Assembly: GCF_000428045.1 (NCBI RefSeq)
Contig: NZ_ATZE01000009.1
Span: 62,001-126,000, forward strand
Direction: 5' to 3'
DNA: 64,000 nucleotides
From: Sedimenticola selenatireducens DSM 17993
GTDB taxonomy: Bacteria > Pseudomonadota > Gammaproteobacteria > Chromatiales > Chromatiaceae
The translations under genes and the position numbers were made by a program. Under the pieces are notes generated by a model. It was not told where the DNA came from, made no database searches, and saw only the letters and a program-made list of their open reading frames with translations. How positions within the stretch are numbered: the stretch's first letter is position 1; each line of letters opens with the position of its first letter. Shown in pieces: positions 1-64,000 of the stretch.

Positions 1-288
1 CAGATCTCCAGGCTTGCCGTGCAGACCCATTGGCACAGTATGGCCAAGACCCGCCTGATCGACACCCTGAACAAGCATCAGCGGGATCTCACGGCGCAGA
101 TACTGGTTACCGTAAAGAAACAGAAAAGCGCCAGGAAAATGATCGAGCAGTGGGCGGATGAATACCGCTTCGCCTATGACCGGCATCTGAAAATGATTGC
201 CGATCTGAAGGCGCGGACTTCGGTGGACTTCGCCATGATGTCGGTGGTTGTGGCGGGTGTGGGGTCGCTGCTGAAGTCGGACGTGTGA
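1..288 (+). CDS. NAD-specific glutamate dehydrogenase, C-terminal end (5' truncated)
   Basis: The reading frame is open from the first base, so only the last 95 residues of a larger protein are present. The sequence (a Trp-His segment, then TRLIDTLNKHQRDLTAQIL, and DFAMMSVVVAGVGSL near the end) resembles the helical C-terminus of the very large (about 1600-residue) bacterial NAD-dependent glutamate dehydrogenases, which deaminate glutamate to 2-oxoglutarate in the cytoplasm. A GTG at position 19 could be taken as a start, but the family match continues upstream of it, so it is more likely internal. No catalytic residues lie in this fragment. The identification is by resemblance of the tail only. 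Confidence 0.7.
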   Translation, partial: QISRLAVQTHWHSMAKTRLIDTLNKHQRDLTAQILVTVKKQKSARKMIEQWADEYRFAYDRHLKMIADLKARTSVDFAMMSVVVAGVGSLLKSDV

Positions 289-653
289 CGAACGGTCATC
301 CGATCTCCCCGGGTTTTTGGTCGGCTCGAACTCCGTTGAAATTATCCCCGTAGAGCGGCTTCAGTCGCGAAGGGGGATCGCAGCTCAAGCAGCTCCTGCA
401 GGCCGTTCGTCCACCAGCAATCCGTACCGCTCCGCAGGCGGCCTGTCCCAGGGCCGCCAGACCGGCGCACTACCCGCCGGTCGCGGCCACTGCCGATCCA
501 TCGGTTCAACTGTTATCAAATCGTTAGCTTTCCGTGATGTCGGCTGGATCTCTCCGCTGTTAAATAACCTCAAGCCAGCCGCAGGGACCAATGTTGCCCG
601 TCATTGCTGGTGATTGTGCCGAAGGGCGAACAATACCTCTCAGGGAGAACGTT
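289..653. other. Intergenic stretch without a recognisable gene
   Basis: About 365 bases between the dehydrogenase tail and the MXKDX-repeat gene. Open frames exist on both strands, but they have no family resemblance, no convincing ribosome binding site, and an Arg/Pro/Gly-rich composition typical of frame shadows. The 3' end holds the Shine-Dalgarno-like CAGGGAGAAC for the next gene. Confidence 0.5.
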
Positions 654-926
654 ATGTTGAAGAAAACCACAGTACTGAAAATCTGTTCTATGGCTATGCT
701 GATATCTGTCGTAAGTGCTGTCACTGCCGGCGGCATGGTCAAGGATGGCGCTGGTCATCCGGTCATGGGCGTCGCACAGCCCATGATGGCCGACACAATG
801 GACAAGATGGATAAAAAGCCGATGATGGATGACAAGATGGATAAAATGGACAATAAGCCGATGATGGATGACAAGATGGACAAGATGGAAGAGAAACCGA
901 TGATGGATGACAAGATGAAAAAATAG
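654..926 (+). CDS. Secreted pentapeptide MXKDX-repeat protein
   Basis: A 90-residue protein with an N-terminal signal peptide (MLKK, then a hydrophobic stretch ending near residue 25, SAVTAGG). Its second half is almost only Met, Asp, Lys and Pro. About three copies of a 14-residue unit, PMMDDKMDKM plus four residues, contain the MxxDx/KM pentad periodicity of the MXKDX-repeat family. The function of that family is not established; the dense Met plus acidic composition suggests periplasmic cation or metal binding, which is an inference. The start was chosen at ATG 654 because CAGGGAGAA lies just upstream and the signal peptide begins there. The nearly exact internal DNA repeats make the gene prone to length variation. 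Confidence 0.75.
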   Translation: MLKKTTVLKICSMAMLISVVSAVTAGGMVKDGAGHPVMGVAQPMMADTMDKMDKKPMMDDKMDKMDNKPMMDDKMDKMEEKPMMDDKMKK

Positions 927-960
927 TCCAGACTCCAATCGGACATTGTATGTGGAGCCC

Positions 961-995
961 GGTAGGTTGGGTTAGCCCGAAGGGCGTAACCCAAC
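961..995. repeat. REP-like intergenic repeat, copy 1
   Basis: A 35-base imperfect palindrome (GGTAGGTTGGGTTAGCCCGA then AGGGCGTAACCCAAC) whose ends pair as GTTGGGTTA / TAACCCAAC. A second copy lies at 1117-1151 and a related inverted copy at 34586-34614. A 20-base direct repeat starting CAATCGGACATTG precedes it (936) and overlaps its end (995). Confidence 0.75.
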
Positions 996-1116
996 AATCG
1001 GACATTGCATGCGGAACAGAGCAGGGGCGGTATGATCGAAAATTGCGCATTTCAAGCCGCCCCTGCACGTTGCTGCTTGAACCCGAGTCAACATCCATCC
1101 CTGCCAGGAACAACCG

Positions 1117-1151
1117 GGTAGGTTGGGCTAGCCCAAAGGGCGTAACCCAAC
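1117..1151. repeat. REP-like intergenic repeat, copy 2
   Basis: This copy differs from the one at 961-995 by three substitutions and keeps the same palindromic arms. Both copies sit between the MXKDX gene and the response regulator gene. Confidence 0.75.
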
Positions 1152-1246
1152 AAATAGGCGCGGGGGCGACAACGTTCAACCATTAGTCACCCGGCGGCAG
1201 GCCATGTATCATGTTTCCAGCGCAAGCGGCAGAGTGAGCATTACCC

Positions 1247-1954
1247 ATGACCCATCAAGTGCTGATTATCGAAGATGACCCGGATATCGCGCGCCTGGTG
1301 CAGCTCCATCTGAATGATATTGACTGCCAGGGTCACATTATCGGCAATGGCAATGAAGGGATCGCTGCATTTAAAAAAGATCATTATGATCTGGTGGTGC
1401 TGGATCTGATGCTGCCCGGCATGGATGGCCTTGCTGTCTGCCGTGAAATCCGCAAATCCGAAGGCTATGTGCCGATCCTGATGCTCACTGCAAAGTCTTC
1501 CGAACTGGACCGTGTTCTGGGTCTGGAGATGGGGGCGGATGATTACCTCACCAAACCATTCAGCGTGCTGGAACTGCAGGCCCGTATCAAGGCGTTGTTT
1601 CGAAGAACGGAAGCACTCACCGCATCGAAAGAGACCAAACCGGCGCAGGCGATCATCGACCGTGGCGATATCGTTATTGATGTAACGCGCCACCAGGTAC
1701 AGGTGCGGGGGGAACCGGTGGAGCTGACCGCCCGTGAGTTCGATCTGCTGCTGCACTTTGCCAGCAACCCCGGCTCCGTCTACTCACGCATACAGCTGCT
1801 GGATTCGGTCTGGGGCTATAACCACGAAGGTTACGAGCATACCGTCAACACCCATATCAACCGATTGCGCACCAAGATCGAGGCCGACCCGGCCAATCCG
1901 AAATACATCCTGACGGTATGGGGTGTCGGCTACAAGTTTGCCGAAACATGCTGA
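1247..1954 (+). CDS. OmpR/PhoB-family DNA-binding response regulator
   Basis: A 235-residue two-domain regulator. The receiver domain (about residues 3-118) has the acidic pair EDD at 9-11, phospho-acceptor Asp53 in VVLDLMLPGMDG, and the conserved Lys in LTKPF near 102. The winged-helix output domain (about 135-232) has the usual ELTAREFDLL start and the HTVNTHINRLRTKIE recognition region. It is cotranscribed with the sensor kinase that starts 7 bases before its stop codon, so the two form a pair. The signal and regulon cannot be read from the sequence; an RstA/BaeR/CpxR-like envelope role is possible but unproven. Confidence 0.93.
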   Translation: MTHQVLIIEDDPDIARLVQLHLNDIDCQGHIIGNGNEGIAAFKKDHYDLVVLDLMLPGMDGLAVCREIRKSEGYVPILMLTAKSSELDRVLGLEMGADDYLTKPFSVLELQARIKALFRRTEALTASKETKPAQAIIDRGDIVIDVTRHQVQVRGEPVELTAREFDLLLHFASNPGSVYSRIQLLDSVWGYNHEGYEHTVNTHINRLRTKIEADPANPKYILTVWGVGYKFAETC

Positions 1955-3435
1955 GGACACTCTATGCAAAACTGGCAGTCGGACTGGTGGTGTTGTTTGT
2001 CACCATCGGACTGCTGTATGCCGTCATCAGTACTACCGCCACTAAGTATTACCTTCAGGAAGTCAATCAATCCTTCAACAAGGGGCTGGCCAGAAACCTG
2101 GTGGCGGATCGCAATCTGGTGGCGGAGGGTAGACTCAACCAGGAGGCATTAAAAGAGACCTTCCATCAATACATGGTGATCAATCCCAGCATCGAGATCT
2201 ATCTGCTGGACCTTGACGGGAAGATACTCTCCTACTCGGCCGACCCGGGTAAGGTGAAACGCAATCATGTTTCGCTGGGGCCGTTGCTGGCCTTCCTGGA
2301 GGGGGCCGAAGAGTATCCGCTACTGGGTGACGATCCACGCAGTCATGATGGCCAGAAGGCATTCTCCGTCACCCCGGTCCCCACGACCGATCATCCGGAA
2401 GGCTATCTCTACGTGGTGCTGCGAGGCGAGGAGTTCGACTCGGTCGACAAGATGATCAGGGAGAGCTATTTCCTGCGCCTTAGCGGTTGGGCGGTGGTGG
2501 TCAGCCTCGGCCTGGGCCTGCTGGTTGGGTTGATCGTACTCCGGCTGCTGACCCGCCGGCTGCACCGGCTCTCCAATCTGATGGCGAGCTTTCATCAGAG
2601 CAATTTTATCTCGCATCAACCCTATCTGCTGGCACAGGCACGACCGAGCGATGAAGTGGACCAGCTCGGTCTCACCTTTGACCAGATGGCGGAACATATT
2701 CAGCAACAGTTGGAACAACTGAAGGAGCAGGACAGCCTGCGACGCAAACTGGTGGCGCAGGTTTCACATGATCTGAGAACCCCGCTCGCCTCCATGCTGG
2801 GCTACATGGAATCGCTCGAGCTGAAAGGGGGCGAGATGGCCGAAGCCGAGCGACAGGAATATACCGCCATTGCGCTTCGCCAGGCACAACGACTCTCGAA
2901 ACAGGTGGCCGAACTGTTTGAACTGGCCAGCCTGGATGCCCGCGAGACCCAACCCCATTGCGAACCATTTCAACCGGCTGAGCTGGTACAGGACGTCGTG
3001 CAGAAATATCAACTACGCGCCGAACAGCAACAGATTCAACTCGGCATGAACCCGCCCCCGGCGTTGCCGTTTGTCTATGCCGATATCGGCCTGACCGAGC
3101 GGGTGTTGGAAAACCTGATCGAAAACGCCTTCACCCACACCGGCAAGGGGGGCAGCATACGGCTCGACCTCCGGGCTGAAGAACATGGCGTCGCCATCGC
3201 CGTCAAGGATACCGGTTGCGGCATCAACCCCGAAGACCTGCCCCACATCTTCGACCCCTTCTACCAATCTGCCAAAAAGCGTACCTCCGGCGAACACGCC
3301 GGCCTCGGACTGGCCATCGCCAAGCGCATCATGAGCCTGCAGAAAGGTGAGATTCAAGTCGAGTCCATACCGGGTGGCGGTACCACCTTCACCTTCCTGC
3401 TGCCGCTGGCGGCGGTGCGGATGCCGGTCGGCTGA
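1948..3435 (+). CDS. Membrane sensor histidine kinase (OmpR-type partner)
   Basis: A 495-residue inner-membrane kinase. TM1 is at about 8-30, followed by a periplasmic sensor region at about 31-177, TM2 at about 178-200 and a HAMP linker to about 255. The HisKA domain carries His274 in VSHDLRTPLASM. The ATPase domain has the N box (ENLIENAFTHT), the G1 box (DTGCGI) and the G2 box (GEHAGLGLAIAK). The start ATG 1948 overlaps the end of the regulator gene; an ATG 30 bases further upstream would only add residues that shadow the regulator's end. The periplasmic domain has no family I recognise, so the stimulus is unknown. Confidence 0.92.
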   Translation: MLRTLYAKLAVGLVVLFVTIGLLYAVISTTATKYYLQEVNQSFNKGLARNLVADRNLVAEGRLNQEALKETFHQYMVINPSIEIYLLDLDGKILSYSADPGKVKRNHVSLGPLLAFLEGAEEYPLLGDDPRSHDGQKAFSVTPVPTTDHPEGYLYVVLRGEEFDSVDKMIRESYFLRLSGWAVVVSLGLGLLVGLIVLRLLTRRLHRLSNLMASFHQSNFISHQPYLLAQARPSDEVDQLGLTFDQMAEHIQQQLEQLKEQDSLRRKLVAQVSHDLRTPLASMLGYMESLELKGGEMAEAERQEYTAIALRQAQRLSKQVAELFELASLDARETQPHCEPFQPAELVQDVVQKYQLRAEQQQIQLGMNPPPALPFVYADIGLTERVLENLIENAFTHTGKGGSIRLDLRAEEHGVAIAVKDTGCGINPEDLPHIFDPFYQSAKKRTSGEHAGLGLAIAKRIMSLQKGEIQVESIPGGGTTFTFLLPLAAVRMPVG

Positions 3436-3464
3436 ATGACCGGGCAACGCCAAAGAGAAAATAT

Positions 3465-3575
3465 CTCACCTGTCGTCTGTTGTTTGGTAAGCGGCTGAGA
3501 ACGTGGGGAATAACCGTTTGGCGGGATGTAAAATTTCCTATTTCTTCAATGTCCTACTGGGTTGGCTTGATCAAG
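3465..3575 (+). repeat. Diverged intergenic repeat, copy A
   Basis: This stretch can be aligned by eye with 4791-4900. Both run from a CWYCTGTC motif through TGTTTGGTAA, TGAGAA and a GATGT block, and end in TTGATCAAG, with substitutions and small indels between. Both lie in gene-poor DNA flanking the decayed BrnT gene and the lipoprotein gene. The origin is unknown. Confidence 0.35.
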
Positions 3576-3641
3576 CCGAGCAATTTACGGCCCCCCCCTG
3601 TTCATCTTGTGAAATGAACAAAAAATGAATAGCTTATACTC

Positions 3642-3925
3642 ATGAGTGGCTTCGAGTTCTACGACGACAAGCGCAAGACCAACCTGGAATAACATGGAAT
3701 TAACCTCCAGACTGCTCTGGCGCTCTGGAAAGGCCCTGATCTTTTGGAAATCCAGACCAATACCGGCAATGAACGCCGGTTTCTTGTCATAGGTTGTATA
3801 GGTGAAAGCACTGTTCTGTAGTCGTCACGTACGGAAACGAGAGAATTTGCCTGATTTCTGTCAGGCGATCCCGTAGGAGAGAGGTAGAGCTATCCAATGG
3901 AGACGCTACAAGCGGCGCTCACTAG
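3642..3925 (+). pseudogene. Decayed BrnT-type toxin gene
   Basis: From ATG 3642 the frame reads FEFYDDKRKTNLE, then a TAA (3690), then HGINLQTALALW and ERRFLVIGCIG, then a TAG (3819). Shifting the frame at about 3819 recovers VVTYGNERICLISVRRSRRR EVELS before a stop at 3923. Together these match the layout of BrnT ribonuclease toxins (FEWD..K...NLxKHG, then RFLVIG, then the ISVRRSRKxE ending). An in-frame stop plus one frameshift mean the gene is dead. A short frame downstream (ATG 3940, MKDEQW then stop) is where a BrnA antitoxin would be expected, but no BrnA sequence is recognisable. A sequencing error could explain one lesion, hardly both. Confidence 0.7.
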
Positions 3926-4076
3926 CGGAGAGTTGGACATGAAAGATGAGCAGTGGTGAAGACGAATATCGATCAAAAGATGATGGCCATTATGCCAGGT
4001 ATGCGTTGATCCAGAATAGGTGTGGGGCCTTAAAGGGCTTTGCCCCTCTTAACTTGGACTGTTATTGGAAAAAATT

Positions 4077-4553
4077 ATGCGTATTACTTTACCTTTAGGG
4101 CTGTTGCTGTTGGTCTCCCTGTTGCTTTCCGGTTGTGCCGGCATGATGCCCGGTTATGAAAAGCCCCAGGTGAATATCACCTCGTTTGCCCTGGCGCCGG
4201 AATCCGCCGCCGGGCAAGCGCCCCGTTTTAATATCGGCATACAGGTGATCAATCCGAACCGAGAGACGTTGTCCCTGAGGGGCATGAGCTACTCGCTGGA
4301 GGTGGAGGGCAACCGGGTGTTGAGCGGCGCCACGGCCGATCTGCCTGAGGTGCCAAGTTACGGTATGGCGGACTTCGTGATCGAGGCCAGTCCCAATCTG
4401 TTTGGCAGCATCCGCCTGCTGAGCGATCTGTTTGCCCGCCAGCGCGATACGCTGGGTTTCAGCTTCAAGGCACGGATTGATGCAGGTGGCATACTGCCCT
4501 ATATCAACGTGGAGGAGTCGGGCAGTTTCAGTTTGTCTGAGCCTGGTCGGTGA
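4077..4553 (+). CDS. LEA type 2 (WHy-domain) lipoprotein
   Basis: A 158-residue predicted lipoprotein. The signal peptide (MRITLPLGLLLLVSLLLSGC) ends in a lipobox with Cys20. The remaining 135 residues look like a single late-embryogenesis-abundant type 2 domain, with a VNITSFAL strand, then IGIQVINPNRETLSLRGMSYSLEVEG, which is the typical 'NPN ... l ... Y.l...g' pattern. These periplasmic proteins are linked to desiccation or envelope stress, but their molecular role is unclear. A TTG at 4065 is in frame; ATG 4077 gives the better signal peptide. The gene stands alone. Confidence 0.82.
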   Translation: MRITLPLGLLLLVSLLLSGCAGMMPGYEKPQVNITSFALAPESAAGQAPRFNIGIQVINPNRETLSLRGMSYSLEVEGNRVLSGATADLPEVPSYGMADFVIEASPNLFGSIRLLSDLFARQRDTLGFSFKARIDAGGILPYINVEESGSFSLSEPGR

Positions 4554-4790
4554 CAGGGGATTCGCGGATAAAGGGGTCATTGGTTTTACGAATAAGGGCA
4601 CTTCACCAGCGGTTCGCTGTGCCTTCGACAACGTCACCGGAGGGCTAAACCCGCATTACGTCCTGAATACCCCCGGACCAATGACTCTGATTCCATTGAT
4701 TTTCCTTATCACCCCATTTCAGCCTTCGTTGACAGAAAACAATATCACCTATCCCTTAAACAACACTCGTCCAGTGCCGTGAAGAAATTA

Positions 4791-4900
4791 TTTCATCTGT
4801 CATGCTTTGTTTGGTAACTTGTTGAGAATTTAAAATATCCGATTGGTGGATGTTGAATATTGCCCTGATGCAGTATCCCGGAAGAGTCAAATTGATCAAG
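4791..4900 (+). repeat. Diverged intergenic repeat, copy B
   Basis: Counterpart of 3465-3575. It lies in the 440-base gap between the lipoprotein gene and a small membrane protein gene; the rest of that gap shows no gene. Confidence 0.35.
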
Positions 4901-4996
4901 AAAGGCAGGATAATGCATAGAACAATAAGTCCAGTATTGCAATTGGTTTTGCGAATTTGCTGGGTAATCAACTGTTAGGATACAAGAAGATAATAT

Positions 4997-5242
4997 ATGA
5001 GTGCTGACAGTTTGATCTTTGCATTTTACGGATTAATTCTTATTGTTGCGGGAATCGGCCTCATGTTTGTTAGGCTTGATCCCGCTTCTTATAAAAAAGA
5101 CAATGAACGCTATGGCCCGCTATCCAGCATTAATATGGGCATGGCATACACAGTAATCAAAACAAAGAAAACAAAAAATATCATTTCGCTTGTTCTCACA
5201 TCGGCGGGTATCGCGGTGATGATTTATGCAACACAACAATAA
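4997..5242 (+). CDS. Small two-helix membrane protein of unknown function
   Basis: An 81-residue protein with two predicted transmembrane segments (about 6-26, LIFAFYGLILIVAGIGLMFV, and about 60-78, IISLVLTSAGIAVMIYA). They are separated by a basic, polar loop rich in Lys (VIKTKKTKN), so the loop is probably cytoplasmic. AAGAAG lies upstream of the ATG. I recognise no family. The regular membrane topology and ordinary start context support a real gene. Confidence 0.5.
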   Translation: MSADSLIFAFYGLILIVAGIGLMFVRLDPASYKKDNERYGPLSSINMGMAYTVIKTKKTKNIISLVLTSAGIAVMIYATQQ

Positions 5243-5358
5243 TGAAAGTGCATGAAAACAAGCCATAAAATGAGATCAACGGGGTCAAGATAAAAGGGAT
5301 CAGAGTGATTAATTATATTAATCATTAATTAGATCACCATTGCTCAGGACTAAAATCC

Positions 5359-5853
5359 ATGCATGTACGAATAGCTACCGCTGAAGATTACTCGAGCATC
5401 GAGGGCTTACTGCGAGAGCTCAATGCGTTGCATTCTGAAATTGAACCGGAGCTGATCAGGCGAGTCGAGATATATCTGGGCAATGATCAATACCTGCAGA
5501 TACTCAAAGATGAAAAACAGGAAATTCTTCTCCTTGAGGATGCGGGTACGGTAATCGGTTGTGCGTGGATCGCGGAACGCATGCACGAAGGTGGCCCGGC
5601 TATCGAATTGCCCGTCGCGTTTATCTATGAAATATGCATAAAGGAAAGTTGTCGGAGAGAAGGATTTGGGCGAACTTTAATACGGGCAATCGAAAATTGG
5701 GCGCTGGATCGGAAATTGGGAATACTGGAATTTAATGTATGGTCCCGAAATCAGGCAGCGCTACAGTTCTATGAAGAGCTTGGTTTCAGGTACGTACGTC
5801 ATGAAATGTCGAAAAGGCTCGCTCAAAAAAACGCTGACCCCGAACCTACCTGA
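5359..5853 (+). CDS. GNAT-family N-acetyltransferase
   Basis: A 164-residue single-domain acetyltransferase. It starts MHVRIATAEDYSSIEGLLREL, the usual beta1-alpha1. The acetyl-CoA pyrophosphate loop appears as CIKESCRREGFGRTLI (about residues 94-109, the R/Q-x-x-G-x-G/A pattern). The C-terminal NQAALQFYEELGF helix (about 131-143) is the classic GNAT motif. The acceptor substrate cannot be predicted. No operon partner is seen; the gene is followed by the transposase unit. Confidence 0.88.
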   Translation: MHVRIATAEDYSSIEGLLRELNALHSEIEPELIRRVEIYLGNDQYLQILKDEKQEILLLEDAGTVIGCAWIAERMHEGGPAIELPVAFIYEICIKESCRREGFGRTLIRAIENWALDRKLGILEFNVWSRNQAALQFYEELGFRYVRHEMSKRLAQKNADPEPT

Positions 5854-6135
5854 CTTATCAGAAAAACTTCCTCTGAAAAACTTTAAACGGTGTTGCACCG
5901 ATCCGTTGAATTCATCTCGATAATAAATGGGGTGTCGGGAATTGACTAACCCACGGAATCACTATTGTTACCTTTGTCGAGTTGATTTTGTTTAATGGAT
6001 GCCGACAGGAGTGAGCAGGTGGATAACGTAGAGTTTAATGTGTAAATGCGTAAATTACTGAAGTAAGTTGGAGTCACTTATTTGCTATAGTTATCTGTTA
6101 AACAGCAGGCCGGTCTGGTTGGAAAGCTAAAACAT

Positions 6136-6935
6136 TTGGGGTCAGATGAGAAACTTGATCTCGTACATGTAGGTTCAGATATACTGCCGCTCTATACTTC
6201 ACTCACGATCAAGGATGATCTATGGCTCGTTTACCCAGGATACGCCTCCCAGGCATTCCGCAACACGTCATTCAGCGCGGCAACAACCGCCAGGCTTGTT
6301 TCGGCTCGGACGAGGACTTTGCCGCATATGCGCACTGGCTGAAGGAGTACGCCAGGCAATTTGATGTGGCGATACATGCATGGGTATTCATGACAAACCA
6401 TGTTCACCTGCTGGTTACTCCGGCGACTGTTGACGGGGTCTCGTCATTGATGCAGTCACTTGGCCGACGTTATGTACGTTACTTCAACTACACTTACAGA
6501 CGCAGTGGCACACTATGGGAGGGGCGCTTCAAATCCTGTGTGGTCGATGCTGAGGACTATTTGCTTCTCTGCCAGCGATATATTGAGTTGAACCCTGTGA
6601 GAGCCGGTATGGTGATGTTTCCGGGTGATTATCGCTGGTCAAGCTATGGATCAAATGGCCTTGGTCGTTCGGCAGCCTGCTGGACTCCACACCCGCTCTA
6701 CCTGTCACTGGGTCAGACGCCGGCCGAGAGATCGGAGGCATATCGGGCACTCTTTCGTTATGAACTTGATGAGGAGGTTTTGACGGATATTCAGCGGAGC
6801 GCTGATCAGGGGATGGCGCTTGGAAGTGTGCGTTTTAAGGAAGAGATCGAGAGGTTGTCTGGTCGGCGTGTCGTTAATTTGAAACGTGGCCCGAAAGGCA
6901 AGGCTGGTGCCGGATAGTTTTTCATCTGACCCCAA
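6136..6935 (+). mobile_element. RAYT unit bounded by 19-bp inverted repeats
   Basis: The left end TTGGGGTCAGATGAGAAAC (6136-6154) and the right end at 6917-6935 are inverted repeats with one mismatch. They enclose one gene, a REP-associated tyrosine transposase. The right arm starts at the last base of its stop codon. This looks like a compact single-copy domesticated element rather than a standard insertion sequence; no target duplication is evident. Confidence 0.65.
6222..6917 (+). CDS. rayT: REP-associated tyrosine transposase (IS200-like, transposase_17)
   Basis: A 231-residue Y1-type transposase. The N-terminus ARLPRIRLPGIPQHVIQRGNN is the standard start of this family. The HUH metal-binding motif is in WVFMTNHVHLLVTP (about residues 56-69). 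The catalytic Tyr is within CQRYIELNPVRAGMV (about 119-134). REP-associated transposases act on imperfect palindromes, usually maintaining dispersed REP sequences rather than transposing autonomously. The gene is intact. The flanking 19-bp inverted repeats carry GGGGTCAGATGA, which may be its recognition sequence (inference). Confidence 0.9.
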   Translation: MARLPRIRLPGIPQHVIQRGNNRQACFGSDEDFAAYAHWLKEYARQFDVAIHAWVFMTNHVHLLVTPATVDGVSSLMQSLGRRYVRYFNYTYRRSGTLWEGRFKSCVVDAEDYLLLCQRYIELNPVRAGMVMFPGDYRWSSYGSNGLGRSAACWTPHPLYLSLGQTPAERSEAYRALFRYELDEEVLTDIQRSADQGMALGSVRFKEEIERLSGRRVVNLKRGPKGKAGAG

Positions 6936-7010
6936 ATTAACCCCAACCGACAAAACTGCTGAATGGTTGAGTTTTGTAATCAGACTTTCACCGTAATACC
7001 TGACCACGCA

Positions 7011-8153
7011 CTAGAGGAATATCACCGGCACCCGATGGTACCCACCCACGGGCGCCACTTCCCTCTCTGGTTGTTGGTCGGGCGCCAGCTTGATGGTCTG
7101 CACCGATGCCAGCAGTGCCTGCAAAGCAATGCGTAGTTCCCAGGTGGCCAGCAGCCGCCCCGGACAAACGTGTTTCCCAATCCCGTAGACAAGGTTTGCT
7201 GCCGCGTTCCTCTCGGGATCAAACCGGTTGTTGTCGAAGACCGCCTCATCGCGGTTGGCCGAGGTCCAGTTCAGCTTAACCCGGGCACCGCTCGGGATAT
7301 CCTGACCCCCGATCTGCACCGGGCACGTGGTGATGCGCCGATTAGACACAAACGGGTCGTCGAGGCGCAAAACCTCATCGATGACCGCTTCCACTTCGTT
7401 GTCCGAGGCAGTACGTAACCGCTCTGCAAGTTCTGGTTGCTGAGCGACATGGGCCACGAGTACGCCGACACATAGCGCGATAGATCCCAGGTCGCCTCCG
7501 GTCCAGTTGCGCAGGATCGACACTAGTTCCGTCTCCGTCAGCAACCGCCCATCCACCACCTCGTGGCAAAGCCGGGTGGTCACGTCATCGGGAGCGTTGC
7601 CTTCCGTTGCACGGCGGGGCAGTATGACCGAGAGAATGATCTTGTCGAATTGTTCGGCAACGTTCACCATCCAGGCATGGTCCCCGGAGCGTGTCGCTGC
7701 GTGGTTCTCCGCCATCCACTCCAGCAGTCGTGGTTCCAACTCGGCAGGCCAACCCAGCCATTCACACTGGGCACGTACAGCGAACACGGCGCCGATGTCG
7801 CTTACGGCGTCCAGCACCGAGCCCCTGGGCAATTCTGCCATCAGTTGGGCTGCAACACTTTCGAAGACGGGTATAAACGGTTCCAGGGCGTCATGGCCAA
7901 GGTGCCGCTCGATAACTTCTCTATAGCGGGTGTGTTCCTCACCGTCAAATCCGTTGGGAACCTGCAGGTAGCGAGAGACTCTGCTGGAGAACCGCTCGTG
8001 ATCCAGGGCCGCGGCGACGACGTCGGCATGCCTGAGTAACACCCATTCGCCGGCAACGTTTCTGATCACTGGATGCTTGGGTCTCAACTCGTCGGTGTAG
8101 GCGCGCAAGTCGCGGCCGGTAGCGGACAAGTCATCTGGCATGTGATCGGTCAT
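7011..8153 (-). CDS. Cytochrome P450 (class I bacterial type)
   Basis: A 380-residue soluble P450. The haem thiolate is Cys330 in YGIGKHVCPGRLLA. The ExxR pair is Glu260/Arg263 (DEVLRL), and the meander is NNRFDPERN. The I-helix reads NWTGGDLGSIA, where the usual acid-Thr oxygen-activation pair (AGxxT) is replaced by GGDLGS, so normal proton delivery could be altered. No ferredoxin or ferredoxin reductase gene is adjacent, so redox partners must be elsewhere. Substrate unknown. It stands alone in the mosaic 5' part of the window, consistent with acquisition by transfer (inference). Confidence 0.9.
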   Translation of the reverse strand: MTDHMPDDLSATGRDLRAYTDELRPKHPVIRNVAGEWVLLRHADVVAAALDHERFSSRVSRYLQVPNGFDGEEHTRYREVIERHLGHDALEPFIPVFESVAAQLMAELPRGSVLDAVSDIGAVFAVRAQCEWLGWPAELEPRLLEWMAENHAATRSGDHAWMVNVAEQFDKIILSVILPRRATEGNAPDDVTTRLCHEVVDGRLLTETELVSILRNWTGGDLGSIALCVGVLVAHVAQQPELAERLRTASDNEVEAVIDEVLRLDDPFVSNRRITTCPVQIGGQDIPSGARVKLNWTSANRDEAVFDNNRFDPERNAAANLVYGIGKHVCPGRLLATWELRIALQALLASVQTIKLAPDQQPEREVAPVGGYHRVPVIFL

Positions 8154-8843
8154 GTTGGCTCCTTGACTATCAAAGTATACTACTTGCTTGGCAACAGCAT
8201 CGTTGCTCGATTCTTACCTCCCCAGCATCGGTATCCAGTAGTGAAATACCTTCTGTCTTTTCATCTGCCCCGCTAGCTGCCGCCAATTCTGTTGGCTCTG
8301 AGTGTTTGGAGATATTTTTCTATTTATCACACAAATGGTTGAGACTGGTTGGCGCAAAGTTTCATACGAGCTTTTAATACTAACTGCGAGTTTTTAGTGT
8401 ATCAAAATGCCATGCTTCGGCGAACGAACGGTTGTCTCCGGTTTTACCGGTTCACCGCGCCCGTAAAATCAATGGAGTCGCGCCGAGTCCCTTTATCACC
8501 TGTCAGGTTGATTGCATGCACTACAATTAAGTTAGCATGTTTTGTGCGGATGGGTGCTCTCAGGATCGGCAGGTGGAACAGCATAGCGACTATTCTGGAC
8601 GGACTGCGCAGCAAGGCCCGAGAGCTATCACGTGGCTCTTCAGAATCATCCCTACGGTAAGTCTGTTTATTTCAGGGGAGTTTCTATCCGATTCATCAAT
8701 CTATAATCGGGTGTGGCGGCAATGTTTTTTTGGTCCTCAGTACAAGACCGTTTTTAATATGATGCCGCTGTTAGCGAAAGCAAGTTAAGATAGACGGCAA
8801 GATTTCTCCCTATGAATATCGTGGCAATTCCTTCTAAATATTT
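8154..8843. other. Gene-free stretch downstream of the P450 start
   Basis: About 690 bases with no frame that resembles a known family or has a convincing ribosome binding site. The DNA adjoining 8153 must hold the P450 promoter and that adjoining 8843 the promoter of the thioredoxin-like gene; neither is clear. Confidence 0.45.
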
Positions 8844-9503
8844 ATGAATCGTATGAGCAATGAAATTAGCGAAAGCCAGGCACCTGACGCATTGATGTTG
8901 CTGAGCACACATTGCGCGCATTGTCCGTCGGTGTTGAACAGCCTTGCCGAACTGGTGAAACAGGGTGTGCTGGGGAAGCTTGAAGTGATTAATTTGGAGC
9001 AGCGCCCCGAGGTCGCACGGCAACTGGGTGTGCACTCGGTGCCCTGGGTGCGTATCGGTCCGTTTGAACTCACCGGGCAACGCAGTCTGGCGGAGTTTCG
9101 GCAGTGGGCACAAACGTCTGCGACACACGAGGGGGTTCGGGACTATATCGAGACCATGTTGGCCGAAGGCGAAGTGGAACGGGTATTGACCATGATTGCC
9201 AAGGACGCTGGCGTAATGGCGCGGGTAATCGAACTGCTGGACTTTGCAGACGAAAAACTCAATGTGCGCCTCGGGATCGGCGTGATTATGGAGGAGTATG
9301 AAGGCCGATCACTGTTGCAGGAATACATACCGCAACTGGGCAAGCTGACGCAACACGCCGACCCCAGGGTGCGTGGTGATGCCTGCCACTATCTGGCGCT
9401 GACTCATAGCAGCAACGCCCGGGAGTTCGTCCGGAAGCTGCTCCATGACGAGAACGCAGATGTTCGTGAAGTTGCCGAAGAGAGCCTGTCCACCTTGCGA
9501 TAA
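8844..9503 (+). CDS. Thioredoxin-fold / HEAT-repeat fusion protein
   Basis: A 219-residue cytoplasmic protein. The first about 85 residues resemble a glutaredoxin/thioredoxin fold with a Cys24-Ala-His-Cys27 pair (LLSTHCAHCPSVL) and a cis-Pro region VHSVPWVRIG. After a linker the C-terminal part (about 150-219) has two HEAT-like repeats: LGKLTQHADPRVRGDACHYLAL and FVRKLLHDENADVREVAEES. This suggests a redox domain coupled to a protein-binding scaffold. Its partner and role are unknown. An alternative start is Met4 (8853). No operon partners. Confidence 0.72.
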   Translation: MNRMSNEISESQAPDALMLLSTHCAHCPSVLNSLAELVKQGVLGKLEVINLEQRPEVARQLGVHSVPWVRIGPFELTGQRSLAEFRQWAQTSATHEGVRDYIETMLAEGEVERVLTMIAKDAGVMARVIELLDFADEKLNVRLGIGVIMEEYEGRSLLQEYIPQLGKLTQHADPRVRGDACHYLALTHSSNAREFVRKLLHDENADVREVAEESLSTLR

Positions 9504-9608
9504 GTGAAGTGGTGGGCGGTTCCCGGAAGGGTTTATATCAGGGTCAGACGCTCCCTTTCTGAATCGATGGAGTGAAGACAGGCGCCGGACTGTCTGAGGA
9601 GGTTGCTG

Positions 9609-10631
9609 GTGATACCCAATGCTCGTGTGTTCCTGTCTCACAGCTCCCAAGACAAGGCCTTCGCTCGCCGTCTTTCCGAGGATCTGAAGCGACATGGTGC
9701 GACAGTATGGTTAGACGAGGCTGCGCTCCAACCGGCTGTGCGCTGGAAACAACAACTCGATAATGCCATTTCCGATAACGACTTCGTGATCGTTGTGCTC
9801 ACTCCCGACTCTGTTGACTCGAAATGGGTGCAGTACGAGATTAATCAGGCTCTTGCCCACGGTGAGCGGGAAGGTCGGTCCAAGCTTATCCCCCTGCTTA
9901 AAAAGGAGTGTGATGTACCCCGCGCGCTGCGCCATCTCCATCTAGTTGATTTTTCTGTACGGGGCTCGTATCGGCGCAGTCTCCGGCGACTCATAGAGAT
10001 CTTCGAGCGATCTTGGACCCACCCGCGACACCAGAGGCGGCCGTGGACAAAAAAGAACCTGCGCCTGGCACTACGTGCCGGTATTCTTCGAGAATTCAAT
10101 GGCCAGCTGGTGTTTGGGGCCAGGGTCGCCGAGCGATTGCGCACCTACGGAGCGCGTTGGCTCCGAGGACGCCCAATCTATTTCTCAGACCACGTATTCA
10201 ACGACTGGCAAGAGTACTCCGGCATCTCTGTACTTCACTCGATAGATCAGAACGCCGACCTCACCGAGGAGGAAGAGATATCCCTCGCTCACGAGTCCCA
10301 TCAGCACTTACTCGATTTTTTGCTCGATCTCGGCACGGGGATAGGGGTGCTTGAGGATGATCTGGAGGTAGTCAAGGTGAGTGAGGAGATGGGCACTGAG
10401 ATGCAGGAATGGATCCCACGGCTAAACGAACTGGGCTTCAACGAGGACACTGACGGCGAGATTCGGGCGGCCACCACGATGCTCTTTGTTGAACTGATTC
10501 GGGAGCGACTCATCGAACGAATCCCCGAGATGACCTCCTTTGCCGAGCCGTTAGGTATCGTTATTCACGATGCATTCGGGTTTTGGTCAGGGTGCGTTGA
10601 GCCGACAGAGCTGGACTCGCATGAAGCATAG
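9609..10631 (+). CDS. TIR-domain protein with uncharacterised C-terminal domain
   Basis: A 340-residue protein. The N-terminal TIR domain (about 1-140) starts ARVFLSHSSQDKAFA, continues VWLDEAAL, and has Glu77 in SKWVQYEI at the position of the NADase catalytic glutamate. From about 150 to the end is an acidic, helical domain I do not recognise; it contains ISVLHSIDQNADLTEEEE and DLGTGIGVLEDDLEVVKVSEE-like segments. GTG 9609 was chosen because GAGGAGG ends 6 bases before it; TTG 9603 would leave no spacing. Bacterial TIR proteins often deplete NAD during phage defence, but no Thoeris or other known partner is adjacent. Confidence 0.78.
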   Translation: MIPNARVFLSHSSQDKAFARRLSEDLKRHGATVWLDEAALQPAVRWKQQLDNAISDNDFVIVVLTPDSVDSKWVQYEINQALAHGEREGRSKLIPLLKKECDVPRALRHLHLVDFSVRGSYRRSLRRLIEIFERSWTHPRHQRRPWTKKNLRLALRAGILREFNGQLVFGARVAERLRTYGARWLRGRPIYFSDHVFNDWQEYSGISVLHSIDQNADLTEEEEISLAHESHQHLLDFLLDLGTGIGVLEDDLEVVKVSEEMGTEMQEWIPRLNELGFNEDTDGEIRAATTMLFVELIRERLIERIPEMTSFAEPLGIVIHDAFGFWSGCVEPTELDSHEA

Positions 10632-10779
10632 ACAGATACCGGCGACGAAAACAACGGTGTCAGGTTTTGACGTGATAGTTATAAGAAAAGCAATTGGGAT
10701 GAATGGAGACGAAAACACCGCAACTCGTCGTAACCGTTTTTTGGAGGGACACCCTACTGGCTCCATCCATCTTACGCTT

Positions 10780-11115
10780 CTACATTGACCCGATAATAAA
10801 CTGTACGCCGTACAACGTTGCCATACCTGCGGCGATGGCACCGATCACGTTGTTCGACCAGACGCCGACGACCAGCACTGCCAATGCCGCAAGCAGGCGG
10901 GAGGGTTCGGGCTGACCACCGGTGGCATGTGGCCAGATCACCAGTGGGGTGATCAATGCGGGGAGGACACCGACCGCGACATAACGTAGATGATGCAGCA
11001 GCCATTCCGGCAGCGGGCGCCCGCCGATCAGACCGAGAAAGGAGAAGCGGATAAGATAGGTGCCTATGCCGAGGCCGATGATGACGATCCAGATAGTACC
11101 ACTGTCCGGGCTCAT
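10780..11115 (-). CDS. azlD: AzlD-family small subunit of a branched-chain amino acid exporter
   Basis: A 111-residue membrane protein with about three to four transmembrane segments. It begins MSPDSGTIWIVIIGLGIGTY and has the family-typical TYLIRFSF and YVAVGVLPALITP motifs. It pairs with AzlC to export branched-chain amino acids such as leucine or valine. Its ATG overlaps the azlC stop by 4 bases, showing translational coupling. An upstream in-frame ATG would give a 219-residue frame, but the added part only shadows azlC. Confidence 0.85.
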   Translation of the reverse strand: MSPDSGTIWIVIIGLGIGTYLIRFSFLGLIGGRPLPEWLLHHLRYVAVGVLPALITPLVIWPHATGGQPEPSRLLAALAVLVVGVWSNNVIGAIAAGMATLYGVQFIIGSM

Positions 11116-11834
11116 GTCTGGCGCTCCTTCAACCACAGCTCGGTGCGCGCGCCGGCCATCATCGCCGCCACAGCAGCCACCAGTAACCACAGGTTGTAAG
11201 GCATCCAGGCCAGTAGCAAAGCCATGGTGATCGATACCAGTGCGGCGGCCAGGTGGGGAAGACTGCGCAACATCGGTGCGACCAGTGAGATAAAGCAGAT
11301 CGGGATAGCAAAGTCGAGTGCATAGGACTCCGGGATCGCCTTGCCGATCAGTGCGCCCAGCAGGGAGAATCCGTACCAGAATGGGCAGATGCTGGTTGCA
11401 GCACCAAAATAGTAAGCCAGCTTCTCTTTTATCGGCCACTGGGGGGTGTGTTCGTACTGCCTGATCGAAACCGCAAACGTCTGGTCGACCATGAAATAGG
11501 ATGCCAGCATGCGGGTTTTGAGCGGCGCTTTGCCGAGGTGGGGTACCAGCGCGGCGGAGTACATCGCCATGCGCAGGTTTACCACCAGAGAAACCAGAAT
11601 GACGATGAAGGTTGGTGTGTGATCATCAATCAGTGCCAGCGCGGTAAATTGTGCGGCTCCGGCGATCACCAGGATGGTCATCGACATCGTCTGGATCAGA
11701 TCAAGTCCGGTCTCTGCAGCCGCCACGCCAAACAGCAGACCGAAGGGGGCGACAACCAGGATAAATGGACTGCAATCCAGGAAGCCTCTCCAGAAGGTGC
11801 GATGGGTGTTGGACATGGTGGTTGAAAATTCCAT
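11112..11834 (-). CDS. azlC: AzlC-family branched-chain amino acid exporter, large subunit
   Basis: A 240-residue inner-membrane protein with about six to seven transmembrane helices. The N-terminal FWRGFLDCSPFILVVAPFGL and later LRMAMYSAALVPHL are characteristic of AzlC/YgaZ permeases. It forms a two-subunit exporter with AzlD, encoded immediately downstream with a 4-base overlap. The start may be Met1 (11834) or Met7 (11816); neither has a strong ribosome binding site. No Lrp-type regulator is adjacent. Confidence 0.87.
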   Translation of the reverse strand: MEFSTTMSNTHRTFWRGFLDCSPFILVVAPFGLLFGVAAAETGLDLIQTMSMTILVIAGAAQFTALALIDDHTPTFIVILVSLVVNLRMAMYSAALVPHLGKAPLKTRMLASYFMVDQTFAVSIRQYEHTPQWPIKEKLAYYFGAATSICPFWYGFSLLGALIGKAIPESYALDFAIPICFISLVAPMLRSLPHLAAALVSITMALLLAWMPYNLWLLVAAVAAMMAGARTELWLKERQT

Positions 11835-12017
11835 TCAGGGTACGGTTGGCTATCCTGGCCAGTATGGCTCATCTGGTGGCGCTTGTGTGAGCAGATAAGG
11901 TGAGGCCATTACAAGCTGTATTCATCGACATGCGGTGTGAGCTGTTGCGCGAGTGGCAGTTGAGCAAAAAAGCGGATCACCCACACAAGAAAAAAATCAT
12001 GGACCGCAACAGCATCG

Positions 12018-12392
12018 CTAATCCCCGCAGCCACCATCGCCGTCACAGGAATCGAAACCACATGAAGATCCACCATCACCCCCGCGAGATGAGCCAAAGT
12101 CAAATGGCAGTGTGGCGAGTCGATACCCCAAAATAATCATTAATGAAGGGATGGCTAATAGCCAGCTGAATGTTTTGAAACCGGCAATAAAAAAACAACC
12201 AAAACCTATCAGTCCCCAGCCGATCCAATTTCCAGTATCCGGCTGGTATGGTTGATACAGGGCGGTTAGACAGATAGCAAAGATTGCTGTGGCAATACTG
12301 CTTGCGATACTAAATCCTAATGGTTCATTAATGTAATGATACCCTACAAGAATCAAGAGAATTACGCCGAATAGTCTTAACGCAGTAATCAT
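12018..12392 (-). CDS. Small membrane protein with Gly/Asp/Cys-rich tail
   Basis: A 124-residue protein with about four short hydrophobic segments over residues 5-95 (LFGVILLILVGYHYI, IATAIFAICLTALY, GWGLIGFGCFFIAGF, LLAIPSLMIILGY). It ends in a disordered GGDGGSSCGFDSCDGDGGCG tail with three cysteines. The membrane topology is regular enough for a real gene, but I recognise no family. The Cys/Asp tail could bind metal (inference). Start ATG at 12392. Confidence 0.5.
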   Translation of the reverse strand: MITALRLFGVILLILVGYHYINEPLGFSIASSIATAIFAICLTALYQPYQPDTGNWIGWGLIGFGCFFIAGFKTFSWLLAIPSLMIILGYRLATLPFDFGSSRGGDGGSSCGFDSCDGDGGCGD

Positions 12393-12661
12393 GAACGAGT
12401 TGAATCCTGTAGCTCTGTTTGGGTGATTCTATCTAATCTTGCAGGCCAATCGCTACCGCTTAAAAACGGATGAAGTGATTCCAACTACAGGCGTGGAGAT
12501 CATGGTTCTTGCATCGGAAGATAAGAGTGATGGGAATCGTGTGCTGCCGCTGTTTTCTATAGCGTTCTGCATTGACCGATTACCCCGCTGTCATGTTGTC
12601 GAAACCCTGGCAATCGTGCCGTGTATTCGGTTACTCTGATGTCTCGAAAAGGAGACGCTGC

Positions 12662-13366
12662 ATGTCCAATCCAATGTCCCAACCCAGTCAAAAACCCGAG
12701 GACTATCTTCAGGCCGGGGATTTAATTGACTCTGGCAATACACATGTCGTCGATTTCACAAACCGCCATCGGGTGAGTGGCGAGGCCCCCGTTGATGCCG
12801 CTGTCCGTCTCTACCTGGCGGTGCGCGACGAGATCACCTACGATCCCTACCGGGTGGGGCCCGACCCGCGCTACTTTCGTGCCAGTGACTGCCTGGCCAC
12901 GGGGCGCGGCTTCTGTATTCCCAAGGCCGCACTGCTGGCCGCCTGTGCGCGTGTCATCGGCATTCCCGCACGGGTCGGATATGCCGACGTGCGCAACCAC
13001 CTCTCGTCCAAGCGACTCGATGAACTGATCGGTGGCAACGTCTACACCTGGCACAGCTATACCGATCTCTATCTGGATGGTCAGTGGGTCAAGGCCACGC
13101 CGGCCTTCAACAAGGAGTTATGCCAGCGCTTCGGTGTGCATGTGCTGGAGTTTGACGGGCGAAATGACTCCCTGCTCCAGGAGTTCGACCAGTCGGGGAA
13201 TCGTCACATGGAGTACGAGGGTCAACGCGGTGTCTTCAGTGACGTACCGTATGAGCTTATCCTCGCCGATTTCGAGAAGCATCATCCCAGGTGGCTGCAT
13301 AACCGTGCCGACCTGGATGATGAACTTTTCGGGCATAAGGCTAAGGCCGGAAACGACATGGCGTGA
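12662..13366 (+). CDS. Transglutaminase-like cysteine peptidase family protein
   Basis: A 234-residue cytoplasmic protein with a transglutaminase-like core. It has Cys in ATGRGFCIPKAAL (about residue 83), His in YTWHSYTDLYL (about 129), and KATPAFN where the third catalytic residue would lie (Asn-like rather than a clear Asp). Relatives hydrolyse or cross-link amide bonds, and the true substrate is usually unknown. ATG 12662 follows AAAAGGAGACGCTGC, a good ribosome binding site; an earlier in-frame ATG lacks one. The gene is convergent with the 2-oxoacid dehydrogenase genes. Confidence 0.83.
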   Translation: MSNPMSQPSQKPEDYLQAGDLIDSGNTHVVDFTNRHRVSGEAPVDAAVRLYLAVRDEITYDPYRVGPDPRYFRASDCLATGRGFCIPKAALLAACARVIGIPARVGYADVRNHLSSKRLDELIGGNVYTWHSYTDLYLDGQWVKATPAFNKELCQRFGVHVLEFDGRNDSLLQEFDQSGNRHMEYEGQRGVFSDVPYELILADFEKHHPRWLHNRADLDDELFGHKAKAGNDMA

Positions 13367-13403
13367 CCGATTCCGGTCACGCCGTTCCCTTGCAGGCTTT
13401 CAA

Positions 13404-14534
13404 TTATTCACCAAGCGATTTCATCAACACGCCCAGGAAACGTCCCGCCTCGCCACCGGTCACCGCCCGGTGGTCGAAGGTGAGCGAGAGCGGCAGCAGT
13501 CGGTGTACCGCGGGTTCTCCGTTTGCCGGTACAACGGCATCGTAGCTGTGTCCCGCGCCGAGAATAGCGACGGTGGGCGGCACCACAACGGGATTGGCAT
13601 GCCGGCCGGCGATGGTGCCGAAGTTGGAGAGTGTGAAGGTGTTGCCGCGCAACTTGTCCGGGGCAATAGTGCGATCCTTGACCGCCTGTTTGATTCGGTT
13701 TAGCTCTTCTCTCAGTTGGCTGGTGGAATACTGTCCGACATCCGGTATCACCGGGACAAACAGACCGTCCGAGGTATCGGTGGCGATGCCCAGATGCACC
13801 TTTTTCAACAGGCGCCGCCCGATGGCGTGGGCGTCATACCAGGCGTTGAGCGAGGGCTCCGCCTCGCAGGCCGCCAGGATCGCCAGGATCAGTCGCACCG
13901 TGACGTCTTCGCCCCCCTTCCAGTGCTGGATGTCCACCACGTCAAACAGAGTCACCGGGACCACTTCGGCGTGGGCCTGTGCCATGCTGCGTGCCATGGA
14001 GCGCCTGACCCCGCGCAACAGTTCCATGGGACCGACCTCGGCGAGGATTCTGGCCACCCGCTGCACGTCGGTGGCGGTGACCGTATCCTTGGGGCCGGTG
14101 GGGGTGACGATGGAGAGATCCACATCCAGTTGTTTGGCCAGGGCCCGCACGGCCGGGGTGGCCTTGATGCCGCTGCCGCCGCGGCTGGTAATTTCGCTGG
14201 CGCGCTCCCTGATCACCTCGCCGCCGGTCTTGACTTCACCGACCACGGTGCCGCTATCCTCCCTGACCGGCTTGACCGGTTCTGCCGCCGGGGCCTCGCC
14301 TTCGACCCGGTATTCCACCAGTGGGTCGCCTACCTGCACGATGTCGCCATCCTCCCCGTAGCATTTGGCGATGATGCCCGTTTCGGGTGAGGGGATCTCG
14401 ACGATCGCCTTGGCGGTCTCCACCGAGAGCAGTAGCTGTCCCTGTTCCACGGTATCACCCGGTTTGACCTGCCAGGAGACGATTTCCGCCTCCTGAAGTC
14501 CTTCGCCCAGATCGGGTAGATTGAATAGTTTCAT
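13404..14534 (-). CDS. Dihydrolipoamide acyltransferase, E2 of a 2-oxoacid dehydrogenase complex
   Basis: A 376-residue E2. The single N-terminal lipoyl domain has Lys42 in SVETAKAIVEI. The peripheral subunit-binding domain is at about 120-160 (KATPAVRALAKQLDVDLS). The C-terminal catalytic domain has TFDHRAVTGGEAGRF, with Thr where many E2s have Asp, a variant known in Xanthomonas-type pyruvate dehydrogenases. It transfers the acyl group from E1 to CoA. ATG 14534 starts exactly at the lipoyl domain. It is the last gene of the minus-strand E1alpha-E1beta-E2 set, 166 bases after E1beta. No E3 gene is present, so lpd must be elsewhere. Confidence 0.9.
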   Translation of the reverse strand: MKLFNLPDLGEGLQEAEIVSWQVKPGDTVEQGQLLLSVETAKAIVEIPSPETGIIAKCYGEDGDIVQVGDPLVEYRVEGEAPAAEPVKPVREDSGTVVGEVKTGGEVIRERASEITSRGGSGIKATPAVRALAKQLDVDLSIVTPTGPKDTVTATDVQRVARILAEVGPMELLRGVRRSMARSMAQAHAEVVPVTLFDVVDIQHWKGGEDVTVRLILAILAACEAEPSLNAWYDAHAIGRRLLKKVHLGIATDTSDGLFVPVIPDVGQYSTSQLREELNRIKQAVKDRTIAPDKLRGNTFTLSNFGTIAGRHANPVVVPPTVAILGAGHSYDAVVPANGEPAVHRLLPLSLTFDHRAVTGGEAGRFLGVLMKSLGE

Positions 14535-14700
14535 GCGGCACCTCCCTCGGCAACCGCTCCCTGCGTTGCTCTCGACCGCCTGTTCCCGACGCGGTCTACC
14601 TCCCCCATCCATGGGGTCGTACCTCCTGCATCCATGCAGTCGTGTGCCGCACCCTGACGGGCGGCCTTTGGCCGTGAAAATTGACTCTCCTGATGATTTT

Positions 14701-15681
14701 TCATGCGAACTCCATGGTCTGTCTGACGGCCTGTACGATGCGCTCTGTGCCGGGCATGTAGTGCCCCTCCAGGCGGAACATCGGCATCACGGTGTCGAAA
14801 CCGGTGACCCGGCGAATAGGGGCGAACAGGGACATCAATCCCTCCTCGGCCAGTCGGGCGGCGATCTCGGCACTGACACTGCAGGTACGGGCGGCCTCCT
14901 GCACGATGACACAGCGGCCGGTTCGCCCGACCGATTCGAGAATGGTCTGCATGTCGATCGGTTTGATGGTGGCCAGGTCGATCACCTCGGCATCGATACC
15001 CTCACCGGCAAGCTGTTCGGCGGCCTGCTGGGTCTCATGCAGCATGGCGCCCCAACTGACCAGGGTGATGTCACTGCCCGGTCGCAGGACGAAACAGGTG
15101 TCCAGCGGCAGCGCCTCGCCGTTATCCTCCACTGCCTGTTTCATCAGGCGGTAGACCCGCTTCGGTTCCAGGAACACCACCGGGTCGGGATCGCGAATCG
15201 CCGCCAGCAGCAGGCCGTAGGCGCGGGTGGGGGAGGAGGGAATCACCACCCGGATACCGGGGATATGGGCAAACATCGCCTCGGTGCTCTCGGAGTGGTG
15301 CTCCGGGGCGTGAATCCCGCCGCCGTAAGGTGCGCGCAGCACCATCGGGCAGCTGAGGCGTCCGCGGGTGCGGTTGCGCATGCGTGAGGCGTGGCTCACC
15401 ATCTGGTCAATGGCCGGGTAGATGAAGCCCATGAACTGGATCTCCGCCACCGGGTGCAACCCCTGAACGGCCATGCCGACCGCCGTGCCGGCGATCATGT
15501 TCTCCGCCAGTGGCGTGTCCAGTACCCGCTCGTTACCGAATTTTTCCAGCAGACCGACGGTGGCGCGGAAAACGCCGCCGTTGACCCCGATATCCTGGCC
15601 CAGAACCACCATTTCCGGGTCATGCTCCATTTCATGCATCAGGGCCAGATTGACCGCTTCAACCAGGGTGATATCAGTCAT
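14701..15681 (-). CDS. pdhB: 2-oxoacid (pyruvate-type) dehydrogenase E1 component, beta subunit
   Basis: A 326-residue E1beta of the heterotetrameric type. It begins MTDITLVEAVNLALMHEME and has GQDIGVNGGVFRATVGL and the transketolase C-terminal part (RTGRCVIVQEAARTCSVSAE). It works with E1alpha on thiamine diphosphate to decarboxylate the 2-oxoacid and acylate the E2 lipoyl group. The gene overlaps the E1alpha stop by 8 bases, indicating coupled translation. Pyruvate is the likely substrate from overall resemblance; branched-chain 2-oxoacids cannot be excluded. Confidence 0.9.
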   Translation of the reverse strand: MTDITLVEAVNLALMHEMEHDPEMVVLGQDIGVNGGVFRATVGLLEKFGNERVLDTPLAENMIAGTAVGMAVQGLHPVAEIQFMGFIYPAIDQMVSHASRMRNRTRGRLSCPMVLRAPYGGGIHAPEHHSESTEAMFAHIPGIRVVIPSSPTRAYGLLLAAIRDPDPVVFLEPKRVYRLMKQAVEDNGEALPLDTCFVLRPGSDITLVSWGAMLHETQQAAEQLAGEGIDAEVIDLATIKPIDMQTILESVGRTGRCVIVQEAARTCSVSAEIAARLAEEGLMSLFAPIRRVTGFDTVMPMFRLEGHYMPGTERIVQAVRQTMEFA

Positions 15682-16750
15682 TGCTCGACTCCCTGACCAG
15701 CAGTGATTGGCGCTGCTGGTGCAACTCCTGCGGCAGTTCAGCATAGAGCCAATCAAACATGCTCTCCGGTTTCGGTGGCGCGCTGTCGAGGTAGTGCTGC
15801 ACCTCCTGCTCAATCTCCGCCTTGCAGTCCCGAATCAGCACGCTCTCCTGTTCATCCGACCAGAGTTGGCGTGCCTCCATGAACCGTTTCAGGCGCGGTA
15901 CCGGGTCCAGCTTGCGATGCGCCTCCAGTTCCTCATCGCTGCGGTAGCGGGTAGCGTCGTCGGCGGTGGTGTGATGACAGAGGCGGTAGCTGATCGCTTC
16001 GATAACGGTCGGACCGCCGCCGCCGCGGGCCTTCTCGATCGCCTCGGCCACATGGTGGCGCACCGCAATCGGGTCGTTGCCGTCGATCTGGATGCCGGGA
16101 ATACCGGCGGCAATTGCCTTCTGGGCCAGGGTCTCTGATTTTGTTTGCAGGCTGCGTGGTACCGAGATGGCCCATTGATTGTTGTTGATGACAAAAACCA
16201 GCGGCAGGTTCCATGCCCCGGCCAGGTTGATCGCCTCGTAGAAATCCCCCTTGGAGGTGCCGCCGTCACCCAGCAGGCAGACCACCACCCGGGGCTGCTG
16301 GCGATATTTTATGGCGAACGCCACGCCGGCGGCCTGGGTGGTGTGGGTGGAGATGGGTACGCAGATGGGGAAGTCGTCTCCCAGATCGGGATTGGCCATG
16401 CCGCGTTCATCACCACCCCAGTAGAGCAGCAGATCCCGGACCCGGAAGCGGCGAAACAGCAGGGCACCATTCTCACGGAAACTGGGGATGATAATATCCT
16501 CGGGCTGCATGGCGTGTCCGACACCGGCGCCTATCGCCTCCTGTCCCAGGGATGAGGCGAAGGTGCCGATCTGGCCGGTGCGCTGCAGGGCGATGGCACG
16601 CTCGTCATAGAGTCGGGTAAAGACCATGTTTTTGTACAGGGCGTGAAGCGTCTCTGCGTCGTCGGCCAGCGGGGGAAGATCGCCCTCCGGTTCGCCATCG
16701 GGTCGCAGGAACCGATGGTACTCCACACTGAATGTCGTGGTCTGATTCAA
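15674..16750 (-). CDS. pdhA: 2-oxoacid (pyruvate-type) dehydrogenase E1 component, alpha subunit
   Basis: A 358-residue E1alpha. It shows the ThDP-binding motif GDGGTSKGDFYEA ... INNNQWAIS (GDG-x-NN), the RTGQIGTFASSLGQEA segment, and the phosphorylation-loop-like SYRLCHHTTADDATRYR. The start was set at TTG 16750 because AGGAGG sits 6 bases upstream on the minus strand and the product begins MNQTTTFSVEYHRFLRPDG; an ATG 39 bases earlier has no such site. First gene of E1alpha-E1beta-E2. Confidence 0.9.
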   Translation of the reverse strand: MNQTTTFSVEYHRFLRPDGEPEGDLPPLADDAETLHALYKNMVFTRLYDERAIALQRTGQIGTFASSLGQEAIGAGVGHAMQPEDIIIPSFRENGALLFRRFRVRDLLLYWGGDERGMANPDLGDDFPICVPISTHTTQAAGVAFAIKYRQQPRVVVCLLGDGGTSKGDFYEAINLAGAWNLPLVFVINNNQWAISVPRSLQTKSETLAQKAIAAGIPGIQIDGNDPIAVRHHVAEAIEKARGGGGPTVIEAISYRLCHHTTADDATRYRSDEELEAHRKLDPVPRLKRFMEARQLWSDEQESVLIRDCKAEIEQEVQHYLDSAPPKPESMFDWLYAELPQELHQQRQSLLVRESSND

Positions 16751-17121
16751 ACTGGACCTCCTGTGCTGCAAGCACCCAAGCCGTGCCAAATGAAGATCTG
16801 TGGCATCCCGCGAAATTTCTGTTTTCGCAACAGATCGCTTTGTTAACTCTTTCGGGCTCTATCGCTGTTGTCAGGCGTTACGCTATGTTTGCCAAGTTTG
16901 TGTGTGCACTTATTGTTCAGATGCCCGATAGCTGTATTCAAGATTGTGGTTGTTATCACAGAGTTTAGTACATCTCTCATGGGATAACGGGTAAGGTGGG
17001 ATGGTCTGCTGTGACTTGGACAAGATGGAGGTAATAGAAGCTCACTTGAACAAAACGCTATAGAATGCCCGCAGATCCGAGCAATTTTCCCCAAGAAATC
17101 TTATCTGTCATCCTGTATTTT

Positions 17122-17709
17122 ATGATGTCTCCCGAATCATTCACTGTTTCACTCTCCACGTTCTCCCTGATTGCCCTGGCTGAACTCGGTGACAAGAGTC
17201 AGCTGGTCTGCATGACCCTGGCGGCGCGACACCGTCACTGGCCGGTCATCCTGGGGGCTGCCGTGGCCTTTGTGATACTCAATCTGTTGGCTGTGCTGTT
17301 CGGCGCCGGTGTGGCCGCCTGGATGCCGGAGCGGGTAATGGCCGGTGTGGTGGCCGTACTGTTTGGCGGCTTTGGCATCCATGCCCTGTTGACCAGGGAA
17401 GAGGATGATGCGGTTGCCGTGCAAGAAAAACCGGGGCATGGCATTTTCCTCACGACGCTGGTGTTGATTCTGGTGGCCGAATTTGGTGACAAGACCCAGA
17501 TTGCGGTGGCGGGCCTCGCCGGCAGTATGGCCCCGCTGCCGGTCTGGATTGGCGCCACCGGGGCGCTGGTGCTGGTCTCCGCTCTGGGCGTCTGGGCCGG
17601 TCGGACCCTGCTGCAGCGCCTGCCGCTGCACTGGTTGCACCGGGTCGGTGGTGTGATTTTCCTGCTGTTTGGGCTGCTGGCGGCCTGGCGTGCATTCACG
17701 CTGGTATAG
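17122..17709 (+). CDS. GDT1/TMEM165-family cation exporter
   Basis: A 195-residue inner-membrane protein with six predicted helices in two homologous halves. Each half bears the family signature: AELGDKSQL near the N-terminus and AEFGDKTQI at about residue 122. Family members (UPF0016, including MneA of Vibrio) export Mn2+ or Ca2+. An upstream in-frame ATG (17065) would add 19 residues and cannot be excluded. I looked for a yybP-ykoY manganese riboswitch upstream and saw none. Confidence 0.85.
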   Translation: MMSPESFTVSLSTFSLIALAELGDKSQLVCMTLAARHRHWPVILGAAVAFVILNLLAVLFGAGVAAWMPERVMAGVVAVLFGGFGIHALLTREEDDAVAVQEKPGHGIFLTTLVLILVAEFGDKTQIAVAGLAGSMAPLPVWIGATGALVLVSALGVWAGRTLLQRLPLHWLHRVGGVIFLLFGLLAAWRAFTLV

Positions 17710-17810
17710 CGGAAGGCGATCGTCGGGTTACGCCTTTGGCTGATGCGTTCTACAATGCTGTGCTATGGATGCGCCATCTGTATACCGCGTGAAGAGAAAA
17801 GGTCTTGATT

Positions 17811-18071
17811 ATGAAAAAGCTGAAGAACGAAAAAGAACTCATCAAGGAGGCGATCCGGGTGGGGATGATCTATGCCGAGAAACGGGGTGCCGCGGAGTTC
17901 GAGAAGACCGATTCACAACAGCTGAAGGTGGAGTATCTTTACCGTTTGCTGGTACACGACAAGCAGATACAACCGCTCGCCAAGGATCAGTTGGGCGATC
18001 CGGGTATGCGGCACAAGCTCGCTATCTGGATCTCCAAGCTGCTGCCGGACGATCATCCGCTTAACCAGTAG
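17811..18071 (+). CDS. Small conserved helical protein (DUF5062-like)
   Basis: An 86-residue, charged, mostly helical cytoplasmic protein beginning MKKLKNEKELIKEAIRVGM and continuing YAEKRGAAEFEKTDSQQLKVEYLYRLLVHDKQ. This pattern resembles the DUF5062 family of gammaproteobacteria, whose function is unknown. ATG 17811 follows AAAAGGT at a normal distance. It converges with the RND permease gene, whose stop lies 11 bases beyond its own. Confidence 0.6.
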   Translation: MKKLKNEKELIKEAIRVGMIYAEKRGAAEFEKTDSQQLKVEYLYRLLVHDKQIQPLAKDQLGDPGMRHKLAIWISKLLPDDHPLNQ

Positions 18072-18081
18072 GATGAGCGGG

Positions 18082-21000
18082 TTACGAGTTTTGTCCTGCA
18101 GTGCCTTCTGTTTTTTGTACGGCTGATTGGTGGTGGAAAATCGAGTAGACGGCGGGGATCAATACCAGGGTGATCAGGGTGGAGACGCTGAGCCCACCGA
18201 TCACCGCCCGGGCCAGCGGTGCCTGGGCGTCGGCTCCTTCGCCGATGCCGAATGCCAGGGGCAGCAGTGCCAGGATGGTGGTCAGGGTGGTCATCAGTAC
18301 CGGGCGCAGCCGGCGGCGTCCCGCCTCTGCCAGGGCGGTGTCGGTATCGAGCCCGGAGCGGCGTAGCTGTCCGGCCTGATCCACCAGCAGGATGGCGTTG
18401 TTGACCGCGATGCCGCCGAGCATGATACAGCCGATGGCTGACTGCAGATTCAGGGTGGTTTCGGTCAGAAACAGGGTTACCAGAACACCGATGGCCGCCA
18501 GCGGCACCGACAGCATCACCACCAGCGGATCACCCAGTGATTCATACTGGGATGCCAGCACCATGTAGACCAGCAGCAGCGCCAGCAGCAGCGAGACCAG
18601 CAGTTCACCGAAGGCCTTCTGCTGCTCTTCGAAATTGCCCGATATCAGCAGGTCATAGCCCATGGGGCGCGGGATCTGGTTGAGCCGGGTCTGAATATCC
18701 GCTGCTACCGAACCGAGGTCCCGGTCGGCCACGTTGGCGGTGACGGTAATCAGGCGCTGCTGATCCTTGCGCTCAATGGTGGCCGGACCCTCTCCCGGAG
18801 CACTATCCACCAGATTTCGCAGCACCACCATCTCGCCGCCAGGGGTACGCAGGGTCAGGTCAAGGATCTCATCCAGGGAACGTTTCTCCGCATCTTCCAG
18901 TTGCACCAGGATACGATAGGCGTTGCCCTCGACCCGGAACTCTCCCGCCTTGGAGCCGGCGACGGCGGTTTCGATCACCTCGGTCACGTCACGCACACTG
19001 AGTCCCAGATCGCTGATCTTGTCGCGTTTGACATGGATCTCCTGTTGCGGGATACCCGCCTCGCGACTCAGTTCAATGTCGGTAACACCGGTTACGTCGG
19101 CTATGGCGGTTGAGACCTGCTGTGCCAGCAGTACCAGTGTGTCAATGTCGTACCCGCGCACCTCGATGGTCACCCCTTCCACGCTCGCCAGCAGGCGCTC
19201 CAGCAGGAATTGTCCCTGAGGGGCGCGTACACGAATCTTCATGCCGGGAATCCGATTATCCAGCTTGCTGCGCAGGTCGTTGGCGATCTCCTGATTGGAA
19301 CGGTTGCGCTGGGTGACCGGTAGCAGTGAGAGACTGATCTCACCGGTGGCCTTGGAACTGCCGCGGGAGCCGGAAGTCACCACGCTGACCACCGAAGAGA
19401 CGCTTTCCGGCACCGCGCTATAGACGATCTCTTCCATCAGGCGGGTCTGCTGGTCAATCAGGTCCAGGCGGGTACCGACCTCCATCTCGCCGCTGATTCT
19501 GACCTCGCCTTCATCGCTGGGGGGCATGAACTCGGTGCCGATCAATGGCGCCAGGAACAGGCTGGCAGTGAAAATGATCAGGGCGGAGAGGATGGTGATA
19601 GAGCGCTGGTGAAGTACCGTCGTGAGCAGGGTGTGATAGCCGTTCTCCATTGTCTCGAAGCCGGCCCCGGCGCGGGCTGCCAGACGTGCCCGCCAACTGC
19701 TGCCGGTGGCCACGGGTTGCTGTTTGAGCAGGCGGGAGCCGAGCATCGGCACCAGGCTGAGGGAGACCAGCAGGGAACAGAACAGGGAGAACATGATGAC
19801 GTAGGCGAGTTCCTTGAACAGTACCCCGGAGACACCCCGTAGGAAGATCAACGGCAGGAATATAACCAGGGTGGTGACTGTGCCGGCGATGACTGCCGAG
19901 GCGACCTCGCCGGTCCCCTTGACTGCGGCGGTGGCGGGGGACTCCCCGGTCTCCTGCTGGCGTCTGAAGATGTTCTCCAGCACTACGACGGAGCTGTCCA
20001 CCATCATGCCCACTCCCAGCGCCAGGCCACCCAGGGTCATCAGGTTGAGAGTGAAGCCACCGAAGTAGAGCAGGCCGAACGTGGCCAGCATGGAGATCGG
20101 GATTGCCAGTGAAATGACCAGGGTGCTGCGCAGGTTGCGCAGGAAAAACAGCAGCACCAGCACCGCCAGTGAACCGCCGTACAGTACCGAGCGGGCCACG
20201 TTGGCGATGGCGCGCTCAATAAAATTGCCCTGATTGATCACCGGCGTGATGCGGATTTGGGGAAAGGCCTGGTTGACCTCCGCCACCTCGTCCAGCACCC
20301 GGCGTGCCACCTCCACGGTGTTGGCGCCGGACTGCTTGCGGATGGCGATGCGCACCCCTTGCTCGCCGTTGACCCGGATAATGCGGGTCAGTTTTTCATA
20401 AGTGTCGCGGATCTTGGCGATCTGTCCCAGGGTGATTACCGCGCCTTCGCGCTGACCCACGACGGTATTGCGAATCTGTTCCAGGTCGCTGAACTCGGCC
20501 GGGGCGCGCAGGGTGATCTGATAGCGGCCCTGTTCGAGCTTGCCGGCCGGAAGATCCAGATTGGCGTCCCGGATGGCTGACAGTATGTCATTCAGGGGCA
20601 GTCCCAGTGCATTCAGTTTGACCGGGTCCAGCTCTACCCGTACTTCACGATTGAAGCCCCCCCAGGGGTCCACTTGGGCCACGCCGGGAACCCGGGCGAA
20701 ACGGTAGCGGATCTGCTGTTCGATAATCTGGGTCAGCTCCACCGGGTCCAGCTTGCTGGAGATACCGAGGATTACCACCGGATAGCTGTCCACGTCGAAT
20801 TTACTCACCCGGGGACCGACAATATCGTCCGGCAGTTCACTGACCTCGTCCTCCAGGGTGGCCTGTACGTCAATAGCAGCGGTATCGATATCACTGCCCC
20901 AGCCGAAACTGACCCGTACCCGGCTGTTGCCCTCGTAAGAGGTGGAAGTCATCTCCTCCACACCCGGCACGGTGGCGACGATCTCCTCGACAATCTGGGT

Positions 21001-21189
21001 GACCAGCCGCTCCATGACAATCGGATCGGCCCCTTCGTACTCGGTACGGACGGTGAGGGTGGGTAGCTCGATGCTGGGCAGCAGATCGATCTGCAGACGG
21101 CTCAGGGCAACCGCACCCAGCACCACCACGATCAGCGCCAGCATGCTGGTGAAGACCGGGCGGCGTACGCTTGTGCGGGCCAGGTTCAT
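18082..21189 (-). CDS. RND efflux transporter permease (HAE-1-like)
   Basis: A 1035-residue inner-membrane proton antiporter of the AcrB/MexB superfamily. It has TM1 at the N-terminus ([20 protein letters not shown]), two large periplasmic porter loops (about 35-330 and 555-860), and two bundles of membrane helices. The TM4 region [21 protein letters not shown] holds the expected acidic proton-relay residue, and the second half ends [14 protein letters not shown]. It exports drugs or other amphipathic compounds with the adjacent adaptor; no outer-membrane channel gene is present here. It overlaps the adaptor gene by 4 bases. Confidence 0.92.
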
Positions 21190-22370
21190 GGACGGATTCC
21201 CGCCTGTTTCTCTGCGACACGGATGGCTGAGCCATCGTCCAGCAGTTGCTGACCCAGAACCACCACCCGCCCGGTGAGCGGTTCTCCCATGACCTGCACC
21301 CGGCTGCCTTGCTGTATACCCAGCGTCACCGGCCGCCAGTTGACTGTTTTGCCGTCAGCGGAGACGACAAATACACCGCTCCTGCCATCCCGGGTAATCA
21401 GCGCCTGTTCGGGTACGATGGTGGCGTCGTGCGCCTGTTCCAGGGTCACCGTGACGCGCACAAACATGCCCGGTTTGAGTCTCAGCAGGGGATTTTTTAC
21501 CCGCAATTCCACCTGCGCCTGGCGGGTGCTTTCACGAAATACCGGGGCGATGCGAACCACGGTGCCGCCAAAGGATTCTCCGGGATAGGCGTCGGTGGTC
21601 AGGCTGGCATTCTGTCCCTGTTGCAGCAGGGCGTAATCCCGTTCCGTGACAAAGAACACCACGGTGATCGGGTTGAGTTCCACGATGCGCAGCAGCGGTG
21701 TATTGGCGCTGACGGTTTCGCCTTCATCGACATAACGCTCCGCTACCACCCGCTGTTCACTGTCGCCCCGCCAACTGGCGGTGACGGTGGTGTAACCGAG
21801 CCGGATACGAGCGCTCTCCAGTGCCGACTCGGCACGGGTAACCTGTGCCCGTGTCACCTCGACATGGGCCTGTTTTGCCAGTTGATCGGCCTTGGCGGCA
21901 TCCCGTTGGGATTCGGAACTGACGCCGCGCTGACGCAATTTTTCAACCCGCTCCAGCTCCCGCTCGGCAATCTTCAGAAGGCTCTGCGCCTCGACCAGAT
22001 TGGCCCGGGCCACGGCCAGCTCCGCCTCCACCTGCCGGACATCCTGCACATATTCATCGTTGTCCAGCCTGGCCACCACCTGGTCACGGGAGACGATGTC
22101 GGCCAGATCCGCATCCAGCTGTTCGATGCGGCCGCTGACCTTGGGGGCCACCACTATCTCGGCCTGTGCCTGGAGGGTGCCGGAAAACGTGCGTTGGCGC
22201 TCAATATCGCCCTGTTCAACGGTCACCACCTCAACCGGAATCGGTTGGGTGTTTTTTGCCTGCCGGTCCGATGCTTGCCCGGTCTCCGCCAGTCGTTGGT
22301 AGATAAACCAACCCGGTACGGTAAAAATAACCAGTAAAATCAGTATGAAAACCCCGGTTCTTTGTCGCAT
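21186..22370 (-). CDS. RND efflux periplasmic adaptor (membrane fusion protein)
   Basis: A 394-residue adaptor. It has an N-terminal membrane anchor or signal ([18 protein letters not shown]), a lipoyl-like barrel half around [10 protein letters not shown], and a long alpha-hairpin at about 100-190 rich in Ala, Glu, Arg and Leu. The second lipoyl half ([27 protein letters not shown]) and beta-barrel and membrane-proximal domains follow. It links the permease to an outer-membrane channel. It is the first gene of the two-gene operon and is translationally coupled to the permease. Confidence 0.92.
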
Positions 22371-22471
22371 TTGGGCGTTGCACCAGCAGTATGTGAGATG
22401 TGAAATAGATATCCTTGGCAGAGTTTATCGGAAAACGGCTGACCAGCGGTTAAAACTTAATTGTTCTTCAG

Positions 22472-23053
22472 TCAGTGCTCATTCAGTTCCGGGACTTCGA
22501 TAATCGTCACCATGCCCCTGGCGGCCATGTTACCGGTGTTGTGGTAGCTGTGATTGATGTTGCCCCGAAAATGGGCGCTGTCGCCCTCTGTCAGTGGTAT
22601 CTGCTCTCCGGCCACTTCCAGGGTGAGTTCACCATCAAGAATATAGAGATACTCCTCGCTTCCCGGCGGGTGAGGTTTGCCGACATAGGTGGATGCGGGT
22701 GCCAGGGTAAATGTCTGCTGGCTGTAGGCCGGGTTGCCCAGGGGAGAGACGGTGGTTGCCCGATAGTTGCCGTCGCCCGACTCGCTCCGCCCCATGTTTT
22801 CACGGCGGATCACCTCCACCCGGTTATGCTGCTTCTCCAGCAGGTCATCGATGGTGCAGTTGAGTGCCACGGCGATCTTGTAGACGGCGGCCAGGCTCGG
22901 GTTCGATTCATCCTTCTCGATGGTCGCCAGGGTGGCGCGGGGAATACTGGCGCTGTCTGCCAACTGCTGCTGGGTGATTTTGCGCCTGGCGCGCATCTCC
23001 CGGATACGATTTCCGACCAGATTGGTGATCATGGAATAGACCTCATTGTCCAT
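22472..23053 (-). CDS. XRE-family transcriptional regulator with C-terminal cupin domain
   Basis: A 193-residue regulator. The helix-turn-helix is at about 8-65 (VGNRIREMRARRKITQQQLAD then SIPRATLATIEKDESNPSL). The cupin sensor domain is at about 110-185, with GKPHPPGSEEYLYILDGELTLE and a His-rich HFRGNINHSYHN motif that could bind a metal or small ligand. It is transcribed divergently from the superoxide reductase and peroxiredoxin genes. The shared spacer carries a 15-bp inverted repeat, so it probably autoregulates and controls those stress genes (inference). Confidence 0.88.
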   Translation of the reverse strand: MDNEVYSMITNLVGNRIREMRARRKITQQQLADSASIPRATLATIEKDESNPSLAAVYKIAVALNCTIDDLLEKQHNRVEVIRRENMGRSESGDGNYRATTVSPLGNPAYSQQTFTLAPASTYVGKPHPPGSEEYLYILDGELTLEVAGEQIPLTEGDSAHFRGNINHSYHNTGNMAARGMVTIIEVPELNEH

Positions 23054-23073
23054 AAAGACAATATGAAAACATT

Positions 23074-23135
23074 TGTGTTGTTATTTTGTTTTTTTTATTG
23101 ACAGAAGGCAAGTGGATTGTCAAAATAACAACATA
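23074..23135. promoter_or_regulatory. Inverted-repeat operator between regulator and superoxide reductase
   Basis: The arms TGTGTTGTTATTTTG (23074-23088) and CAAAATAACAACATA (23121-23135) are complementary at 14 of 15 positions, with 12 consecutive exact matches, and are centred 47 bases apart. The right arm covers the likely -10 region of the rightward promoter. The spacing suggests binding by two regulator dimers or by a looped dimer. Confidence 0.6.
23098..23126 (+). promoter_or_regulatory. Sigma-70-type promoter for superoxide reductase gene
   Basis: A perfect -35 TTGACA (23098-23103) is followed after 17 bases by CAAAAT (23121-23126) as a weaker -10. The -10 lies inside the right operator arm, so a bound regulator would block RNA polymerase. 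Confidence 0.5.
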
Positions 23136-23204
23136 ATTGATGGTGAAAGAGATATTTCATCTGCCCATAGAAGCTAAAAAAGTGGACTCAAGAGGAAAAA
23201 ATCC

Positions 23205-23594
23205 ATGCCAGTAGTTAATCGTTATATCGACATTGATCAGGTAGAGAAGGAGGCGAAGAAGGACTATATTGATCGTCACTCGCCCTTCATTCACTGTGCC
23301 GATAGTGCCGTCAAGGGTGAACTGTTCAAGGTGACCGTTCGCATGGGCAACGAATACGCCCACCCGGATGATCACGACCACTATATCCGCTCGGTGCAGC
23401 TCTACAACGGCCAGACACTGTTGGCCGAAGCCAGCTTTCCGCCCGGTACCCTGGGTGGTGAAGGGGCCAAAGGCAATGCCGAGGTCACTTTCAATGTAGT
23501 ACCTTCAGGCGGCAAACTGAAACTGAGCGCCATGGCCTACTGCACCAAGCATGGCCTGTGGGAGAGTAACCCGGTTGAAGTGACTATCGCCTGA
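23205..23594 (+). CDS. Superoxide reductase (neelaredoxin-like, class II-type iron centre)
   Basis: A 129-residue protein with the residues of a mononuclear Fe(His)4(Cys) centre: His25 (RHSPFI), His53 (EYAHPDD), His59 (DHDHYI), and Cys113/His116 in YCTKHGLWES. Superoxide reductases reduce superoxide to H2O2 in the cytoplasm without making oxygen. The usual Glu-Lys pair before the first His is Asp-Arg here, a possible change at the catalytic lysine. No N-terminal desulforedoxin domain is present. The peroxiredoxin 92 bases downstream would remove the H2O2 produced. Probably under the divergent cupin regulator. Confidence 0.83.
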   Translation: MPVVNRYIDIDQVEKEAKKDYIDRHSPFIHCADSAVKGELFKVTVRMGNEYAHPDDHDHYIRSVQLYNGQTLLAEASFPPGTLGGEGAKGNAEVTFNVVPSGGKLKLSAMAYCTKHGLWESNPVEVTIA

Positions 23595-23686
23595 TCACCC
23601 GTTAATTATGTGCGGTACGCCGAGCGTGCTGCTCGTCAATTTATCCGCGATTTAAAAAAACCAACCAATATCTGGAGAAAGCTACA

Positions 23687-24283
23687 ATGAGTGTACTCGT
23701 CGCAAAACAAGCCCCTGACTTTACCGCCCAGGCCGTGATGCCGGACAACTCCTTTGCGGACCTCACCCTGTCCAGTTACCAGGGCAAGTACGTGGTGTTG
23801 TTCTTCTACCCGCTGGACTTCACCTTTGTCTGCCCGTCCGAGCTGATTGCCTTCAACCATCGGCTGGAGGAGTTCAAGAAACGTAATGTTGAGGTGATCG
23901 GTGTCTCCATCGATTCCCACTTCTCCCATCTGGCGTGGAAGAATACCCCGGTCAACAACGGCGGGATCGGCAATGTCCAGTATCCACTGGTGGCAGATAT
24001 CTCCAAGGAGATCACCAACGCTTACGATCTGAATACTGGGCCAGGTATTGCCCTGCGTGGTTCGTTCCTGATTGACAGGGAGGGTGTGGTGCAGCACCAG
24101 GTGGTCAATAATCTGCCGCTGGGCCGCAACATTGATGAAATGCTGCGGATGGTGGATGCCCTGCAGTTCACTGAAGAGCATGGTGAGGTGTGTCCGGCAG
24201 GCTGGAAGCAGGGTGAAGCCGGTATGAAGGGTTCCACCGAAGGCGTGGCGGAGTATCTGGCTGAGCATGCCGAGACGCTGTAA
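23687..24283 (+). CDS. Typical 2-Cys peroxiredoxin (AhpC/Tsa type)
   Basis: A 198-residue peroxidase. The peroxidatic Cys49 is in DFTFVCPSEL and the resolving Cys169 in GEVCPAGWKQG. The family segments YPLDFTFVCP and LRGSFLIDREG are intact. It reduces H2O2 and organic peroxides in the cytoplasm with thiol electron donors. No AhpF gene lies next to it, so a thioredoxin or glutaredoxin system is the likely reductant. It sits directly after the superoxide reductase gene and probably shares its transcript, giving a superoxide-to-water route. Confidence 0.93.
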   Translation: MSVLVAKQAPDFTAQAVMPDNSFADLTLSSYQGKYVVLFFYPLDFTFVCPSELIAFNHRLEEFKKRNVEVIGVSIDSHFSHLAWKNTPVNNGGIGNVQYPLVADISKEITNAYDLNTGPGIALRGSFLIDREGVVQHQVVNNLPLGRNIDEMLRMVDALQFTEEHGEVCPAGWKQGEAGMKGSTEGVAEYLAEHAETL

Positions 24284-24307
24284 CCGATGTGGGCTATGCC
24301 AATAGCC

Positions 24308-24355
24308 AGAAGCGAGGAACGTCGCTTCTGTAGGGGCGGCAAAAGCCGCTCCTAC
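24308..24355. repeat. Pair of hairpins (REP-like) after the peroxiredoxin gene
   Basis: Two adjacent palindromes: AGAAGCGA/TCGCTTCT (24308-24329) and GTAGGGGCGGC/GCCGCTCCTAC (24330-24355). The second belongs to a REP type widespread in gammaproteobacteria; a partial copy is near 34137-34167. They may also act as a terminator or mRNA stabiliser for the peroxiredoxin transcript. Confidence 0.65.
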
Positions 24356-24566
24356 GGGGCGATGCTCCAAGCCAAATTAATATCATTAAACAATAGGGCA
24401 GAGCTGTGGTACTGCGCCTCTTGGTGGAGATGCTCGCAAGGCTTCCTTTCCCTATGGTCACGTCGAGCCCCCTCCAGGCGATGAATAAATCGCTGCAGAT
24501 CCGAAACGGAGAGCTGATGATGTTTCCACCATCAAATTACCGGGCAAATTCCAGCGAGAGTGGGCA

Positions 24567-25292
24567 ATGAAGCTTCCCGACCTGCTGGAGGGTCGACTGA
24601 TCAGGCGCTACAAGCGCTTTCTGGCCGATGTGCGGCTTACTGACGGTTCCGAGGTGATCGCACACTGTCCCAATACCGGCTCGATGAAAAATTGCGCCGA
24701 GCCAGGCAGCCGGGTCTGGTTACAGGATGTCAACTCCCCGAAACGCAAGTTGAGATACCGCTGGGAACTGGTAGAGGTCGAGGGTCGCTATCTGGCTTGT
24801 ATCAACACCGCCCGGGCCAATGATCTGGTCCGGGAGGCCATCATTGCGGAGCGCATTGAAGCACTCAATGGCTACTCCACGATTCAGAGCGAACGCCCCT
24901 ACGGTAATGAGGGGAGTCGCATCGATCTGCTGCTGACCGAGCCTGGCTTGCCGGACTGTTTTGTCGAGGTGAAGAATGTGACGTTGCGAATTGGCGACGG
25001 TCTCGGCACTTTTCCGGATGCCGTTACCGACCGGGGACGGAAACATCTCCGGGAATTGACGGCTGTGGTGAAGGGAGGGGGCAGGGGGGTGCTGTTTTTT
25101 AATGTGGCCCATAGCGGTATTCAGCGGGTTGAACCGGCCTGGGATATCGACCCGGCCTATGCCGAAGCCCTGGTGGAGGAGGTGGAGGCCGGTGTGGAGG
25201 TGCTGGCGTATCAAGTCGAGTTCGCTCCCGGACAACTGAACCTGAGGCATTTATTGCCTTTTCGGCCAGGAACGCCGTTTTTATGTACATAA
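24567..25292 (+). CDS. sfsA: DNA/RNA nuclease SfsA
   Basis: A 241-residue protein of the SfsA family. It has an N-terminal OB-like part (EGRLIRRYKRFLADV, AHCPNTGSM) and a nuclease-like C-terminal part (GSRIDLLL, CFVEVKNVTL, FPDAVTDRGRKHLREL), in which the Asp and Glu-x-Lys motif would bind metal. Originally described as a sugar-fermentation stimulation factor in E. coli; family members have nuclease folds. It starts at ATG 24567 and stands alone. Confidence 0.93.
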   Translation: MKLPDLLEGRLIRRYKRFLADVRLTDGSEVIAHCPNTGSMKNCAEPGSRVWLQDVNSPKRKLRYRWELVEVEGRYLACINTARANDLVREAIIAERIEALNGYSTIQSERPYGNEGSRIDLLLTEPGLPDCFVEVKNVTLRIGDGLGTFPDAVTDRGRKHLRELTAVVKGGGRGVLFFNVAHSGIQRVEPAWDIDPAYAEALVEEVEAGVEVLAYQVEFAPGQLNLRHLLPFRPGTPFLCT

Positions 25293-25424
25293 CCAGGATT
25301 TAATATCATGCTGAAATAATATGCTGTTTGATTGATATAGGTCATTTCCCGTATATGGTCTATAAATGTGTTTTTAAACAGTAACTTAGAGCTTGCAAAA
25401 TACTGATAAAGCGCAGATTGGAGC

Positions 25425-25438
25425 TTGACAAATATCAC
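25425..25438 (+). promoter_or_regulatory. Possible FNR/ANR site upstream of ccoN
   Basis: TTGACAAATATCAC matches the FNR consensus TTGAT-N4-ATCAA at 8 of 10 positions and lies about 108 bases before the ccoN start. FNR/ANR-type control of cbb3 genes under low oxygen is well known, which makes the site plausible. A clear promoter downstream was not seen. Confidence 0.4.
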
Positions 25439-25545
25439 AGGTGGGTGTCTCATAGCCCCAATTTTTGCAAATAACCAGATGAATTGTCTGGTTTGAATAT
25501 CAGAATCTGGTAATTCTTTTTTAACTTTGTAAATAAGGGGGGTTC

Positions 25546-26985
25546 ATGGACGCCGTAGCTGAACAGAAGTACGACCTGGGTGTTGTACGCTGGTTCACCG
25601 TCATGGCTGCAGTCTACTTGTTGGTAGGCGCTCTCGTCGGGGTATATATCGCCTCGGAGTTGGCTTGGCCGGTGCTGAATTTTGATCTGCCGTACATCAC
25701 CTTCGGACGTTTGCGTCCGTTGCATACCAACGCAGTGATTTTTGCCTTTGGCGGCTGCATCCTCATGGCCACGGCCTTCTATTCGGTACAACGCACCTGC
25801 GGTGTCCGTCTATGGAGCAACAAGCTGGCCTGGTTCACCTTCATCGGCTGGAACCTGATTATTCTTTCCGCCGTGATCACCCTGCCGCTGGGCATCACCC
25901 AGAGTAAGGAGTATGCCGAGCTGGAGTGGCCGATTGATATCGCCATTGCGGTGGTGTGGCTCTCCTACACCATTAACTTCATCATGACCATCGCGAATCG
26001 CAAGAGCTCGCACATCTATGTGTCGAACTGGTTCTTCCTCGGCATGATGATCATGATCACTTACCTGCATGTGGTTAACAGCCTGGCCATTCCGGTCGGC
26101 ATGTTCAAGTCCTACTCCATATTCTCGGGTGTGCAGGACGCCATGATCCAGTGGTGGTGGGGACATAACGCGGTCGGCTTCTATCTGACCGCCGGTTTCC
26201 TCGGCATTATGTATTACTTCGTTCCAAAGCAGGCAGGGCGTCCCGTTTACTCCTATCGCCTGTCGGTCATCCACTTCTGGGCGCTGATGTTCGGTTATGT
26301 CTGGCTGGGTGCGCATCACCTGCAGTATACCGCGCTGCCTGACTGGACCGGTTCACTGGGCGCGGCCATCTCCCTGGCCATGATCATCCCCTCCTGGGGC
26401 GGCGCGGTGAACGGCATGATGACCCTCTCGGGTGCCTGGGACAAACTGCGTACCGACTATGTGCTCCGCTTCCTGATCATGTCCCTGGCCTTCTACGCCA
26501 TGTCCACCTTTGAAGGGCCGGTGATGTCGATCAAGACGGTTAACGCACTCTCTCACTACACCGACTGGACGGTTGGTCACGTACACTCCGGTGCATTGGG
26601 CTGGGTGGCAATGGTGGGTATTGGTGCCATTTACCATCTGATGGTCAATGTATTCCATGTGCAGATGTGGTCAACCAAGCTGATCAATGCCCACTTCTGG
26701 ACTGCAACCATTGGTACGGTGATCTATATCGTCGCCATGTGGGTATCGGGCATCATGCAGGGTCTGATGTGGCGTGCCTACGATGAGTACGGCACCCTGG
26801 CTTACACCTTCGCTGAGTCTGTTGAGTCAATGCATCCCTACTATGCGATGCGCGCCATTGGCGGCATGGTCTTCCTGACAGGTGCGGCAATTATGGTGTT
26901 CAACGTCATTATGACCGTACTACAGGCCAATGCCCGGGGCACAGTGCAACAGGCGCGCTCCGCAACCGTTGCAGCGTCTGCCTAA
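25546..26985 (+). CDS. ccoN: Cytochrome cbb3 oxidase subunit I
   Basis: A 479-residue haem-copper oxidase subunit with 12 predicted helices. Signatures include [14 protein letters not shown] (low-spin haem His), [18 protein letters not shown] (CuB His with the C-family arrangement), [14 protein letters not shown] (the two CuB His) and [17 protein letters not shown] (the two haem His). It reduces oxygen with high affinity using c-type cytochrome electrons. First gene of ccoNOQP, with a 15-base gap to ccoO. Confidence 0.97.
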
Positions 26986-27000
26986 GGGGAGTATTGAAAA

Positions 27001-27693
27001 ATGGCTATGCAAGAAAAACTTGAAAAAAATATCTGGGCATTGGTGATCGTTACCGGATTGGTGCTCAGTGTGGGGGGTATTGTTGAGATCGTGCCGCTGT
27101 TTTATCTGGACAGCACCATGGAGCACAACAAGCATCCCGAGATTGTCTGGCAGCGTAAGGCTCAACAGGCGCTGTCCGATCACCAGCCGGGAGATGGCAT
27201 GCGTCCCTATACAGCGCTTGAGCTGGCAGGTCGTGATGTCTATATCCGTGAAGGCTGCTATCTCTGTCACTCCCAGATGGTCCGCCCGTTCCGTGATGAG
27301 AAAGAGCGCTATGGCCACTACTCGCTGGCTTCCGAGTCGATGTACGACCACCCCTTCCAGTGGGGGTCAAAGCGTACCGGCCCGGATATTGCCAGACTGG
27401 GTGGCAAGTACTCCGACGACTGGCACCGTAAACATCTGCGCGCACCCCGTTCAGTAGTACCCGAGTCGGTCATGCCCAATTATCCCTGGCTGCAGCATGC
27501 CGAACTGGATGGTGAAACCATGCAGTCCCATATGCGCGGTATGCAGCGACTCGGTGTTCCTTACACAGAAGCCGATATCGACGCGGCCCCGGAGCTGTTG
27601 AAGGGCAAGAACGAAGAGGATGCGGTAGTCGCGTTCCTGCAGGTGCTGGGCACCATGGTCAAGCTGGACGAAAGCAAGGTCTATCGTGAATAG
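27001..27693 (+). CDS. ccoO: Cytochrome cbb3 oxidase subunit II (monohaem c)
   Basis: A 230-residue membrane-anchored monohaem cytochrome c. It has an N-terminal helix ([21 protein letters not shown]) and a single haem motif in [15 protein letters not shown] (CxxCH), with Met in the family-typical position of [10 protein letters not shown]. It passes electrons from CcoP to CcoN. The last codons overlap ccoQ by 8 bases. Confidence 0.96.
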
Positions 27694-27898
27694 TTTAAAA
27701 GACTATTTTTCGACCGATTTACAGGCGATGACCACCAACGATTGGGTGGGCACCATCCTCACCGTGGTCATCTTTCTGTTAATGCTTGGTCTGTATGTTT
27801 ATGTCTTGCGTCCAAAAAAACGGGAGCACTTCGAAAAACAGAAGCATATCCCGATGGACGATGAACAGATAAATGACGGAGATAAAAATGGCGGATAA
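27686..27898 (+). CDS. ccoQ: Cytochrome cbb3 oxidase small subunit CcoQ
   Basis: A 70-residue protein with one transmembrane helix ([22 protein letters not shown]) followed by [19 protein letters not shown], the usual CcoQ pattern. It stabilises the cbb3 complex. It overlaps both ccoO (8 bases) and ccoP (11 bases). Confidence 0.88.
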
Positions 27899-28730
27899 CA
27901 ATCCATTTCCGGGTGAAAACAATACCGGACATATTTGGGACGATAATCTGCGGGAACTCGATAATCCGGCGCCCCGCTGGTGGATGATCGCCTTCTGGGC
28001 ATCCATTCTCTGGGTGATCGGTTATGCGATTCTCTATCCCATGATTCCCGGGCTCAGCGGTTACACCAAGGGCATCATGGGCTGGACCCAGATGGGCGAA
28101 TACAAGGAAGGCCTTGATGAGGTTCAGATGGTTCGCGCGGAGTTCGAGACCAAACTGCAGGGGATGACGGCCAAGGAGATTCTGGCGGATGAGGGTCTAT
28201 CCAGTTACACCGTCGCCTCGGCCAAGGTGCTGTTTGGTGACAACTGTGCAGCCTGTCATGGATCCAATGGTCAGGGTGGTCCCGGTTATCCGGTACTCGC
28301 TGATGACAACTGGATATACGGCGGTGCGGTGGAAACCATTGAGCAATCCATTACCAATGGCCGCATGGGTATCATGCCGGCCCAGGCAAATCTGCTGACC
28401 GATGAGGAGTTGGATAAACTGGCTGCTGCAGTGATGTCTGGAAACCCGGCGGCGGAACCCCTGTTCATGGAGAAGGCGTGTTTTGCCTGCCATGGCCCTG
28501 ATGGCAAAGGTATGCAGGCACTGGGATCAGCTAACCTGACTGACGCGATTTGGCGCTTCAATGAGGCGGATCAACTGGCCAGTGTCAAACAGACCATCAA
28601 GCACGGTGTCAACGACACGTCCGACCCCCTGACCCGGGAGGCGGTTATGCCCAAGTTTGGAGATCGTCTGTCAAAAGATGAGATCAAAAAGCTGGCCGTA
28701 TATGTGTATAAATTCGGTGGTGGCCAGTAA
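27888..28730 (+). CDS. ccoP: Cytochrome cbb3 oxidase subunit III (dihaem c)
   Basis: A 280-residue dihaem cytochrome with one N-terminal membrane helix (about 32-55). Two cytochrome c domains follow, with haem motifs CAACH (Cys120-His124) and CFACH (Cys198-His202). The start ATG 27888 has GACGGAGATAAAA upstream; an in-frame start 15 bases earlier is less well placed. It takes electrons from soluble cytochromes to CcoO and CcoN. Confidence 0.96.
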   Translation: MADNNPFPGENNTGHIWDDNLRELDNPAPRWWMIAFWASILWVIGYAILYPMIPGLSGYTKGIMGWTQMGEYKEGLDEVQMVRAEFETKLQGMTAKEILADEGLSSYTVASAKVLFGDNCAACHGSNGQGGPGYPVLADDNWIYGGAVETIEQSITNGRMGIMPAQANLLTDEELDKLAAAVMSGNPAAEPLFMEKACFACHGPDGKGMQALGSANLTDAIWRFNEADQLASVKQTIKHGVNDTSDPLTREAVMPKFGDRLSKDEIKKLAVYVYKFGGGQ

Positions 28731-28815
28731 GCACGTGTTTTAATCCTTGCTGCATGGAGATTCAATCTCCATGCGGCAAAAACATTCAGGTTGTCTGTAT
28801 CTGGGGAGGTATACG

Positions 28816-28941
28816 ATGAATGTAGATGCTGTCGCTGTAGCGTCCTTTGTGGCAATCGCAATTTGCGTAGTAATTGTTGGTTATCTTGGCTTCAAGGTGA
28901 AGGGGCTAATCAGTAAGGATGCAAAGGCCCACAAGGACTAA
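28816..28941 (+). CDS. 41-residue single-helix membrane protein after ccoP
   Basis: MNVDAVAVASFVAIAICVVI begins one transmembrane helix that ends in a basic tail (KVKGLISKDAKAHKD). GGGGAGGT precedes the ATG. It sits between ccoP and a strong terminator, a place where small cbb3 accessory peptides such as CcoM-type stabilisers occur in other bacteria. No sequence match to a named family is claimed. Confidence 0.6.
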   Translation: MNVDAVAVASFVAIAICVVIVGYLGFKVKGLISKDAKAHKD

Positions 28942-28965
28942 AACCCTCGTTGACATAGGCGTATG

Positions 28966-28991
28966 AAAAAGGGGGGTGAACCCCCTTTTTT
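28966..28991 (+). terminator. Rho-independent terminator of ccoNOQP
   Basis: A GC hairpin GGGGGG-TGAA-CCCCC flanked by A5 upstream and T6 downstream, 25 bases after the small membrane protein gene. The flanking A and T runs extend the stem. Confidence 0.85.
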
Positions 28992-29143
28992 AATGGTGAT
29001 ATAATGCAGGTTAGTTATTGACAAATCGCATTTTTTTCAGCCCGCCCTTTCAGTAAACTGGTGCCCGGTACGTTGAGATTCATAACGGCATATTTATCCC
29101 CCATGAGTGCCAGTCTACAGCTGTTATTAGAGGAGTGATTTCG

Positions 29144-30574
29144 TTGAGCGTCAATCCACAATCAAAGCACGATGCGGTAGTCGATGAATTGTATGCGGAG
29201 GCGGGTCACTGGAAGATCAATACAGGTGAAGAGAAGATTCACGCCAAGCGCATTCCGGGGAAATGGCGCATCTGGAAGTGGCTGGCCAGCCTGGTCTGGC
29301 TGCCGTTCTTTCTGGTGCCGTATCTGCGTTGGGATGACCGCCAGGCAATCCTGTTCGATATTCCAAACCGCCAGTTCCATCTGCTAGGCGTCACTATCCT
29401 GCCGCAGGATTTCTGGATGCTCTCCCTGCTGCTGCTTTTCTTTGCCATCCTGCTGGCGGTGGTGACGGCCCTGGCCGGGCGGGTGTGGTGCGGATTTTTC
29501 TGTTTCCAGACGGTCTGGACCGATATCTTCACCTGGTTTGAAGAGAAACTGGAGGGCTCACCGCAAAAACGCAAGAAACTGGATCAGGGCCCGCTTACTT
29601 TCACCAAGGTGCGGGTCAAGGCGACCAAGCATCTGATATGGATCGTCATCTCCGCCCTGACCGGAATTTCGTTTGTTGCCTGGTTTATGGATGCCTATCA
29701 GCTCTGGGCTGACCTGGTTTCCTTCAATCTCGGCATTACGGCGGTTGTTACCATTCTCCTTTTCATTGGTGGCACCTATGGACTTGCTGGATATCTGCGG
29801 GAACAGACCTGCTTCTGGCTCTGTCCCTACGCCCGTATTCAGGGTGTGATGGTGGATAACACAACGGCTGTTCCTACCTATGACTTTCATCGTGGAGAGC
29901 CACGTGGGCGGGTGAAGAAAGGGTCCAGCGAGGCACAACGGACGACCGGCGACTGTGTCGACTGTAACCAGTGCGTGGCGGTCTGTCCCACTGGAGTGGA
30001 CATCCGGCATGGTCAGCAGGAGGGTTGTATTACCTGCGCCCTCTGTATTGATGCCTGTGATGCGGTGATGGAGAAGCTGGACCGACCCAAAGGTCTTATC
30101 CGCTATGAGTCGCTGGATGTGCTTAACGGCAAAGAAGAACGGCCGCTACTCAAGCGTCCGCGAGTCTGGGTCTACAGCTTGGTGCTGCTGTTGTCAGTAA
30201 TCGGTATCGGTTACGGCATGGCGACGTTGGATGCCATTGAAATCAAGGTAATACATTCCAGGCAACCGCTCTATGTATTGCAAAGTGATGGCTCTATCCA
30301 GAACAAATACACCATCAAGGTGCTCAATAAACTGACTGAAGATTTACAGGTGACGATTAGTGCACCGGATATCGAGGGTCTGGTGCTGGTAGGTGCGGAG
30401 GATCCCGTGACGGCACGTAAAGGGATGGTGACACCCCGCACCCTGTTTGTGCGCATCCCGCGTGACAAGCTGAAAGTTGAATCACAGCCACTGGTATTTT
30501 ACGCGGAGACGACTGATAGCAGCGGTAAACGGTTGAGTAGTAAGCGTGAGAGTGTGTTCATCGGTCCGAAGTAG
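29144..30574 (+). CDS. ccoG: cbb3 oxidase assembly ferredoxin-like protein CcoG
   Basis: A 476-residue membrane protein with about five helices. It carries CGFFCFQTVWTD, a cytoplasmic dicluster ferredoxin part (DCVDCNQCVAVCPTG and CITCALCIDACD, two 4Fe-4S motifs at about residues 272-310), and a C-terminal periplasmic Ig-like domain. CcoG/RdxA is a cupric reductase supporting copper insertion into cbb3. The start is uncertain: AGGAG is 8 bases before TTG 29144, while GTG 29135 overlaps it. Confidence 0.93.
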   Translation: MSVNPQSKHDAVVDELYAEAGHWKINTGEEKIHAKRIPGKWRIWKWLASLVWLPFFLVPYLRWDDRQAILFDIPNRQFHLLGVTILPQDFWMLSLLLLFFAILLAVVTALAGRVWCGFFCFQTVWTDIFTWFEEKLEGSPQKRKKLDQGPLTFTKVRVKATKHLIWIVISALTGISFVAWFMDAYQLWADLVSFNLGITAVVTILLFIGGTYGLAGYLREQTCFWLCPYARIQGVMVDNTTAVPTYDFHRGEPRGRVKKGSSEAQRTTGDCVDCNQCVAVCPTGVDIRHGQQEGCITCALCIDACDAVMEKLDRPKGLIRYESLDVLNGKEERPLLKRPRVWVYSLVLLLSVIGIGYGMATLDAIEIKVIHSRQPLYVLQSDGSIQNKYTIKVLNKLTEDLQVTISAPDIEGLVLVGAEDPVTARKGMVTPRTLFVRIPRDKLKVESQPLVFYAETTDSSGKRLSSKRESVFIGPK

Positions 30575-30659
30575 GGTCGAGACGATAATTTTCGAAGAAA
30601 GCAATTAACAGACAGCCTCCCGATAGTCTATTTACCGGGCGCTGCAGCAAGAGGTTCAC

Positions 30660-31163
30660 GTGACTGAGATGACCGATAAACAATCTCCCTGGCGAAACCC
30701 CTGGGTACAGGGATGGATCGGTTTGCTGGTGGTGTTTATTGCCGCCAACATAGTGATGATCTATCTGGCCGTCAGCCACAGTCCGGGATTGGTCGTGGAT
30801 GACTATTATGAGCGTGGTCAGGACTATGAAAAGAACATGCTTAAACGTCAGGCTAAAAATCCTGGTTGGCAGATGAAGGTGATTGCTCCTGAACGCGTGG
30901 ATGTCGCCATGCCGGCCCGTTACGGGGTGCGCATTGTCGGTAAGGATGGTTATCCGGTGTCGCCCGATTCGGTCACTTTTTACGCTTACCGTCCCGCCAA
31001 TGCCAAACTGGACTTCTCCGTACCCATGGAGGCCACCGATTCCGGTATTTATGAAGCCGATATCAGCTTCCCCAGTCTGGGCGTGTGGGATATCCTTATC
31101 AGCGCAAAGCATGGGGATGATGAATATAATCTGTCACACAGGGTCAGCGCGGGCGTCAATTAA
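30660..31163 (+). CDS. ccoH: cbb3 oxidase assembly protein CcoH/FixH
   Basis: A 167-residue protein with one N-terminal helix (WIGLLVVFIAANIVMIYLAV), then VDDYYERGQDYEKNML and a periplasmic beta-rich domain, as in FixH/CcoH proteins that help mature cbb3 oxidase. GTG 30660 or ATG 30669 may be the start. It lies between ccoG and ccoI as in other cco assembly operons. Confidence 0.9.
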   Translation: MTEMTDKQSPWRNPWVQGWIGLLVVFIAANIVMIYLAVSHSPGLVVDDYYERGQDYEKNMLKRQAKNPGWQMKVIAPERVDVAMPARYGVRIVGKDGYPVSPDSVTFYAYRPANAKLDFSVPMEATDSGIYEADISFPSLGVWDILISAKHGDDEYNLSHRVSAGVN

Positions 31164-31353
31164 GTCAGTTACCGCTGGATGGTCTGGTCACACCAGTCGT
31201 CCAGCAGGACCACCGTCCAGTGTTATCCTATTCTCCCTGCCGGACCGCAATGTCCGGCTTATTCATTTTTAGTTGAAAAATTGCTGTCCTCTATCCGATG
31301 CTTTTTGGTTCGGTAGATGGGATGGTAACGTAGCGGGAGGAGAGTGGTCTCGG

Positions 31354-33837
31354 GTGGTTTCAGAAAGTCAGAAACAGTGTTTTCACTGCACACTGCCGGT
31401 GTCGCCAGACAATGAAGTGGTGTCGGCGATTAAAGGCGAATCTTGCAGCTTCTGCTGTATCGGCTGCAAATCGGTCTGTGAAGCGATCTATGCCGCCGGT
31501 CTTGACGGCTTTTATCGGCGCATGTACGACGGTACGGCTCTGGCACCACCACCTGAGCTCCCCAGGGAACTTGCACTGTATGACCTGGATGAAGTGCAGG
31601 AGGAGTTTGTTGATACCCTCGGAGAGACCCGGGAGATCCATCTGCTGGTGGAGGGCATCCACTGTGCCGCCTGTGTCTGGCTGATCGAACACTCACTATT
31701 GGGCCTCGCGGGCGTCAAGCAGGCGCGGGTCAATCTCTCCGGACGGCGGCTGCATGTGGTCTGGGACAACAGTCGCTTGAAACTATCCGATATTATCCGC
31801 CGGCTGGGGCGGATCGGTTACGCCGCAGTGCCCTACGATCCCGATGCGGCAGAGGATCGTCTGAAGCGAGAGAACCGGCACCTGCTTTATCGTATGGGGT
31901 TTGCCGGATTCACCATGATGAATCTGCTCTGGATCTCCATCGCGCTCTATAGCGGGGCTGATAAGGGTGAATTTCGAACGCTGTTTCAGTGGGTCGGTTT
32001 CGCCCTGGCGACGCCGACCCTGCTCTATTCGGGTTACCCGTTTTTTAAAGGGGCATGGTCGGGTATCCGGCATCTCCACCTGGGTATGGATGTGCCGATT
32101 GGGATCGGCGCCGGTATCACCTACCTCTACTCGATCTATGTGATGCTGAGTGGATCGGTCACCGGCGAGGTTTACTACGACACGGTGGTCAATTTCATTT
32201 TTGTTATCCTGGTTGGACGCTATCTGGAGGCTATATCCAAACGTCAGGCGGTGGCTTCCACCCAGCGTCTGCTGGACCTGCAGCCGCGAGTGGCCACGCT
32301 GTTGTCGGATACTGGAGAGAAGGTGGTACCGATTCGTTCGATCAAGCAGGGAGACCGGGTGCTGATCAGGCCCGGAGAGCGAATTCCGACGGACGGTGTG
32401 GTACTGGAGGGCCAAAGCGCGGTTGATGAGGCGATGTTGACCGGCGAGTCTGTCCCGGTGCGGAAATCGCCGCAGATGACCGTCTCGGCCGGCACGATCA
32501 ATGGACATGGTGCGTTGCAGGTTGAAGTGACCGGGCTGCTGAAAGACAGCGCGCTTGGAAGAATCATCCGCCTGGTAGAGGAGGCGCAGGCGAGCAAGGC
32601 GCCAATCCAGTGCGTGGCGGACCGGATCGTGCCCTGGTTTGTTGCCATTACCATCGGTCTGGCAACGGCCACTTTCTTCTGGTGGCTGAATAGCGACTTC
32701 GAGACCGCTTTGATGGCGGCGACGGCCGTGCTGATCATTACCTGCCCCTGTGCCTTTGGCCTGGCCACACCCATGTCCATTGCCGTGGCCACCGGCCTGG
32801 GTGCACGCCACGGTATCCTGATCAGAAACGGTGATGTACTGGAACGATTTTCATCCATTGATCATTTTGTGTTTGATAAAACGGGCACCCTGACCGAAGG
32901 GGCGATGCGGGTTACCGTGATCCAGACCGGAAGTTCGCAATGGAGTCCCGGTGACCCGGTCAACGACGAGATCCGGGAACTGCTGGGAAAACTGCTGGCG
33001 GTTGAGCAGTTTTCCGAGCATCCGGTGGCTGCGGCCCTGACAGCCTGTGCCGAGTCAGCCGGCTGGAAGCGGCAGCAGTTGCAGGTAAAAGAGTTTGTTA
33101 ATCGACCCGGCCAGGGTGTCTCGGCCATTGTGGAAGGTGTGGTTGTGGTGATTGGCAATGCCGCATGGATGCGGACCAACGGTGTCGCGGCCGAGCCGGC
33201 TTTCCAGGCGCTGGCCGCGCACCTGGATCAGACCGGTACCGGTTCACTGTACTGCGCGGTGAACGGTATTGAGTATGCCCTGATGGGTGTGGAAGATCCG
33301 CTGAGAAGGGATGCGGCCGGCCTGGTGGCGGATCTCAAGGCTGCGGGTATGCAGCTGACCATGCTCAGCGGTGACCGCCAGCGGACCGCCGAGGCGATTG
33401 CCGCCCGCCTGGGCGGCATGCCGGTGATTGCCGAGGTGCTCCCGGAGCAAAAGGATCAGGTGATTGACAGTCTGCAAAAGAATGAGCACCGGGTGGCGAT
33501 GGTGGGCGACGGGGTGAATGATGCTCCGGCGCTGGTGCGGGCGGATGTGGGGATTGCGCTGGGTTCGGGGACCGATGTTTCGATTGCCAGCGCCGATATC
33601 GTGCTGATGAGCAGTGAACTGGATAAGGTACGACTGGCTTCGGCGCTCTCCCGGCGAACCTTGCGTACCATCCGCCAGAATATCGGTATCTCGATAGCGT
33701 ATAATTTGATCATGGTGCCGCTGGCAATGTCGGCGTTTGTGACGCCACTGGTTGCAGCAATCTCAATGCCAATCAGTTCACTGCTGGTGATCGGTAACGC
33801 AGCGCGCATTCGCACTCTGTTCAAAGGCGGGCAATAA
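31354..33837 (+). CDS. ccoI: Copper-transporting P1B-type ATPase for cbb3 assembly (CcoI/FixI)
   Basis: An 827-residue pump. It has an N-terminal Cys-rich metal-binding part (CFHC ... CSFCCIGC), an HMA domain (GIHCAACVWLIEHSL), eight predicted helices, the actuator TGES, the ion-site CPC in ITCPCAFGLATP, the phosphorylation motif DKTGTLTEG and the hinge VGDGVNDAPAL. CcoI supplies copper for the CuB site of cbb3. GTG 31354 was chosen because GGAGGAG lies 10 bases upstream; a longer in-frame start (31273) adds residues with no family pattern. Confidence 0.93.
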   Translation: MVSESQKQCFHCTLPVSPDNEVVSAIKGESCSFCCIGCKSVCEAIYAAGLDGFYRRMYDGTALAPPPELPRELALYDLDEVQEEFVDTLGETREIHLLVEGIHCAACVWLIEHSLLGLAGVKQARVNLSGRRLHVVWDNSRLKLSDIIRRLGRIGYAAVPYDPDAAEDRLKRENRHLLYRMGFAGFTMMNLLWISIALYSGADKGEFRTLFQWVGFALATPTLLYSGYPFFKGAWSGIRHLHLGMDVPIGIGAGITYLYSIYVMLSGSVTGEVYYDTVVNFIFVILVGRYLEAISKRQAVASTQRLLDLQPRVATLLSDTGEKVVPIRSIKQGDRVLIRPGERIPTDGVVLEGQSAVDEAMLTGESVPVRKSPQMTVSAGTINGHGALQVEVTGLLKDSALGRIIRLVEEAQASKAPIQCVADRIVPWFVAITIGLATATFFWWLNSDFETALMAATAVLIITCPCAFGLATPMSIAVATGLGARHGILIRNGDVLERFSSIDHFVFDKTGTLTEGAMRVTVIQTGSSQWSPGDPVNDEIRELLGKLLAVEQFSEHPVAAALTACAESAGWKRQQLQVKEFVNRPGQGVSAIVEGVVVVIGNAAWMRTNGVAAEPAFQALAAHLDQTGTGSLYCAVNGIEYALMGVEDPLRRDAAGLVADLKAAGMQLTMLSGDRQRTAEAIAARLGGMPVIAEVLPEQKDQVIDSLQKNEHRVAMVGDGVNDAPALVRADVGIALGSGTDVSIASADIVLMSSELDKVRLASALSRRTLRTIRQNIGISIAYNLIMVPLAMSAFVTPLVAAISMPISSLLVIGNAARIRTLFKGGQ

Positions 33838-33868
33838 TGAGCGACTATGTGGAAATTGGAGTAGCCGG

Positions 33869-34084
33869 ATGGACGTGATCTACGGTTTGATTCCCGGCAT
33901 GCTGATTCTTGGCCTGGTGGGAGTGGTGGTGTTTTTCTGGGCCGCTAAAAGCGGTCAGTTCGAGGACCTCGAGGGCGAAGCCAGTCGCATTCTGATGGAC
34001 GATGATCTGACGGAGACCAGGTCCACACCACCCGATGAGGGTACAAAGGACGCTGCCGAGGATAACCCGGATAAAGCCGGTTAG
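33869..34084 (+). CDS. ccoS: cbb3 oxidase maturation protein CcoS
   Basis: A 71-residue protein with one helix (IPGMLILGLVGVVVFFWAA) followed by the family motif KSGQFEDLEGEASRILMDDD. CcoS is needed for cofactor insertion into cbb3. It lies 31 bases after ccoI, closing the ccoGHIS assembly set. The acidic C-terminal tail (about 45-71) is longer than usual. Confidence 0.92.
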   Translation: MDVIYGLIPGMLILGLVGVVVFFWAAKSGQFEDLEGEASRILMDDDLTETRSTPPDEGTKDAAEDNPDKAG

Positions 34085-34235
34085 CGGCATTTGCTGCAAT
34101 TAATTCCCCGGTGACCCTCCAGTCTGCGCATGCGCGAATAGCGCTTTTTATAGCCGCTCCTGCACGGTAATCGACAAGAGGCTAAGTGATGGATAATCGG
34201 GTTACATCTTATAAATCAGCGGGCAGGTCGCATCA

Positions 34236-34562
34236 GTGAGCATGAATGATCCATTTGGACGGGTACGGCAGAAACAGCAGAGCAGCTATGACTCGCTGAG
34301 GCGTTCGCTGATAGAGGCAGGGGTCGGCACCCGTGGCGCCGCCGAATCGGTGTTGAAGAGCATGTTGCAGCGGGCGGCTGTTATCACACTGCTGGTTATG
34401 CTGGTGACAGCGGCGGTGGCGCTGTTTCTTCCGCAGATGCGGGCCGCTGCCTTGACCTTGGCGTTCATTATCCTGTTTTGGCTGCTGGTGACGACAATGA
34501 ATGGTTACAGCTTTGTCAGGCGCTATATCAAGGAAGAGTTATCTGTTGAAAAGGAGTGTTGA
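34236..34562 (+). CDS. Small two-helix membrane protein of unknown function
   Basis: A 108-residue protein with a basic N-terminal segment (about 1-45, QKQQSSYDSLRRSLIEAG), then two helices (AAVITLLVMLVTAAVALFLP and ALTLAFIILFWLLVTTMNGY) and a charged tail. It follows the cco assembly genes after about 150 bases and may share their transcript. No family recognised. Confidence 0.6.
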   Translation: MSMNDPFGRVRQKQQSSYDSLRRSLIEAGVGTRGAAESVLKSMLQRAAVITLLVMLVTAAVALFLPQMRAAALTLAFIILFWLLVTTMNGYSFVRRYIKEELSVEKEC

Positions 34563-34585
34563 TGCGGCGGTCGGGCAATGATGCC

Positions 34586-34614
34586 GGGTTACGCCTTTGG
34601 CTAACCCGACCTAC
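34586..34614. repeat. REP-like intergenic repeat, inverted relative of the 961/1117 copies
   Basis: GGGTTACGCCTTTGGCTAAC then CCGACCTAC is the reverse complement of the same palindromic unit found at 961-995 and 1117-1151, with a few substitutions. A half copy occurs near 17727. Confidence 0.65.
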
Positions 34615-34656
34615 CGGCGGCAGGATGGGCAAAGCTTACCGCTTCCTGCTCACGCT

Positions 34657-34682
34657 CCTTGCCTACATCCATGTAGGCAAGG
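34657..34682. repeat. Perfect 11-bp hairpin
   Basis: CCTTGCCTACA and TGTAGGCAAGG flank the loop TCCA. It sits in the convergent spacer between the plus-strand cco-linked genes and a minus-strand gene, so it may act as a bidirectional terminator, although there is no T-run. The loop-containing CATCCATG motif recurs in the E2/E1beta gap near 14609 and 14631. Confidence 0.55.
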
Positions 34683-34717
34683 CTTGCATGCCCATCACCT
34701 CCCTGACTGAATCCCGG

Positions 34718-35467
34718 TTAGTTTTGTAGCGGTTTCAGTACCTGGTCGAAGTTGGCCGGATTGATATACTGGAACACCTCTTTACCTTCCGGGTTGACGG
34801 CGATATCCAGTCCCTTAGCTGGATAGAGCCAGTGCGTGGTCGGTGATTCCGTTTCTTTGATTTTCTGTTCGGGGTCACCAAAACGGCTGGCAATCAACGC
34901 CTCATCCAGATCAGCGGCAGGGATATAGGTGATGAACGCGATCTTTTCCTGCGCCAGTCTTTCCATATCGCTACTGGAAAGCTCCACCTTGCGGGTGTCA
35001 TCGCCCAACTTGCTGATCCGCTCACCGCGTTCAAACATCTCTTTCGCCTGCTTCTCGGTAAGCTCAAGATTGAGCACAACATCGGCCTTCAGACCGCTGA
35101 TATAGATGCGTTGGAAATAGACCTCCACCATATAGCGGTTTTCCGGGGTCAGAAAGAGGCTGGCCTTACCCTGTGACTGAAAACTTTGGCGGGCCTCACC
35201 CAGGTTGCTTTTCCCCAGCACTATGCCGAATACCGAGAGATTTCCCTGGCTGTCCAGCCGCAGATCCCAGGGAAGCCTGGGATTCTCTTCAACCGTGCGC
35301 CCGCCCGGTAACAGGATTGCGGCGGCCAGGGCGATCAGGGTGGCGGTCAGTATGCCGAGAAAGATTTTGCGTTCCACCAGTTTCACCTGCCTGCGGATGG
35401 GTTCTGTTGACTGAGTACTAATCTGAGAATCTGTGGGGCGTTGTGAATTGTCATGTTGGTCAATCAC
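34718..35467 (-). CDS. Membrane-anchored protein of unknown function
   Basis: A 249-residue protein. A polar N-terminus of about 33 residues is followed by one membrane helix (IFLGILTATLIALAAAILLP) and a probably periplasmic domain of about 190 residues (LSVFGIVLGKSNLGEARQSF, then YMVEVYFQRIYISGLKADVVLNLEL and THWLYPAKGLDIAVNPEG). The regular mixed alpha/beta composition supports a real gene, but I recognise no family. It is divergent from a small membrane protein gene. Confidence 0.7.
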   Translation of the reverse strand: MIDQHDNSQRPTDSQISTQSTEPIRRQVKLVERKIFLGILTATLIALAAAILLPGGRTVEENPRLPWDLRLDSQGNLSVFGIVLGKSNLGEARQSFQSQGKASLFLTPENRYMVEVYFQRIYISGLKADVVLNLELTEKQAKEMFERGERISKLGDDTRKVELSSSDMERLAQEKIAFITYIPAADLDEALIASRFGDPEQKIKETESPTTHWLYPAKGLDIAVNPEGKEVFQYINPANFDQVLKPLQN

Positions 35468-35520
35468 GTCGGACTGCTATTCTAACCGACAATGGATCTG
35501 GAGAATATGGTGCAACGGTC

Positions 35521-35679
35521 ATGGGCAACACGCTTTGGTTTATCAATCTGCTGAAAGATCACCCTTGGATTGGTTTTCTGATTGGCCTTGCCTTTGTCAC
35601 GGTCATGTTCGGATCAAAGAATCTGGTGATCTATTTCTACTCACGCCACAAGTCGAAACAGATCGATCAGTCAAGATGA
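35521..35679 (+). CDS. 52-residue single-helix membrane protein
   Basis: MGNTLWFINLLKDHPWIGFL starts a helix running to about residue 44, followed by a basic tail (YSRHKSKQIDQSR). The ATG at 35521 was chosen because the residues encoded further upstream look non-coding. No family recognised; the existence of the gene is plausible but not proven. Confidence 0.4.
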   Translation: MGNTLWFINLLKDHPWIGFLIGLAFVTVMFGSKNLVIYFYSRHKSKQIDQSR

Positions 35680-35716
35680 TGCCGCTCTGCTTTCCCAATT
35701 GATACTTGATGAGCTC

Positions 35717-36057
35717 CTATCCCCCCAAAAACAGCCGCTCCACCTCGGGATTTTCCAGCAATTCCTCGCCGTGACTGGCCATGGCGACCTGTCGGAGACC
35801 AACACATAACCGATGTCGGCAAACTCAAGACCCTTGGTGGCGTTCTGCTCCACCAGCACGATAGTTTTGCCATCCTGATGTTGCAGATCGTCGAGGATCT
35901 CAAACACCCTGTCGATATAGCGCGGTTCTAGCCCGATGGACGGCTCGTCCACCAGCAGCATTTCGGGACTTGCCACCGGATGGCGCCCTGATCCATTGCC
36001 GGCGTCGCGCTCCCAGGCGGGGAACTTTGCCAGTGCCTGTTCAGTGCCTTCGTGCAT
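35717..36057 (-). pseudogene. Remnant of a LivF-type ABC transporter ATPase gene
   Basis: Only the C-terminal third survives. One frame reads MLLVDEPSIGLEP, then VFEILDDL, then GKTIVLVEQNA and FADIGYVL (Walker B, D-loop, H-region-like). A frameshift near 35800 then leads to another frame reading QVAMASHGEELLENPEVERL up to the stop at 35717. This matches the end of branched-chain amino acid LivF ATPases. The Walker A region and the other liv genes are missing, so it is a decayed fragment. Confidence 0.75.
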
Positions 36058-36716
36058 CGCTTGGCGGCAAAGCAGAATATAAGAATATAACTTGATACAG
36101 GATTGTAACCCTCCCGGATTTTTTCTACTCGGGAACGGTCTGGTGAATACCTACAGACAGAGTGACATCCTGTGCCAGATTTGGGATGGGATGGGTGATT
36201 TGTCAAGGTTCCTGTTCAACTTACCCGGTACATAGTCACATTTAATTTTTCTTCTTCCAAATTACCCCAAAAAAAAAATACCATATATATCAGGATGTTT
36301 GAGTGCAGTTTGGTGTGTGCCTCGGTCGGTGAGCCGGAAATGGCACCAGGCGTTCCATAAAAGACGGCATATAAATTGCGTTATCTGCCGATTAAGATGG
36401 GTTTGCTCACGTTGTAACCAGACGTTTTGCGCAAAAGCCTATCAGGGATGACCTGAAAAAAGGGCATTCATAATTTAAGTTGATCGCGCAAGAATCAACA
36501 GGTTTGCAAGACCGTGAAACGCAGTAGTCATTTATAACATTCGCCATGAGGAGGGTATGTTTCATGCCATTAGCTTTGATGTTCGCAACTGAACCCGGAT
36601 GACCGACGGCTTGTTTGATTTGTACTGTTCTCCAATAGCAGCAGCCATTAGCTCCGGTGGCATAGCGGCCTGTGGGAGATTCAGTTGTCCACCAATCATT
36701 GTAGAGGTATCAGAAT
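36058..36716. promoter_or_regulatory. Long leader upstream of the second haem-copper oxidase operon
   Basis: About 660 bases without a gene. It contains an A-run at about 36269-36278, a perfect 12-bp palindrome TTTTGCGCAAAA (36426-36437) and the inverted repeat GTTGAT-N9-ATCAAC (36480-36500). Either palindrome could be an operator for the oxidase operon. Neither matches the NsrR or FNR consensus well. Confidence 0.35.
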
Positions 36717-37286
36717 ATGCTTGATTTCCTATATCAAACGGGCTGGGGTGCATTTACCTTAATGCTCCTGTTTCAAATTCCTTTCCTGCTTGTATTTCCC
36801 TATATCGTCTATCGGAAGTGTTTTGTTAACCCAAAACCGGGTAATACGAATCCGAGGAAAATGACGCGCCTGGAAACGGTATGGATCGTCAGCGCGATCG
36901 CGCTTTTTGTGATCGTGAATCTGTACAGCATCAGTTACATGCCGATGTCCAGAACCGCAGCGACAGAAAAAACAGCCGCGGTTATTCAGGATGTAGATGT
37001 GACCGCACGTTCCTGGAGCTACGAAATTTCCAATCGACAGTTTGAAGTTGGAAAGCCCGTTCGCTTCTCTGTAAAAAGCGTCGATACGATGCACGGTTTT
37101 ACCGTCTATCACCCGAATGGAAAAATACTCTTCAACATGATGCTGATTCCCGGATTGGAGAAGCCTTCATCACTCGTCTACACATTTACCGAACCGGGTA
37201 AATATAAGGTGCGCTGTCTGGAGTATTGCGGAATCGCCCATCACGGAATGCAAGATGAACTGACGGTCGTAAAAAGCGACGGTTAA
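36717..37286 (+). CDS. CuA-containing haem-copper oxidase/NO reductase subunit II (NorS-like)
   Basis: A 189-residue protein with two N-terminal helices (about 10-32 and 52-74) and a periplasmic cupredoxin domain. All CuA ligands are present: His126, Cys167, Cys171, His175 and Met178 (RCLEYCGIAHHGM). It would accept electrons from a cytochrome c. The short length without a fused cytochrome c and the coupling to an unusual subunit I fit the NorS subunit of sNOR enzymes better than a standard CoxB (inference). Confidence 0.82.
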   Translation: MLDFLYQTGWGAFTLMLLFQIPFLLVFPYIVYRKCFVNPKPGNTNPRKMTRLETVWIVSAIALFVIVNLYSISYMPMSRTAATEKTAAVIQDVDVTARSWSYEISNRQFEVGKPVRFSVKSVDTMHGFTVYHPNGKILFNMMLIPGLEKPSSLVYTFTEPGKYKVRCLEYCGIAHHGMQDELTVVKSDG

Positions 37287-37315
37287 GTTCAGGTACAGTA
37301 CAAGAGGATTTTAAT

Positions 37316-38818
37316 ATGCTAACTGCAACAATAAGACGTACCCCAATCCTGGGGAAAATGTTTGATGTCGATGAGAGCACGGGGCTGTCCGATATCAATA
37401 CCTGGCCGGCCATGATGATTATGACATCGTTTGTCTGGTTGATCGTGGCGATTCTGCTGGGTGCGCTGATGCCGGTTATTCAGATGGCGGAATTGGATGC
37501 CAATCTCTTCTATTCAGCAATCACGCTGCATGGTGCGGCATTGGCTTTCCCGTTCCTGTTTCAGTTCATGATGGGCATCAGTCTGCACCGGTCGGGTGGC
37601 TGTATGGGTAAGTCGGCGTCAGGAAAACTGACCACGTTGATTTACCTCTGTATGAATGGCGGTGCCGTGCTATTAACCCTGGCGGTGTTGGGCGGATTGA
37701 AAATCACCTACACCGTTATGTATCCGCTACCCCTGGTGGGTGCGCAGATGGGCGCGTGGAGCATGAACATGGTGGTGCTCGGGTTTACCGGTATCGCACT
37801 GGTTCTGACTTCTATTATCTTCCTCTATCCATTACAGATCATCCGCATGTCCTTCTTTGGCAAGCAGCGTGAAGAGTTGTTGCTGTCGGCGCGCACCCTT
37901 AAGGACCCCGGCATGCTCGGCATGGTGATGTCGGTCATGATCCTGCTTGTAACGGGGACACCGTTGATGATTGTTGCAGGTGCCTTGTTGCTGGCGCTTT
38001 ATGGTATCGTTCCGCTGGAGGCGATAGCCTGGGCCTCCGAGCCCGTGGTTTTTCAGTATGTGTTCTATATTTTTGCACACAATCTGATGGAAGCCATGGC
38101 CATCATGGTGATCAGTGCCGTTTACGCCACATTGCCGCTCTACCTGGCGGATGGAACCCGCAAACTGTACAGTGACAAGCTTGCCAATCTGGCTCTTTGG
38201 ATACTGTTGGTGACCTCGGTTACCTCCTTCTTCCATCACTTCTATACCACTAACCCGGGGCTTCCTTCCGCGCTAGCCTATCACGGTAATTTCATGAGTT
38301 GGGCAACCGGTGTTGGTGCCGCGCTTTCGACCTTTACTATTCTGGCGACTATCTGGAAACATGGCATAAAACCGGAACCTGGCTTGATGGCTATCCTGGC
38401 CGGCTTTGTTGTCTATATCCTGGATGGTGTCAATGCCATGGTGGCGGGAAATATCGCTGTTTCGTATCAGGTACACGGTACCCTCTGGGTGGGTGGTCAT
38501 GCGATGTCGGTTCTGATCGCCATGTGTCTGATGTGGATGGGTGTTCTATATCACCACTATCCGGTAATCACCGGCAAAAAGCTGGATAAAAAACTCGGCA
38601 GTCGTTTTGTAACGCTCTATTTTATTGGTGCGGTTGGCCTGCTGTACTCTTTTGCGGCAGGTGGTGCCATGGGTATGCCAAGACGCTTTGCCGATTGGGA
38701 TGCTGGTCCTGATGGTTGGATGATGGTAGGCATTGCTATCCTGATATTTGGTCTTTTCCTGATAGCCGGATTTGTCACCTACATGCAGAACTTCATGAGG
38801 TCGAGATCCATTTCATGA
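37316..38818 (+). CDS. Haem-copper oxidase superfamily subunit I, sNOR (NorY)-like
   Basis: A 500-residue membrane protein with about 12 helices. The helix II haem ligand is His72 (TLHGAALAF). CuB ligands are His255 (FAHNLMEAM), His307 and His308 (SFFHHFY). The high-spin haem ligand is His395 (WVGGHAM). Two catalytic positions are unusual: the oxygen-reductase Tyr four residues after the first CuB His is Glu259, and the second His of the HxH haem pair is Met397. Loss of the Tyr is typical of nitric oxide reductases derived from oxygen reductases, such as the sNOR (NorSY) of ammonia oxidisers. So 2NO to N2O is a plausible reaction, but oxygen reduction is not excluded. Confidence 0.8.
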   Translation: MLTATIRRTPILGKMFDVDESTGLSDINTWPAMMIMTSFVWLIVAILLGALMPVIQMAELDANLFYSAITLHGAALAFPFLFQFMMGISLHRSGGCMGKSASGKLTTLIYLCMNGGAVLLTLAVLGGLKITYTVMYPLPLVGAQMGAWSMNMVVLGFTGIALVLTSIIFLYPLQIIRMSFFGKQREELLLSARTLKDPGMLGMVMSVMILLVTGTPLMIVAGALLLALYGIVPLEAIAWASEPVVFQYVFYIFAHNLMEAMAIMVISAVYATLPLYLADGTRKLYSDKLANLALWILLVTSVTSFFHHFYTTNPGLPSALAYHGNFMSWATGVGAALSTFTILATIWKHGIKPEPGLMAILAGFVVYILDGVNAMVAGNIAVSYQVHGTLWVGGHAMSVLIAMCLMWMGVLYHHYPVITGKKLDKKLGSRFVTLYFIGAVGLLYSFAAGGAMGMPRRFADWDAGPDGWMMVGIAILIFGLFLIAGFVTYMQNFMRSRSIS

Positions 38819-38980
38819 GGTTAATCGTGTTACCCAGGTGTAGGGGTGCGACACAATAGTGTGCCGCGCTTGTCGAGCGGGCAGGTAGATACCTCCCGGA
38901 GCCTGCCCGCTTCGACATTTAACGCTATATATTCGACAACCGGCCAACAGAGTCGGATGTGAAGATTGAGGTGGGATGGC

Positions 38981-39838
38981 ATGATTAAACAGCTGGTTAA
39001 TCTATTTAAGCTGAGAATAGGCTTTATCATGATGCTGACAGCGCTCGTGGCGATGGCGGCCACGCCCGGGCGTTCGGTCACTTTGACTGAAATGATTGTT
39101 CTGGCGCTCACCGTGCTTGTCGCGGCCGCCAGTGCCGGTGCGTTCAATCAGTACTACGAGACCGATCTCGATGCACTGATGGCGCGCACCAGAAATCGAC
39201 CTTTTGTGACTGGTGTGTTAACCAAGGGGCCATTCTGGTTGATGGTGATCAATGGGTTGCTGTTCGTGAGCGTGGCGATTGCTGCTGTTGTTCTGAACGG
39301 CATGGCGGCACTCTACATTTTTCTCGGCGCCTTTTTTTATGCGGTGGTCTACACCGTCTGGTTAAAGCGGCGTACCTGGATGAATATTGTGATTGGCGGA
39401 GCCTCGGGCAGTTTTGCCGTGCTGGCTGGAGCCGCTGCCGTTGATCCGGTACTGACACCGGTTCCCATACAGCTGGCACTGGTCCTGTTTTTCTGGACAC
39501 CTTCCCATTTCTGGAGCCTGGCGATTGCTCAAAACAAGGATTATGCCGCCGCCGGCGTGCCCATGCTGCCTGCCATAGCGGGCAACGAGTATGCAGCCAA
39601 GGTCGTACTGGGGAATACGCTGATCCTGGTCGGCATTTCCATAATGCCCTATTTTTACGGTATGGGATGGCTGTATCTTCTGGGGGCTGTGAGTGGTGGG
39701 GGGTATTTTCTCTATCGAAACCTGAAAATGATTCAGGATGCGGGAAGGAAAAATGCCATGGCGAGCTTCTTTGCTTCACTGATACAGCTCTCGTTATTAT
39801 TGATAGGGACGGTACTCGATGTGCTGATTTTGTCGTAA
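38981..39838 (+). CDS. ctaB: Protohaem IX farnesyltransferase (haem O synthase)
   Basis: A 285-residue UbiA-family prenyltransferase with about eight to nine helices. The first acidic motif is NQYYETDLDALMARTRNRP (about residues 56-74), with further motifs YTVWLKRRTWMNIVIG and FFWTPSHFWSLAI. It adds a farnesyl group to haem B. Its position between the subunit I gene and a copper ATPase suggests that the upstream oxidase carries haem O or A. ATG 38981 follows GAGGTGGG; an in-frame TTG lies 15 bases upstream. Confidence 0.94.
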   Translation: MIKQLVNLFKLRIGFIMMLTALVAMAATPGRSVTLTEMIVLALTVLVAAASAGAFNQYYETDLDALMARTRNRPFVTGVLTKGPFWLMVINGLLFVSVAIAAVVLNGMAALYIFLGAFFYAVVYTVWLKRRTWMNIVIGGASGSFAVLAGAAAVDPVLTPVPIQLALVLFFWTPSHFWSLAIAQNKDYAAAGVPMLPAIAGNEYAAKVVLGNTLILVGISIMPYFYGMGWLYLLGAVSGGGYFLYRNLKMIQDAGRKNAMASFFASLIQLSLLLIGTVLDVLILS

Positions 39839-39880
39839 GCCGGGATTAAGCGTTCGACAGTGAGAAGATAAGGATTACGA

Positions 39881-42274
39881 ATGGATTGCAAACTGTGTGG
39901 TTTGCCAACACCCAATCCCCCCGTTCAGCAGGATGGCCATGTCTTCTGTTGCTATGGGTGCAGCACGGTCTACGAACACTTCGGTGAGGCGGTGTTGGAT
40001 TCGTATAAACGGATTGAAGAGGCTGGGCCTGCTTTACCTCCTGAAGGTAAAGAGGCCTTTCTTCGAATCGAAGGGATGCACTGTGCTTCTTGCGAATTCA
40101 TGCTCAAAAAACTGGGAGAGCGGGCCAAGGGCGTGCTCGATGTAACCGCCTGCTATGCAACATCCACCGCCAAGGTGACTTTTGATCCGGATATCATTGA
40201 TGAGTCTGATCTACCCCGGGTGTTGAGTCAGGCCGGTTACAGGGCGGGTTTCAGATCCGAGGTTCTCGAGCAGCGAGACAATGATTTGTCACTTCTCAGG
40301 CTGCTCACGGGGGTGAGTCTGTCTGCTATCGTCATGATGCTGTATCTGGCATTTTTTTACCCGAGCAATCTTGGGTTGGTGCCCGCGGAAGACCTTGAAT
40401 CAATGCGTTGGCTGGCATTCTATGCGGCGCCACGTGTGATGTTTCTCCTAACCACGGTTCTGATCTTCTACGTCGGTTTTCCCATACTGCGTGGAGCATG
40501 GATCGGGGTCAGGGCCGGCGCCTTGAATATGGATAACCTGCTTGCCATTGCTGTACTGGCCGCCTACGGGTACAGCATCCATCAGATGTGGATCGGATCC
40601 CATGATCTCTATTTCGATGTCGCCGCAGTTATTGTGACTGTGGTAACGGCCGGAAGATTCTTTGAAAAAAATGCCAAGCTCGATGCTACAGCGGAACTTT
40701 CCCGGATAATTTCCGCCTGGAATCCGAAGATAAGGGTGATTCAGGATGAGGGTTTTGTTGAAAAGAGTATGGATGCGCTTCACCCGGGTGACCGCTTTGT
40801 TGTAACACAGGGGGAGTTCATACCCGTTAACGGAACCATATTCCAGGGCGTTGGCGCGCTGGATGAGTCGCTCATGACAGGCGAGCCCCATCCGGTGACG
40901 CGAGGCGCAGGCGCAGAGGTTTTGGGTGGGACAACCCTGGTTGAGGGTGAACTGACTGTGACGGTAGGTGAGTCAGTTGAGAGTCAGATGGAGGCATTGA
41001 CCCGTATTCTCTGGCGTGCCCAGAGTACGTCGGATGGTCTGCTTGGAATGGCCGACCGATTCGCCCGGGTGTTCGTGCCCCTGGTTCTGGTCCTGGCGGC
41101 CGGAATTACGTCAGGCTTGTTGCTGAATGGTGCTTCGACCGGTACAGCCCTGCTGGCCGGGTTGGCCACGCTGATTGTCTCCTGCCCCTGCACATTTGGA
41201 TTGGCTGTACCGCTGACTACCGCTGCTGCCGTCAGCACGGCTCTCAAGCACGGCATCATCATCGGTCGCTCGGCGGCGTACGAAAAATCCGCGCACATAA
41301 AATCCATTGCACTTGATAAGACAGGCACCCTGTCGACGGGAAAAATGCAGGTTACAGCGGTTTACGGTCCACCTGAGGTTGAATGGTATTCCGCCGCCGT
41401 TGAACGCTTTTCACAACACCCGGTTGCCAATGCCATCGCGCGACTGGATGCCAGGTATGAGGCAATCAACCCGGTTATTCATCCCGGTAAGGGGGCCGAG
41501 GCTTTGGTTGATGGGAAACGGGTGGTGGTCGGTAGCCAGACACTTTTCAGATTGTTGAATTGGACCATTCCGGATCAGCTTCAAGCCCAGGTCAAGGGTG
41601 CACCCGCAGGTGGCGTGGTGTCCTATGTTGGCTGGGCAGGTATGGCGATAGGCGCTATCGTGACGGGTGACCAGCCTCGTCCCGGTTGGAAAAAATTTGT
41701 TGCTGAATTGCGGCAACAGTATCGGGTTGTCATGCTAACCGGTGCGGAGCGGACGGATGGGTATGAGTCCGCCGTGGATATGCATCATGCGGGCGTACCC
41801 CCTGAAACCAAGGCAGTCATTGTCAGGCAGCTGCGTGAGGAGGGGGGCGTTGTCATGATTGGCGACGGGAGTAATGATGGGCCGGCGTTGGCGGCAGCGA
41901 ACCTGGGTATCGCTTTCGGTGTGCCCACATCATTGGCAGCCGATGCCGCTGATCTGATTATTCCGGGTGACAGGCTGGATCGCATTACCATTGCACTCGA
42001 CCTGTTGGGCAGTGTACGTCGCCGGGTGCACCAGAACATAGGCTGGGCACTATTGTATAATGCCATAGCAATTCCTCTGGCTTTGTCGGGCATGTTGAAT
42101 CCGCTATTTGCGGCACTGGCGATGGCATCAAGCAGTATTCTGGTGGTGTGGAACTCGTCCCGATCACTGGAACAGGATAGCTGGCATGTGCTACAGGATG
42201 AGGCTTGTCCGTCTGGACCTGATGATTGGTCCAGGCTGGGGAGTAAAGTCCCTCTTGAAACAGCAGGGACCTGA
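39881..42274 (+). CDS. Copper-translocating P1B-type ATPase
   Basis: A 797-residue pump. The N-terminal Cys cluster is CKLCGLP ... FCCYGC, the HMA domain has GMHCASCEFML, and the membrane part has the ion-site CPC in VSCPCTFGLAV. The phosphorylation motif is DKTGTLSTG and the hinge is the atypical IGDGSNDGPAL, where the usual VND is SND. It resembles CcoI/FixI but is a separate paralogue, about 6 kb from ccoI. Its likely role is copper delivery for the CuA and CuB sites of the adjacent oxidase. Confidence 0.9.
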   Translation: MDCKLCGLPTPNPPVQQDGHVFCCYGCSTVYEHFGEAVLDSYKRIEEAGPALPPEGKEAFLRIEGMHCASCEFMLKKLGERAKGVLDVTACYATSTAKVTFDPDIIDESDLPRVLSQAGYRAGFRSEVLEQRDNDLSLLRLLTGVSLSAIVMMLYLAFFYPSNLGLVPAEDLESMRWLAFYAAPRVMFLLTTVLIFYVGFPILRGAWIGVRAGALNMDNLLAIAVLAAYGYSIHQMWIGSHDLYFDVAAVIVTVVTAGRFFEKNAKLDATAELSRIISAWNPKIRVIQDEGFVEKSMDALHPGDRFVVTQGEFIPVNGTIFQGVGALDESLMTGEPHPVTRGAGAEVLGGTTLVEGELTVTVGESVESQMEALTRILWRAQSTSDGLLGMADRFARVFVPLVLVLAAGITSGLLLNGASTGTALLAGLATLIVSCPCTFGLAVPLTTAAAVSTALKHGIIIGRSAAYEKSAHIKSIALDKTGTLSTGKMQVTAVYGPPEVEWYSAAVERFSQHPVANAIARLDARYEAINPVIHPGKGAEALVDGKRVVVGSQTLFRLLNWTIPDQLQAQVKGAPAGGVVSYVGWAGMAIGAIVTGDQPRPGWKKFVAELRQQYRVVMLTGAERTDGYESAVDMHHAGVPPETKAVIVRQLREEGGVVMIGDGSNDGPALAAANLGIAFGVPTSLAADAADLIIPGDRLDRITIALDLLGSVRRRVHQNIGWALLYNAIAIPLALSGMLNPLFAALAMASSSILVVWNSSRSLEQDSWHVLQDEACPSGPDDWSRLGSKVPLETAGT

Positions 42275-42288
42275 TTGCTGGTGAATCC

Positions 42289-42675
42289 TCAGGTTTTCAG
42301 TGATTTGATCATTTCAATCATTGTTTGGTTCGCCTGGGCATTCGGCGCTTCCATGAAGTTAATGACATAACTGTCACTCATCTCACACACACCTATACTG
42401 CGTGGCCGCACTGCCAATACCTCTGGAGTTGGCAGTTCCATACCAAAGCAGAAGACGATATTCTTGGCCGCACATATGTGCGGGTTGATTTCCCCGTTCA
42501 GTTTCTTTGTGTGTTGATACTGATCAAAGATGTCAATATAAGCGATGACCGGATGATCCTGAATCATCTGCTTCAGATCGGCAATGATTTCATCAACACT
42601 GTTGTGTCGGATTTCGTCTTTAGCATAACTGATCTCATACAGTGAGTACTTTTCCTTAAAAATCTTCTGCTTCAT
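42289..42675 (-). CDS. Conserved protein of unknown function (DUF6858-like)
   Basis: A 128-residue soluble protein: KYSLYEISYAKDE, then YIDIFDQYQHTKKL, then INPHICAAKNIVFCFGMELP, then VLAVRPRSIGVCEMSDSYVI, then NFMEAPNAQANQTM. This matches my recollection of a small conserved family (DUF6858) common in sulfur-oxidising proteobacteria; no function is known. It converges with the copper ATPase gene. Confidence 0.65.
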   Translation of the reverse strand: MKQKIFKEKYSLYEISYAKDEIRHNSVDEIIADLKQMIQDHPVIAYIDIFDQYQHTKKLNGEINPHICAAKNIVFCFGMELPTPEVLAVRPRSIGVCEMSDSYVINFMEAPNAQANQTMIEMIKSLKT

Positions 42676-42719
42676 CGTTTTCTCGTTTTATTAAATGGGA
42701 ATGATAATAGGGGGCAGGA

Positions 42720-43217
42720 TCAGATCAGCCGTTGCCTGAAATACTCTCTTAACCAGTAGCTGTAACAGTTTGCGGATCTGATCTGCTGGCGAATCGATTC
42801 CAGTCTATACCAGCCCCAGTCGTCCGCTTCGTCAGGGTCCGGGTTTACCGGGCCGGTATAGTTGCCAAAAAAGAGATGAACTATCTCGTTCTCAATCATC
42901 TCTCCGCCGACATTGGCTTCATAGTGGGTCACAGCCCGCCATGTCAGGTCGCAGCGGATACCCATCTCCTCAGCCAATCTTCGATGGGCGGCAGCCGGCA
43001 GACTTTCATCAGGTCGTGGATGCCCACAGGCTGCATTCGCCCATAAACCGGCGGAGTGATATTTTTTGCGACTTCTCCGCTGCAGTAGAATGTTAGAGCC
43101 GTTTAGTAATATAACCGAGAATGCCCGGTGTCTCAGGCCCTCACGGTGTGAGGCCATTTTTTCGCCCACGCCTATTTGCCGGTCATGGGCATCTACCAGT
43201 ACAACGTATTCCTCCAT
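42720..43217 (-). CDS. idi: Isopentenyl-diphosphate delta-isomerase (type I)
   Basis: A 165-residue Nudix-fold isomerase. It shows WANAACGHPRPDE, the Cys-containing active-site segment (about residues 59-71), the modified Nudix helix AAHRRLAEEMGI and ENEIVHLFFG with the catalytic Glu. It interconverts isopentenyl and dimethylallyl diphosphate. Most gammaproteobacteria use the DXP pathway, in which idi is optional, so its presence next to C1 genes may be incidental. Confidence 0.92.
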   Translation of the reverse strand: MEEYVVLVDAHDRQIGVGEKMASHREGLRHRAFSVILLNGSNILLQRRSRKKYHSAGLWANAACGHPRPDESLPAAAHRRLAEEMGIRCDLTWRAVTHYEANVGGEMIENEIVHLFFGNYTGPVNPDPDEADDWGWYRLESIRQQIRSANCYSYWLREYFRQRLI

Positions 43218-43262
43218 ATCCGACCTCTTTTAAAAAAGTGAACGGCCAGTGCCAAGGTTCAA

Positions 43263-43538
43263 TCAGATTCCAAAGAGACGCCGAAGCAAACTCAAAAATC
43301 CGCTTCGTGGTGGTTCATTGTAATCTGATTGTGGCGCAGTTACCGCTGTTAGGGTATTGGCCGAATAGCCTATCGAAGTGCCGTTGTCCATATCCGCCCG
43401 CAGCGCATGCAGTTGTTGGTAATGTCGTAACAGGGTTGAGTCTGTAGGCGCTCTTTTCAGCGCTTCATACTGGCTCATTTTTTCTGCTGTCAGGGCATGT
43501 CTTCTGAGTACGCTATCTTCTGGATAGTTTGATAACAC
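43263..43538 (-). CDS. Small protein of unknown function
   Basis: A 91-residue soluble protein: LSNYPEDSVLRRHALTAEKM, then QYEALKRAPTDSTLLRHYQQLHALR, helical and basic, ending PPRSGFLSLLRRLFGI, a possible amphipathic membrane tether. GTG 43538 was chosen because GGAGG lies 6 bases upstream; an in-frame GTG at 43625 would extend it. No family recognised. It lies between idi and folE2 on the same strand. Confidence 0.55.
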   Translation of the reverse strand: MLSNYPEDSVLRRHALTAEKMSQYEALKRAPTDSTLLRHYQQLHALRADMDNGTSIGYSANTLTAVTAPQSDYNEPPRSGFLSLLRRLFGI

Positions 43539-43634
43539 CAGGCACCTCCGATCGCTTTTGATGTTTAATGATCTGTTACACTCTGTTAGAGTTTCCTGAT
43601 CCTTGATAAGGCAGCACGCTAACACTGTTGAAAT

Positions 43635-44432
43635 CTAAATGGTTTTATCCTTGGTTATCAGCGCATAGGCTGAGTGATTGTGTATCGACTCGAAATTTTC
43701 TGACTCCACGCTATATGCTGAAATACGTTTCTCGGCGTTCAGTCGGTTTGCAATATCCCGCACGATATCTTCAACAAATTTGGGATTGTCATACGCCTTC
43801 TCCGTGACATATTTTTCATCGGGTCGTTTGAGGACGGAAAACAGATCGCAGGAAGCTTCTCCCTCGATCAACTCAATCAGCTCCTCAATCCAGATGAATC
43901 CGCCAATACGCGCAGTCACCGTGATCATGGATCGCTGGTTGTGGGCGCCATATTCCGAAATGCCCTTCGAGCAGGGGCAGAGGCTGGTGGCTGGAACCGC
44001 AACCCTGATACTTACAGCGAGTTCATTCTTATTCAATTCGCCAATAAAACTGATGTCATAGTCCATAAGACTTTTTACCCCGGAAACCGGTGCCGACTTT
44101 TCGATAAAGTAGGGGAAATGCATCTCTACATGGCTGGTCTCCGCCTCCAGCCGGTCGTTGATTTCAAACAGCATTTCGTGAAAGGAGCGCACGGTGATCT
44201 CTTTTTCATGTTCGTTGATAATTTCAATAAAGCGTGACATGTGCGTACCCTTGAAATGCTGGGGCAGGCTGACATAGAGGCTGAAGTCAGCAATTGTGCG
44301 CTGTTCACCACCGCTTCTGTCTTTCACCAGGGCGGGGTGACGAATGCCTTTGACACCCACTTTGTTGATGGGTATCTGTCGTTTGTCGGCTCTGTTTTGT
44401 ACATCTTCCAGGGCGAGGGCAAGGTTGTTCAT
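43635..44432 (-). CDS. folE2: GTP cyclohydrolase FolE2 (type IB)
   Basis: A 265-residue T-fold enzyme. It has the metal-site Cys in [32 protein letters not shown] and [13 protein letters not shown]. It converts GTP to 7,8-dihydroneopterin triphosphate, the first step of folate synthesis, and its archaeal relative MptA starts methanopterin synthesis. Next to formate dehydrogenase and within 17 kb of H4MPT genes, it may feed pterin to H4MPT (inference). The type IB enzyme is often used when zinc is scarce. Confidence 0.93.
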
Positions 44433-44526
44433 TCAGATTCTCCAGTGTTGAGAGCGGATTACCAGCCATGAGCCAGGCGCATGGCTCATGGGTCGCTCAT
44501 CGGCGTCACGCAACAGGGTGCCCGGT

Positions 44527-47271
44527 TCATGCCGGTTCAACTTGAACAGCACAAAATTTGAATTCGGGTATTTTGCCATCCGGGTCCAGCGCCTCATTGG
44601 TTAACAGGTTTGCTGCTGCTTCGTAATAACAGAAAGGCAGAAATATCTGTCCCGGTTTGAGTCCGCGGTCGCTCCGTGCCTGCGTGATCACTTCTCCGCG
44701 TCTTGATCGCAAACGGATGGATTGTCCAGCATGCAAGCCTATCTGTTTCAGGTGATCGGGATGCAGCATGGCGACTGCTTGCGGTTCCAGGTTGTTAAGT
44801 ACGCTTGCCCTGCGGGTCATCGCCCCGGTATGCCAGTGCTCCAGTTGTCTGCCGGTGATCAGAATGTTCGGATACTCCTTGTCAGGTAGTTCATCGGCCT
44901 GGCTGAAGGTGGCTGGAACCAACGCGGCCTTCCCGCCTGTGCGTGGGAACTGTTCCTGGAAGATGACTGGCTCCCCCGGGTCACCCTCCTGGCTACAGGG
45001 ATAAGTGACCGCGCTCTCGGCCTCGACACGTTCCCAGGTTATACCGGCAATACTGGGCATGGCCTGGCGCATCTCATTGAATACATCACGCGGACCCGCG
45101 TAGTTCCAGTCCAGGTTCAACCGACTGGCCATCGACAGGATTATATCCAGATCCTGTCGCGCCTCTCCCGGGGGGGTGATGGCTTGTCGGCCCATCTGTA
45201 CGCGTCTGTCTGTATTGGTAAAGGTACCGGTTTTTTCCGGAAAGGCCGAGGCGGGAAGAATGACATCCGCATAGTGTGCGGTCTCGGTCATGAAGATGTC
45301 CTGAACCACCAGATGCTTCAGGGAAGCCAATGCCTTTCTCGCATGATTCAGATTGGGGTCGGACATGGCGGGATTCTCTCCCATGATGTACATGCCGTTT
45401 ATTTTTCCGTCATGTATGGCATGCATAATCTCAACTACGGTTAGCCCCGGATCAGGATCAAGCGCAGTTTTCCAAAGCGCCTCAAATTTCTCCCGTACCC
45501 CGATATCGTCGACACGTTGATAATCGGGGTAAACCATAGGTATCAAGCCAACATCTGAGGCACCCTGCACATTGTTCTGACCTCGCAGCGGGTGCAGGCC
45601 GCAACCGGGCCGGCCAATCTGTCCGGTAATCAATGCCAGGTTAATCAAACAGCGCGCATTATCAGTGCCATGCACATGCTGCGACACACCCATGCCCCAA
45701 AATATCATTGAGCCTTTTGAGCTGGCATAGATTCGGGCTATCTCATAGAGCGTATCGGCGGGTATGCCGCAGATCGGCGCCATTCTTTCCGGTGCAAACT
45801 CTTCCAGATGCCGCTTTAATGTTTCGTAGCCCTCTGTGCGTTGCTCAATAAATGTCTTGTCTACCAGATCCAGTTGAATGACTGCGTGCATGATGGCATT
45901 TAACATCGCCACATCGGTGTCGGGATTGAACTGCAAGACATGATCGGCATAACGAGCAATATCGGTTTTTCGCGGGTCCATCACGATGAGGGTTTTTCCC
46001 GCTCTGGCGGCATTCTTGAAAAAGGTGGCGGCAACGGGATGGTTGGAGGTGGGATTGGAGCCGATCAGCACAATCACTTCACATAAATCCACGTCCGAGA
46101 CGGGATTGGTCACGGCACCTGAGCCGACCATCTGTAGCAGCGCCGCAACGGAAGAGGCGTGGCACAGGCGTGTACAGTGATCGATGTTGTTCGTATGTAA
46201 GCCGGTGCGGATCAGTTTTTGAAACAGGTAGGCCTCTTCGTTAGAGCCCTTGGCCGATCCGAACCCGGCCAGGCCTGCGGGACCCTGACTATCCAGAATC
46301 TCCTTCAACCCGTCGGCGGCGTACTGCAATGCCTCTTCCCAGCTCGCCTCGCGAAAGTCGCGTAATGGATGCTCATAATCCATATCCATTTCAACATGCT
46401 TTGGGGCATCGGTTTTGCGGATCAGTGGTTTGGTCAGGCGCTGGCGGTGATTCACATAGTCAAATCCATAACGCCCCTTGACACAGAGGCGGCCGCGGTT
46501 GGCCGGTCCATCGCGTCCCTCGACAAACTGTATACGGTTGTCTTTTATATGATAAGTGAGCTGACAGCCTACGCCACAATAGGGACAGACCGAGTGGACC
46601 TGCCGGTCAATAGCCTGCTTGCCCGCATCGCCGGCCGGCATCAGTGCACCGGTGGGGCAGGCCTGTACACACTCTCCGCAGCCGACACAGCTTGATTGAC
46701 CCATCGGATCGTCCATGTCAAATATGATCTGTGCCTGGCTTCCCCGGCCGGAAAAACCGATCACATCATTGGCCTGTTCCTCCCGGCAGGCGCGCAGACA
46801 ACGGCCACATTGAATACAGGCATCCAGGCTTACGCTTATGGCGGGATGAGATAGATCCTGTTCGGGTTGTCGGCGTGGCGGAAACCGGCGCTCGGTGACA
46901 TGCAGTTTTTTGCACCAGTGGTCCAGTTCGCTGTTGGGGGTGAGTGAGGGTGTTTTCGGAATATCCGATTGCAGCAGCTCCAGAACCATCTTTTGTGCCG
47001 TTGTCGCACGAAGGGAGTTGCTTTCCACCGACATGCCTTCACTGGGATAACGACAGCAGGATGGCGCCAGCGTCCGCTCACCGGAAATCTCTACCACGCA
47101 GGCCCGGCAATTCCCGTCGGCACGCAGGGTGTCGGTAAAACAGAGATGCGGTATCTCCACGTCATGCCGTTGGGCGACCTGCAGAATGGTTTCATTGGGC
47201 TGAGCAGTGACGGTCACACCATCCAGTGTGAACGAGATTGTGGTTCCATCGCCTTTCAGATTCGAGGCCAT
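44527..47271 (-). CDS. fdhA: NAD-dependent formate dehydrogenase, molybdopterin catalytic subunit
   Basis: A 914-residue protein. The N-terminal NuoG-like [2Fe-2S] domain has Cys44, 55, 58 and 72. Two 4Fe-4S motifs follow (CIQCGRCLRAC, CVGCGECVQACP), then the molybdopterin part with its own 4Fe-4S cluster (CPYCGVGC ... CVKG). The metal ligand is Cys370 in HCTRLCHASS, so this is a cysteine, not selenocysteine, enzyme. It oxidises formate to CO2 in the cytoplasm. It abuts the NuoEF-type subunit gene with no gap. Confidence 0.92.
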   Translation of the reverse strand: MASNLKGDGTTISFTLDGVTVTAQPNETILQVAQRHDVEIPHLCFTDTLRADGNCRACVVEISGERTLAPSCCRYPSEGMSVESNSLRATTAQKMVLELLQSDIPKTPSLTPNSELDHWCKKLHVTERRFPPRRQPEQDLSHPAISVSLDACIQCGRCLRACREEQANDVIGFSGRGSQAQIIFDMDDPMGQSSCVGCGECVQACPTGALMPAGDAGKQAIDRQVHSVCPYCGVGCQLTYHIKDNRIQFVEGRDGPANRGRLCVKGRYGFDYVNHRQRLTKPLIRKTDAPKHVEMDMDYEHPLRDFREASWEEALQYAADGLKEILDSQGPAGLAGFGSAKGSNEEAYLFQKLIRTGLHTNNIDHCTRLCHASSVAALLQMVGSGAVTNPVSDVDLCEVIVLIGSNPTSNHPVAATFFKNAARAGKTLIVMDPRKTDIARYADHVLQFNPDTDVAMLNAIMHAVIQLDLVDKTFIEQRTEGYETLKRHLEEFAPERMAPICGIPADTLYEIARIYASSKGSMIFWGMGVSQHVHGTDNARCLINLALITGQIGRPGCGLHPLRGQNNVQGASDVGLIPMVYPDYQRVDDIGVREKFEALWKTALDPDPGLTVVEIMHAIHDGKINGMYIMGENPAMSDPNLNHARKALASLKHLVVQDIFMTETAHYADVILPASAFPEKTGTFTNTDRRVQMGRQAITPPGEARQDLDIILSMASRLNLDWNYAGPRDVFNEMRQAMPSIAGITWERVEAESAVTYPCSQEGDPGEPVIFQEQFPRTGGKAALVPATFSQADELPDKEYPNILITGRQLEHWHTGAMTRRASVLNNLEPQAVAMLHPDHLKQIGLHAGQSIRLRSRRGEVITQARSDRGLKPGQIFLPFCYYEAAANLLTNEALDPDGKIPEFKFCAVQVEPA

Positions 47272-48951
47272 TTATGCAAACTCCTCTGGAAAATACTTCA
47301 GTGCACAGCGGAGTGGATTTGGAGCGGCCTGGCCAAGGCCGCAGATGGAGGCGTCCGACATCACCTGGCAGAGCTCCTGTAACAGGGGCTGGTCCCATTC
47401 CTGTTCACCCATCAGGATGGCCGCTTTGCTTGTGCCCACACGACAGGGCGTGCATTGACCACAGGATTCGTGGGCGAAGAACTGCATAGCATTCAATGCC
47501 TGTTCACGCACGCTGTCCTGGTCGGACAGGACAATAATCGCCGCCGATCCGATGAAGCATCCATATTCATTTAACGTATCGAAGTCGAGCGGGACATTGC
47601 TCAGGGAAGCCGGCAGTATGCCGCCCGAGGCACCGCCCGGGAAATAGGCTTTTAGTTGGTGTCCGTCCTGCATGCCTTCACAATATTCATCAATGAGTTG
47701 CTGCAGGGTGATCCCGGCAGGCGCAAGATACATACCGGGTCTTTTTACTCGACCACTGACGGAAAAACTGCGCAACCCCTGTCGGCCATTACGACCATGT
47801 GCACTGAACCAGTCAGCCCCTTTCTCCAGCAACTCACGGACCCAGTAGAGGGTCTCCATGTTGTGTTCCAGTGTGGGTAATCCGAACAAGCCTTTCTCGG
47901 CAATATACGGCGGGCGCAACCGGGGAATACCCCGCTTGCCCTCTATGGATTCGATCATGGCGGACTCTTCACCGCAGATGTAGGCCCCGGCTCCCCGCCG
48001 TAGTTCGATTTCTGGAAGGTGACATGGTGGATCAAGATTGAGTGCTCGCAATTCACGTTGCAGTAGTGTACGAATACCGGCGTACTCGTCGCGCAGATAG
48101 ATGTAAATCTTTTCAATACCCACTACAGTGGCGGCAATCAGCATTCCTTCCAGAAAATGATGCGGATCGCGCTCCAGGTAATACCTGTCCTTGAATGTGC
48201 CCGGTTCTCCTTCATCTATATTGACAGCCATCAGACGCGGGGCAGCAAAGCCCCGCACAATGCGCCATTTCCTTCCGGCAGGAAAACCCGCGCCGCCAAG
48301 GCCACGCAGGTTTGCGTTCTCCAGTGTCTCAATGATTGATTCGCAGGTTGCTTCATCACCTTCATTGACCAGGTCTTTGAGTCGCTGATAGCCGCCCGAT
48401 TCAAGATAAGATGAATAGGTGAGTGCTGCCTTGGGTATGGGTTCGTCATGGATACCCTGATCAACTGTCTTGTAGACGCGATCGGGGGTGGCAAACGGGA
48501 TCGGATTGGTACCCACGACAGCTACAGGCGCGTTCTCACATCGTCCGATACAGGGAACCCGTTGCAGGCGAACAGCCTCACCCAGACCAGCCTGTAATTC
48601 AGTAATGAGGGTTTCGGCACCTGCCAGGTTACAGCTGATGGAGTCACATACCCGAATCGTCAGTGCCGGTGGCTGGGGGGCATCATCCTTGATGATATTA
48701 AAGTGATGATAAAAACTGGCCACTTCATACACTTCACCGGTCGAAAGCCGAAGTATCTCCGCCAGTGCGGTCAATATGCCGCTATCCAGGTAGCCCCGGT
48801 CATCCTGAATACGATGCAAGTATTCAATCAGCCGATCACGACTGGTGTTTCCATCATCCAGGTACTGCTTTACTGCCGTCAGGTCTGCAGGTGCGGCCTG
48901 CCGACCTCTTCTGCGGGGTTTCCTGCCTGTTGTTTTTACTTTCAACAACAT
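47272..48951 (-). CDS. fdhB: Formate dehydrogenase diaphorase subunit (NuoE-NuoF fusion)
   Basis: A 559-residue fusion. The NuoE-like thioredoxin-fold part (about 20-175) has the [2Fe-2S] Cys residues in RVCDSISCNLAG and PCIGRCENAP. The NuoF-like part (about 185-559) binds FMN and NAD (GLGGAGFPAGRKW, VNIDEGEPGTFKDR, RRGAGAYICGEESAM) and has a 4Fe-4S motif SCGQCTPCRVG. It transfers electrons from the catalytic subunit to NAD+. In many FDHs these are two genes (fdsG and fdsB). No fdsC/D maturation gene is adjacent. Confidence 0.92.
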   Translation of the reverse strand: MLLKVKTTGRKPRRRGRQAAPADLTAVKQYLDDGNTSRDRLIEYLHRIQDDRGYLDSGILTALAEILRLSTGEVYEVASFYHHFNIIKDDAPQPPALTIRVCDSISCNLAGAETLITELQAGLGEAVRLQRVPCIGRCENAPVAVVGTNPIPFATPDRVYKTVDQGIHDEPIPKAALTYSSYLESGGYQRLKDLVNEGDEATCESIIETLENANLRGLGGAGFPAGRKWRIVRGFAAPRLMAVNIDEGEPGTFKDRYYLERDPHHFLEGMLIAATVVGIEKIYIYLRDEYAGIRTLLQRELRALNLDPPCHLPEIELRRGAGAYICGEESAMIESIEGKRGIPRLRPPYIAEKGLFGLPTLEHNMETLYWVRELLEKGADWFSAHGRNGRQGLRSFSVSGRVKRPGMYLAPAGITLQQLIDEYCEGMQDGHQLKAYFPGGASGGILPASLSNVPLDFDTLNEYGCFIGSAAIIVLSDQDSVREQALNAMQFFAHESCGQCTPCRVGTSKAAILMGEQEWDQPLLQELCQVMSDASICGLGQAAPNPLRCALKYFPEEFA

Positions 48952-49026
48952 ATCCTCATTTTTTATTTCTGCCAGCTATGAGTAGATCTCAATAACCCAA
49001 TAATAGGACCTGCCTTGACCCTGGCT

Positions 49027-49581
49027 TTATTCGGATGGTTGATTGATGGCATTCATCAGACTCTCGGCCAAGGCTTGGGGGGGGAGTCCGTGGGGTAGAA
49101 CCGTCATCAGTTTTCCCTCTCGGTCTATCACGTAAAGGCTCGCGGTATGATCAATGGTGTAATTGGGCGTTTCACCCTTGCCTACGAACTGGAACCGAGC
49201 GTGATAGCGCCCGGCAATTTCCGCAATGTCTTCTGCATCACCCGTCAGACCAATCAGCCGCGGATGAAAATATTGCGTGTACTTACTTAGAAACACAGGG
49301 GTATCCCTGTCCGGGTCTACAGATATAAAGAGTGGATCGACTTGTTGCGCAGCGTCGCCGATGCTGTCCAGGGCACTGCTGATGGTTGCCAGTGCTGTCG
49401 GGCAGATGTCGGGACAGAAGCTGTATCCAAATGAAAGTATGACAATATTGCCGCGCGAATCGGCCAGCGAATAAGGCTTGCCGTTGTGTGCGGTCAGGCT
49501 GAAATCACCACCCAATCCGAATGCCGTGCCGCCGGTGATTAGTAGTAGTGCTATGAATGAGTACTTAATTGATCTGCGCAT
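49027..49581 (-). CDS. SCO1/SenC-family copper chaperone or thiol-disulfide protein
   Basis: A 184-residue periplasmic protein with a signal peptide or anchor (about 5-22). The copper-binding pair is Cys56 and Cys60 in SFCPDICPTA, and the third ligand is His145 in YTIDHTASLYVID. SCO proteins load copper into CuA sites and other periplasmic copper enzymes. It is divergent from mtoX across a 325-base spacer; SCO genes are regular neighbours of mtoX. A second SCO domain occurs in the fusion gene downstream of mtoX. Confidence 0.9.
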   Translation of the reverse strand: MRRSIKYSFIALLLITGGTAFGLGGDFSLTAHNGKPYSLADSRGNIVILSFGYSFCPDICPTALATISSALDSIGDAAQQVDPLFISVDPDRDTPVFLSKYTQYFHPRLIGLTGDAEDIAEIAGRYHARFQFVGKGETPNYTIDHTASLYVIDREGKLMTVLPHGLPPQALAESLMNAINQPSE

Positions 49582-49665
49582 GAAGTTCTCCAGATTATCC
49601 CCCTACAATGCAGCTTTAGTGCCAACTTATGCAGGCCTGTCCTGCCTGATCAGAAACCCGATAAG

Positions 49666-49686
49666 TGTTGCAGACACTGTGCAACA
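49666..49686. promoter_or_regulatory. Palindrome upstream of the mtoX promoter (possible activator site)
   Basis: TGTTGCA-GACACTG-TGCAACA is a perfect 7-bp inverted repeat with a 7-base spacer. It is about 100 bases upstream of the sigma-54-like element, the usual distance for an enhancer-binding-protein site. No sigma-54 activator gene is in the window. Confidence 0.45.
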
Positions 49687-49768
49687 GCGTGTGTATGTGT
49701 AACAGCGACGGCGCACCGGACAACTCTGCATGCGCATTGAACGCTTGTAAAAACTGATATTTGTCAGT

Positions 49769-49784
49769 TTGGCATCTATCTTGC
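49769..49784 (+). promoter_or_regulatory. Sigma-54-type promoter for mtoX
   Basis: TTGGCATCTATCTTGC has the obligatory GG and GC dinucleotides exactly 10 bases apart and matches TGGCA-N6-TTGC closely. It lies about 120 bases before the mtoX start. Sigma-54 control would require an ATP-driven activator. Confidence 0.6.
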
Positions 49785-49906
49785 GGTATGTCCGCACACC
49801 GCTGGAGATCGCGGTGATGATCAGGCTGGCGAAGTATTCCCCAACTGCTTGGGGCTTTAACCCAGCAAACAACCAAATAGAGTGAAGAGTTGGAGGAAAC
49901 CACCTT

Positions 49907-51283
49907 ATGCAAAAGCAACACAAAGGGACATTCAGTCGTATTCTTATGGCTGCCTCGTTGGCAGCAACGACACTGTTTACTGCGATGCCTGCCAGGACAG
50001 TCGCTGATGAAACCTGCCAGTCACCCTACATGGCGAAGATTGTCGGCCAGGAGGATTTTGTCTATGTCTGGACTCTGGGTGTCGATGGACTGGGGGATGG
50101 TCAGGACAAACTGGTCACGGTTGACGTGAATCCGAAATCCATGAATTACGGTAAGGTCATCAATAGCCTCTCTGTCGGGGGGCGCAACGAGGCCCATCAC
50201 TCGGGATTTACCGATGACCGTCGCTATCTCTGGGCCGGAGGTCTGGATACCAATAAGCTGTTTATATTTGATGTTCATACAGATCCGGCCAAACCTCAGC
50301 TTCACAAGGTGGTTACAGACTTTGTCGCGAAGAGTGGGGGAGTTGTTGGCCCCCACACAACCTATGCCTTGCCGGGCCGTATGATGATCACCGGGCTGTC
50401 GAACAATCAGGATCACGGGGGGCGTACAGCATTGGTTGAATACACCAATGAAGGTGAATACGTGGCAACGCACTGGATTCCAACAGATCAAAACCTGCAG
50501 GGCGCCAAGAAGGGTGGTAATTTTGCCGATGGTTATGGCTATGATATTCGTGCATTGCCACGTCGCAATGTGATGGTGACTTCGTCATTTACCGGCTGGT
50601 CAAACTATATGATGGACTTTGGCAAGATGCTGCAGGACAAAGAGGCCATGAAGCGTTTTGGTAATACGGTAGTGGTATGGGATCTGCACACGCGCAAGCC
50701 CAAAAAGGTACTCGATGTCCCTGGAGCGCCGTTGGAAGTCCGCTGTGCATGGGAGTCCGAGAATAACTGGTGTCTGACAACGACTGCGCTGACTTCCAAA
50801 ATCTGGATGATCTATGAGGATGAAACGGGCGAATGGCAGGCCAAGGAAATTGCCGATGTGGGTGATCCTTCCAAGGTGCCTCTTCCGGTTGATATCTCCT
50901 TGCTGGCTGATGACTCCGGTCTGTGGGTTAACACCTTTATGGATGGTACCAGTCGCTTTTTTGATCTGAGTGATCCGCACAATCCCAAGCAGACCTATGA
51001 AAAGAAGATAGCGGCACAGGTCAATATGGTGTCGGAGAGTTGGGATGGAAAACGCGCTTACTATACCAGTTCCTTGCTGGCTAACTGGGATAAAAAGGGG
51101 CAGGACAATGAGCAGTATTTCAAGGCCTATCACTGGGACGGCAAACAGTTGACCGAGCAGTTCTCCATAGACTTTGTAAAAGAGAAATTGGGGCGCGCGC
51201 ATCAGATGCGTTTCGGTGCCTACTCGCTATATGCCAATAACAGAAGTACAGAAAAGGGTCAGTCTGCCGTCGCTGCAAAATAG
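49907..51283 (+). CDS. mtoX: Periplasmic SBP56-family methanethiol oxidase
   Basis: A 458-residue selenium-binding-protein-56 family member. A signal peptide (about 1-33, ending near ARTVADE) indicates a periplasmic enzyme. Conserved segments include GRNEAHHSGF, GGVVGPHTTYALPG, DGYGYDIRALPRRNVMVTSSF and RCAWESENNWCLTTTAL; the His residues fit the copper sites proposed for MtoX. The family enzyme from Hyphomicrobium oxidises methanethiol to formaldehyde, H2S and H2O2. Its neighbours (SCO, MauG, thioredoxin) match known mtoX clusters, and downstream C1 genes would handle the formaldehyde. GGAGGA precedes the ATG. Other SBP56 roles remain possible. Confidence 0.88.
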   Translation: MQKQHKGTFSRILMAASLAATTLFTAMPARTVADETCQSPYMAKIVGQEDFVYVWTLGVDGLGDGQDKLVTVDVNPKSMNYGKVINSLSVGGRNEAHHSGFTDDRRYLWAGGLDTNKLFIFDVHTDPAKPQLHKVVTDFVAKSGGVVGPHTTYALPGRMMITGLSNNQDHGGRTALVEYTNEGEYVATHWIPTDQNLQGAKKGGNFADGYGYDIRALPRRNVMVTSSFTGWSNYMMDFGKMLQDKEAMKRFGNTVVVWDLHTRKPKKVLDVPGAPLEVRCAWESENNWCLTTTALTSKIWMIYEDETGEWQAKEIADVGDPSKVPLPVDISLLADDSGLWVNTFMDGTSRFFDLSDPHNPKQTYEKKIAAQVNMVSESWDGKRAYYTSSLLANWDKKGQDNEQYFKAYHWDGKQLTEQFSIDFVKEKLGRAHQMRFGAYSLYANNRSTEKGQSAVAAK

Positions 51284-51299
51284 CAGGTTTTTCCCGACA

Positions 51300-51325
51300 C
51301 CCCTGCCGGGTTCCACCGGCAGGGG
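51300..51325 (+). promoter_or_regulatory. Strong hairpin between mtoX and the SCO-dihaem gene
   Basis: CCCCTGCCGG and CCGGCAGGGG form a perfect 10-bp stem with loop GTTCCA, 17 bases after mtoX. It has no T-run, so it may be an mRNA-stabilising or partial-readthrough element that sets unequal expression of the two genes. Confidence 0.55.
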
Positions 51326-51385
51326 ATTCCTGCCCTCTTACCCCGGAGGGCATTTTTTAATCTCTGGATGTGCGGAGTATTCTGT

Positions 51386-53353
51386 ATGAGCGTAATCAAG
51401 CAGCATGGGATATATGCCATAGCCGTCATTCTACTGAGCGCACTAATGACTCACAGTCCGCTTGCTGCGCCTGCACGAGAGCAGCCTGCAGTAGTTGCGC
51501 CATTCTATACAAAGGCCGAGTACCCACCGCCGAAAGTGGGCAGCTACAAGCTACCACCGTTTGGAGTGGCAGCGGATGGCAGGGTGATCGATGCGGATGG
51601 CAAAGAGGGAAGATTGCACGATTTCTTTGGCCACGGGAAAATTATTCTGCTGAGCTTTATCTACAGTACCTGTAGCGATGTCAATGGCTGTCCGTTGGCA
51701 ACGGCAGTCATGTATGACATCCAGCGTAAAATAAAAAATGATCCTGTTTTACGTGATCGCTTGCAGATGCTGAGTTTGAGCTTTGATCCGGTATATGACA
51801 CGCCTGAAGTATTGTCCCTTTACGGTGGGGGGTACGCAGATGCCGGAAACTGGCGTTTTCTGACCACTGCGTCATGGAAGGAGTTGGAACCGATACTTGA
51901 TAGCTACAACCAGCCGGTTATCAGGGATGTGGATGAGCAGGGTAGGGAGTTATCGACATTTTCACATATTCTCCGGGTGTTTCTGATCGATCCAGAGAAG
52001 CGCATCCGCAATATCTACAGTGTCTCTTTTCTCTATCCTGAACTCATTATCAATGATGCCAAGACGATACTGCAGGATAGCGTGCCTAAGTACGAACGGT
52101 ATAGCCCAAACGAGTTAATAAAAGTATCCGAACTTTCCAGGCCAGGTGATTATAAGGGAGGATATGAAACATCTGGATACGTGACGCAGAGTCAGTCGGT
52201 TGCGGAACGTACCGGAGAAAAAGCCGACCTGTCTCACTACCTGGTACGACCCCCACTGGGTTTGCCTGCCATTCCTCAGCCCGAGGATAATCCGGTTACC
52301 CATGCCAAGGTGGAACTCGGAAGAAAGCTGTTCTTCGATCGCCGGTTATCGCTGAATGACACATTCTCTTGCGCTATGTGCCACATACCTGAACAAGGAT
52401 TTACCAATCATGAACTGGCGATTGCGGTTGGTCTGGAAGGACGGAGTGGGCGTAGAAATTCCCCCACCATTTATAATACCGGTTACCTGTCCCGGTTGTT
52501 TCACGACGGCCGCGAAGAGTCGTTGGAACAGCAGGTGTGGGGGCCATTACTGGCCGTGAATGAGATGGCCAATCCCTCGGTCGGTGCGGTGATTGGGAAA
52601 ATACGCAAAATTCCTGATTACGCCGGCATGTTTGAGGCTGCGTTTAATGGCCGAGGCGTCAGTATGGAAACATTGGGGATGGCCATCGCAAGCTATGAGC
52701 GTCTTCTTGTGTCGGGTAATTCACCCTTCGACCGCTGGCACTATGGTGGCGAAACCAACATTCTGAGTGAATCGGCAAAACGGGGGTATGCGCTTTTCAC
52801 CGGTAAGGCCGGTTGTGTAAGCTGTCATCAAATTGGCACGGAGGCCGCACTTTTCACGGATGATGCCATGCATAACACGGGTGTGGGATACCGTGAATCG
52901 ATGGGTATTAAACCCGAGAAAGAGAAGATACTGGTGGCACCCGGTGTTTATCTGGAAGTCGACAGGGAGATTATTGACGCAGTCGGCCATCCGCCACCCG
53001 CAGACGTGGGTCTCTATGAAGTGACCCAGAATCCCCATGACCGGTGGAAGTATCACACCCCATCATTGCGGAATATTGCATTAACGGCACCCTACATGCA
53101 TAACGGCTCTTTAAGCACTTTGCGCGAGGTGGTTGATTTTTATAACGAGGGCGGTATTGAGAATGAACTGCTGGATGTAAGGATTAAACCACTGGGCCTG
53201 TCCGAAGGCGAGCGGGAAGACCTGGTGGCCTTTCTGGAAAGCCTGACCGGTGATAACGTGGATACTATTATCGCTGACGCATTCGCTGCCCCGATAGGCG
53301 ATATTACCGAGGCGGATCCCAACTGGGCCAATCAGAAGGCTAGTCATGAGTAA
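51386..53353 (+). CDS. Fusion of a SCO-type domain and a dihaem MauG/cytochrome c peroxidase domain
   Basis: A 655-residue periplasmic protein. A signal peptide (about 1-30) is followed by a SCO-like thioredoxin fold (about 50-235) with Cys96 and Cys102 (STCSDVNGCP, Cx5C rather than CxxxC) and His194 (FSHILRVFLID). A dihaem peroxidase-type domain (about 285-625) has CAMCH (Cys329-His333) and CVSCH (Cys477-His481), plus APYMHNGSL with a possible axial Met571. In other mtoX clusters SCO and MauG are separate genes thought to mature MtoX. The start ATG 51386 has CGGAG upstream; ATG 51368 is in frame. The last 8 bases overlap the thioredoxin gene. Confidence 0.87.
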   Translation: MSVIKQHGIYAIAVILLSALMTHSPLAAPAREQPAVVAPFYTKAEYPPPKVGSYKLPPFGVAADGRVIDADGKEGRLHDFFGHGKIILLSFIYSTCSDVNGCPLATAVMYDIQRKIKNDPVLRDRLQMLSLSFDPVYDTPEVLSLYGGGYADAGNWRFLTTASWKELEPILDSYNQPVIRDVDEQGRELSTFSHILRVFLIDPEKRIRNIYSVSFLYPELIINDAKTILQDSVPKYERYSPNELIKVSELSRPGDYKGGYETSGYVTQSQSVAERTGEKADLSHYLVRPPLGLPAIPQPEDNPVTHAKVELGRKLFFDRRLSLNDTFSCAMCHIPEQGFTNHELAIAVGLEGRSGRRNSPTIYNTGYLSRLFHDGREESLEQQVWGPLLAVNEMANPSVGAVIGKIRKIPDYAGMFEAAFNGRGVSMETLGMAIASYERLLVSGNSPFDRWHYGGETNILSESAKRGYALFTGKAGCVSCHQIGTEAALFTDDAMHNTGVGYRESMGIKPEKEKILVAPGVYLEVDREIIDAVGHPPPADVGLYEVTQNPHDRWKYHTPSLRNIALTAPYMHNGSLSTLREVVDFYNEGGIENELLDVRIKPLGLSEGEREDLVAFLESLTGDNVDTIIADAFAAPIGDITEADPNWANQKASHE

Positions 53354-53852
53354 ACTACTTTGTCTGGGTTTGATTCTCTGGATCTGTTATAGCAGCGTAG
53401 GCGCATCAGAGGGTATCGAGCGTGTAGACCCACCTCAAGATATTACTGATTTTTCTCTGGCCGGCATCGATGGGAAACAACACAGCTTCGAGGATTTCCG
53501 AGGAAAGTACCTGCTGGTCAACTTTTGGGCTGTCTGGTGTGCGCCCTGTCGTGCTGAAATGCCCTCGTTACAACGCGCCTACGAAAAATTGAGTAATCCG
53601 GGATTTGAGTTGCTTGCCATTCATGCGGGTCCGAGCATCGAAACCGCGCAGCAGTATGCCAACCAGTTAAATCTCGAATTTCCTATCCTGGTTGATCAGG
53701 AACTGGCACTGACTGGCTGGGGCATACGGGGATTACCATCCACATTTATAATTGACCCCCAGGGCCGCATAATTGCCGAGGCTGTGGGGGAGCGGGTATG
53801 GGATACACCCGGTATGCTTAAAACAATCACCGATTACATGAGAAAAAAATAG
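53346..53852 (+). CDS. TlpA/ResA-like periplasmic thioredoxin
   Basis: A 168-residue protein with an N-terminal signal or anchor (about 1-20) and a thioredoxin domain of the TlpA/ResA type. The active site is WCAPC (Cys65 and Cys68), followed by a cis-Pro loop GLPSTFIID. It could reduce the SCO cysteines or apocytochrome haem-binding cysteines of the upstream fusion protein. Its start overlaps the end of that gene, so the two are translated together. Confidence 0.9.
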   Translation: MSKLLCLGLILWICYSSVGASEGIERVDPPQDITDFSLAGIDGKQHSFEDFRGKYLLVNFWAVWCAPCRAEMPSLQRAYEKLSNPGFELLAIHAGPSIETAQQYANQLNLEFPILVDQELALTGWGIRGLPSTFIIDPQGRIIAEAVGERVWDTPGMLKTITDYMRKK

Positions 53853-53872
53853 AGCCAGTACTTGACTGGCTC
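53852..53872 (+). terminator. Hairpin after the mtoX-operon thioredoxin gene
   Basis: GAGCCAGT and ACTGGCTC form an 8-bp stem around ACTTG directly after the stop codon. The T-run is weak. A second hairpin at 53898-53920 (CCCGGCAAG / CTTGTCGGG, one mismatch) serves the convergent lipoyl-protein gene. Confidence 0.5.
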
Positions 53873-53925
53873 GTTGTGATAACGCTGTGTTTCGTATCCC
53901 GGCAAGTAGCGCTTGTCGGGGTTGC

Positions 53926-54306
53926 TTATTCCGAGATCAAATCTTCATAGGAAGCCGCATCCAGCAGGCATTCGTAGGCGTCCGGATCAAAGTCTGTCAC
54001 ACGCACCAGCCAACCCGCTTCATAGGGATCGTCATTGATCATCTCGGGATCAATATCAGCGCTGCCATTTAATTCAACAACAGTTGCATTGAGCGGGGCA
54101 ATCAGATCGGATGCGGTTTTCATCGACTCAACAGTGCCACAGCTGTCGCCGGCAATAATGCATTGACCCTTTACGGGAAGATTCAGGCTAACCACGCTTC
54201 CCAGGGCGGACTGTGCATAATCGGTGATGCCTATCACCAGTTCATCCTTGTCCAAAAGTGCCCAGACATGCTCCGAGCTGTAACGACGATCATCAGGTAA
54301 CTGCAT
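53926..54306 (-). CDS. Stand-alone GcvH-like lipoyl-carrier protein
   Basis: A 126-residue protein with the glycine cleavage H-protein layout: RRYSSEHVWA, then ITDYAQSALGSVVSLNLP, then the lipoylation hairpin ESMKTASDLIAPL with Lys63, and a C-terminal GWLVRVTDFD helix region. No gcvT, gcvP, lipoyl ligase or Hdr-like sulfur oxidation genes are nearby. H-like proteins (LbpA) carry sulfur in the sHdr pathway, so a role in C1 or sulfur transfer linked to mtoX is possible but unproven. ATG 54306 has GGAG 7 bases upstream. Confidence 0.78.
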   Translation of the reverse strand: MQLPDDRRYSSEHVWALLDKDELVIGITDYAQSALGSVVSLNLPVKGQCIIAGDSCGTVESMKTASDLIAPLNATVVELNGSADIDPEMINDDPYEAGWLVRVTDFDPDAYECLLDAASYEDLISE

Positions 54307-54324
54307 AGCTAACTCCAAACAATG

Positions 54325-54352
54325 AAAAATGCCGTCGCTCGAAAGCGACGGC
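54325..54352 (-). terminator. Terminator of the FadL-type gene
   Basis: On the minus strand GCCGTCGCT-TTCG-AGCGACGGC is followed by ATTTTTC. It is a 9-bp perfect stem with a stable tetraloop and a short T-run, 17 bases after the stop codon. Confidence 0.8.
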
Positions 54353-54369
54353 TGAAGGTAAAAAATCGA

Positions 54370-55584
54370 TCAATCAAAGTGCCAGGTCAATGCGCCGCCA
54401 ACCTGCCATGCCCCGGCGTCGACCCGGGTTTCGCCAATGGTCTTGGCCCGGTCCAGGGCCACGCTGGCATGGGCATCCAGGGTCAGCATTTTGCTCATGT
54501 TCCAGCCAACACCGAGGGTGACCTGGTCCTCCCACACCACTTCGCCGTTGGTGGCCTGCACATAACGGGTCAGTGCCGGGTTAAGCGGAACCGTGGCGCC
54601 ACCCACCAGTAGCGAGGTGATGCTGCCCACGTTTGAACCGACATTTTTCTTGATCGGACTGTCCGCGTGGGAAAAGCCGACCCGCAGTTTATAGGGGCCG
54701 GTCGTATACTGGGCACCCAGGGCAAAGACGGTCTGGTTGTCATACAAATCGCGATAGCTGTCGGCGCTCTCCCAATCTTTCCAGACTACATCTGCGGCGA
54801 TGAGCAGTTTTCCACCGGCGAGGCTCTCGTTCGCAAAGCCGAATCCGACTTCCTGGGGCTGCTCGAAGGTGGGACTGTGGAAACCGGTGGTGGAATACTG
54901 AACCATGTTGTCGTATTCAATTGACAGCGGTGACCGGTAATAGAGCCCCAGCGTGTTGTCATCCATGCTGTAGTTCGCACCCAGCGTAGCACGCAGACCG
55001 AAGTTGCTGGTGGATGAGGTATTGCTGTTCAGGCCCGCTTGGCCAAATCCCATACCCAGGGTCGCCACAGCGCCCAGAGACAGGTTGTCGTTGACCTGGT
55101 AGGCGGCACCGGCGTTGGCGCCGAACACCATGATCTCCGCCAAGGGACTCAGGCTGCCGGGCACCTTGCGGAAGTCGGAACCGATTCCGGCAACCACGCC
55201 CAGTCCCAGACCCAGGGTCACCCGGTCATTCAGTGACTGGGCAATGGCTATGCTTGGAATCAAGTAAGGCCCCGCATCCGACTCTCCAGACCAGGCCGTA
55301 CCTGTAATGGTGCCATCATGCAGGGCATCCACGTCCTGCGCGTAGAATGTGGCGCCAAACATGAAGTGGGTGCCGTTGAACTGAGTAAGCGAAGCGGGAT
55401 TGCCAAAAACCGCCGAGCCGGTATCCTGGGGGCGGGCAATGCCAACGCCCCCCATACCCCCCGCCGCCGGCATCATGGTGAGATTAAGGTCAGTGCCATA
55501 ATTGGCCGCATTCAGTTGAGTGCATGTCATGGACAGACCGGTAACCAGGCCTGCATATTTGAGTTTGCTGCTGAATCGTGTCAT
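54370..55584 (-). CDS. OmpP1/FadL/TodX-family outer-membrane transport protein
   Basis: A 404-residue beta-barrel protein. It has a signal peptide (about 1-27, ending QLNAANYG) and an N-terminal hatch-like region with MPAAGGMGGVGIARPQDTGS. Alternating beta-strand segments follow, and the protein ends in a C-terminal aromatic strand (ALTWHFD). FadL proteins pass hydrophobic molecules across the outer membrane. Near C1/organosulfur genes the cargo could be a small hydrophobic thiol or sulfide, but this is a guess. ATG 55584 has GGAG upstream. Confidence 0.88.
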   Translation of the reverse strand: MTRFSSKLKYAGLVTGLSMTCTQLNAANYGTDLNLTMMPAAGGMGGVGIARPQDTGSAVFGNPASLTQFNGTHFMFGATFYAQDVDALHDGTITGTAWSGESDAGPYLIPSIAIAQSLNDRVTLGLGLGVVAGIGSDFRKVPGSLSPLAEIMVFGANAGAAYQVNDNLSLGAVATLGMGFGQAGLNSNTSSTSNFGLRATLGANYSMDDNTLGLYYRSPLSIEYDNMVQYSTTGFHSPTFEQPQEVGFGFANESLAGGKLLIAADVVWKDWESADSYRDLYDNQTVFALGAQYTTGPYKLRVGFSHADSPIKKNVGSNVGSITSLLVGGATVPLNPALTRYVQATNGEVVWEDQVTLGVGWNMSKMLTLDAHASVALDRAKTIGETRVDAGAWQVGGALTWHFD

Positions 55585-55602
55585 CAAGAGTCTCCAGCAG
55601 CA

Positions 55603-56148
55603 TCAAGCGGCGTTTGAATTTGGTGCGGTGTGTGCCTGGCCATTGACTTTTACTTTTCCAGTCACGGATTGAGCCTGGACAAGAATGTCGAGAACAGGGC
55701 AGTGATTTTCTACTACATGAATCAGTTTGCTGATGTTTTCACTGTCTGCCGAGCTGGTGATTTCAGTATCAAATGTGATGCGACTAAAACCGGGGGTTAT
55801 CGATTCATCCAGACCAAACATTCCTTTCAGGTCCAGGTAGCCACGGACCTTAACAGATACTGCTTCCAACGGAATCTCCATGACCGAGGCATAAGCGGAG
55901 TACATGATCTCCTGGCAGGTGCCCAGGGCGACCAGCACCAGCTCAACAGGATTGGCGGCGCTGTCCTGCCCGCCCAGCTCCAGTGGCTCATCGATGGTGA
56001 AGGGTGCAAAATCGCGGATCTTTGCGCTGCATCTTACATCCTCCTCCCATGCGGTATCTGCGCGAAAAACTACGCCCGACATGGCGGGATTGTTTTTGAT
56101 GCCTTCGATTGTGTTTAGCAGTGCGGTTCTTACGCTTGCCTGGGACAT
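55603..56148 (-). CDS. OsmC-family protein
   Basis: A 181-residue OsmC/Ohr-like protein. RADTAWEEDVRCSAKIRDF, LVALGTCQEIMYSAYA (first redox Cys) and IHVVENHCPVLDIL (second Cys) give the two-cysteine peroxidase pattern. Family members reduce organic hydroperoxides or handle sulfur compounds. GGAGGAGATATC precedes ATG 56148. It lies just upstream of the FadL-type gene on the same strand and may share its transcript. Confidence 0.88.
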   Translation of the reverse strand: MSQASVRTALLNTIEGIKNNPAMSGVVFRADTAWEEDVRCSAKIRDFAPFTIDEPLELGGQDSAANPVELVLVALGTCQEIMYSAYASVMEIPLEAVSVKVRGYLDLKGMFGLDESITPGFSRITFDTEITSSADSENISKLIHVVENHCPVLDILVQAQSVTGKVKVNGQAHTAPNSNAA

Positions 56149-56267
56149 GATATCTCCTCCAGATGGTTCTAATAATGGTGCAGCACGGTTTCTGTGATGC
56201 TGTCTGTGAAGATATGTTGCGATGGATATCGTGCCTATTCGCAAGACTACGATAGGTATCCGTAATA

Positions 56268-56885
56268 CTACTTACACGTAAGAATTTGTTGGATATTATT
56301 GATCTGTTTCGCAAGGGCAGTGACAGAATCGACGTCCATCTTTTTCAGAATGCTGGCGCGATGGGATTCCACGGTGCGTGGGCTGAGTGCAAGTTCTCGG
56401 GCAATGATTTTGTTGCTCTTCCCATCCAGCAAGTGAGTCAGTGTTTGTCTTTCACGAGGTGTCAAAAGACTGAGTCTTGATCTTAACTTATCGTCTTCGG
56501 CGTGCAGTAGACGCTGTTGTCGATCTATTTCAAGTGCCTCGTGAATTCGTTGCAGCATGACATGATTGCGAAAAGGCTTCTCGATAAAGTCGATCGCATT
56601 ACGGCGCACCATTTTTACCGCCATTGCAATATCACCATGGGCCGACATGGCGATCAGGGGCAGGTTGATTTTTCTCTCCAGCAACACCTGCTGTAGCTGA
56701 ATTCCATCCATACCCGGCAGACAGATGTCTGTGATGAGACAGCCTGGGATCTCGTTGCTGTAGCTGGAGAGAAAATCATCAGCCGTTGCAAAGCGTTCGG
56801 CAGTCAGGCCGACCGACTCCACCAATGTCACCAGGGCATCCCGTACCGCAGGGTCGTCATCAATGATAAATACCCGTTGAATCAT
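56268..56885 (-). CDS. FixJ/LuxR-family response regulator
   Basis: A 205-residue regulator. The receiver domain (about 3-118) has Asp53 in CLITDICLPGMDG and the conserved Lys in FIEKPF. The LuxR helix-turn-helix (about 135-200) has LTPRERQTLTHLLDGKSNKI and LSPRTVESHRASIL. It is the partner of the kinase 8 bases upstream. Lying between the mtoX block and the H4MPT genes, the pair may regulate one or both (inference). Confidence 0.92.
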   Translation of the reverse strand: MIQRVFIIDDDPAVRDALVTLVESVGLTAERFATADDFLSSYSNEIPGCLITDICLPGMDGIQLQQVLLERKINLPLIAMSAHGDIAMAVKMVRRNAIDFIEKPFRNHVMLQRIHEALEIDRQQRLLHAEDDKLRSRLSLLTPRERQTLTHLLDGKSNKIIARELALSPRTVESHRASILKKMDVDSVTALAKQINNIQQILTCK

Positions 56886-56893
56886 TATACGTC

Positions 56894-58504
56894 CTATACC
56901 CTGCAGGGCAGGGTGAGTGAGAACAGACTGCCGGGATCTGCCGGTTGATACCGGAGTCTGCCCCCGTGCGCCTCGGCAATGCTGTGACTCAGGGCCAATC
57001 CGATACCCAGGCCTTGCTCTTTAGTCGTAATAAATGGGGTAAACAGATTGGGACGTATTTTGTCGGGAACACCGCCCGCATAGTCACGGATCATGATAGT
57101 GACATCAGAATCGCCCGCCATGATGTCGATAGATAACTTTCTGGGATTATCGGGGTTCAGAACAGTGGCCTGGATGGCATTGGTGATCAGGTTGAGTATG
57201 ACCTGTTCTATCTGTACGCGATCGACCCAGATGTCGGGCAGTGGATCATCATGTGTCACATTGATGATTAATCCTTGCCGACGTCTTTCCGGGTCAATGA
57301 ATTCAAGCATGTTTTCTATCAGTGACAATGCCTGATTAGCCTGCGGCTTCGGTGTCTTCTTGCGTACAAAGTCACGCAAACGTTGCAGAATGCCGTTGGC
57401 GCGCTCAGTCTGACAGACGATCTTTTGCAGGATCTGATCGACTTTAGTCGGATCCTTGCCATAAGGACGTGCATTCAGGAGAACGGCTGATTCAGCATAA
57501 CTGGATATAGCACAGAGCGGCTGGTTTAGTTCATGCGCCAGCCCGGTTGCCAGTTCACCAATGGTGCTCAGACGGCAGACATGGGCCAGTTCTTCATGCT
57601 GGCGGCGCATCTTATCTTCGGACTGTTTTCGATCGTCAATATCCCGGGTAATGGCCAGCAGTGCGGTGACTTTACCCGTATTATCCCAAAGTGGCGCGGC
57701 ATGAGTTTCGAGCCAGCGGTGCGCGCCGCTGATTCCCGTCACTTCAAATTCCATGCATCCGGGATTTCCAGCAAAGACCTCCTGGGTGAGTACCTGATAG
57801 GCTTCGTGATACTCACTGTTCAGGAACTCATAGACCGACCGACCAATCACTTCAGTGGAGTGAGTGGCATTCAGCAGGACAAGCCCAGCGGGGTTCATCT
57901 CCAGGATTGTACCGTACCGGTCCTGCAGTTTGACGCACTCGGGTTCGGATTCAATAATGGTTTGGAGACGATTGCGCTGTTCCTCCATCTGGTAACTCAT
58001 CTGCTTACGTTCTTCAATATCCCGTGTGATCGCGAGAAGCGCTTTGATATCACCCTGGTCATTGCGTAAAGGTACTGCATGTGTTTCAAGCCAGCGACGG
58101 CGTCCTTCAAAAGTAATCAGTTCAAACTCCATGCACTCGCTGTTACCCAAAAATACACTGTCAGTCAGTTTCTGATAGGCTTGATGATATTCTGGCGCAA
58201 TAACGCTATAAACCGATTGACCAACAATGGTTGCCGGAGTATCGGTTTCCAGAAGCGATAGTCCGGTGGCATTAATGCGCACGATGGTGCCGTCCGCGTT
58301 CTGCAGTTTGACGCACTCAGGCGCTGAATCGAACATGGTTCTGAACAGTTCTGCCTGTTCACTCAGCTGTTCATGCATTTCACTGCAGCGCTTGCGTGCA
58401 GCAACCAGCTTCTGTCTGACCAGGGTATTATGATTTTGTAACCAGAACAGCCTCGCCAGGAGGGGAAAAAGAATAAGGCAGCCAATCAGAAGGTTAGATC
58501 CCAT
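56894..58504 (-). CDS. Double-PAS sensor histidine kinase (FixL/DctB-type)
   Basis: A 536-residue kinase. It has one N-terminal membrane helix (about 3-21), two tandem PAS-PAC domains (about 50-170 and 178-295) and a HisKA domain with His324 in TGLAHELNQPL. The ATPase domain ends with NLITNAIQAT, DYAGGVP and EQGLGIGLALSH. The two PAS domains look like an internal duplication (PECVKLQ, then YHQAYQ or YHEAYQ, then MEFE, then RRWLETHA or HRWLETHA). No haem-binding FixL His is evident, so the ligand is unknown. It is encoded just before its FixJ-like partner. Confidence 0.92.
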   Translation of the reverse strand: MGSNLLIGCLILFPLLARLFWLQNHNTLVRQKLVAARKRCSEMHEQLSEQAELFRTMFDSAPECVKLQNADGTIVRINATGLSLLETDTPATIVGQSVYSVIAPEYHQAYQKLTDSVFLGNSECMEFELITFEGRRRWLETHAVPLRNDQGDIKALLAITRDIEERKQMSYQMEEQRNRLQTIIESEPECVKLQDRYGTILEMNPAGLVLLNATHSTEVIGRSVYEFLNSEYHEAYQVLTQEVFAGNPGCMEFEVTGISGAHRWLETHAAPLWDNTGKVTALLAITRDIDDRKQSEDKMRRQHEELAHVCRLSTIGELATGLAHELNQPLCAISSYAESAVLLNARPYGKDPTKVDQILQKIVCQTERANGILQRLRDFVRKKTPKPQANQALSLIENMLEFIDPERRRQGLIINVTHDDPLPDIWVDRVQIEQVILNLITNAIQATVLNPDNPRKLSIDIMAGDSDVTIMIRDYAGGVPDKIRPNLFTPFITTKEQGLGIGLALSHSIAEAHGGRLRYQPADPGSLFSLTLPCRV

Positions 58505-58512
58505 AATGGTGC

Positions 58513-59325
58513 CTAGGTAAGAATGATAATTTCACCCAGACCCTGACAGGCAAGATCACCGACATAACGGTCAACATGACGTGCAAAAGAAACTTCAGGT
58601 GTTTTGCCCGCAAGGTAGTGACGAAGCTGCCGTATAACCAGGGTGAGCATGATGAGGGATAAAGAACCGTTGTGGTTCAGGGTAACGGGGAGTTGATCGG
58701 GCCGGTGATTGAGTAGAATAGTTCCGCGGCGCATGCCAAGGCCGGTATGTTCACCAGTACGCCCGCCTACATAAATAGTGCCGGCAATCATGCGATACCC
58801 GGCGAGATCGCCCGCATCACCCTCGATGATCAGCAGGCCACGCCTCTGACACTCACCCGCACGATCACCGGCGTGGCCCTGTACATGTATGACACCGCCA
58901 TTCTGTCCGCACAAACCGCCCGCGCTAGGGGCACCGGTAGCGTTGCCGACATTGCCCTGCACAATGATTTCTCCACCCTGCATGGCACTGCCAGTGAAAT
59001 CACCGCCATTGCCATTAACGAGCAGTCTGCCTCCCATCATCCCGGACCCCGCATGGTTCCCGGCATCACCGGAGAGGGTTATCGTCCCCGAGGCCATTCG
59101 GGCGCCGATGTAATCCACCCGATTATTGCCGAGTATAATGATCAGTTCATCCATCGGGTCACCCTCCACACTGAAGAGCGACGATAATGGAACCATTTGG
59201 TGATCGGCTGTGATCCGCAACTGCTCGATGGCAGGTAGCTCAAGAGTGGCAAGTCGCTGCGGCGTGATTCCCCGGAGATCTATACGCCCCTTCTGTTCAT
59301 TGATCTGGCGCAGTATCAGGCTCAT
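58513..59325 (-). CDS. fhcC: Formylmethanofuran dehydrogenase/formyltransferase-hydrolase subunit C
   Basis: A 270-residue beta-helix protein with repeated GDAGNHAG, GMMGGRLLVNGNGGDF and GNVGNATG units at about residues 95-200, the FwdC/FhcC signature. In methylotrophs FhcABCD moves the formyl group from H4MPT to methanofuran and hydrolyses it to formate. It overlaps fhcD by 4 bases. fhcA and fhcB are not in the window. Confidence 0.93.
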   Translation of the reverse strand: MSLILRQINEQKGRIDLRGITPQRLATLELPAIEQLRITADHQMVPLSSLFSVEGDPMDELIIILGNNRVDYIGARMASGTITLSGDAGNHAGSGMMGGRLLVNGNGGDFTGSAMQGGEIIVQGNVGNATGAPSAGGLCGQNGGVIHVQGHAGDRAGECQRRGLLIIEGDAGDLAGYRMIAGTIYVGGRTGEHTGLGMRRGTILLNHRPDQLPVTLNHNGSLSLIMLTLVIRQLRHYLAGKTPEVSFARHVDRYVGDLACQGLGEIIILT

Positions 59326-60230
59326 GCCATTACCTCATGTAATTTGAAGTGAAACTGCCCCAGTTTGCCGCCATAGTTGCCCGCAGAGATGCGTCTTATT
59401 CCCCGCTCGCGGCCATGACTGCAGACGGTTTCAATGCCGGCGCGCATCGCCAGTATGATATCGTCCGGCGTAAGCCCATTCACAACGATTTCCAGCACTG
59501 CCCCGGTCTTGTCATCCAGTTGCGTCTCAACAAGTCCGCGCAGGGTAGGGCAGTAGGCCTGATTGGTGGATGCGACCAGTGCCTTGTACTTGGAGCCGAC
59601 TTTTGATCCCGAGCGCACAATCCCGCCGGGAAAGGGCAAGATGACATTCGGTAGTTGCCGCATTGCTATTACCGCATCTTCGCAGGCCGTCAAGGCTTCA
59701 GGCAGGGTATCAGCCAATACCAGGAAATTCCCGCCTCCCACGGCAGCGCAGCGTCCGGTGTCCTGCTCTGCGATGAATTCTCCATCCATTACCGGAATTC
59801 GCCAGTAGCGTTTGCCATCAAGCAACTTGCTGATCTGATACCCATCTCCGAAGTAGCGCAGGGTCTTTCCAAGCGGTAGTCGCTCACTGCCATCCATTCC
59901 GGCGTAGACCGCGGTTGTCGGGCAGGTGAGTATGCATTGCCCGGTTCGCCGTTCCAATGCCTTGGCAAGGTCTTTGGTTGACATACCAAAGAGCAGAATG
60001 CTGACCCCGGGTCGACCATCGGGTGTCTGGTCGGCGGTCAGGTCGGATTCGATACCTGCCTCAACGCCGCAGCCGATTACCGAGGTGGCGAAGCCGGTCA
60101 TGGTTTCTCCAGCCTGCCGGGCCCAGTGCAGATTGAGCGCGGTAATGATGATTCGGGTGGCCCGCATACCAAATGCTTCCGCAAACGTATCTTCGATTGT
60201 GACCCCATTAATCTGCATCAAGTTAACCAT
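59322..60230 (-). CDS. fhcD: Formylmethanofuran-H4MPT formyltransferase
   Basis: A 302-residue Ftr/FhcD protein. MQINGVTIEDTFAEAF opens the core; GVEAGIESDL, GRPGVSILLFGMS and GGNFLVLADTLPEAL follow. It catalyses formyl transfer between H4MPT and methanofuran. Met1 (60230) and Met5 (60218) are both possible starts; the family usually begins close to Met5. It is divergent from the beta-RFAP synthase gene across about 140 bases. Confidence 0.93.
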   Translation of the reverse strand: MVNLMQINGVTIEDTFAEAFGMRATRIIITALNLHWARQAGETMTGFATSVIGCGVEAGIESDLTADQTPDGRPGVSILLFGMSTKDLAKALERRTGQCILTCPTTAVYAGMDGSERLPLGKTLRYFGDGYQISKLLDGKRYWRIPVMDGEFIAEQDTGRCAAVGGGNFLVLADTLPEALTACEDAVIAMRQLPNVILPFPGGIVRSGSKVGSKYKALVASTNQAYCPTLRGLVETQLDDKTGAVLEIVVNGLTPDDIILAMRAGIETVCSHGRERGIRRISAGNYGGKLGQFHFKLHEVMA

Positions 60231-60373
60231 TTTACTAATTGATTGGACTCACCAAGGCAAAAGCTATGCCGGGATGGGCGGGGGTAGCGTTGGGCGCCAC
60301 TGTGGCCTGCTGCAAAGCGCCATGGGGTGTCTGATTGTCATGGGTGCGCCGTAGGGTCGTGACACAGTGACTC

Positions 60374-61477
60374 ATGACAGACGCACCCGTCAGCGTAAGA
60401 CCCTACAAATCCGGCCGTTTTTATACGCTTGAGAAAACAGGCACGGGGTTTGCAATTGCAGCTCGTATGAGAGATCAGTGGTCATATCGTCAACAGCATC
60501 AGCGTGTCTTTGTCAGTACGGCAGCACGACTACATCTTGGTTTTCTCGATATCAGTGGAGCCCTGGGCAGGCGTTTTGGCAGTCTCGGACTTAGCATCGA
60601 TGCCTTCAGGACATCCCTGCATATGCAGATTGCCCCCACGGTCAGTGCCTCCGGCCCCTCAGCAGAACGGGCTGTCGGCTATGCCAGGAAAATGCTTGGC
60701 CTCCTGGGCATCAGGGAAGGGGTGGAGATCGGTATTGATGAAGCGATTCCCGACCATGCCGGGTTGGGTTCAGGCACCCAGATGGCTCTGGCTGTCGGGC
60801 ACGCTATCCACCTGCTGTTTGGTTTGTCCACAAACACGTCTCAGGTGGCGATCCAGATGCAGCGAGGTCGGCGCTCGGGCATTGGCATTGGTGGCTTTGA
60901 TCATGGTGGTTTCATGGTTGATAGCGGAGTCAGTGAGCAGGATGGTCCGCCGCCGCTCACCGTGCAGATGCCATTTCCGGAAGCGTGGCGTGTGCTGTTG
61001 GTGATGGATAGAGGTGGCCAGGGTCTGCATGGCCAGCAGGAGGTAGAGGCGTTCAGGCGTCTACCCCCCTTTCCTGCCGATCAGGCGGCTCATCTCTGTC
61101 ATTTGACGCTGATGCAGATATTGCCCGGAATCAGAGAACAGCGGCTGGGTCCGGTTGCTGCAGGAGTTGCCGAACTGCAGCGCAGCGTCGGAGATCATTT
61201 TGCTCCCGCACAAGGGGGGCGTTATACCAGCCCGGCTGTGGCTGATCTTTTGAATTGGGCGGAGTTGCAGGGCTATGCCGGGGTCGGACAAAGTTCCTGG
61301 GGTCCCACGGGCTTTATTTTGCTGCCCGACCAGGCTTCTGCCATACAGCTCAAGGAGCAGGCACGCCAGCGTGTTGGCGAGTTCTCCCCGCTCTGTTTTG
61401 AAATAGCCGCAGCCTGTAATGAGGGGAGCCATGTGGTGATTGAATCGACCCGTCCGGTCACGAAGGAAGCCCGCTAA
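60374..61477 (+). CDS. mptG: Beta-ribofuranosylaminobenzene 5'-phosphate synthase
   Basis: A 367-residue GHMP-kinase-fold enzyme. ARLHLGFLDISGALGRRFGS and IPDHAGLGSGTQMALAVGHA (nucleotide-like loop) match beta-RFAP synthases. These join PRPP and 4-aminobenzoate in H4MPT synthesis, a committed marker of this cofactor. The N-terminal 45 residues before the core are longer than usual; ATG 60467 would shorten it. mtdB starts 4 bases after its stop codon. Confidence 0.9.
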   Translation: MTDAPVSVRPYKSGRFYTLEKTGTGFAIAARMRDQWSYRQQHQRVFVSTAARLHLGFLDISGALGRRFGSLGLSIDAFRTSLHMQIAPTVSASGPSAERAVGYARKMLGLLGIREGVEIGIDEAIPDHAGLGSGTQMALAVGHAIHLLFGLSTNTSQVAIQMQRGRRSGIGIGGFDHGGFMVDSGVSEQDGPPPLTVQMPFPEAWRVLLVMDRGGQGLHGQQEVEAFRRLPPFPADQAAHLCHLTLMQILPGIREQRLGPVAAGVAELQRSVGDHFAPAQGGRYTSPAVADLLNWAELQGYAGVGQSSWGPTGFILLPDQASAIQLKEQARQRVGEFSPLCFEIAAACNEGSHVVIESTRPVTKEAR

Positions 61478-61480
61478 CGT

Positions 61481-62380
61481 ATGAATTACCAGACCATTCT
61501 GCACATGTTTACTGAAGTGCCTAACTTGAGTCCATTTGATGTCAATATGGCGATTGATGCGGGGTGGAATCATTGTATTCCGTACACCGGGTTGGGGGTA
61601 GGGCAGGTGGCGGACTTCACCCAGGATGTAATTTTTTCCCGCGGACCTAAAAGGGTAAAGCGCACCGGTATCTTTATCGGTGGTCGTGATATCCACCGTG
61701 CGATGGATATGCTGAATGCTGCCCGGAAGGCGATGGTGCCGCCGTTTGAGGTCTCTGTGTTTGCCGATCCCAGCGGTGCATTTACCACGGCTGCGGCGAT
61801 GGTGGCCTGTGGTGAAAAAGCCTATCGGCGGCGAACCGGCGATTCGCTCCAGGCCAAGAACGTGGTTGTGTTTGGCGGCACCGGACCCGTGGGTCTGACC
61901 TGTGCGATGCTTGCAGCACAGGCCGGTGCACATGCAATCATCGTCAGCCATGAGAGCAAGGAAAAGGCTGATGTGGCGGCGGCCTTCTGCGGTGAACGTT
62001 ACGAGACCGTGATTACGGGTGCAGTAGGGAGCGGTGATGCAGAGATATGTGCGCTCCTGTCAGAGGCAGATCTGGTGTTCGGTGCCGCCAAGGCGGGTGT
62101 TCAGATATTGAATGATCGGCACCTGGCGTCTGCACTATCGGTACAGGTGTTCTGTGATGTCAATGCGGTGCCGCCTGAAGGTATAGCCGGCCTTGGCGTT
62201 ATGGATAATGGTGTTGAATTGGCATCAACGCCGGCAGGTGCTCTGGGCATCGGTGCGCTGGCGGTGGGTAATGTGAAGTATCAGACCCAGCGCGCCTTGT
62301 TGCAGCAGATGATTGATACCGATAAGCCGGTCTATCTGGACTTCTCACAGGCACTGGTTGTGGCCCGGAGCAAGGTGTGA
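61481..62380 (+). CDS. mtdB: Methylene-tetrahydromethanopterin dehydrogenase
   Basis: A 299-residue enzyme. It starts ILHMFTEVPNLSPFDVNMAI and has IFIGGRDIHRAMDML, a Rossmann loop VVFGGTGPVGLTCAMLAAQAG (about 124-144) and SHESKEKAD after it. It oxidises methylene-H4MPT to methenyl-H4MPT with NAD(P)+. The order beta-RFAP synthase, mtdB, ATP-grasp, mch is tight and suggests one transcript. Confidence 0.95.
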   Translation: MNYQTILHMFTEVPNLSPFDVNMAIDAGWNHCIPYTGLGVGQVADFTQDVIFSRGPKRVKRTGIFIGGRDIHRAMDMLNAARKAMVPPFEVSVFADPSGAFTTAAAMVACGEKAYRRRTGDSLQAKNVVVFGGTGPVGLTCAMLAAQAGAHAIIVSHESKEKADVAAAFCGERYETVITGAVGSGDAEICALLSEADLVFGAAKAGVQILNDRHLASALSVQVFCDVNAVPPEGIAGLGVMDNGVELASTPAGALGIGALAVGNVKYQTQRALLQQMIDTDKPVYLDFSQALVVARSKV

Positions 62381-62381
62381 G

Positions 62382-63491
62382 ATGAACCGGGCAGAGTATC
62401 TCCTCATTGTGGGTAACAGTGTGCGCTATCTTGCGCAGTCCGCCTCGCGTGGCGGTTATGCGGTGACCGGCGTGGACCTGTTTTCGGATGAGGATACGCA
62501 GGCCGCCTGTCACACCGCTGTCAAAACAGTACGGCAGGATGTCGAGGGGCTTGTAGATGTCTGTCTCGGTCAGGACATGGTGGCGAACACCGCCTGGATA
62601 TATGGTGCGGGGTTCGAGGCCGAACCAGAGCGGTTGCAGCAGCTGGAATCACTGGGCCGCTGTCTGGGTAACAGTCCGCGGACGCTGATGCTGTTGTCTC
62701 AGCCTGCCAGCTTTTTTCCCCTGCTGGATGACCTGGCGATCAGTTACCCGCGGGTGTCATTCAGGCGGCCGCGCAAGCCGTGTGGCTGGTTAAGAAAAGT
62801 CGCCGGCAGTTATGGTGGCCTGGGTGTCCGGTATGCCCAGACGGATGCCGCCGATAACCGGGTACATTATTTTCAGCGTCTGATTCCGGGCCCTGTCTGT
62901 TCGCTCACTTTTCTTGCCAATGGTAGTGAAATAGAGGTGCTGGGGATTAATAAGTTGCATGCAGTGAATCCCGGTCTGGGTGATTTTCGTTTTTCTGGCG
63001 TGTACTCCAAGTTCAATCCGGGTGATGAGCACAGGCGGCAGATGATTGACATGGCGCGGAAATTGACGGCATCCCTGCAGTTATGCGGTGCGAATGGTAT
63101 CGATTGCGTGTTCGAGGGTGATCAGGTGCTCCTATTGGAGCTGAATGCCCGCCCTCCGGCCACGCTTGAACTCTATGAGCAGGCGCTTCCGGAAGGTGGC
63201 GTGGCGGCGCATATCGCTGCCTGTAACGGCATGCTCAGTGAACCGTCCCTGGAAGGCCAGGCTCAGGGATACCGGGTCTACTATGCGGAACAGGATCAGG
63301 TAATCGGCCGGGTACCCTGGCCGGATTGGTGTAGTGATCGTCCGCCAGCCGGCACCTGTTGCCTGAAGGGGGCACCGGTCTGTGGCTTGCATGCGACGGG
63401 TAACTCCAGCATCGAGGTGGCTGGACTTCTGCAGGAGAGGCTTGAACAGATCCGCTCCCTCGTCGCCTTGTCGAATCAGGAGGCGGCCTGA
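62382..63491 (+). CDS. ATP-grasp protein of the H4MPT gene cluster
   Basis: A 369-residue ATP-grasp protein: GGYAVTGVDLFSD near the N-terminus, KVAGSYGGLGVRYA as the ATP loop (about 143-156), HYFQRLIPG and the metal-binding end LLLELNARPPATLELYE (about 250-266). Such genes accompany mch and mtdB in methylotrophs (like orf17) and are thought to serve methanofuran or H4MPT synthesis, possibly amino acid ligation to the cofactor. ATG 62382 lies 1 base after mtdB; a longer in-frame start lies inside mtdB. Confidence 0.83.
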   Translation: MNRAEYLLIVGNSVRYLAQSASRGGYAVTGVDLFSDEDTQAACHTAVKTVRQDVEGLVDVCLGQDMVANTAWIYGAGFEAEPERLQQLESLGRCLGNSPRTLMLLSQPASFFPLLDDLAISYPRVSFRRPRKPCGWLRKVAGSYGGLGVRYAQTDAADNRVHYFQRLIPGPVCSLTFLANGSEIEVLGINKLHAVNPGLGDFRFSGVYSKFNPGDEHRRQMIDMARKLTASLQLCGANGIDCVFEGDQVLLLELNARPPATLELYEQALPEGGVAAHIAACNGMLSEPSLEGQAQGYRVYYAEQDQVIGRVPWPDWCSDRPPAGTCCLKGAPVCGLHATGNSSIEVAGLLQERLEQIRSLVALSNQEAA

Positions 63492-63492
63492 T

Positions 63493-64000
63493 ATGGCATT
63501 GCAAAATAACCCCGCTTCGATGAATCGGCATACCCGTAGTCTGGTTGATTCCCTGTTGCTGGATTCAGCGTCGCTCAGACTGTTGCCGCAACAGCTGGAG
63601 AATGGCGTTACGGTTATCGATGCCGGTATTAAATGTCATGGCGGTCTGGAAGCGGGTAGACGGATTGCCGAGATCTGCATGGGTGGGCAGGGACACGTAT
63701 CACTGCAGGCGGCGGGTACGGTGTCGGGCTGGACCTCCAATATTACCGTGCACAGCAACCAGCCGGTGCTGGCCTGTCTGGGGAGTCAATATGCAGGCTG
63801 GAGTCTGTCGCATGGTGAGGGCAAGTCGGCATTTCACGCCCTGGGCTCCGGTCCGGGCCGCATCCTTGCGCGTAAGGAAAAACTCTACGATCACCTGGGC
63901 ATTGAAGATAGCGCGGATTGTGCCACGCTGGTGCTGGAAGTTGATCAACCGCCCCCCCTTGAACTGACCGAACGTATTGCGCTGGATTGCGGTGTATTAC
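63493..64000 (+). CDS. mch: Methenyl-H4MPT cyclohydrolase, N-terminal part (3' truncated by window)
   Basis: The frame from ATG 63493 stays open to the window end (169 codons). It reads NRHTRSLVDSLLLD, then GLEAGRRIAEICMGGQG (about residues 53-69), then ACLGSQYAGWSLSHGEG and FHALGSGPGRILA, all typical of Mch. It hydrolyses methenyl-H4MPT to formyl-H4MPT, the step between MtdB and FhcD. It starts 1 base after the ATP-grasp stop codon. The C-terminal half lies outside the window. Confidence 0.93.
   Translation, partial: MALQNNPASMNRHTRSLVDSLLLDSASLRLLPQQLENGVTVIDAGIKCHGGLEAGRRIAEICMGGQGHVSLQAAGTVSGWTSNITVHSNQPVLACLGSQYAGWSLSHGEGKSAFHALGSGPGRILARKEKLYDHLGIEDSADCATLVLEVDQPPPLELTERIALDCGVL

Follow-up and report, generated by a model that had tools for sequence, protein, structure and literature searches.

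A CuA-linked family of heme-copper subunits with Glu at the cross-linked Tyr position and Met at a low-spin heme His position, a candidate NO reductase

Gene content of the locus

The window analysed here is the whole stretch of 64,000 nucleotides from Sedimenticola selenatireducens DSM 17993 (contig NZ_ATZE01000009.1, positions 62,001 to 126,000). Its positions 37316-38818 on the plus strand form an open reading frame for a protein of 500 amino acids, which matches Pfam COX1 at 4.3e-44, while all of its NCBIfam matches remain far under their cut-offs (CtaD_CoxA, 86.8 of 670.75 bits). The protein and its relatives are referred to as the EM family, after the two residues Glu259 and Met397. The following genes of the window are relevant here:

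36717..37286, plus strand: CuA subunit II, NorS-like, 189 aa (CuA motif; NCBIfam CoxB 2.8e-16, below cut-off)
37316..38818, plus strand: heme-copper subunit I with Glu259 and Met397 (EM family), 500 aa (Pfam COX1, alignments, model, trees)
38966..39838, plus strand: heme O synthase, CtaB (UbiA 5.7e-47; cyoE_ctaB TIGR01473 over cut-off)
39881..42274, plus strand: heavy-metal, probably copper, P1B ATPase (TIGR01525 over cut-off; TIGR01511 for copper, 358.7 of 397 bits)
49907..51283, plus strand: SBP56 / methanethiol oxidase, MtoX (PF05694)
56268..56885, minus strand: FixJ-like response regulator (Pfam Response_reg/GerE; putative regulatory role)
56894..58504, minus strand: double-PAS sensor kinase (Pfam PAS/HisKA/HATPase; putative regulatory role)

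An earlier sequence-only reading of this DNA had named a CuA subunit II and a heme O synthase beside subunit I, and both assignments were borne out, the latter by its UbiA and TIGR01473 matches. Subunit II keeps the CuA motif CLEYCGIAHHGM, with C-x3-C-x3-H-x2-M and MHGF present. A scan of genome contigs yielded 31 EM loci, and in all of them subunit II is encoded upstream of subunit I and retains the full CuA motif. In 25 of the 31 loci, a CtaB-like heme O synthase is encoded near the EM gene; in most betaproteobacterial loci this copy is divergent (33-37% identity) and oppositely oriented, hence CtaB looks recruited more than once. An orthologue of the P1B ATPase (47-81% identity) is found downstream in 25/31 loci as well; of the remaining six, the contigs of L028, L040, L042 and L048 end too early, and L022 and L043 have none in the available sequence. 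The EM family travels as a cassette of CuA subunit II, EM gene, in most cases heme O synthase, and a probable copper P-type ATPase. A gene resembling the iron-loading NorQD was not noticed among the conserved neighbours of this cassette.

Homologues of the FixJ-like regulator and the PAS kinase, which in the window lie about 17 kb from the EM gene, occur within about 6 kb of it in 23/31 and 22/31 loci, respectively, and may control the cassette. Inspection by eye upstream of position 36717 gave no clear FNR/DNR box. In the window, a cbb3 operon (its genes named in part by eye) precedes the EM gene by about 3 kb, and a SCO gene is about 10 kb away; in L024, L029 and L032, the distance to a SCO gene downstream is about 3 kb. 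Just before the cassette, a short, remnant-like fragment of an ABC-transporter ATPase (branched-chain type by eye) occupies positions 35671-36057 on the minus strand. Further downstream, positions 43635-48951 and 58513-63491 hold C1 genes for formate dehydrogenase and tetrahydromethanopterin-linked formaldehyde oxidation (by eye, partly Pfam folE2 and Mpt_N), and neighbours of the AdhC type (formaldehyde/GSNO dehydrogenase, named by eye) are present in nine loci. Genes linked to EM include the methanethiol oxidase gene and those for formaldehyde/formate, instead of nir/nor, an arrangement that counts against an NO reductase role.

Active-site residues of subunit I

The residues under discussion are encoded as follows, all on the plus strand:

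37529..37531: His72 codon, first low-spin heme ligand (aligned His in all families)
38078..38080: His255 codon, CuB ligand (alignment)
38090..38092: Glu259 codon (GAA), cross-linked Tyr position (alignment, orthologue comparison)
38234..38239: His307-His308 codons, CuB ligands (alignment)
38498..38500: His395 codon, high-spin heme ligand (alignment)
38504..38506: Met397 codon (ATG), low-spin heme His position (alignment, orthologue comparison)

EM subunit I was aligned by MAFFT with 29 other heme-copper subunits from the fetched genomes (11 A, 2 B, 4 sNOR, 3 eNOR, 4 cbb3, 2 cNOR and 3 qNOR-like), whose family labels were assigned in this analysis by motif and length and with the help of Table A4 of PMC8756737. 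The columns of His72, His255, His307 and His395 hold His in 29/29 references, and that of His308 in 26/29, with Asn in the three qNOR-like rows. The four CuB and high-spin heme ligands proposed in the sequence-only reading (His255, 307, 308 and 395) are thus placed on canonical ligand columns, and its residue numbers were all correct. It had also been right to put Glu259 at the position of the cross-linked Tyr: the residue in this column is Tyr for A and B, Gly for cbb3, Asn for sNOR, Gln for eNOR and Glu for both cNOR and qNOR-like subunits. Likewise, Met397 falls on the low-spin heme column, which is occupied by His in 29/29 references. PMC3475470 presents six metal-binding His residues as the heme-copper signature; EM subunit I retains five of the six, the sixth being Met397, and belongs to the heme-copper oxidase (HCO) superfamily by fold and homology despite the missing His. 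A replacement of Met397 by another conserved His was considered as well: His91, His349, His387, His413 and His414 are invariant and without assigned metal, and none of them aligns to the Met397 column, so that such a substitute is not predicted on the sequence evidence.

Tyr270, Ser/Thr338 and Thr/Ser341 are conserved in EM and match the K-channel columns of the two B-type rows, two of which are also kept in the sNOR rows. His91 and Cys96 (codons 37586-37603, after helix 2) are invariant in EM and absent from the other aligned HCO families. A separate observation concerns the qNOR-like subunits L096, L097 and L100 (from G440, G434 and G441), in which HN takes the place of HH at the B-metal ligands (GISHNFYWN); we take this to be reminiscent of NO dismutase.

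The sequence-only reading had left it open whether the Met change is family-wide. It is universal in the gene's own family: across an alignment of 30 rows, which takes in 29 of the 31 loci and spans 58-94% identity to the window protein, neither Glu259 nor Met397 varies. Among the fetched loci themselves, 30/31 show both residues, L040 with both motifs included, and the exception, L048, breaks off ahead of the sites; three of the loci (L020, L021 and L049) stem from the same genomes as congeners from the genus search. Three further members (L005, L006 and L118) have both residues, too. As comparison with four congeneric orthologues gave dN/dS values of 0.029-0.060, the Glu/Met change is attributable neither to chance nor to error, and sequencing error or gene decay could be ruled out by this constraint together with the recurrence of the same residues in the fetched loci.

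Predicted structure

A search of PDB sequences with EM subunit I retrieved no close solved relative (best 1.7e-08). An AlphaFold model based on the 30-row alignment (pLDDT 85.2, pTM 0.88) displays 12 long helices and, in Foldseek and VIA-align comparisons, matches heme-copper enzymes of several kinds (ba3, aa3, bo3, cbb3, cNOR) across residues 1-500 with Z of about 34. Judged by this model, the HCO fold of subunit I is secure. The cNOR structures 4xyd and 3o0r match at Z 31-33 and A-type oxidases slightly higher, up to 34.9; hence, the fold does not favour an NO reductase or separate the functions.

Relation to sNOR and other families

For comparison with the nearest family, 11 sNOR-type subunits were gathered (L089, L093-L095, L104-L110). 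All 11 have HxxxN and keep the second His (GHFH/AHFH), in line with Table A4 of PMC8756737, which lists Asn for sNOR, Glu for cNOR/qNOR, Gln for eNOR and Asp for gNOR at the active site; the Met change is absent from each of them. Among 399 Burkholderiales genomes, eight carry an sNOR-type gene (1e-40), and two of these eight, G747 and G507, contain PF02461 (AmoA/PmoA family) genes in three copies and one copy, respectively. Both are therefore taken as ammonia oxidisers, although this Pfam family by itself does not distinguish AMO from methane monooxygenase. A search for AMO-family genes in G767, G434, G441 and G443 gave no match, even in its controls, and says little alone. Three of these genomes (G434, G441 and G443) possess both an sNOR-type gene and an EM gene.

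In two IQ-TREE analyses, a branch with 100/100 support sets the EM sequences apart from all others; its stem measures 1.4-1.7 changes per column, comparable in length to the branches of named HCO families. EM is grouped with sNOR at 93.1/95 (SH-aLRT/UFB) in one tree and 96/88 (UFB/SH-aLRT) in the other, and the second tree recovers sNOR and EM each as a single clade (100/100). AU testing of other groupings gave p = 0.141 for B+eNOR, 0.064 for A and 0.045 for cNOR/qNOR; the last of these is not found in the trees, and the constrained tree is thereby weakly rejected. Since the B+eNOR and A groupings are not rejected by the AU test and long branches meet here, the placement beside sNOR is not firm. 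Independent support comes from subunit II, which among the subunits compared is nearest to NorS (seven NorS, E 1.1e-35 to 8e-25), ahead of the partners of B and eNOR (4e-15 to 7e-11) and those of A. From these comparisons, EM most likely represents a separate clade that is sister to sNOR.

The sequence-only reading had assigned the gene to the sNOR (NorSY) type. What stands of this is the relationship, both subunits being nearest to sNOR; the identity as such does not, as EM has Glu versus Asn and Met versus His in 11/11 sNORs. Plain sNOR identity was rejected on these residues, the two AmoA/PmoA-bearing genomes included. The alignment with sNORs and A- and B-type oxidases, by which the assignment was to be checked, places neither a Tyr nor a second His in EM, with no named Nitrosomonas or Nitrosococcus NorY among its rows. 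Membership of EM in cNOR was rejected on account of the CuA subunit.

Distribution and hosts

The EM clade is uncommon. In the phylum sample, the gene was detected in 1/398 genomes (cut-off 1e-60), namely the window's own. The Burkholderiales sample contains it in 1/399 genomes, the centre genome itself, after four weak matches were dropped as one sNOR (L089) and three A-type subunits (L090-L092), and the Alphaproteobacteria sample in 2/385, one being the centre genome, with three weak C-terminal matches left out. Within the genus Sedimenticola, five of nine genomes have the gene, the window's included. Other named hosts are Sulfuritalea/Rhodocyclaceae, Burkholderiales, Ca. Desulfobacillus denitrificans, Magnetovibrio and Hyphomicrobiales MAGs. 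A plasmid collection gave 356 matching records, all under 60% identity.

Proteins of PF02239 (d1-heme NirS/NirN/NirF family) occur at high score in 21/21 genomes tested, so NO is probably produced in EM hosts. As three congeneric non-carriers are among these genomes, NirS-family presence does not discriminate carriers. The window's genome additionally encodes cNorB-like proteins, one cbb3 and two aa3-type oxidases, and cNorB is present in G432 too. Two cNorB copies of the window's genome (G000 C6:155429-156718 and C37:485-1774) have the same COX1 score and protein sequence, which points either to a duplication of recent date or to redundancy in the assembly. Three carriers (G433, G441 and G442) were seen to have an eNOR-type gene, and COX1 score and length make one likely in 11/13 carrier genomes compared. 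With carriers holding cNorB, eNOR-type or sNOR genes, NO reduction is not a gap filled by the EM gene alone.

One host deserves separate mention. Ca. Desulfobacillus denitrificans is presented in PMC8402940 as lacking norBC and expressing nirS and nosZ, with cbb3 oxidases and norVW considered instead. Its genome (G442, AP021857.1) contains an EM gene (L039) along with an eNOR-type gene (L099), and the latter alone could close the NO reductase gap. About 3 kb from this eNOR-type gene, a short heme-copper-like protein is encoded (L099:610-2004); proteins of this kind, of about 465-475 aa and with weak COX1 score, include also L057 (G000:C35:154701-155909).

Linkage to methanethiol oxidase

The methanethiol oxidase region of the window (49027-53852) comprises SBP56, SCO1/SenC, a fused SCO1-MauG protein and a thioredoxin-like protein, the last named by eye. 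SBP56 is the family of copper-dependent methanethiol oxidases, for which PMC5739008 reports O2 dependence in the cases studied. It is found in 5/5 Sedimenticola carriers and in 0/3 nearly complete non-carriers, the incomplete non-carrier G004 being left out, and furthermore in 3/13 other carriers, mostly MAGs of unstated completeness. In six of the eight SBP56-bearing genomes (G000, G003, G008, G435, G437 and G439), SBP56 lies about 4-11 kb from the EM gene on the same contig, and homologues were also seen within 6 kb of it in L025 and L047. In Sedimenticola, the three cases resemble a single inherited synteny, hence the independent count is small. Moreover, G005 has SBP56 on other contigs although the EM contig would be long enough, which argues against tight linkage; the contig of G007 is not long enough to decide. 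SBP56 is often genomically linked to the EM gene, and from this gene arrangement a functional link may be suspected.

Proposed function and alternative explanations

The reading preferred here, at a probability of roughly 0.55, is that EM, from a lineage next to sNOR, constitutes a two-subunit NO reductase that is fed by CuA, holds Cu at its B site and ligates the low-spin heme by His and Met. The sequence-only reading had favoured an NO reductase over an oxygen reductase, and with the Tyr lost, a NorS-like CuA subunit and denitrifier hosts this is still the best-supported prediction from sequence. The cross-linked Tyr provides oxygen reductases with an extra electron and proton, so that the usual O-O cleavage is unavailable without it. 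Given CuA, a B site made up entirely of His and the metal ATPase encoded in the cassette, the B-site metal is expected to be Cu and the substrate NO. In PMC3475470, Tyr at this position marks oxidases, and Glu, Gln, Asp or Asn is found there in NORs. For sNOR, the role as NO reductase is itself disputed, the literature being divided over NO versus O2 (PMC6967387), and therefore the same doubt carries over to EM.

In the proposed mechanism, electrons from a periplasmic cytochrome c or cupredoxin would reach CuA of subunit II, move on to a low-spin heme putatively held by His72 and Met397, and continue to the site of high-spin heme (His395) and CuB (His255, 307 and 308). There, Glu259 in place of the cross-linked Tyr would supply protons for the reaction 2 NO + 2e- + 2H+ -> N2O + H2O. 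The B-site copper would be delivered by the adjacent P1B ATPase, and heme O or one of its derivatives may serve as the catalytic heme, since heme O synthase adjoins. Via the K-channel-like set of Tyr270, Ser/Thr338 and Thr/Ser341, protons may be carried from the cytoplasm, which would make the enzyme electrogenic. As sixth ligand, Met397 would raise the heme potential; it might also not bind the heme iron. A bolder version, which we hold only tentatively, sees in EM an undescribed HCO family that was the first to abandon the bis-His low-spin heme, i.e. a CuA-fed NO reductase with a raised-potential His72/Met397 heme and a Glu acquired independently of cNOR, perhaps wired to methanethiol/C1 oxidation in order to dump organosulfur electrons on NO.

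Whether the family already has a name is a question of its own. The names eNOR, sNOR, gNOR and nNOR come from one survey, and the nNOR family was reportedly published by Murali et al. in 2024. As cited in PMC11388526, nNOR is among the proposed B-related NOR families, and that EM is this nNOR family appears doubtful, yet it is the strongest of the alternatives. In the open-access literature searched, no description of a Met-ligated HCO or of a Glu/Met motif was recognised, which is weak evidence of absence. The EM lineage is undescribed or at least unlabelled; it could be nNOR, and the name is left open.

Somewhat less probable, and unlikely overall, is a terminal oxygen reductase that dispenses with the cross-linked Tyr and perhaps tolerates thiols or sulfide, or is adapted to a donor of high potential. 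Such an enzyme would be in keeping with the CuA subunit, the K-channel-like residues shared with B-type rows, the position after the cbb3 operon, the frequent linkage to an O2-dependent methanethiol oxidase and the first rank of oxidases in the Foldseek/VIA comparison; it would, however, have to do without the usual O-O cleavage chemistry, and in a genome already equipped with two aa3-type oxidases and one cbb3 oxidase. There is little to recommend a role centred on organosulfur/C1 metabolism, in which electrons from methanethiol or formaldehyde oxidation are passed to NO or O2, or a by-product is detoxified: the co-occurrence with SBP56 in Sedimenticola carriers and its proximity in most SBP56-bearing genomes, L025 and L047 speak for it, but 10/13 other carriers do without SBP56, that of G005 is on other contigs, the three Sedimenticola cases appear to be a single inherited arrangement, and the known methanethiol oxidase uses O2 itself. 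Least probable of all is an ordinary sNOR with Glu and Met as lineage noise, because both residues are invariant in EM, all 11 sNORs have Asn and His, the two clades are separate and three genomes hold both genes, even though sNOR is the nearest family for both subunits and shares the CuA motif type CLEYCGxxHHxM.

If EM is the CuA-fed NO reductase proposed here, it adds a likely enzyme of NO/N2O cycling that Pfam names only as COX1 and for which NCBIfam matches stay below cut-off, with one such gene, next to an eNOR-type gene, in a genome published without NO reductase. A His-to-Met change fixed by nature in a whole family offers, furthermore, a ready-made test of how low-spin heme ligands and potential set the reaction.

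Comparison with known systems

With sNOR (NorSY), EM shares the two-subunit composition, a NorS-like CuA subunit with CxEYCGxxHHxM, the three CuB His and a subunit I of about 470-500 aa. In contrast, sNOR has Asn at the Tyr position and the low-spin His, where EM has Glu and Met. For sNOR, PMC4940428 gives the gene order norSY-senC-orf1; in EM, senC is not adjacent and ctaB and the P1B ATPase are found instead. eNOR is likewise a CuA-containing, B-related NO reductase and its genes occur in some EM genomes, but it displays Gln at the Tyr position (GHSSQQ), keeps the low-spin His, is about 560 aa long and forms a clade with B oxidases. The HxxxE active-site motif is shared with cNOR/qNOR (NorB/NorZ), to whose Glu Glu259 aligns; these enzymes keep HxH and use a cytochrome c subunit (NorC) or a fused quinol domain, whereas EM has a CuA cupredoxin subunit, and the common Glu is probably convergent. 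For gNOR, the comparison covers the active-site residue listed in Table A4 of PMC8756737, which is Asp, where EM has Glu259. A- and B-type oxygen reductases have in common with EM the 12-helix fold, the CuA subunit, three CuB His, the heme a3/b3 His and K-channel-like Tyr/Thr; the cross-linked Tyr is theirs, however, and EM lacks it and carries Met at the low-spin heme. Hence, the EM heme may be held in a way unseen among the relatives compared here. The transmembrane b-type heme b558 of cytochrome bd has His/Met ligation and, its fold being unrelated to that of EM, serves as a precedent for the ligand pair only.
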